A stretch of DNA of 23,920 nucleotides from Clostridiaceae bacterium. Its GTDB lineage: Bacteria; Bacillota_A; Clostridia; Clostridiales; Clostridiaceae. The position numbers were made by a program, and so were the translations under genes. The notes beneath the pieces were generated by a model. The model saw only the letters and a program-made list of their open reading frames with translations, searched no databases and was not told the DNA's origin. Of the stretch, positions 1-23,920 are shown piece after piece (positions within the stretch are counted from its first letter, which is position 1; each line of letters opens with the position of its first letter). The stretch lies in contig JAQSXU010000054.1 of the NCBI GenBank assembly GCA_029256485.1, positions 1 through 23,920 of the forward strand, given 5' to 3'.

Positions 1-795
1 ATATAAGGAGTTTCCATATGCACTAATTAAAGTTTCAATCATGCCAAGAAAAAATCCCCCGAAAACAGCCCCAGGTATTAATCCAATACCTCCTATTACA
101 GCTGCAACAAAAGCTTTAATTCCTGGAGTTATTCCCATAAGCGGATCAATTGTATTATAGTAAATTCCAACCAGCACTCCAGCAGCTCCGGCCAAAGCTG
201 AACCTATAGCAAAGGTATATGAAATTGTTCTATCCACATTTATTCCCATAAGCTGCGCTGCCTCACTATCCTGTGAGACAGCCCTCATAGATTTTCCTAT
301 CTTTGTTCTGTGAACAACATATTGCAATATAACCATAAGCGCCACTGTTATGATTATTATATATATGTTTCTTGAGTCTACAACTACATTACCATTAAAA
401 AGTTTTATACTATGCTCTGCCAAAACCTTTGGAAATATTCTCTTTTCAGGACCTACTAAGTATGTCATTCCATTTTCTAGGAATAAAGACACACTTATGG
501 CTGTAATAAGCACTGCAATTCTTGTAGATTTTCTCATAGGCTTATATGCCCCAATTTCGATTACCATGCCTATGATGCTGCAGAGTACCATTGATATTAT
601 CAGTGCTGGTATAAAGCCAAGCCCCAAGTTAGTGGTAACGAAGAAGCCTATATATGCTCCCAACATATAGACATCTCCGTGTGCAAAATTTATCAAATTT
701 ACAATACCATAAACCATTGTGTATCCTAAAGCTATTAAAGCATAAATACTCCCTAGAGAAATTCCATTTATTAATTGTTGTATTAATTCGTTCAA
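1..795 (-). CDS. livH: Branched-chain amino-acid ABC transporter permease, LivH family (3' end cut by window)
   Basis: Inner-membrane permease subunit of a high-affinity Leu/Ile/Val importer. The 265 visible residues are open to the window edge, against roughly 290-300 for the family, so the C-terminus is missing. The N-terminus shows the LivH pattern: an ISLGSIYALIALGYTMVYG helix, then NLINFAHGDVYMLGAY. The last visible residues (GMIETLISAYGNSLY) match the conserved late cytoplasmic loop of LivH. I chose a TTG start at 793-795 because a strong GAAGGGGG ribosome site lies just upstream and no ATG is suitably placed. It follows the binding-protein gene by 33 bases on the same strand, so it is probably cotranscribed and under the same T-box. 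LivM and the two ATPases would lie beyond the left edge. The family call is secure; which branched-chain amino acid it prefers is inferred only from the leader. Confidence 0.93.
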   Translation of the reverse strand, partial: MNELIQQLINGISLGSIYALIALGYTMVYGIVNLINFAHGDVYMLGAYIGFFVTTNLGLGFIPALIISMVLCSIIGMVIEIGAYKPMRKSTRIAVLITAISVSLFLENGMTYLVGPEKRIFPKVLAEHSIKLFNGNVVVDSRNIYIIIITVALMVILQYVVHRTKIGKSMRAVSQDSEAAQLMGINVDRTISYTFAIGSALAGAAGVLVGIYYNTIDPLMGITPGIKAFVAAVIGGIGLIPGAVFGGFFLGMIETLISAYGNSLY

Positions 796-828
796 ACTTA
801 TGCCCCCTTCAGCTTTAAATGTTATTGA

Positions 829-1998
829 CTAAGGTTGTTGTTTTTTCAAGAAAGTAGCAACTCCATCCTTTTCTTGTATTATAGTTATTGATTTAACTGC
901 ATTATGCTGCTTATCGATAGAAATAGTTCCAGTTACACCTTTAAAATCTTTTGTTTCTGCTAAAGCCTGCTGAATTTTTGCAGGATCTGCTGTGCCTGCT
1001 CTTTTTATTGCATCTGCAGCAAAATATGCTAAATCATATCCTAAAGCATTGAATGCATCTGGAGCCTTATTATATTTTGCTTTAAATGCATCTTTAAATT
1101 TAACAACTTCTGGTGATGTATCTGTTGAAGAATAATGGTTTGTATAGTATACATTATTTAGTACCGAAGCACCTGCAATTTCAGCAAGTTTTGGAGATTC
1201 ATAACCGTCTCCTCCAAGTATAGGAACATTTAATCCAAGCTGTCTAGCTTGTTTAACTATAAGGCCTACTTCTTCATAATATCCTGGCACATAAATCACA
1301 TCAGGATTTGTTGCCTTAATCTTTGTTAAAACAGCATTGAAGTCATTATCCTTTGACTTATATGCCTCCTCAGCCACTATTTTTCCTCCTAGTTTAGTGA
1401 ATTGGCCCTTAAAACTTGTCAATAATCCTTTGCTGTAATCACTTGTTACGTCCTGAAGTATAGCAGCATTCTTAGCTTTCAAATCGGTTGATGCAAAGTT
1501 AGCCATTATAACACCTTGAAATGAATCACTAAAGCATGTCTTAAAAATGTACTGCCTAACCTTTCCATTCTTATCCACAGTAACATCATCTGCAGTAGCT
1601 GAAGCAGACACCAGTGGAACCTTGCTTGTTGTTGCTGCTGGTGATGCAGCCTTAGTATTTCCAGAAGTTGCTGGTCCAAGCAATAATACTGCCTTATCCT
1701 TTGTGGTCAAGGCTGTAGATACATTGGCAGCCTCTGTGGCATCAGACTTGTTGTCTTTTTTAACTAGTTCCACCTGCTTACCAAGAACACCACCGTTTTT
1801 GTTTATTTCCTCAAACCCCAATTCAATTCCTTCTACAAGACCTTGTCCATAAGTTGCTACATTGCCGCTAAGCTCATAGTTAAGTCCAACTTTTATAGTA
1901 TTAGAACCACCAGTTGCAGTTGCAGCTGACTTTGCACAACCTGTAAAAATACTTGCCCCAAACAGTAAAGCTGTTAATAATGTTATTCCTTTTTTCAT
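829..1998 (-). CDS. livK: Branched-chain amino-acid ABC transporter substrate-binding lipoprotein
   Basis: Extracytoplasmic binding protein that delivers Leu/Ile/Val to the LivH/M permease. The 389 residues begin with a lipoprotein signal (MKKG, hydrophobic stretch, FTGC with the lipidated Cys at 21), followed by a low-complexity A/T/G linker. The mature part has the type I periplasmic-binding fold of LivJ/LivK: IKVGLNYELSGNVATYGQG, the EEINKNGGVLGKQVEL segment, the LLGPATSGNTKA ligand loop and the late ALGYDLAYFAADAIKRAG helix. The start is preceded by a GGGGGC ribosome site. It is first in its operon, behind a T-box leader and a sigma-70-type promoter, so expression should rise when charged tRNA-Ile falls. 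Other small-molecule binders share this fold, but the neighbouring livH supports amino-acid transport. Confidence 0.93.
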   Translation of the reverse strand: MKKGITLLTALLFGASIFTGCAKSAATATGGSNTIKVGLNYELSGNVATYGQGLVEGIELGFEEINKNGGVLGKQVELVKKDNKSDATEAANVSTALTTKDKAVLLLGPATSGNTKAASPAATTSKVPLVSASATADDVTVDKNGKVRQYIFKTCFSDSFQGVIMANFASTDLKAKNAAILQDVTSDYSKGLLTSFKGQFTKLGGKIVAEEAYKSKDNDFNAVLTKIKATNPDVIYVPGYYEEVGLIVKQARQLGLNVPILGGDGYESPKLAEIAGASVLNNVYYTNHYSSTDTSPEVVKFKDAFKAKYNKAPDAFNALGYDLAYFAADAIKRAGTADPAKIQQALAETKDFKGVTGTISIDKQHNAVKSITIIQEKDGVATFLKKQQP

Positions 1999-2030
1999 AT
2001 ATATTTGCCCCCTTTTTTAAATTAGGTATA

Positions 2031-2284
2031 GAAAAACGTCCCTATATGTTTTTCATATAGAGACGTTTATTAACGTGTTACCACTCTACTTTACAATTAC
2101 TTTACAATAATTGTCTCATCAGATTCTTTAAAATCCTGGCTTTTTAACGGAGCCTCCCGTTATGTCCTACTATTAGTTCAGACATAAAACTCAGAAGTGA
2201 TCATTACCTATTAATCATTATCGGTTCTCAGCAATTCCGACTCTCTGTAACTGACTTTACAATAGCTTTATCTTCTTCAATGCA
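2031..2284 (-). promoter_or_regulatory. T-box leader, apparent Ile (AUC) specifier, upstream of liv genes
   Basis: Read on the minus strand, the leader has T-box landmarks in order. A stem I segment carries AGAGAGTCGG and GCTGAGAACCGA (about 2220-2248). A specifier loop reads ATG-ATC-A-CTTC-TGAG, with ATC at 2199-2201; this follows the GAA-NNN-A-yyyC-yGAG layout of known T-boxes. A degenerate T-box sequence AGAGTGGTAACACG lies at 2074-2087, and a terminator follows. An ATC specifier fits a branched-chain amino-acid transporter. The T-box sequence departs from the usual GGGTGGnACCGCG at several positions, so antitermination strength is uncertain. I read the codon by eye; a shifted reading would give CTT (Leu). 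Confidence 0.85.
2032..2065 (-). terminator. Rho-independent terminator of the T-box leader
   Basis: On the minus strand CGTCTCTATATG pairs with CATATAGGGACG (12 bp, one G-U) around a five-base A-rich loop and is followed by five Ts. It lies between the T-box sequence and the livK ribosome site, where the regulated terminator is expected. Confidence 0.9.
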
Positions 2285-2290
2285 TGTACC

Positions 2291-2319
2291 CATATAGTGC
2301 TTAATTGATAATTTATCAA
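2291..2319 (-). promoter_or_regulatory. Promoter of the liv operon
   Basis: TTGATA (2314-2319) and TATATG (2291-2296) are separated by 17 bases on the minus strand. Transcription from about 2284 would begin just before T-box stem I. The rest of the gene-free stretch 2341-2651 is AT-rich; apart from an 18-base AT palindrome I see nothing in it. Confidence 0.65.
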
Positions 2320-2651
2320 TATGGCATAAACATTTCAATTAATTTCATACATATTTATGAAGGTTATTAGGATATAAGATATCATACATAAGAATTAATG
2401 TCAAACTAATAATTTATGCATTTTAATATATTAATAATATTATTAATTTTCTGTTTAGAATGGTCTTAATGTTCTGAATTTACTGCATTAAGGTGTTTTC
2501 TAAAGGATAAGTTGCAATCGTTTTAACGTTTTTATTCTTACATTAACTCCCAAAAAAATTAATAATTTATAAATAATCTAACAGCTATTTTTTTAATTTG
2601 TTCATATTTCATTAACTTTTTTGATATTTTAACACTGACTTTTTGTTATAT

Positions 2652-2687
2652 AAAAATGGACCTGCAGTAAAATTCTACAGATCCATC
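2652..2687 (-). terminator. Terminator after the YvlD-like gene
   Basis: On the minus strand TGGATCTGTAG pairs with CTGCAGGTCCA (11 bp with two G-U pairs), followed directly by TTTTT. It lies 33 bases beyond the stop codon of the small membrane-protein gene. Confidence 0.9.
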
Positions 2688-2719
2688 ATATGTCTCAATT
2701 ATTCAATAATTTTTCCAGA

Positions 2720-3085
2720 TTACATTGCTCTGCCTGGAAATACTGCGTCTAATATGCCTATAACTAAAGCTGCTAAAATAGCACCTATTATAGATACTCT
2801 CATGTTCGGTACTAAAAATTGAGCTAAATATATTATTATTGCGGCTATTACAAATCCCTTTAATCCCTTTCCAAATGGGGATGCATCTACTCCCATCAGG
2901 GATTCAGCAAAATAGTCCAATGCAGTTATTACTACTGCAGCTATTATATATGACCACAATCCAACAATAGTAAACCCAGGTGTTAAAAAGGATGTTATTC
3001 CCAAAATAACAGCCACTAATAATAATCTTCCTATCCAACCTAGAAAACTATTTCCACCTGAATTCTCTCTTTTTTCATTTGCCAT
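2720..3085 (-). CDS. Small multi-pass membrane protein, YvlD / phage-holin-4-2-like
   Basis: A 121-residue protein with a hydrophilic N-terminus (MANEKRENSGGNSF) and then about four hydrophobic segments at roughly 15-35, 42-60, 74-92 and 95-115. These include LLLVAVILGITSFLTPGFTI, ALDYFAESLMGVDASPFGKGLKGF and the closing AALVIGILDAVFPGRAM. This layout, and the GILDAVFP-type end, resemble the YvlD-like family (Pfam Phage_holin_4_2). Despite the Pfam name there is no lysis cassette nearby and no reason to treat it as a phage holin. The ATG has a good AAGGAGTG site, and a clear terminator follows the gene, so it is probably a single-gene unit. Function unknown; family membership is judged by eye. 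Confidence 0.78.
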   Translation of the reverse strand: MANEKRENSGGNSFLGWIGRLLLVAVILGITSFLTPGFTIVGLWSYIIAAVVITALDYFAESLMGVDASPFGKGLKGFVIAAIIIYLAQFLVPNMRVSIIGAILAALVIGILDAVFPGRAM

Positions 3086-3201
3086 GAATAAATCACTCCT
3101 TCAAAAGTTAAGTATATATACTTTTATATTCATAGTGTGCTCATATTCATAAATAATATTATACAATTTACCATTATATTTTAAAACTTTAATAAAATAT
3201 T

Positions 3202-3240
3202 AAAAGGATAACCTGTATATTTCAGGTTATCCCTTTTTTA
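3202..3240 (-). terminator. Terminator after the APC permease gene
   Basis: GGATAACCTG and CAGGTTATCC form a perfect 10-bp stem around a 7-base loop, followed on the minus strand by TTTT. It begins within 10 bases of the permease stop. The plus-strand side has an even longer T run, so it could work in both directions. Confidence 0.85.
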
Positions 3241-3247
3241 AATTTTA

Positions 3248-4579
3248 TTAAGCATTAGATGCTTTTGTCTTTAGTTTCATGTACAGATAGAATGGAACTC
3301 CAAATAATATTAAGAGGAATCCATATAATACAGTTTCTGCCCCTGATCCATATATTGTCCATACAGCGTAAGCAAATCCAAGCAGTGGAATAATTGATTT
3401 TTGTATAAACTTCCATACATTAATCTTTCCCTCAATCTTTACAAGCAAAATAATTTCCGCTGCTGCTGTAGTGGCGTACATTGGTAAATATGCCAATGTA
3501 GCTAAAAGTATCATAAAATTAAAAGCTGAAAGTAATGATTGAGTATAATTCATTGCAAGTAATATATTTGCTAATACTGCGCTAATAATTAGTGATGCAT
3601 ATGGGGTATTATATTTTGGATGTACTACAGCAAAAATTTCCGGGAATACTTTGTCCTTTCCAGCTGCATAAGACATACGTGCCGTAGCAAGAATCCATCC
3701 CACCGTTGTGCCTAAAACACTTATTATTGAGGCAACTAAAATTACGCTAGAAATTCCTTTACCAAGAAATTGTGAAAGTATATCTACTATTGGTGCTGAA
3801 CTTTTTGCCAATGCACTCTGAGGCATAGCACCCATAGCAAAGAAATTGATTGCCATATACATAATAATTGCAATTGACATTCCCAATATGGTACTTATTT
3901 TTATATTTCTTTCTGGATTTTTGATTTCACCAGCTGCCACTGAAGCTGTTTCAAAACCAATAAATGCCCATAGTGTGGAAGCTGCTGCTGATGGTATAGT
4001 TTCAATACCCTTATTTTTAGGGAACAGAGGATGTATATATGAAGGATTAAAATGTGCTGCTGCAACCCCAATAAAGAATATAAATAATAATAATTCAAAA
4101 ATAGTAATAGCGGTTTGTGTTATTCCTGCTTTTTTTGTTCCCATTATATTTATAATTGTAAATATCCATAAAATTGCGCTTGTATATAAAAATGCAACTA
4201 AGTGATTGCTGTTTATTACTGGAATCAATGTGCCTGTATAGCTTGCTATAGCCGTTATTATAGCAGCATTTCCTATCCATGAACCATTCCAATATAACCA
4301 AGCATTTTCAAAACCCATAAAATCTCCAAATGCTAGCTTTGCATATTCATATGGCCCACCTGTTTTAGGTATTTTTGACCCAAGACTTGCAAAAGATAGT
4401 GCTAAAAGAATAGATCCAGCTCCCGTTAACATCCATGCTAGCATAACTGGGCCTGGACCAGCTTTTGATGCCAAAGTTGCTGGAAGCATAAATATACCTG
4501 ATCCCATCATATTTCCCACTACCAACGCAGTTGCAATAACAATTCCTAACTCTTTTTTTAAATTAGTTTCATTTGACAT
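3248..4579 (-). CDS. APC-family amino-acid permease
   Basis: Membrane transporter of the amino acid-polyamine-organocation superfamily, 443 residues with about 12 predicted transmembrane segments. TM1 carries the unwound substrate motif VVGNMMGSGIFMLPATLA (around residues 20-38). The next loops show KTGGPYEYAKLAFGD and WLYWNGSWIGNAAI, and TM6 has WAFIGFETASVAAGEIKNPERN. These fit the basic amino-acid/polyamine antiporter branch (AdiC, ArcD, PotE, CadB-like). The substrate cannot be assigned: no decarboxylase, deiminase or other partner enzyme is adjacent. The ATG is preceded by GAGGAG. It has its own promoter with repeated CATCA/TGATG half-sites and its own terminator, so it is monocistronic. 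Confidence 0.9.
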   Translation of the reverse strand: MSNETNLKKELGIVIATALVVGNMMGSGIFMLPATLASKAGPGPVMLAWMLTGAGSILLALSFASLGSKIPKTGGPYEYAKLAFGDFMGFENAWLYWNGSWIGNAAIITAIASYTGTLIPVINSNHLVAFLYTSAILWIFTIINIMGTKKAGITQTAITIFELLLFIFFIGVAAAHFNPSYIHPLFPKNKGIETIPSAAASTLWAFIGFETASVAAGEIKNPERNIKISTILGMSIAIIMYMAINFFAMGAMPQSALAKSSAPIVDILSQFLGKGISSVILVASIISVLGTTVGWILATARMSYAAGKDKVFPEIFAVVHPKYNTPYASLIISAVLANILLAMNYTQSLLSAFNFMILLATLAYLPMYATTAAAEIILLVKIEGKINVWKFIQKSIIPLLGFAYAVWTIYGSGAETVLYGFLLILFGVPFYLYMKLKTKASNA

Positions 4580-4609
4580 TTATCAACTCTCCTCATTGAA
4601 ATTATTACT

Positions 4610-4649
4610 TCATCAATTTAACATGATGAAATATTTTTGTCAACATCAT
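4610..4649 (-). promoter_or_regulatory. Promoter of the APC permease gene with possible operator
   Basis: Minus strand: TTGACA (4638-4643), 17 bases, TAAATT (4615-4620). CATCA/TGATG half-sites recur across it. TCATCA (4610-4615) faces TGATGA (4624-4629), and ATGATG (4623-4628) faces CATCAT (4644-4649). Overlap with both promoter boxes suggests a repressor site, but the regulator is unknown. Confidence 0.65.
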
Positions 4650-4689
4650 TCGACATAAAATTATAATTTATTTTTTATAATAAAAATAG

Positions 4690-4718
4690 TTGTATTCTAT
4701 TCCATATGATGTTATAAT
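4690..4718 (+). promoter_or_regulatory. Promoter of the queT-queF unit
   Basis: TTGTAT (4690-4695), a 17-base spacer and a perfect TATAAT (4713-4718). The predicted start near 4725 is about 12 bases before the preQ1 aptamer. Confidence 0.75.
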
Positions 4719-4736
4719 AAGCCGTAAAATTTAATA

Positions 4737-4774
4737 AGACAGTTCGTAACCATCCTGTCTATAAACAAAACTAC
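4737..4774 (+). promoter_or_regulatory. preQ1-I riboswitch aptamer
   Basis: AGACAG (4737-4742) pairs with CTGTCT (4755-4760). The loop TTCGTAACCATC is the highly conserved preQ1-I loop, and the A-rich tail ATAAACAAAACTA supplies the pseudoknot strand. Ligand binding should reduce expression of the preQ1-related genes queT and queF downstream. Confidence 0.9.
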
Positions 4775-4796
4775 TGGATATTAACTACTGGATATT
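4769..4796 (+). repeat. Perfect 14-base tandem duplication at the riboswitch tail
   Basis: AACTACTGGATATT occurs twice without a gap. The first copy overlaps the 3' end of the preQ1 aptamer. GTAGTT at 4797-4802 is complementary to the AACTAC of either copy, so the duplication supplies an alternative pairing partner in the expression platform. Confidence 0.95.
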
Positions 4797-4817
4797 GTAG
4801 TTAGATTTGAATTCTGT

Positions 4818-4839
4818 AGGGCTTATGCCCTTTTATTTT
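4818..4839 (+). terminator. First terminator-like hairpin in the queT leader
   Basis: AGGGC-TTAT-GCCCT followed by TTTATTTT. The stem has only five pairs, so it is weak alone. Its position 44 bases after the aptamer fits a riboswitch expression platform. Confidence 0.6.
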
Positions 4840-4892
4840 ACCCATTTATATTATTAGGGAAATAAATAAGAATATGTAGTATTTTAGTTTGT

Positions 4893-4919
4893 AGGGCAGA
4901 AATGCCCTTTTTTTATTTT
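4893..4919 (+). terminator. Second terminator hairpin in the queT leader
   Basis: AGGGCA-GAAA-TGCCCT followed by a long T run. The upstream GTAG...TTTGTAGGGC context resembles that of the first hairpin, suggesting a duplicated terminator module. It ends 20 bases before the queT start, just ahead of the AGGAGG ribosome site. Confidence 0.8.
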
Positions 4920-4938
4920 AATTTTAGGAGGTTTATTC

Positions 4939-5427
4939 ATGAATACAAAAGAGAAGTTTTCCAAAATTAGCCCTATAAAGAAAATTACAATTTCTGCAAT
5001 TGTCATGTCATTATATATATGCATAATGTATTTAACTCAGGGCTTTGCTTTTGGTCAGTACCAAATAAGAATAGCTACATCACTATATGCATTAAATTCA
5101 ATTTATCCTTTTCTTATAGTTCCTTTGGGAATTGCTAATCTCTTAAGCAACACTTTAATGGGGGGAATGGGTATATTTGATATTGCAGGAGGATTTGCTG
5201 TTGGAATAATAACAGGATCTCTAGTATATGTTGTAAAAAAGTATAATCTAAACCATTGGCTTATGGCAGTTCCTATAATTTTAGGGCCCGGACTTATAGT
5301 GCCTATATGGCTATCATACATAATCCATGTTCCATATAAAATACTTGCAGTCAGTTTATGTATTGGCCAAATAATCCCAGGTTTAGTAGGTGTTATTCTG
5401 GTGAAAAATTTAGATAATAAAATATGA
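4939..5427 (+). CDS. queT: Queuosine precursor ECF transporter S component (QueT family)
   Basis: Integral-membrane substrate-binding subunit of an energy-coupling-factor transporter for a queuosine precursor such as preQ1. It would work with the shared EcfA/A'/T module encoded elsewhere. It has 162 residues with about five or six hydrophobic helices. The family-typical segment QGFAFGQYQIRIATSLYALNSIYPFLIVPLGIANLLSN includes the Q-x-R-I/V motif, followed by GGMGIFDIAGGFAVGIITG. The ATG has an AGGAGG site at ideal spacing. Two independent context signs support the call: the preQ1-I riboswitch upstream and queF immediately downstream (25 bases). The exact precursor imported cannot be read from sequence. 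Confidence 0.92.
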   Translation: MNTKEKFSKISPIKKITISAIVMSLYICIMYLTQGFAFGQYQIRIATSLYALNSIYPFLIVPLGIANLLSNTLMGGMGIFDIAGGFAVGIITGSLVYVVKKYNLNHWLMAVPIILGPGLIVPIWLSYIIHVPYKILAVSLCIGQIIPGLVGVILVKNLDNKI

Positions 5428-5452
5428 TAAAACTTAAATGAGGTGATTGACA

Positions 5453-5950
5453 ATGACAGGAAGAACTGAAGAAGAATTAAAAGGTGTAACTTTACTTGGA
5501 GATCAAGGTACCAAATACAATTACGATTATAATCCTTCTGTTTTAGAACGATTTATCAATAAACATCAGGACAATGATTATTTTGTCAAATTTAACTGCC
5601 CTGAATTCACAAGTCTATGTCCTAAAACAGGCCAGCCAGATTTTGCAACTGTATATATATCCTATGTACCTGGTGGATTTATTGTGGAAAGCAAATCCTT
5701 AAAGTTATACTTAGGAAGCTTTAGAAACCACGGTGATTTTCATGAAGACTGCATGAACATCATTATGAAGGATTTGATAAAGCTTTTAAATCCAAAGTAT
5801 ATTGAAATATGGGGTAAATTTACACCAAGAGGCGGAATTTCTATAGATCCATATTGTAATTACGGTATGGCTGGTACCAAATGGGAAAAAGCAGCTGAAA
5901 AAAGACTTTTTTATCATGATATGTATCCTGAAAATATAGATAATAGATAG
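5453..5950 (+). CDS. queF: NADPH-dependent 7-cyano-7-deazaguanine reductase (preQ1 synthase)
   Basis: Reduces preQ0 to preQ1 in queuosine biosynthesis, in the cytoplasm. This is the short, unimodal B. subtilis-type QueF (165 residues). With the ATG at 5453 as residue 1, the catalytic Cys is C56 in [13 protein letters not shown], with D63 seven residues later. The QueF motif ESKSLKLY begins at E79, and HEDC contains the ligand-binding Glu. I chose the ATG over a TTG six bases upstream because GAGGTGA would abut the TTG but is well spaced from the ATG, and the resulting length equals the B. subtilis enzyme. It is cotranscribed with queT under the preQ1 riboswitch. QueC/D/E are not adjacent, so the operon may rely partly on salvaged precursors. 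Confidence 0.96.
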
Positions 5951-5962
5951 AACTAATAATGT

Positions 5963-5996
5963 ACATTACCATTTTATTTCATATGGTAATGTTCCT
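5963..5996 (+). terminator. Probable terminator of queT-queF
   Basis: ACATTACCAT and ATGGTAATGT form a perfect 10-bp stem with a 10-base loop, 12 bases after the queF stop. The following TTCCTTATA is a poor T run, so termination may be partial. Confidence 0.6.
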
Positions 5997-6018
5997 TATA
6001 ATATTTTCCAATATAGGT

Positions 6019-6046
6019 TTGATTTTCACTTAAATTTGTGTATAAT
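6019..6046 (+). promoter_or_regulatory. Promoter of tRNA-Val
   Basis: TTGATT (6019-6024), a 16-base spacer and a perfect TATAAT (6041-6046), about 20 bases before the mature tRNA 5' end. Confidence 0.75.
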
Positions 6047-6066
6047 ATAAATGTAAGAAAATATAT

Positions 6067-6143
6067 GGGGAATTAACTCAGCTGGTTAGAGTGCCATCTT
6101 CACATGGTGGAAGTCGTAGGTTCAAGTCCTATATTCCCTACCA
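6067..6143 (+). tRNA. tRNA-Val (anticodon CAC)
   Basis: A full cloverleaf. The acceptor GGGGAAT pairs with ATTCCCT, with a terminal G-U. The D arm is CTCAGCTGGTTAGAG, and the anticodon stem CCATC/GGTGG encloses TTCACAT, giving anticodon CAC. The T arm is GTAGG-TTCAAGT-CCTAT, and the 3' CCA is encoded. CAC reads GUG valine codons. It appears to be a single-gene unit with its own promoter and downstream terminator. Confidence 0.96.
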
Positions 6144-6193
6144 AATCTATTTTATCTTCTTTTTATGTAAAACGCTTGTCACTAATTTTTCCC

Positions 6194-6245
6194 AAAAATA
6201 TCCACACATCAGCACATTATTAATGCTAAAGTGTGGATATTTTAA
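6194..6245. terminator. Bidirectional terminator between tRNA-Val and the minus-strand genes
   Basis: AAAATATCCACAC and GTGTGGATATTTT form a 13-bp stem, with an inner AGCA/TGCT pairing. A/T runs on both sides allow termination of the plus-strand tRNA and of the minus-strand genes converging on it. Confidence 0.8.
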
Positions 6246-6254
6246 TTTATAATT

Positions 6255-6452
6255 TTATTTCATTAGACATAGTTCTTTCCAAACTTCCTTTCTTTTTGCA
6301 CCACATCCAAAAGTTAGACTATATCCAAGACATATAATTTTCATTATGTTGAGATTCTCTTCTTTAGTAAATTCCGAAATTGCAATTACCTCCATATCAG
6401 ACCATTTACCCAATGCAGAAAATTGATGAATAAATTTCATCAATTTTAACAA
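6255..6452 (-). CDS. Small hypothetical protein downstream of the HAD gene
   Basis: A 65-codon frame whose start region overlaps the end of the HAD gene by 7 bases. The first possible start is TTG at 6450-6452; an ATG lies four codons later. Neither has a recognisable ribosome site, so expression would depend on coupling to the upstream gene. The translation is mixed hydrophilic (EFTKEENLNIMKIICLG, then FGCGAKRKEVWKE) with three Cys. It has no signal peptide or membrane segment and no motif I recognise. It ends 10 bases before the bidirectional terminator, which is consistent with it being the last cistron. It may equally be a chance frame or a remnant. Confidence 0.35.
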   Translation of the reverse strand: MLKLMKFIHQFSALGKWSDMEVIAISEFTKEENLNIMKIICLGYSLTFGCGAKRKEVWKELCLMK

Positions 6453-7261
6453 GTTTTTTCATTTAATATAAACTTATTAATAACATGAGCTACTCCGTTT
6501 TCTTCATTTGTTTTTGTAATATAATCTGCTATTTTCTTTACTTCAGGAAATGCATTACCCATAGCCACACCTAAACCAGCATATTTAATCATATGCACAT
6601 CATTTCCAGCATCACCTATGCAAATGACTTCATCTCTCTTTATTCCTAAATTATCAGCTAATGTTTCAACTCCAAAACCTTTATTTACCTTTTTATTTAA
6701 AAATTCTAAAAAGTATGGAGCACTTCTAACTACAGTGTATTTATCATATACTTCTTTAGGTAAATTTTTAATCACTTCATCTAATATTTTTCCATAATCT
6801 ATGAACATTATTTTAACTAATGGAATTGAACTATCTAACTTTGTGAAATCAACTATCTCAAGTTGTATTTCATTTTGACTGGCCTCTAATTGAGAGTATT
6901 TACTCCATTTAGGTGTTAAACAGGAATCATAAGTTAAAGTATGAATATTAACTTTAAGATTAAGACTCAAATAATATAAGTATTCTAAATCATCATGACT
7001 CATAATATTTTTTGCAATTACTTCGCTAGTCTTAATATTTTGAATTAGTGCACCATTAAAAGTAATAGCATAATCATCATAACCTACTAAATTAAGTTGT
7101 TTCAAATATCTCTTAATTCCCTGTAGAGGTCTACCTGTTGCAAGAATTATACTTACACCATTTCTTTTTGCATTTTTTATAGCATCAAAACTCTCAGGCG
7201 AAATTGTTTTATCTTCCCTCAATAAAGTACCATCCATATCTAAAGCTATTAATTTAAACAT
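6446..7261 (-). CDS. Cof-type HAD-IIB family hydrolase (sugar-phosphate/FMN phosphatase-like)
   Basis: Cytoplasmic Mg-dependent phosphatase of the Cof/YidA subfamily, 271 residues, normal length. Motif I is LDMDGTLL with nucleophile D8 and acid/base D10. Motif II is LATGRP (the Thr of motif II near 42), motif III Lys is around 194 (KVNKG), and motif IV is GDAGNDVHM with D217 and D221. The cap lies between motifs II and III, as in type IIB. It sits downstream of the glucitol PTS genes, separated by a long hairpin, so it may be partly cotranscribed. Members commonly dephosphorylate sugar phosphates, and removing toxic excess phosphosugar would suit the context, but the substrate is not shown. 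A good GGAGGG site precedes the ATG. Confidence 0.92.
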   Translation of the reverse strand: MFKLIALDMDGTLLREDKTISPESFDAIKNAKRNGVSIILATGRPLQGIKRYLKQLNLVGYDDYAITFNGALIQNIKTSEVIAKNIMSHDDLEYLYYLSLNLKVNIHTLTYDSCLTPKWSKYSQLEASQNEIQLEIVDFTKLDSSIPLVKIMFIDYGKILDEVIKNLPKEVYDKYTVVRSAPYFLEFLNKKVNKGFGVETLADNLGIKRDEVICIGDAGNDVHMIKYAGLGVAMGNAFPEVKKIADYITKTNEENGVAHVINKFILNEKTC

Positions 7262-7286
7262 ATTAACCCTCCAAGTTTAACAAAAG

Positions 7287-7334
7287 AAGTGTATGTCACA
7301 TTCTCGAAATTATTTCTAAATGTGACATACACTT
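7287..7334 (-). terminator. 16-bp perfect hairpin after the glucitol PTS operon (probable terminator)
   Basis: AAGTGTATGTCACATT and its exact complement flank a 16-base loop. On the minus strand the stem is followed by CTTTTG, a short T run. It lies between the EIIA stop and the HAD ribosome site, so it probably attenuates read-through into the HAD gene. Confidence 0.65.
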
Positions 7335-7395
7335 AAAAGATTATAATAGTAAACTACATGAAATGTATGATAAAATGTATTTAATTTTATAATGT

Positions 7396-7770
7396 TTAAT
7401 TATATCTAATTACCTTAAGACAAGTTCCAACACCTACTGTAGGAACTTTTCTTTCTTTTAAATAAACTGAACCAGGTAATACTTCACTGGCCTTAACCTC
7501 TCCAAATATTAGACTGCAGTGACCCATTGAGCTTAGAGTAGTACAAGCAACATTGCCTACGCAAGCTACATTATATAGTTCACTTCCTATCTCAATACAG
7601 TCACCAGCAATAATGTTTTCTCGCAATTCTTTGCTTGTATGCATAAAACATATATCTTTCAATAGTTCAGGTGCATCTTGTTCAAATAGAACAAGCACAT
7701 TATTTTCTAACATTTCATATGCATCTTTGCCAATTTCTACTATTTGAGTTTTAAATATAATTTTTGCCAA
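7396..7770 (-). CDS. srlB: PTS glucitol/sorbitol-specific EIIA component
   Basis: Cytoplasmic phosphocarrier that passes phosphate from HPr to the EIIB of the glucitol PTS. The fold-defining features of EIIA-Gut are visible: DAPELLKDICFMHTSKEL, whose His aligns with the phosphorylated His of E. coli SrlB, and CVGNVACTTLSSMGHCSLIFGE. I placed the start at the TTG of 7768-7770. An AGGAG site lies nine bases upstream of it, and the protein then begins MAKIIFKTQIVEIG, in register with E. coli MTVIYQTTITRIG. An ATG at 7777-7779, three codons earlier, abuts that ribosome site and would need coupling to the upstream stop. The product is 124 residues, close to the E. coli protein. It is the last gene of the PTS operon. 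Confidence 0.92.
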   Translation of the reverse strand: MAKIIFKTQIVEIGKDAYEMLENNVLVLFEQDAPELLKDICFMHTSKELRENIIAGDCIEIGSELYNVACVGNVACTTLSSMGHCSLIFGEVKASEVLPGSVYLKERKVPTVGVGTCLKVIRYN

Positions 7771-7782
7771 ATCCGTCATCTC

Positions 7783-8331
7783 CTAAAACAATCCCATACT
7801 AAATACTAATCCAATGAGAACAGCAATTGGTGCTGTGATAAATCTTCCAATTAGAATTGCCGGAACTCCGCATTCAATTGTTTCTGGTTTTGCTTCTCCA
7901 AGTCCCATGGCAACTGGGATAAAATCACAGCCAACCTGTGGATTTATTGCAAATAATGCAGGCAATGCATATTGAGGTGGTATATGTCCAAGACCTATCT
8001 CTGTACCAATTAACACGCCAACTACTTGAGCAATTACTGCTCCTGGTCCAAGTAGTGGTGAAAGCACTGGTATAGCGCAAATTAATGATATAATTATTAA
8101 ACCTCCAAGGTTGGATGCAAATGGACTTAATGTATGCGCTATGATACTTCCTATTCCTGTCTTTAATATAATACCTATTAATGCCGAGACAAAAATCATG
8201 AATGGTAAAACTGTTCCAATAATAATTTCTACTGTCTCCTTGCCAGCTTCAAAGAACGTAGAAGTAAATGCTCCTGCTCCTCTACCAAAGGCAGTTATTA
8301 TTTTCTGAAATTTATCAAATTTAACGCTCAC
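7783..8331 (-). CDS. srlE: PTS glucitol/sorbitol membrane subunit: C-terminal part of SrlE as a separate gene
   Basis: Membrane subunit of the sorbitol permease, 182 residues, equivalent to the C-terminal half of E. coli SrlE. Segments line up well: FEAGKETVEIIIGTVLPFMIFVSALIGII, then LLGPGAVIAQVVGVLIGTEIGLG, IPPQYALPALFAINPQVGCDFIPV and a last hydrophobic helix. The EIIB domain is the preceding gene. The break falls in the natural interdomain linker. It has its own GTG start with AAGGGG upstream, and the preceding gene ends in a clean TAA, so this looks like a true gene split and not a frameshift. Together with SrlA it should form the sugar channel. Confidence 0.92.
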   Translation of the reverse strand: MSVKFDKFQKIITAFGRGAGAFTSTFFEAGKETVEIIIGTVLPFMIFVSALIGIILKTGIGSIIAHTLSPFASNLGGLIIISLICAIPVLSPLLGPGAVIAQVVGVLIGTEIGLGHIPPQYALPALFAINPQVGCDFIPVAMGLGEAKPETIECGVPAILIGRFITAPIAVLIGLVFSMGLF

Positions 8332-8352
8332 TTTAACACCCCTTAATATTTT

Positions 8353-8724
8353 TTATTTAACCAGACTTAAATTTTCTTCTTTTACTCCAGAAATATACAA
8401 TCCCTCTTTCATAAATCCTGCCATGATTCCAGATGGTTTTCCACCATAAATGTTTATAGTGAGAATGTGTTTTTTTGTAAGTAACCCGCATCTGCCAATA
8501 CCCCCACAGTTAATAACAGCACATGCCACTTCATTGTCTGCAACAGGATGTCTAAATCCATCTACAGCAGTACCTCCAGATAATTCGGCAATTTTTAAAG
8601 CTAGTGGATGAATTGACCCTCCCGTTATAGATACTATTTTATCCTTACCTGGAATTGGCGTAACCATAAGCGGAGTTCCCCAACCACCTTTACCTTTTTC
8701 TACTTTAACAGTGTTATAACTCAT
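8353..8724 (-). CDS. srlE: PTS glucitol/sorbitol-specific EIIB component: N-terminal part of SrlE
   Basis: Cytoplasmic EIIB domain (123 residues) that phosphorylates the incoming hexitol. It aligns with the N-terminus of E. coli SrlE: VEKGKGGWGTPLMVTPIPGK, SITGGSIHP, DGFRHPV, then INCGGIGRCGLLTKK and YISGVKEENLSLVK. Of C73 and C79 in the CGGxxRCG motif, one is the phosphorylated Cys; C79 is my choice by position. Stop and next start are separated by 21 bases. Because the same symbol in E. coli covers both halves, this gene and the next together equal SrlE. A GGGAGGA site precedes the ATG. Confidence 0.93.
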   Translation of the reverse strand: MSYNTVKVEKGKGGWGTPLMVTPIPGKDKIVSITGGSIHPLALKIAELSGGTAVDGFRHPVADNEVACAVINCGGIGRCGLLTKKHILTINIYGGKPSGIMAGFMKEGLYISGVKEENLSLVK

Positions 8725-8765
8725 AATTTTATTCCTCCCTGATATCTATTTTACAACGTTTACAA

Positions 8766-9308
8766 TTATGCTACAGCATCATCTATTTTTAAATTATTCT
8801 TTTTAGCAAAGAACATCCATAACTTTTCAGTAATTATGGAACGCATAAACCCAAGTACAACTCCAGCTAATAAATATCTAAGAGCAAGTCCTCCAGTTGA
8901 AAGTCCAAGTTTCTGAATTCCAGCAGCAATTCCAAGCCATATAAACAATTCACCTGGATCAGTGTGTGGAAATAATCCAGTAAATGGATGAGCAAATGAG
9001 AATATGTCATCTATGAATGATGCCTTATATTTTTCAGGCAAAAATCTTGACATTGAATAACACATTGGATTTGTTAATACAAAGTATGAAAGTATTGGTA
9101 GAACCATATACCTAACAAAAATATTTTCTGAACCATTTGCAGCAAATTTTTCAAGCTTATCTTCACCAATAAATTTAATTACGGCTTTTACAATAACTAA
9201 TAAACATGCTAAGGTAGGTAATATCCCTGTAACTTGTCCAGTTAAGGTTTTCCCACCCTCTTGAAATAATGAAATAAATACTTCTGCACCATGAGATAAA
9301 AATGCCAT
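8766..9308 (-). CDS. srlA: PTS glucitol/sorbitol-specific EIIC component
   Basis: Membrane channel subunit of the sorbitol permease, 180 residues, close to E. coli SrlA. Recognisable stretches are GAEVFISLFQEGGKTLTGQVTGILPTL near the N-terminus, YMVLPILSYFVLTNPMCYSMSRFLPEKYKAS in the middle, and HPFTGLFPHTDPGELFIWLGIAAGIQKLGL before the last helix. About four hydrophobic segments are seen. AGGAGG precedes the ATG at good spacing. A 144-base gap separates it from the aldolase gene upstream, the longest gap in the operon, and it includes an unused strong ribosome-site-like sequence. No convincing separate promoter was seen. Confidence 0.93.
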   Translation of the reverse strand: MAFLSHGAEVFISLFQEGGKTLTGQVTGILPTLACLLVIVKAVIKFIGEDKLEKFAANGSENIFVRYMVLPILSYFVLTNPMCYSMSRFLPEKYKASFIDDIFSFAHPFTGLFPHTDPGELFIWLGIAAGIQKLGLSTGGLALRYLLAGVVLGFMRSIITEKLWMFFAKKNNLKIDDAVA

Positions 9309-9452
9309 TTTAATTCCTCCTAATTTGAATATTTTTACTATTGTTAGTATAAGTGTTAATTCTCCCTCCTTCGTGTATTTTTAGTTCCTCTGAAGTTCTG
9401 CAAACATTGATTTGTCATGATTTCTATCCTATCTAGGTGTTTTTATATATAG

Positions 9453-10304
9453 TCATTTATTATTAGCTTGATTAGTAGAGCCAAAAACATCAAAGTAATG
9501 TTCTAGGCATTCTCTTATTGATTCCTCCCCAACAAGTAATGCATCAGCATAATTTAACTTGTCAATTATTGGTCTAACCTTAGAAGTTGCAGCCTTCATA
9601 AGATCAGTACAAATATTTACTTTGCTAATACCTAATTTTATCGTTTTACTAAGTGCCTCGTCACCTGTGCCAGACCCGCCATGTAAAACAAGAGGAATTT
9701 CTACAGAATTAGATATTTCGGTTAATCTTTCAAAATCAAGTTTCGGAGTTCCTTTATACTCTCCATGAGCTGTTCCAATGGCAACTGCTAAACTGTCTAC
9801 TTCAGTTAATTCAACAAACTTTTTTGCTTGTTGTGGGCTGGTAAATTTGTCTTTGAGCTCCCCATCTATTTTTTCGTAATCCGTACCCATGCCAACATGA
9901 CCAAGTTCTGCTTCAACAGTTACTCCACAAGCATGAGCAATTTTTACTACTTCAGAAACTCTTCTTACATTCTCTTCAAATTTTTCACTTGAAGCATCTA
10001 TCATTACAGAAGTAAAACCGTTACGTATAGCACTTATTACTGCCTCATATGAACTTCCATGATCTAGATGCAGTGCCAATGGAATAGATATGTTATTGGC
10101 ATATATTCTTAGTAAATTTGTTGCCTCAACAATATTCATATACTTAAAATGAGCTTCTGCAATACCTATTATGGCTGGAGATTTTTTTTCTTCACAAGCC
10201 CTAATAATAGCTCTCAGACTATTTAAATCCCATGCATTTGGCTGAGCAACCCCGTATTTATCTCGTTTTGCATCTAAAAGCATGCTCTTTGTATTCACTA
10301 ACAT
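9453..10304 (-). CDS. Class II ketose-bisphosphate aldolase (Fba/GatY/KbaY family)
   Basis: Zinc-dependent aldolase that would cleave a ketose bisphosphate to DHAP and an aldehyde (phosphate), 283 residues from the ATG at 10302-10304. Class II landmarks: HLDHG with catalytic D81 and zinc ligand H82, EAELGHVG (E131/E133), GTAHG (H180), LHGGSG (H208 and the phosphate loop) and NICTD (N230, D234). I chose this ATG because AAGGAG is well placed and a GTG three codons earlier overlaps that site. It begins 2 bases after the gutM stop. An aldolase is not needed for the simple glucitol-6-P to fructose-6-P route, so its presence hints at a different hexitol or ketose. A second aldolase in the divergent operon is a clear paralogue. 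Fructose versus tagatose specificity cannot be decided by eye. Confidence 0.9.
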   Translation of the reverse strand: MLVNTKSMLLDAKRDKYGVAQPNAWDLNSLRAIIRACEEKKSPAIIGIAEAHFKYMNIVEATNLLRIYANNISIPLALHLDHGSSYEAVISAIRNGFTSVMIDASSEKFEENVRRVSEVVKIAHACGVTVEAELGHVGMGTDYEKIDGELKDKFTSPQQAKKFVELTEVDSLAVAIGTAHGEYKGTPKLDFERLTEISNSVEIPLVLHGGSGTGDEALSKTIKLGISKVNICTDLMKAATSKVRPIIDKLNYADALLVGEESIRECLEHYFDVFGSTNQANNK

Positions 10305-10306
10305 AT

Positions 10307-10768
10307 TTAACACTCCTTCAAACCAATTTCTTTTCTATTTTGTTTTAGATAACTACCTATATTTTTGGATGCCATTAAAATGGCTTTCTCTTTTGGATTT
10401 AACTTTCTATTTTTATTATTGAAAATATTCTTTTGGCTATTGCAATTTTCTTCTTCATTGATAAAGGAATATATATTCTCGCCAATTATGTCATTGTATA
10501 TTTTAAATTTATCAAAAACGGATCTGCCATCTAATATCCTTGAATGTATAATATTCCCGCTTAAATCCACAACAATAAATATCATACATCCTTTTGATAT
10601 GAACCCTTTTGAACTACCCATTCCAAAGAAATAATCTTGAGTGTAAGTATTATAGATTTCTTTATAATTTTTTTGAACATTTTTTAACTGGCAATAAGTA
10701 AAGAAGCCTTGAATGCCCCAGAGTATAGCCAATATTATAAACATCACAATTATAAAAAGTTTACTCAT
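10307..10768 (-). CDS. gutM: GutM-family glucitol operon activator-like protein
   Basis: Member of the GutM family, which activates glucitol operons in enterobacteria. It has 153 residues. An N-terminal hydrophobic helix (about 4-24) is followed by the family hallmarks QGFFTYCQLKNVQKNYKEI, GMGSSKGFISKGCMIFIVVDLSGNI and SRILDGRSVFDKFK. It is longer than E. coli GutM (about 119) because of an Asn/Lys-rich insertion near 110-123 before the closing KAILMASKNIGSYL. It starts 4 bases after the SorC-family gene, so the two regulators are coupled. The membrane helix suggests membrane-associated control; its mechanism is not evident from sequence. Confidence 0.9.
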   Translation of the reverse strand: MSKLFIIVMFIILAILWGIQGFFTYCQLKNVQKNYKEIYNTYTQDYFFGMGSSKGFISKGCMIFIVVDLSGNIIHSRILDGRSVFDKFKIYNDIIGENIYSFINEEENCNSQKNIFNNKNRKLNPKEKAILMASKNIGSYLKQNRKEIGLKEC

Positions 10769-10772
10769 GGAT

Positions 10773-11744
10773 CTAACCTTCTTTCAAAATTTCTTTGGCT
10801 GTAATACTGTCAGTTATAATGACATTTACTAGATTTCCTTTAATTGCTGCTCTTATTGCCTTGACTTTTCTATGTCCATAAGCTATTCCGATTCTCAATG
10901 GTATTGCCAGTATTTCACTTGCTTTCACTCCTATTAACCTGTCATCAAATTCAGTCTTAACCATATCTCCAGATGCATTATAGTAGCGTCCAGCAATTTC
11001 ACCAGCTATTCCCATATTGAAAAGCTTTTTTTGTTCGGCTGATGTTATTAATCCTGAAAACAATGGAGAAGATTCTTCATCTACTGAGCCAATGCCAACT
11101 ATAGCTATATCTGCTGCTTTTCCCATTTCTATAATATCCCCTATTTGTTTCTCAGATTCAAGTATTCCCTTAACTGTTTTATTTTCAACAATCATTGGAG
11201 ATGATAGAAAATAGCTTGTAGTCTTTAATATAGAACCTAATTTTTTTGCAAGAGCATTAGAATAGTTAAGCTGGTTAGAATAATCTAAATCCATTTTAGG
11301 AGAACCAAGTAGAGGAATGATACTAACGTTTTTAGGAGTTACTTTTAAACTTGAAACAAAAACGCTCATGTAATCTACTGTCCTTCTTATTGTTGTTCCC
11401 CATGACATGGCTATTTTTTTATTATCACTAATTATTCTAAGCAAACATTCAGCAGCAATAGCAGGCACTATATTATCTAGAAGTACTTCATTTTCCACCT
11501 CCGCTATAACTGCCTCTTGTAGTTTAAATTTTTTTTCGAATTCTTTTTCTAAATCCATGGAGCTATTCATAGGATAATTAATGTGTATAGTAACATATCC
11601 ATCTTTTTTTGCTTTTGTAATAATTCTAGATATAGTGGATCTAGAAATATGAAACTTTTTGGCTATAACCTCCTGTGAAAGCTGTTCATTATAATACATA
11701 TCCAATACTCTAAACATCAATCTTTCTTGATTAGTATCTATCAT
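10773..11744 (-). CDS. SorC/DeoR-type sugar-binding transcriptional regulator
   Basis: DNA-binding regulator, 323 residues, typical SorC family length. The N-terminal helix-turn-helix spans about 17-48 (QLSQEVIAKKFHISRSTISRIITKAKKDGYV). The C-terminal sugar-phosphate-binding domain shows MSWGTTIRRTVDYM, the VGIGSVDEESSPLFSGLI loop, GEIAGRYYNASGD and the late RIGIAYGHRKVKAIRAAIKGN segment. Members respond to phosphorylated sugars and control adjacent PTS genes. It lies in the glucitol operon with its own probable promoter in the 109-base gap upstream. Candidate operators are the inverted repeat at 11831-11850 and the two GAAATATTTC palindromes near 12930 and 13070. AGGAGG precedes the ATG. Confidence 0.92.
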   Translation of the reverse strand: MIDTNQERLMFRVLDMYYNEQLSQEVIAKKFHISRSTISRIITKAKKDGYVTIHINYPMNSSMDLEKEFEKKFKLQEAVIAEVENEVLLDNIVPAIAAECLLRIISDNKKIAMSWGTTIRRTVDYMSVFVSSLKVTPKNVSIIPLLGSPKMDLDYSNQLNYSNALAKKLGSILKTTSYFLSSPMIVENKTVKGILESEKQIGDIIEMGKAADIAIVGIGSVDEESSPLFSGLITSAEQKKLFNMGIAGEIAGRYYNASGDMVKTEFDDRLIGVKASEILAIPLRIGIAYGHRKVKAIRAAIKGNLVNVIITDSITAKEILKEG

Positions 11745-11808
11745 ATTAATGCCTCCTAATTAAACTTAATACACTAATACTCATATATGAAATATTGTGC
11801 TTATAGCA

Positions 11809-11850
11809 ATTGTACATATATTATAATATTTTGTAAATACCTATTTACAA
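11809..11850 (-). promoter_or_regulatory. Promoter and putative operator upstream of the SorC-type regulator gene
   Basis: Minus strand: TTTACA (11832-11837), 17 bases, TACAAT (11809-11814). A perfect 9-bp inverted repeat, TTGTAAATACCTATTTACAA (11831-11850), covers the -35 box. This suggests autoregulation or another repressor. The repeat lies only 4 bases beyond the dehydrogenase stop. Confidence 0.6.
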
Positions 11851-11853
11851 TTC

Positions 11854-12891
11854 TTATAATTTTATTACTATTTTTAATCCTTCACCTTTTTTAACCATTT
11901 TAATACCATCAATAAGCTTATCAAGTGGGAGAACATTTGTTATTAATTTGTCAGCATCGACAATTTTTGAATTAATTAATTTTAGAGCTGTGATATGCTG
12001 AGTTATAGTTGATGCATATGATCCATGTACAGATATTTCCTTATAATGAATGATATTTGTATCAATAGAATTTATGGACTTATCTTTAGGTAATCCAGCG
12101 AAAAAGCTAACTTTTCCACCCTTTTTAGTAACACTTAAAGCTTGCTTTTGAACACTTGGAACTGAACATGCGGCGATGCTTACATCAACACCGCGACCAT
12201 TAGTTATTTCCATAACCTTTTCATATAAATCAACTTTACTTGAATCTATTGTATAATCTGCGCCTAACCTTGCTGCTAAATTTAATCTTTTTTCCTCAAT
12301 ATCTGCTAATATTACTTTTGAAGCTCCCTGAGCTTTTGCCAATGCTACATGCATTGCCCCAATTGGGCCTGCACCTATAACAAGTACCTCATTTCCTAGC
12401 TTGATATTTAAGCTTTTATGACCATTTATTACACAAGATAAAGGTTCAGCTATACATGACCATTTTAAATCTGCATCTTTGTCAAGTTTTATTACATTGC
12501 CATTGGATACTGCTTTTCCAGGCACCACCATATATTCTGAAAATCCACCATCGGCACCATACCCTATGGTTAAAGAATTATTACACATATTGGAGTCACC
12601 ATTTAAACATTCGAAACACTTTCCACAGGCTATTTGCGGTACTACTACAACTTTATCTCCTTTTTCATATTCTTCTACTTTTTTACCAACTGCTTCTATT
12701 ATTCCTGAGACCTCGTGACCAGTTACCCTTGGAGGAATAACATTTGCTTGACCATTGTAATATATTCTTACATCCGTGCCACAAATTGCACAATAGCTAA
12801 CCTTTATTAGTATACTTTCATCGTCAATTTCAGGTATTTGTTTTTCTTCAATCCTGATATCTTCAACATTATAAAATACTGCTGATTTCAT
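11854..12891 (-). CDS. Zinc-dependent medium-chain polyol (phosphate) dehydrogenase
   Basis: NAD-dependent dehydrogenase of the sorbitol/threonine dehydrogenase branch, 345 residues. Catalytic zinc site: C37 in CAICGTD, H59-E60 in GHE and E149 in AEP. Structural zinc cysteines: C89, C92, C95 and C103. The Rossmann motif GAGPIG is at 173-178, with D197 ending beta-2, which favours NAD over NADP. In this context it probably oxidises the hexitol phosphate delivered by the glucitol-type PTS to a ketose phosphate, as galactitol-1-P and related dehydrogenases do. Enterobacterial SrlD is a short-chain enzyme, so this would be a non-orthologous substitute. It is the first gene after the shared intergenic region, with its own promoter overlapped by a palindrome. 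Exact substrate unknown. Confidence 0.88.
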   Translation of the reverse strand: MKSAVFYNVEDIRIEEKQIPEIDDESILIKVSYCAICGTDVRIYYNGQANVIPPRVTGHEVSGIIEAVGKKVEEYEKGDKVVVVPQIACGKCFECLNGDSNMCNNSLTIGYGADGGFSEYMVVPGKAVSNGNVIKLDKDADLKWSCIAEPLSCVINGHKSLNIKLGNEVLVIGAGPIGAMHVALAKAQGASKVILADIEEKRLNLAARLGADYTIDSSKVDLYEKVMEITNGRGVDVSIAACSVPSVQKQALSVTKKGGKVSFFAGLPKDKSINSIDTNIIHYKEISVHGSYASTITQHITALKLINSKIVDADKLITNVLPLDKLIDGIKMVKKGEGLKIVIKL

Positions 12892-12918
12892 TTAAAACAT
12901 CTCCTTGCACAAAATTTC

Positions 12919-12940
12919 ACTATAGAAATATTTCTATAGT
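12919..12940. promoter_or_regulatory. Perfect 22-bp palindrome, putative operator O1
   Basis: GAAATATTTC (12925-12934) is flanked by ACTATA and TATAGT, giving exact two-fold symmetry. It covers the predicted transcription start of the dehydrogenase gene, the classic position for repression. A related palindrome is 140 bp away, centre to centre. Confidence 0.75.
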
Positions 12941-12943
12941 CTC

Positions 12944-12971
12944 AGTATACTCTGTTTATTTGAAAATTCAA
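12944..12971 (-). promoter_or_regulatory. Promoter of the dehydrogenase gene
   Basis: Minus strand: TTGAAT (12966-12971), 16 bases, TATACT (12944-12949). The predicted start near 12937 falls inside palindrome O1. Confidence 0.6.
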
Positions 12972-13061
12972 TACTTTTTTGAAAATTTATAGATAAATTA
13001 TGGTAGATACAAAAAACGAAGAATATTGTAATATTAAATAACAAAAAGTCATATTTGTAAT

Positions 13062-13079
13062 TACGAAATATTTCTATAT
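13062..13079. promoter_or_regulatory. Second GAAATATTTC palindrome, putative site O2
   Basis: GAAATATTTC at 13065-13074 with imperfect flanks (TAC/TATAT). It shares its core with O1. Its centre is about 57 bp upstream of the sigma-54 -24 element, roughly -81 from the likely start, a range used by sigma-54 activators. It may serve either regulator. Confidence 0.65.
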
Positions 13080-13124
13080 CCTCTAAGCACTGTATTTAAG
13101 CCAAACGTACACAGTTAAAATTCA

Positions 13125-13140
13125 TTGGCACGACTATTGC
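13125..13140 (+). promoter_or_regulatory. Sigma-54 (-24/-12) promoter of the galactitol-type PTS operon
   Basis: TTGGCACGACTATTGC matches the sigma-54 consensus. GG (13127-13128) and GC (13139-13140) are separated by exactly ten bases. The start would be near 13151, leaving a leader of about 145 bases. That leader holds an AGAGGAGGG sequence at 13204-13212 with no start codon in range. The operon encodes a sigma-54 activator, which supports the call. The rest of the gene-free stretch 12892-13296 holds O1, O2 and the divergent promoter. Confidence 0.92.
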
Positions 13141-13296
13141 TATATAAAGAGTCAAGACCAGAGTAGAATAGCGGCCACAGTCATAAGGTATGAAAAGGTT
13201 TAAAGAGGAGGGAATTAGATTCAAAAAGCATATTGTCTTATACTAAAATTTCTACAATGGTCAAATTAAAAATTCATAATAAGGGGAGATGTTAAT

Positions 13297-13593
13297 ATGA
13301 AAGAAAAAGTTTCAATCTTATGCTGCTGCGGAGCAGGAATATGCACATCCAATTACCTAAAGGAAGAAATTGAAGACAGAATGAAACTAGAAGGATTTAA
13401 GGGTGTAAAAGTTTCAATCTGCAGAGTTACGGATCTTGAAGATCAAGTAGGTAAGGCTGATATGGTTGTAACTACTGTAGAACTTAAAAAAACTTTCGAA
13501 GCTCCCATGGTAAGAGCTTTAGGTATAATGCTTGATGATGCTGCTGCAAAAAAAGCATTGGATGAAATTGTAGCAATTGTAAAAACGCTATAG
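13297..13593 (+). CDS. PTS galactitol-type EIIB component
   Basis: Cytoplasmic phosphotransfer subunit, 98 residues, normal for GatB. The N-terminal P-loop-like motif ILCCCGAGICTSN carries the phosphorylated Cys. By alignment with the CGGAVATST motif of GatB it should be C11, the last of three consecutive cysteines (9-11), with C16 nearby. The later pattern VTDLEDQVGKADMVVTTVELKKTF matches the GatB core. It is first in the sigma-54 operon and starts 146 bases after the predicted transcript start, with a GGGGAG site. The substrate could be galactitol, another pentitol or hexitol, or a sugar acid; EIIB does not tell which. The triple Cys is odd and may be redox-sensitive (inference). Confidence 0.92.
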   Translation: MKEKVSILCCCGAGICTSNYLKEEIEDRMKLEGFKGVKVSICRVTDLEDQVGKADMVVTTVELKKTFEAPMVRALGIMLDDAAAKKALDEIVAIVKTL

Positions 13594-13617
13594 AAGATTA
13601 AAAAAGGGGGAAATAAA

Positions 13618-14889
13618 ATGGCAATTATTAATGCAATAACAAGTGCAATGACGGCTTTTTTCGGGTTTAATTCTGCAGTAACGGTTATGGGTATTATCCT
13701 TATAGTTTCATTTATAGTAAAAGTGCCTATAAAAAAAGCTATACTTGGTGCCTTAAAGGTATCCATAGGACTTCAGGGATTGATGATGGTTGTTGGCCTA
13801 ATACAAACAGCAATGCAAACTCCAGTTACCAACATTGTTAAATTGTATCACTTTAATAAAAGTGTTGTGGATGTTGGATGGGGAAGCTTAACTTATGCAT
13901 TTGGTAACACTTATGGTTACTTTGGAGTACTTGTATTTTTAGTATTAAATGTATTCTTAGTTTATATAAGATATACTCAAACTTTATATGTAGATGTATT
14001 TAATACATGGAGACCTATGCTTCTAGCTGGAATGGTAGGGGTAGCTTCACACAGTTTCTGGGTAGCTACATTAGCAGTAATTATATTCTTAATGATTGAC
14101 GTAAAGGCAGCAGATATTGCCGCACCGTATATAGAAAAAATAAATAACTTTCCTGCAGGCGGTTCATGGCCTCATGGAAGCCACTTCTCTTTCCAGGCGT
14201 GTATTGCAATACCAATCGAATGGGTTCTCAGAAGAACTCCTGGAATAAAAGATATAAACGTAAAAGCTGAAACTATAGAAGAAAAGTTCGGTATCTTTGG
14301 TGAAAGTACTGTAATGGGCGCAATGGTTGGATTTATCATTGGTTTGATAAGCCAGATAGGACTTATGCCTTCACTGTTATTAGGAACTGAAATGGCTACT
14401 GCATTTCTTCTTCTTCCAAGAATGGCATCAATACTTGTGGAAGGCTGGTTCCCAATAATTAAAGCTTCAAGAAAAATACTTTCAAGCAAACTTCACAGAG
14501 AAGATGTTCGTATAGCTCTTGACTGCTCAACTGTTATAGGTCATCCAGCAGTTGTTCCTACAACTTTATTAATGTATCCTATAGCATTACTTATTTCACT
14601 TGTACTTCCTGGAAACACAATGATAGCTTCAGTCAGCCTTATCATAGTTCTTTGGGAAAGTGCAGCAATTAATGCAATTACTGAAGGTAACATTATTCAT
14701 AACGTAATTATAGAATCATTTGTTATATGTCTGTTCTGTTGGGGCGCTACACTTATGGCTGCACCAATGACTGCTTTAGCTCAAACTTTAGGTTATACTG
14801 GATCATCACTTATTTCATCTTGGGATGCTTCAGGTACACCATTAGTTGTAATTGTTTATAAGGCATTTGGATGGATATTCGGTTTCTAA
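13618..14889 (+). CDS. PTS galactitol-type EIIC component
   Basis: Membrane channel that binds and translocates the sugar, 423 residues with about ten or more hydrophobic segments. The GatC pattern is recognisable: FGFNSAVTVMGIILIVSFIVKVPIKKAILGALKVSIGLQG at the N-terminus, then VDVGWGSLTYAFGNTYGYFG, TQTLYVDVFNTW and the amphipathic INNFPAGGSWPHGSHFSF loop. The second half contains IGHPAVVPTTLLMYPIAL and WESAAINAITEGNIIHN. It is 24 bases after EIIB with a strong AGGGGG site. It is followed by a 17-bp hairpin before EIIA. The EIIC-Gat family also carries arabinitol, ribitol-like and unknown substrates, so galactitol is only a family label. Confidence 0.93.
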   Translation: MAIINAITSAMTAFFGFNSAVTVMGIILIVSFIVKVPIKKAILGALKVSIGLQGLMMVVGLIQTAMQTPVTNIVKLYHFNKSVVDVGWGSLTYAFGNTYGYFGVLVFLVLNVFLVYIRYTQTLYVDVFNTWRPMLLAGMVGVASHSFWVATLAVIIFLMIDVKAADIAAPYIEKINNFPAGGSWPHGSHFSFQACIAIPIEWVLRRTPGIKDINVKAETIEEKFGIFGESTVMGAMVGFIIGLISQIGLMPSLLLGTEMATAFLLLPRMASILVEGWFPIIKASRKILSSKLHREDVRIALDCSTVIGHPAVVPTTLLMYPIALLISLVLPGNTMIASVSLIIVLWESAAINAITEGNIIHNVIIESFVICLFCWGATLMAAPMTALAQTLGYTGSSLISSWDASGTPLVVIVYKAFGWIFGF

Positions 14890-14932
14890 ATTTAATAAAC
14901 ACACCCTTAATACAACTTTACTAAATGAAAAT

Positions 14933-14969
14933 GTATGTAAATTACTTTCTTTGAAAGTAATTTACATAC
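14933..14969 (+). repeat. 17-bp perfect intercistronic hairpin between EIIC and EIIA
   Basis: GTATGTAAATTACTTTC and its exact complement are separated by TTT. No T run follows, so it is not a simple terminator. It ends 5 bases before the AAGGAGG of the EIIA gene. Segment-specific mRNA stability or processing is the likely role. Confidence 0.9.
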
Positions 14970-14986
14970 CATAAGGAGGAAAACAC

Positions 14987-15466
14987 ATGCATGATACTTT
15001 CGACGGAATATACTATGATGTGTTATTGCTAGATAACATTAATACAAAAGAAGAAGCAATAAACTATATGGCAGATTACTTAGAAAAAAAAGGTTATGTT
15101 AATTCAAAATATGCTGCTGCTACTATTGAAAGAGAACATGTATACCCAACCGGCTTGGCAACAAAGCCAATCGGTGTAGCTGTAGCACATTCACAATCAG
15201 AAAATGTAATGAAACAATCCGTTTTACTTGGAATTACAAAAAAACCAATTAAGTTTTGCAAAATGGAAGATGATAAGTGTGAAATAGACGTAGGCATAAT
15301 TTTTATGCTGGCACTTAAAGGTGAAAATACTCATCTTAATTATTTGAAAAATATAGTTAACTTTTGTAAATATGAAGATAAAACCCAAAGATTATATTCT
15401 GTTTCATCCGCAGAGGAAGCTTACAAAATTTTTATATCTGAAATATTGAAAATTGATGAAAAATAG
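14987..15466 (+). CDS. PTS fructose/galactitol-type EIIA component
   Basis: Cytoplasmic phosphocarrier of the EIIA-2 family (Gat/Fru/Mtl type), 159 residues. The segment REHVYPTGLATKPIGVAVAHSQSENV contains the phosphorylated His (H68), equivalent to the His of the family PHG/AHS motif, with H51 supporting. GIIFMLALKGENTHLNYLKNIVNFC is the usual core helix-strand region. It receives phosphate from HPr and gives it to the EIIB of this operon. It probably also communicates with the operon's own activator, which carries a homologous EIIA domain at its C-terminus. An AAGGAGG site precedes the ATG. Hairpins flank the gene on both sides. Confidence 0.93.
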   Translation: MHDTFDGIYYDVLLLDNINTKEEAINYMADYLEKKGYVNSKYAAATIEREHVYPTGLATKPIGVAVAHSQSENVMKQSVLLGITKKPIKFCKMEDDKCEIDVGIIFMLALKGENTHLNYLKNIVNFCKYEDKTQRLYSVSSAEEAYKIFISEILKIDEK

Positions 15467-15523
15467 TTTTTACAAAATATTTGTATAAATGTTTAAAATA
15501 TATTAAATAAAATTAAAATATAT

Positions 15524-15587
15524 AGAATATTTCGTCGATATATTGTAAAATTAAATTGTTAAGTGATATTTTACGACAAAATATTCT
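15524..15587 (+). repeat. Imperfect 14-bp inverted repeat between EIIA and aldolase genes
   Basis: AGAATATTTCGTCG (15524-15537) pairs with CGACAAAATATTCT (15574-15587) with one mismatch and a 36-base loop. The left arm also resembles the GAAATATTTCGTA side of O2. It ends 6 bases before the GGAGATG ribosome site of the aldolase. Confidence 0.75.
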
Positions 15588-15603
15588 TAATGGAGATGAT
15601 AAA

Positions 15604-16437
15604 ATGTTAACTGATATGAAAAGTATCCTTTTGGATGCAAAGAAAAATAAATATGGTGTAGCTGCTGCTGACGTTTGGAGTGAAAGCAGCATAAAGGCTG
15701 TAATTGCAGCCGCAGAAAATGAGAATGCTCCTGCAATAATTGCAATTTACCCTGCAATCGCAGATGTATTGGAAGTAGGTAAAATAGCTGCTGATCTTGC
15801 TAGTAAATCAAAGGTACCTTTGGCTGTTCATCTAGATCATGGTACAACCTTCGATCAAGCTGTACAATCAGTTAAGGCAGGACTTACTTCTGTTATGGTA
15901 GATCGTTCAACCCTTCCTTTTGAAGACAACGTAAGAGAAGTTAAAGAAATTGTTAAACTTGCTCATGCGGTTGGTGTTACTGTAGAGGCTGAATTAGGAC
16001 ATGTAGGTCAGGGATTTGAATATGAACAAACCAAAAATACTGCACTTACTGATCCAAAGCAAGCAGTTGAGTTTGTTAAACAAACTGGAGTAGATTGTTT
16101 AGCTGTAGCAGTTGGTACTTCTCACGGCGTATACAAAGGAAAACCTGAAATACATTTCGACTTGCTTGAAACATTAAGGGATGCCTTAGATGTTCCTCTA
16201 GTTCTTCACGGATGTTCCGGTACAGGCGATGAAAATCTTAAAAAGGCAATTGAATTTGGAATAACTAAATTAAATCTTTATACTGATTTAGATATGGCTG
16301 GCTTAGAAATGTTTAAAAACTACTCAAAAGGCCATGATAACTATAAAATAGTTGATGCCAGCAAAATAATTTACAAGGGGTATACTGAGAAATTACAATA
16401 CTATATAAGATTATTTGGCTCAAATAATAGAGCCTAA
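15604..16437 (+). CDS. Class II ketose-bisphosphate aldolase, variant phosphate loop
   Basis: Zinc-dependent aldolase, 277 residues. I chose the ATG at 15604, not an in-frame codon 48 bases upstream, because GGAGATG is well placed and the protein then aligns from its first residues with the paralogue at 9453-10304. Catalytic features: HLDHG (D78, H79), VEAELGHVG (E128/E130), GTSHG (H174) and LHG (H202). Two departures from its paralogue stand out. The phosphate-binding GGSG is GCSG (C204), and the conserved N-x-x-TD reads NLYTD instead of NICTD. These, and DRS for DAS near 100, suggest another substrate or handedness. It presumably cleaves the ketose (bis)phosphate made from the sugar imported by this operon's PTS. 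No dedicated 1- or 6-phosphate kinase is inside the operon. Confidence 0.9.
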   Translation: MLTDMKSILLDAKKNKYGVAAADVWSESSIKAVIAAAENENAPAIIAIYPAIADVLEVGKIAADLASKSKVPLAVHLDHGTTFDQAVQSVKAGLTSVMVDRSTLPFEDNVREVKEIVKLAHAVGVTVEAELGHVGQGFEYEQTKNTALTDPKQAVEFVKQTGVDCLAVAVGTSHGVYKGKPEIHFDLLETLRDALDVPLVLHGCSGTGDENLKKAIEFGITKLNLYTDLDMAGLEMFKNYSKGHDNYKIVDASKIIYKGYTEKLQYYIRLFGSNNRA

Positions 16438-16448
16438 GATATAATTAG

Positions 16449-16483
16449 TTATTCGTTTTCTATTTTTAATAGAAAACGAATAA
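16449..16483 (+). repeat. 16-bp perfect hairpin between aldolase and activator genes
   Basis: TTATTCGTTTTCTATT and its exact complement are separated by TTT. There is no T run on either side. It ends 17 bases before the GAGGTG site of the regulator and could reduce regulator expression relative to the upstream enzymes. Confidence 0.9.
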
Positions 16484-16513
16484 TAGTCTTAATGAGACAT
16501 GAGGTGAAAAGCA

Positions 16514-19399
16514 TTGGACGAAAGTAACCTGAATAAAGTTAAAGAAGTTATTAGCAATGAGGATTTTAAAAATCCATTAAGCGATGAGGAAATAGCACAG
16601 AAATTGTCCATTTTAAGGGAAACCGTTACCAATTGCAGACATGAGCTTAACATTCCCAATTCAAGAGAAAGAAGAAAACCTGCCTTAATTGAGGCCATAA
16701 AATCAATTAAAAGTAAAGATGCAGATATAAATGTAAAGCAAATAACTTTTAACCTTAATAGGCTTGGTTTCAACGTTTCCAAGAATTCCGTATCTGAAAT
16801 AGTTAGTAATTCTGAAACATATTTAAAAGTATCAGAAACTGACAAAAATTTAATGCAATATAGTAACAATGATTCCTTTAGTAAATTGGTTGGTTACGAT
16901 GGAAGCCTTACAAAATGTGTAAAACAAGCTAAGGCTTCAATACTATACCCTCCTTTTGGACTTCCCACTTTAATAATTGGGGAAAGCGGTACAGGTAAAA
17001 CACTTTTTGCTGAATTTATGTATAAATACGCTGTGCAGGAAAAGATAGTAAGTGAAAATGCCCCTTTTATATCCTTCAACTGCGCTGATTACGGAGATAA
17101 TCCTCAACTTTTACTGTCTATTCTTTATGGTTACAAAAAAGGTTCCTTTACAGGTGCAGACAATGACACCGCAGGTCTTGTTGAGAATGCAAATAATGGG
17201 GTTCTTTTTCTGGATGAAATTCATAGGCTGCCCCCTAAAGGTCAGGAGATATTATTTTCTTTACTGGACAAAGGCCAGTTTAGAAGACTTGGTGAGGCAT
17301 CTAATGACAGAAAAGTTCGCATCTTTTTTATAGGTGCAACCACAGAAAATATAGAATCTTCTCTGCTGGTCAGCTTTAGGAGAAGAGTTCCTATGCTTAT
17401 TTCTGTGCCTTCTTTAAAGGATAGACCTATTAGAGAAAGAGTTAAGCTTATACACAGTTTTTTTCAGGAGGAATCCAATAGAACTAATCATAAAATCTTT
17501 GTGGATGAAAAGATAATTAAGGCTTTTGCACTAAAAAACTTTCAAGGAAATATAGGACAGCTTAGGAGTGAAATTCAAGTTACATGTGCTAATGCTTTTG
17601 TGGAAAAAATGAACAACTGCAAAGATGAAATTGACATTGGACTTAATGAAATATTATATAATAGCTTTTTCAGTGATGATACCAATTTGGATAATCATAA
17701 CCTGTCGGAATATAATATGCTTATAAAGGATAAATTATTTATCCCTAAGATGAATGATAGCAATATTGTAAAGGATACTAAATATTCTTTACCTGAAGAC
17801 ATTTATGAAAAAATTGAGAAAAAATACAATGAGTTGAAAAAACTTAACATGCCTCTAGATGAAATGGAAAAAGTGCTGTGGGTATATATTCTTAATAACT
17901 TTAATAAAATAGGCTTTGATTCTAAAAACAGCAATGATTTAACAGGGCTTGATAATTTAAAATATATCATTAACGATAAAGTTATCTGTATTTTGAAAAA
18001 CTTTATCAGCACTTTAAAGTCCAATTATCCTAGTAAAAAAATTAATGAAAAAGTCATTACCCATCTTGCAATTCATATAAGCGAGGCTATAAAGAGAATA
18101 CGATTTAAATTAGAAATAATCAATCCTAACATTATATATATAAAGGAAAAATATAAAGAAGAATTTAGTCTTGCATGTGATCTTGCAGCACAAATTGAAA
18201 AAGATGAAAAAATCAACATACCTGAAGACGAAATAGGCTTTATTGCAATGTATATAAAAGAAATTCTAAAATCAAGAAATATCAAAGGCAAAATTGGCCT
18301 TGTTATACTTTGCCATGGAAAAATAGCTACAGAAATGGTGAATGTGGTTAATAAATTAATGGATGTTGATTTCCCAATAGCAATAGATATGCCTCTGGAT
18401 GTTAGTCCTTCAAAGATATTTGAAAAGACAATAGAAATTTCAAAAATATTAGATACAGGTAACGGGTTATTATTTCTTGTGGATATGGGTTCATTAATAA
18501 ATGTTGGTGATATTGTTACCAAAAGAACTGGCATTGAAACCCGTACCATTGACAGGGTTGATCTTCTTACAGTGCTGGAGGCTGTACGAAAGGTTTATGT
18601 AGCTGAAGAGAACCTAGATGACATATATTACTCATTGATCAATTCTAAATTTAAATTACCAGTTACTTCACGTAGATCTGATAAACCTTTAGCACTAATA
18701 GCTATGTGTCTTACAGGTCATGGCGTGGCAATTAAAATACATGAAGCACTGTCAGCCAAATATGAAAACATTCCAATAATTACTTTAGGCCTTTTAAATG
18801 ATGATCTAAACGAGAAGATAGACCACCTTAAACAAAAATATAATATTGCTGCAATTGTTGGCACTATCAACCCTGGAATAGACGGCATTAAATTTATTCC
18901 ATTTGAAGATAGCTTTATGAAGAATAATATGATTTTACTTGATTGTATTTTAAAACAGAAACATTCCACTAATCTTGAAAATGCACTAAAAGAAGACCTT
19001 ATCATGCTTGATTTAAAGTGCAGTTCAAAGAAAGAAGTTATCGAGAGAATTTGTCTTCATCTATTTAATAATGGCTATGTAAAAAAGGAATATCTTAACT
19101 CAGTTTTAGAACGTGAGAATTTAAACACCACGTACTTTAGAGGAAACATTGGAATGCCTCATGGAATGTCAGCTTATGTAAACAATTCTTGTTTAATGTT
19201 TGTTCGGCTGAAAAATGAAGTTATTTGGGATAAAGACGGTAGAAAAGTTAATCTTATATGCATGCCTGTAATAGATAACAGCGATAGTGATACAGTTAAT
19301 TATTTATTTAAAATACTAAAACAGCCTGAAATCGTTTCTGGACTAATGGCTGCTAAAAATTCAGGTGAATTTTTGGATATTCTGCAAAAAAATTTATAA
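16514..19399 (+). CDS. Sigma-54-dependent PTS-regulated activator (LevR-like chimera)
   Basis: A 961-residue enhancer-binding activator of the LevR group. Domains in order: an N-terminal HTH (about 20-55, plus a second helical element near 72-98) that resembles the RpoN-box end of sigma-54 itself; AAA+ ATPase with Walker A GESGTGKT (156-163), the sigma-54 contact loop GSFTGA (210-215), Walker B LFLDE (231-235) and arginines at 289-291; a PRD (about 425-590) with H517/H521; an EIIA-Man-like domain with VILCHGK (H601); an EIIB-Gat-like segment with AMCLTGHG (C732); and a C-terminal EIIA-Fru-like domain with GNIGMPHG (H883). LevR itself ends in a second PRD instead. The start is TTG, with GAGGTG 7 bases upstream. 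It probably activates the sigma-54 promoter at 13125 when its PTS partners are dephosphorylated (inference). Confidence 0.93.
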   Translation: MDESNLNKVKEVISNEDFKNPLSDEEIAQKLSILRETVTNCRHELNIPNSRERRKPALIEAIKSIKSKDADINVKQITFNLNRLGFNVSKNSVSEIVSNSETYLKVSETDKNLMQYSNNDSFSKLVGYDGSLTKCVKQAKASILYPPFGLPTLIIGESGTGKTLFAEFMYKYAVQEKIVSENAPFISFNCADYGDNPQLLLSILYGYKKGSFTGADNDTAGLVENANNGVLFLDEIHRLPPKGQEILFSLLDKGQFRRLGEASNDRKVRIFFIGATTENIESSLLVSFRRRVPMLISVPSLKDRPIRERVKLIHSFFQEESNRTNHKIFVDEKIIKAFALKNFQGNIGQLRSEIQVTCANAFVEKMNNCKDEIDIGLNEILYNSFFSDDTNLDNHNLSEYNMLIKDKLFIPKMNDSNIVKDTKYSLPEDIYEKIEKKYNELKKLNMPLDEMEKVLWVYILNNFNKIGFDSKNSNDLTGLDNLKYIINDKVICILKNFISTLKSNYPSKKINEKVITHLAIHISEAIKRIRFKLEIINPNIIYIKEKYKEEFSLACDLAAQIEKDEKINIPEDEIGFIAMYIKEILKSRNIKGKIGLVILCHGKIATEMVNVVNKLMDVDFPIAIDMPLDVSPSKIFEKTIEISKILDTGNGLLFLVDMGSLINVGDIVTKRTGIETRTIDRVDLLTVLEAVRKVYVAEENLDDIYYSLINSKFKLPVTSRRSDKPLALIAMCLTGHGVAIKIHEALSAKYENIPIITLGLLNDDLNEKIDHLKQKYNIAAIVGTINPGIDGIKFIPFEDSFMKNNMILLDCILKQKHSTNLENALKEDLIMLDLKCSSKKEVIERICLHLFNNGYVKKEYLNSVLERENLNTTYFRGNIGMPHGMSAYVNNSCLMFVRLKNEVIWDKDGRKVNLICMPVIDNSDSDTVNYLFKILKQPEIVSGLMAAKNSGEFLDILQKNL

Positions 19400-19428
19400 A
19401 TTTAATTATAAAAGGAGATTGTATTATT

Positions 19429-20469
19429 ATGGAAAAGAAAAAGATTTTAGTTGTAGCTGACGGGGGTGTTACTCCTGATTTAATGAAAAAGATGTTTGAA
19501 CTTGAGCAATACGGTGCTGAAGTTACAATGATAGAAGATAAAGATATGAATAATATGGGTGCAATTACTGATCGTATGCTGCAAATTGAATTAGGCGGTG
19601 TAGATGCTGCTCCTACTTACAAGCCTTTACTTGATGCTTGTGCAGATAAAGATATTATAGTTGTACACGTTGCTTCCATAAATAAAGAAGTTATAAATGC
19701 AGCTAAAAATTTGAAGATTGCTGCTGTACTACGAGGCGGTATTGAAAATGCTGATGTGCCAGCATTAACTGAGCATGGCATAAAACTTATAAACGCACCA
19801 TGGCGTAGTGCTCACGCTGTTGCTGATTTTACCGTTGGTATGATGATTGCAGAAAATAAGAATATTGCCCGCAGTTATAAGTTAATTTGTGAAGGTAAAT
19901 GGTGCAAGAAATATGCAAATCAAGAATATATTCACGATATGCGTAAATGCACTGTAGGTTTAATTGGTTTTGGTTATATTGGCCGTCAGGTTGCTAAAAG
20001 ATTAAGCGGTTTTGACAGTAAAGTTGTTATATATGATCCATTTTTAGATCCTAAGGTAATTACTGAAGCCGGATATACTGCAGTTACATTAGAAGAGTTA
20101 CTAGCAAAATCTGATTTCGTTTCAGTTCATATACGTCTATCAGAAAAAACCACTAAATTCATTGGTGCTAAAGAATTTGCTCAAATGAAACCTACTGCAT
20201 ATTTTATAAACACTGCACGTGCGGGAATAGTTGATACAAAAGCTCTTATCAATGCTTTGCAAACAAAATCAATTGGTGGTGCCGCTATTGATGTATTTGA
20301 TGAAGAGCCGCTTCCAAGTGACAGTCCTCTGTTAAAATTGGATAATATCACACTTACATCTCATTTAGCAGGTACTTCATGTGATACTATGAGAAATTCT
20401 GTAGAAATAGGTTTTGATGATCTTAAAAATTACCTGCAAGGCTTACCAATGCAAAATGTAAGAAACTAA
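19429..20469 (+). CDS. D-isomer-specific 2-hydroxyacid dehydrogenase
   Basis: NAD-dependent oxidoreductase of the phosphoglycerate/2-hydroxyacid dehydrogenase family, 346 residues. The nucleotide site is GLIGFGYIG (G180, G182, G185), with D203 in VVIYDPF indicating NAD preference. The catalytic triad is complete: R264 in NTARAGIV, E293 in DEEPLP and H312 in LTSHLAG. An 'LRGGIENADVPALTEHGI' stretch and 'WRSAHAVADFTVGMMI' are standard for the family. It follows the regulator by 29 bases with AAAGGAG and ends before the operon terminator, so it is the last gene of the sigma-54 operon. Its presence with a GatABC-type PTS suggests that the imported compound, or a product of it, is a 2-hydroxy or 2-keto acid. 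The true substrate is not evident. Confidence 0.9.
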   Translation: MEKKKILVVADGGVTPDLMKKMFELEQYGAEVTMIEDKDMNNMGAITDRMLQIELGGVDAAPTYKPLLDACADKDIIVVHVASINKEVINAAKNLKIAAVLRGGIENADVPALTEHGIKLINAPWRSAHAVADFTVGMMIAENKNIARSYKLICEGKWCKKYANQEYIHDMRKCTVGLIGFGYIGRQVAKRLSGFDSKVVIYDPFLDPKVITEAGYTAVTLEELLAKSDFVSVHIRLSEKTTKFIGAKEFAQMKPTAYFINTARAGIVDTKALINALQTKSIGGAAIDVFDEEPLPSDSPLLKLDNITLTSHLAGTSCDTMRNSVEIGFDDLKNYLQGLPMQNVRN

Positions 20470-20532
20470 TTTTCTAGTCTATGAATATTATGTGTAAAAC
20501 TCCACTGAAAATTTTAAACTAATGTATGTATA

Positions 20533-20573
20533 AAAAACTAGGTTTGGATTTAAATATCCAAACCTAGTTTTTA
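20533..20573. terminator. Bidirectional terminator between the converging operons
   Basis: AAAAACTAGGTTTGGAT pairs with ATCCAAACCTAGTTTTT (17 bp) around a short AT loop. A run on one side and T run on the other let it end both the plus-strand sigma-54 operon and the minus-strand hxl operon. Confidence 0.93.
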
Positions 20574-20608
20574 TTGTGTACATGATAAATGTACATTTGT
20601 ATTTTAAT

Positions 20609-21148
20609 TTACCAGTGTCTTGAGGTAGCTTCCGAATTGGAAATTTCATTTCTTTTACTTAACATCAAACAAATAGCATCAAGTACTATATGAAGGCTTT
20701 GGTCAAATAAAGAGCTCAAAAGCTGTACTGATTTTCTTTCCTTTCCGCTATCACCTTTAGTTGTACCTGGGACCACTACAACTTTATCAGCAAGTGTCCC
20801 TATAGTGGAATTGATTTTGCTGGTTACCGCAATTATTATACAGCCTTTTTCCTTTGCTTTCTTTACATTTCCAACTACATTACTGCTTTCTCCTGATCCG
20901 GATACTGCAAAGTATATATCCCCGTTTTTTACAGATGGAGTTATAGTTTCGCCCACTGAGTATACCTCATAGCCTAAATGCATGAGCCTCATGGCAAAAC
21001 CTTTTCCCATAAGTCCGGAACGACCCTCTCCATCTACAAAAATTCTGCTGTTATCCTTTATATATTCCAATACTTCTTCTAATTGGTTTCTGTCTACTTT
21101 AGCCATTACAGATTCTATTTCTTCAGTGATAATATTTATAACATCCAT
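20609..21148 (-). CDS. hxlB: 6-phospho-3-hexuloisomerase (SIS domain)
   Basis: Interconverts D-arabino-3-hexulose-6-phosphate and fructose-6-phosphate, the second step of the ribulose monophosphate pathway. A single SIS domain, 179 residues. PHI hallmarks are visible: VDGEGRSGLMGKGFAMRLMHLGYEVYSVGETITP (38-71), SGSGESSNV (83-91), AVTSKINSTIGTLAD and LLSSLFDQSLHIVLDA. The C-terminus ends SRHW, a few residues shorter than the usual RHANLE-type tail. Its ATG directly abuts the hxlA stop, and its GGGAGATGG site lies inside hxlA, so translation is coupled. Either formaldehyde fixation or reverse flow from fructose-6-P to ribulose-5-P is possible. Confidence 0.93.
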   Translation of the reverse strand: MDVINIITEEIESVMAKVDRNQLEEVLEYIKDNSRIFVDGEGRSGLMGKGFAMRLMHLGYEVYSVGETITPSVKNGDIYFAVSGSGESSNVVGNVKKAKEKGCIIIAVTSKINSTIGTLADKVVVVPGTTKGDSGKERKSVQLLSSLFDQSLHIVLDAICLMLSKRNEISNSEATSRHW

Positions 21149-21763
21149 TTATACCATCTCCCTGAATTTTTTAGCACTTTCTTTAACATTGGAAGCCTTA
21201 GCTATTGCTCCGCCAATTATCACTATGTCTGCAGAGGCTTCTTTTATTTCTTTAATAGTATCATAGTTTACTCCGCCTGCCACAGCAATATTATTTATCT
21301 CTGGGAACTTTTCCTTAAAACTTTTTAGAAGGCTTGTCAAACTGCTGTGCTTATTATCTGAAGCAAGATGAACACAAAATATAGCATTACTAAATTTCTT
21401 TAATTTATGAATTTTATCATCTTCTACTTCAAGAAGATCTATCATCATGATTTTATTAAATTCATCTGCTACCTTCTGGCAGGCAGCTATAGTATCTAGA
21501 GAAGCTGCTGCCATAACAGTTGCAATATCTGCTCCATTAGAGAAGGCAGCATTAAATTCATATGCTCCTTCATCCATAGTTTTTATATCCGCCAGCAATA
21601 TTTTGCCTGGAAAACTGTTCTTAATTTCTTTTACTGAAGTCATGCCAAAATCCTTTATTAATGCTGTTCCAACTTCTATTATATCTATATAAGGGCTGGC
21701 CTCCCCAATAATCTTTATTGCATTATCAATACTAATTCTATCCAATGCCAATTGTATTTTCAC
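21149..21763 (-). CDS. hxlA: 3-hexulose-6-phosphate synthase
   Basis: Condenses formaldehyde with ribulose-5-phosphate, or runs the reverse. 204 residues of the OMP-decarboxylase suprafamily, on a GTG start with GAGGTTG upstream. Seen: LALDRIS, DIIEVGTALIKDFG, the Mg site LADIKTMDEG (D59, K61, D64), IDLLEVED, VHLASD and VAGGV near 162. The paired isomerase gene favours HPS over 3-keto-L-gulonate-6-P decarboxylase (UlaD), which has the same fold and Mg motif. HPS usually reads VHTGID where this has VHLASD, a small deviation that leaves some doubt about substrate. It starts 1 base after the kinase stop, so the three genes are tightly coupled. Confidence 0.88.
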   Translation of the reverse strand: MKIQLALDRISIDNAIKIIGEASPYIDIIEVGTALIKDFGMTSVKEIKNSFPGKILLADIKTMDEGAYEFNAAFSNGADIATVMAAASLDTIAACQKVADEFNKIMMIDLLEVEDDKIHKLKKFSNAIFCVHLASDNKHSSLTSLLKSFKEKFPEINNIAVAGGVNYDTIKEIKEASADIVIIGGAIAKASNVKESAKKFREMV

Positions 21764-21764
21764 T

Positions 21765-22715
21765 TTACAACCTCACTTTATGATCATTTAAATATTTTTC
21801 TAATTTTTCGTGATCTGGTAACCCTTCATTGTCACCTGAAACCATTACCTGAAGCGAACCTATGGCATTTGCTCTAATGACAGCATCTCTTAATGGCAGT
21901 TTTTCTAATAGACCACTGATTATACCTACTGCAAAGCCATCACCAGCTCCAACAGTATCCACCACATTATCCACTTTAAAACCTGGAACCTGATAACATT
22001 CATCTTTAGTTTTTACAAAAGCTCCTTTATCGCCAAGCTTAACAATTACAGTTTTAACCCCCAGTCTCAGATAAAAGTCTGCAATTTCTTCTGGGTTACT
22101 GCTTCCTGTTAATATTAAGCCCTCACCAATTCCAGGGAGAACCATATCGCATTTTGAAGCTATATCATTAATTACTGTTACCATTTGCTTTTCAGATTCC
22201 CAAAGACTGGGTCTAAGATTAGGATCAAAGGTTGTGAATATACCCTTTTCTTTACTGATTTTTACTAATTCATAAGTAGCTTCCCTGCAGCTTTCAGATA
22301 ATGCTGGTGGTATGCCAGTAACATGAATATGTGTTACCCCTTCAAGGGAAATATCTTTTACATCTTCTTTTGAAATATGAGAAGCGGCTGACCCTTTTCG
22401 AAAATAAACCACTTCTGGATCTCCAACTTCCGTTTTACCTTTCAACTGAAAAGCTGTTGGGTACTTTGAATCATAGGTAATATAAGCGGTATCTATATTC
22501 TCTCTTTTCAAAGATTTAATTACATATTTGCCAAAAGGGTCATTACCAAGCTTTGTTACATAGCTTACTTGATGTTCAAGCCTTCTTAATCCAATACATA
22601 CATTTACCTCAGCGCCTGCCAGGGATCTTGTAAAGTTCTCCACATCTTCTAAATTGCCTACTTTATCTGCTATAAACATAGCCATTGGCTCACCTATTAA
22701 TATGACTTCTGGCAT
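21765..22715 (-). CDS. PfkB-family carbohydrate kinase, KdgK (2-keto-3-deoxygluconate kinase)-like
   Basis: ATP-dependent sugar kinase, 316 residues from the ATG at 22713-22715. I preferred this ATG to one three codons earlier because AAAGGAG abuts the earlier one and is nine bases from this one. In the numbering from the earlier ATG: the N-terminal GEPMAMFIAD replaces the usual GE(A/S)xxxF pattern, GAEVNVCIGLRRLE is standard, FDPNLRPSLW (167-176) is typical of KdgK/IolC-type kinases, and the PfkB signature DTVGAGDGFAVG carries catalytic D262. Candidate substrates are 2-keto-3-deoxygluconate or a related keto sugar or acid. Its neighbours hxlA-hxlB are unusual partners for KdgK, and no KDPG aldolase is in the window. 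The substrate is therefore open. Confidence 0.88.
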   Translation of the reverse strand: MPEVILIGEPMAMFIADKVGNLEDVENFTRSLAGAEVNVCIGLRRLEHQVSYVTKLGNDPFGKYVIKSLKRENIDTAYITYDSKYPTAFQLKGKTEVGDPEVVYFRKGSAASHISKEDVKDISLEGVTHIHVTGIPPALSESCREATYELVKISKEKGIFTTFDPNLRPSLWESEKQMVTVINDIASKCDMVLPGIGEGLILTGSSNPEEIADFYLRLGVKTVIVKLGDKGAFVKTKDECYQVPGFKVDNVVDTVGAGDGFAVGIISGLLEKLPLRDAVIRANAIGSLQVMVSGDNEGLPDHEKLEKYLNDHKVRL

Positions 22716-22730
22716 TATACTCATCTCCTT

Positions 22731-23372
22731 TTACATCACAATTTCATTGTAAATTTCTTTAGCTTGTGACTCATTATGGGCATAGAGCAATAATACATCA
22801 AATAAATGTGGGCTGTAGTCTAGCTGAAGCAATTCTTTAGCAAATGCCATTGCAGCTATTTCCCCTAAAACCACCAAACCTGATTTATATTTTATTGGTC
22901 CTAGTTTCCATAATTGAATTTTTTTCCTTTTTGTATAAATATCATTTTTTTGAGATTCAATAAAATGAAATATTTCGTGGGCTATTAAAACATCCTTTAT
23001 ATTAACCCCGCAGATTAAATCCTTAAGGTCATTAGACTGAACTAGAGTTTCTGCTTTTCTTACACTTTCCATATAAACAGATATCTTATTAGGATCATTA
23101 AATTTTGCAAAAAGTATATAGCTGCCATCATCGTGAGCTTCTATTTGGGCTATATCTATATTTAGTTTTTCTGCATAGCCGCAGCAATCTATTACTCCAT
23201 ACTTTTCCTTTAATATTCTGGCTTCCATACATCCGCATTCTATAGATTCCTTGATTATGGAAATCTTTTCATCCTCATTAATTTTTTTATCCAGAGGATC
23301 TCTTTTAAAGGCATATAATCCCCAGTTTACATCATCTATTTTCCTTAATTCCTTAATCATTTCATTTATCAT
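22731..23372 (-). CDS. Unrecognised protein with an HExxH zinc-metalloprotease-like motif
   Basis: 213 residues, soluble by appearance, with no signal peptide or clear membrane segment. Residues 132-136 read HEIFH, preceded by a hydrophobic strand (VLIA), and GEIAAMAFAKEL follows with E171 about 35 residues later. This is the HExxH...E arrangement of gluzincin-type zinc proteins. The N-terminal half is Cys-rich (C46, C48, C63, C64) with CGCMEARILKEKYG. I do not recognise the family. Its ATG overlaps the stop of the upstream gene (ATGA), so it is translationally coupled to it, and the kinase follows after a 15-base gap. It could be a peptidase, or a metal-binding protein that has lost protease activity. 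Confidence 0.75.
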   Translation of the reverse strand: MINEMIKELRKIDDVNWGLYAFKRDPLDKKINEDEKISIIKESIECGCMEARILKEKYGVIDCCGYAEKLNIDIAQIEAHDDGSYILFAKFNDPNKISVYMESVRKAETLVQSNDLKDLICGVNIKDVLIAHEIFHFIESQKNDIYTKRKKIQLWKLGPIKYKSGLVVLGEIAAMAFAKELLQLDYSPHLFDVLLLYAHNESQAKEIYNEIVM

Positions 23373-23920
23373 AGATCATTCTTTGCTCCCACAATTATAA
23401 TTTTTTCATTTGGTTCCATTAATGAAGTTTCTGTTTCCATTACCATATATAATTGTTCAAGACTCATCATTCCTGCGTAATCTAAAACTTTACCGCCAAT
23501 ACATAAATATATATCAGGAGTTAATCTTATATCACTTTTATAAACTGACAGTTCATCCCACATTGAGGCTACCACTTCCTCAGCATCCTTTACATCGCAT
23601 TGTTTTGCACTGCCGTCTCCTCTTTGAATCTTTATAAATCCTTTTTTATCTACTATTCTTATTTGTTTTTTATCCTGTTTTTCATCCTTAACTGCAGAAA
23701 ATACATAAAATACATTGTTTTTTGTTTCCAAAACAACTTTTTCTACTGGAACTCCTATAGATTTTGCTGCTAACCCCTTTGCCTCTTCCTCTGAGCATGC
23801 CTTTAATAAATCTGTGGTTTGGACTTCAGTGGAACCCAACGCAATGGCAGTAATTTTTGAAGTTTGAGGATCTATCTCAATTTGTACTTCAATACTGTCA
23901 GGAACAGCACCACTGGCTAT
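23369..23920 (-). CDS. Unrecognised protein, C-terminal 183 residues (cut by the right window edge)
   Basis: An open frame enters from the right edge without a start codon of its own. A TTG at 23837-23839 lies inside it, but in-frame coding-like sequence (IASGAVPDSIEVQIEIDP) continues upstream, so I treat the gene as partial. Visible features: ITAIALGSTEVQTTDLLKA, CSEEEAKGLAAKSIGVP, a Lys/Asp-rich region, MWDELSVYKSD, DIYLCIGGKVLDYAGM and a closing EKIIIVGAKND. It is a mix of short strands and helices without membrane segments. It faintly resembles C-termini of large clostridial hydantoinase/actin-fold-like proteins, but I cannot support that firmly. It is coupled by an ATGA overlap to the HExxH gene, so the two probably act together. 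Confidence 0.7.
   Translation of the reverse strand: MASGAVPDSIEVQIEIDPQTSKITAIALGSTEVQTTDLLKACSEEEAKGLAAKSIGVPVEKVVLETKNNVFYVFSAVKDEKQDKKQIRIVDKKGFIKIQRGDGSAKQCDVKDAEEVVASMWDELSVYKSDIRLTPDIYLCIGGKVLDYAGMMSLEQLYMVMETETSLMEPNEKIIIVGAKNDL

Follow-up and report, generated by a model that had tools for sequence, protein, structure and literature searches.

Activators of the LevR group usually contact DNA through a winged helix-turn-helix (HTH). Among sigma-54 activators at large, a Fis-type HTH is the usual DNA-binding module, counted in 335 of 490 proteins in one clostridial survey (PMC6615313, in excerpt). In LevR-type proteins, HPr-dependent phosphorylation at the EIIA-Man domain activates and EII-dependent phosphorylation at PRD2 inhibits, and the activity of CelR is lowered by loss of C682 (PMC10864463 and PMC4987338, available parts). 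Clostridial LevR-like regulators with an EIIA (EIIA-Mtl-like) in place of PRD2 have already been published (PMC10864463, citing Deutscher 2014); in the available part of that article, the description of these Clostridiales regulators covers the C-terminus and not their DNA-binding domain. An arabitol/xylitol PTS operon of C. difficile, attributed to a LevR-type activator, drops to 0.03 in a sigL mutant (PMC7438776, in excerpt). The result demonstrates sigma-54 dependence for one operon of this general kind, and it says nothing of the involvement of the protein described here.

The window, which is the whole stretch of 23,920 nucleotides that was analysed, encodes a variant of this type. Like the LevR/CelR/ManR-type activators, the protein has an N-terminal DNA-binding part, an AAA+ domain with a GAFTGA-type loop, a PRD1, an EIIA-Man with its histidine and a putative Cys-bearing EIIB-Gat-like segment, and PTS genes adjoin it. 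Unlike them, it carries two RpoN-like HTHs in front and an EIIA-2 instead of PRD2. Its open reading frame lies where an earlier sequence-only reading had placed it, and the features are as follows:

16501..16506, plus strand: probable ribosome-binding site GAGGTG, 7 bases 5' of the TTG start
16514..19399, plus strand: sigma-54 activator gene, LevR-type variant, 961 aa (ORF and Pfam)
16514..16681, plus strand: HTH unit 1, residues 1-56, RpoN C-terminal domain type
16679..16825, plus strand: HTH unit 2, residues 56-104, RpoN-like (hhalign to RpoN, probability 97.2 over 44 columns)
16889..17578, plus strand: AAA+ domain, residues 126-355
17141..17158, plus strand: sigma-54 contact loop GSFTGA (GAFTGA motif), residues 210-215
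18032..18259, plus strand: PRD, residues 507-582 (PF00874, one stretch only)
18296..18616, plus strand: EIIA-Man-like domain, residues 595-701, with H601 (PF03610)
18683..18913, plus strand: EIIB-Gat-like segment, about residues 724-800, with an invariant cysteine, C732 (no Pfam match)
18986..19390, plus strand: EIIA-2 domain, residues 825-959, with H883 (PTS_EIIA_2, 111.9 bits, E 3.3e-32)

The start codon is TTG, and several relatives start at the identical alignment column. The order of Pfam matches is Sigma54_DBD (7-55), Sigma54_activat (126-286; PF00158, E 1.4e-38), PRD (507-582), EIIA-man (595-701) and PTS_EIIA_2 (825-959). In the GSFTGA loop, the second letter varies among 33 relatives (A in 20, S in 11, T in 2) and the other five positions are invariant. 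A Foldseek search with the complete model had AAA+ activator chains among its best 50 matches and was uninformative on both ends of the protein. The closest named relative among the best 120 of 2800 protein matches is from Clostridium estertheticum (74%). Elsewhere in the Clostridiaceae (G142:C3:58053-60161), a 64% relative is matched only from residue 265 and contains two stops, apparently a decayed copy.

The C-terminal half bears out most of what had been read from the letters. H601, C732 and H883 are each invariant in 33 of 33 aligned relatives, in keeping with the proposed EIIA-Man-like segment and with the intact histidine motif predicted for the EIIA-2 domain. The replacement of the second PRD by EIIA-2 likewise held up: the second (truncated) PRD of the LevR type is absent from the C-terminus, which scores as PTS_EIIA_2, and because of this we file the protein as a LevR variant and not as a plain LevR. 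H521 and Y580 of the remaining PRD are invariant in all 33 relatives; the second PRD histidine would presumably fall near residue 580, where the tyrosine stands. For the putative EIIB-Gat-like segment the outcome was mixed, since the conserved C732, a predicted beta-alpha-beta order and an alignment to the DagR model up to residue 826 speak for it, while the piece alone found no Pfam family at E<=10 and no credible PDB match. The activator's EIIA-2 and the operon's own EIIA are weakly alike (33% over 46 residues). With DagR (NCBIfam NF047795), residues 84-826 align at 465 bits, below the curated 1400 bits, and both ends of the activator fail to align. The C-terminal architecture agrees with that of the published EIIA-bearing Clostridiales regulators, and, going by the available part of PMC10864463, ours very likely belongs to the same group.

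At the other end, residues 20-55 had been likened to the C-terminal DNA-binding end of sigma-54, and both profile search and structure prediction returned this very domain. Residues 7-55 match Sigma54_DBD (PF04552) over profile columns 107-160 of 160 with 31.5 bits (cut-off 22.8; E 1.8e-7), PF04552 is matched in 25 of 25 proteins of a wider relative set, and residues 1-60 match RpoN chains among PDB sequences (2o8k, E 1.7e-7). The predicted structure of residues 7-55 superposes on the RpoN domain of sigma-54 over 54 residues at 1.1 A. By computation, the front is thus homologous to RpoN and has its fold. We further find that residues 56-104, which the earlier reading did not mention, are a second RpoN-like HTH by profile comparison and predicted structure, so that the front end is a tandem: the AF2 model places helices at 74-83 and 90-109, and one relative (G003:C4) shows a second PF04552 stretch (18.5 bits) that supports unit 2. 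Compared with the RpoN C-terminal domain (2o8k, 2ahq), fold and sequence agree for unit 1 and the match is weaker for unit 2; the turn of unit 1 is 5 residues shorter, a Glu stands at R456, and the predicted site differs. Sigma-54 itself has the AID and CBD. Neither AID (PF00309) nor CBD (PF04963) is among the 19 Pfam families found at E<=1 in the activator, which is not a sigma factor.

A profile of 33 relatives (A1) was run over the fetched loci, and two classes were obtained. Class A, for which matches to both front and end were required, comprises 52 records (43 distinct proteins, as overlapping loci repeat) that span both the RpoN-like front and the EIIA end. Class B comprises 64 records (61 distinct) that begin past the front; their alignments end at columns 335-848, with 0 of 64 beyond column 848 and none into EIIA, although 12 of them are shorter than 850 aa and some may be incomplete. 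Four activator records fall outside both classes: L118, L138 and L140, apparently cut by the end of the locus, and L017, which aligns from column 5 to 826 and at its N-terminus fits TrmB/Crp-type models but gives no PF04552 match. No clear full-length record with just one of the two ends was found among the fetched loci, and in these loci the RpoN-like front and the C-terminal EIIA-2 go together. The search with residues 1-110 alone returned 15 close relatives and was too shallow for testing other architectures. PF04552 is precomputed beside PF00158 in many of the best 120 of 2800 protein matches, and domain databases thus show the architecture.

The two classes also bear on the possibility that the likeness to RpoN arose by convergence, the head being an ordinary winged HTH of the FapR/LexA type or a LevR-type HTH that has diverged. 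The front had been described as unlike a normal LevR HTH, and indeed none of 10 class B N-termini matches PF04552; nine are recognised at E<0.01 by TrmB and/or Crp-type models, and the tenth (L014) by no HTH model. In the profile-profile comparison, the activator front is linked to the class B N-termini with a probability of 91.0, which counts against a clean separation from other LevR-type winged HTHs. RpoN itself reaches these N-termini with probabilities of only 7-29, FapR is absent among the 23 PDB sequences found at E<=1 for residues 1-60 (22 are sigma-54; the other is DBP48, E 0.76), and the RpoN match extends to parts outside the HTH. Together with the PF04552 match throughout the wider set, this makes convergence improbable in our judgement. 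Because of the profile-profile link, we hold our preferred reading, a LevR-type variant with re-specified RpoN heads in tandem, slightly less firmly.

The Gat-type PTS operon that includes the activator gene, and its upstream region, have these features:

13026..13031, plus strand: extra half-site TTGTAA
13054..13068, plus strand: candidate UAS TTTGTAATTACGAAA, the sole match in the window to TTTGTAATTACNAAA with at most one mismatch (mean of shuffles 0.06)
13125..13141, plus strand: predicted sigma-54 promoter TTGGCACGACTATTGCT, exact consensus, position shared with orthologs
13297..13593, plus strand: PTS EIIB, Gat/lactose type
13618..14889, plus strand: PTS EIIC-Gat
14987..15466, plus strand: PTS EIIA-2 (the operon's own)
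15556..16437, plus strand: class II ketose-bisphosphate aldolase
19429..20469, plus strand: 2-hydroxyacid dehydrogenase, downstream of the activator gene in the same direction

A polyol or ketose that is processed via a ketose bisphosphate is the probable substrate. The predicted promoter is the only match in the window with at most one mismatch, and 20 of 100 shuffles also yield one. Twenty ortholog regions were fetched, 15 of which form group 1, and 14 of the latter, like the window, have a sigma-54 promoter ahead of the IIB gene; L170, where the contig ends and leaves no upstream sequence, was left out, so that the 15 group-1 promoters are those of 14 orthologs (49-61% identical to the activator) and of the window.

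A conserved element, TTTGTAATTACAAA, lies 60-80 bp upstream of the sigma-54 promoter of this Gat-type PTS operon. It occurs with at most one mismatch in 7 of the 15 promoters and with at most three in 12, where 0.03 and 2.22 are expected from Markov-resampled sequence. The core GTAATTAC is exact in 12 of 15 (two mismatches in L169, L175 and L176) and begins either at -68/-69 or at -78 to -80, positions about one helical turn apart, which computationally puts TTTGTAATTACAAA in helical phase with the promoter. When 300 genomes of the class to which Pelosinus fermentans JBW45 (G001) belongs were scanned with the pattern GTAATTAC-N58-78-TGGCAY-N5-TTGC, 14 matches were obtained, 12 above this operon and two elsewhere (G019, G259); the reversed control pattern gave one. 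Eleven of the 12 operon matches were already in the discovery set and one (G020) is new; 16 of the 300 genomes carry a group-1 ortholog (15 at >=50% identity, plus G020), of which the scan misses 4. Among 200 Clostridiaceae genomes, the same two-part pattern matched once (G166), which we take as chance. For the group-2 relatives L184-L188, whose promoter lies close above the activator gene, no near match was found in that region except in L184 (3 mismatches, at -113), and we therefore claim the candidate site for group 1 alone. In a 48% identical relative (L001), TGTAATTACA stands 100 bases upstream of a site resembling a sigma-54 promoter.

It could be argued that TTTGTAATTACAAA serves a different regulator as its operator and that the activator binds elsewhere; binding of the activator at TTTGTAATTACAAA is a prediction from sequence, and a further palindrome (GAAATATTTC) overlaps the candidate site in the window. 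We think this unlikely: TTTGTAATTACAAA accompanies the activator's operon among orthologs as far apart as 49-61% identity, with the helical phase to the -24 box kept, and the site at this spacing turned up elsewhere only twice in the 300 genomes. In addition, TGTA-N2-TACA is found in 9 of 51 promoter-like upstream regions of class A and in 0 of 64 of class B, some of these sites being inside genes.

Further elements surround the operon. The palindrome TATAGAAATATTTCTATA is exact at 12921-12938, and a copy with 3 mismatches at 13061-13078 overlaps the candidate UAS; two matches were obtained in 0 of 100 shuffles. It is perhaps the operator of a SorC/DeoR-type regulator at 10773-11744. The minus strand encodes glucitol/sorbitol PTS genes (GutA, SrlE-like), a second class II aldolase and a GutM-like protein (7396-10768) and, beside a PfkB-type sugar kinase, the RuMP pair of 3-hexulose-6-phosphate synthase and 6-phospho-3-hexuloisomerase (20609-22724).

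A second motif lies at the promoter itself. In all group-1 promoters but one (14 of 15), TGTA[AG] stands immediately next to the -24 box, the exception being the window. When all promoter-like sites in the loci are counted, some of them inside genes, it abuts in 13 of 19 group-1 sites, 0 of 35 other class A sites and 0 of 65 class B sites. This motif could serve the activator as a half-site next to sigma-54, or it could be an extension of the promoter. In the latter case, TTTTTGTAA beside the -24 box would do no more than extend the contact with sigma-54 or alpha-CTD; T-rich tracts ahead of a promoter commonly aid polymerase, and the window does without the abutting half-site. TTTTGT within the last 10 bases occurs in 5 of 19 group-1, 11 of 35 other class A and 1 of 65 class B sites, and the class B loci include related hosts, for instance Pelosinus and Pectinatus (by record title). 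Given these counts and the restriction of the abutting TGTA[AG] to group 1, we lean against a mere polymerase contact, while giving it serious weight.

The sequence-only reading had also proposed that the head reads GG-containing sites related to the -24 element. In our hhalign alignment of the front, R35 and E36 correspond to R455 and R456 of sigma-54, presumably the arginine pair (RR) in the RpoN box of E. coli. None of the 33 close relatives departs from the pair R35-E36; in the wider set (n=25), R35 is kept in all and position 36 is E in 18, S in 3, G in 2, A in 1 and K in 1, never Arg. In sigma-54, R455 and R456 recognise CTGGC at -28 to -24 (PMC9770992, in excerpt), and promoter binding is lost in R455A or R456A (PMC7175178, in excerpt). 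Since the R456 equivalent is Glu and TTTGTAATTACAAA has no GG, the proposal is unsupported, and we set it aside. A stronger form, in which the HTH reads the -24 element or a close GG relative, so that at the promoter the activator rivals sigma-54 or imitates it, could draw on the homology to the -24-reading domain, on the R455 equivalent kept throughout both sets, on the TTG..A that the half-site TTGTAAT has in common with TTGGCAC, and on the TGTA[AG] adjoining the -24 box. With the second arginine replaced and the conserved distal site devoid of GG, we regard it as very improbable. The shared TTG..A may reflect a distant kinship of the two sites.

Our preferred explanation, which we consider probable, is that of a LevR-type variant under control of PTS phosphorylation, in which two re-specified RpoN heads in tandem bind TTTGTAA half-sites. 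The two HTH units, homologous to the -24-reading RpoN domain of sigma-54, would have changed in specificity; they would bind TTTGTAA half-sites at TTTGTAATTACAAA and perhaps also the half-site beside the -24 box. The AAA+ ring, which carries the GSFTGA loop, would remodel the sigma-54 polymerase, and transcription would open once the PTS reports substrate. Phosphorylation of H601 via HPr would be activating, as in LevR; H883 and C732 would report the phosphorylation state of the operon's own transporter, with H883 of EIIA-2 standing in for the inhibitory PRD2 histidine.

As for the origin of the head, a fusion of adjacent rpoN and levR-like genes is a plausible possibility; such neighbours exist today. 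In L007 (Hungatella), rpoN (7521-8951, PF04552 match) is followed on the same strand, after a gap of 28 bases, by a class A activator gene (8980-11928), and in L065 an RpoN-box gene (3-1166, motif only) overlaps a class B activator gene (1163-3877) by 4 bases on the same strand. L030 has an RpoN-box gene (7240-8559, motif only) divergent to a class B activator gene (8695-11553). In another locus (L086, about 4217-4422), three sigma-54 promoter-like sites about 95 bases apart lie just 3' of a class A activator gene.

In the literature searched, mostly outside subscription papers and including excerpts of PMC6615313, PMC10864463, PMC3162934, PMC7175178, PMC4496707, PMC9770992, PMC4496699, PMC7438776, PMC12316311 and PMC4987338, we found no mention of an RpoN-like HTH in LevR-like activators and no binding site for an RpoN-headed activator class. 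Measured against this literature, the RpoN-headed class with its TTTGTAATTACAAA site is new, and the half in which EIIA stands for PRD2 was already known. Tentatively, and with more doubt than conviction, we suggest that the activator adopted the head of its partner sigma-54, doubled and retuned it, and that the homologous heads dock in neighbouring grooves. If true, the activator would act from the distal site and also, close to the promoter, as a gatekeeper able to block sigma-54 or to guide it. The doubled RpoN head in activators of Clostridia and Negativicutes offers a direct route to how a DNA-reading fold was re-specified, with R456 against Glu and TTGGCAC against TTTGTAAT to compare. 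The class also lets one ask whether the promoter is where activator and sigma factor come together, and it offers a testable candidate site.
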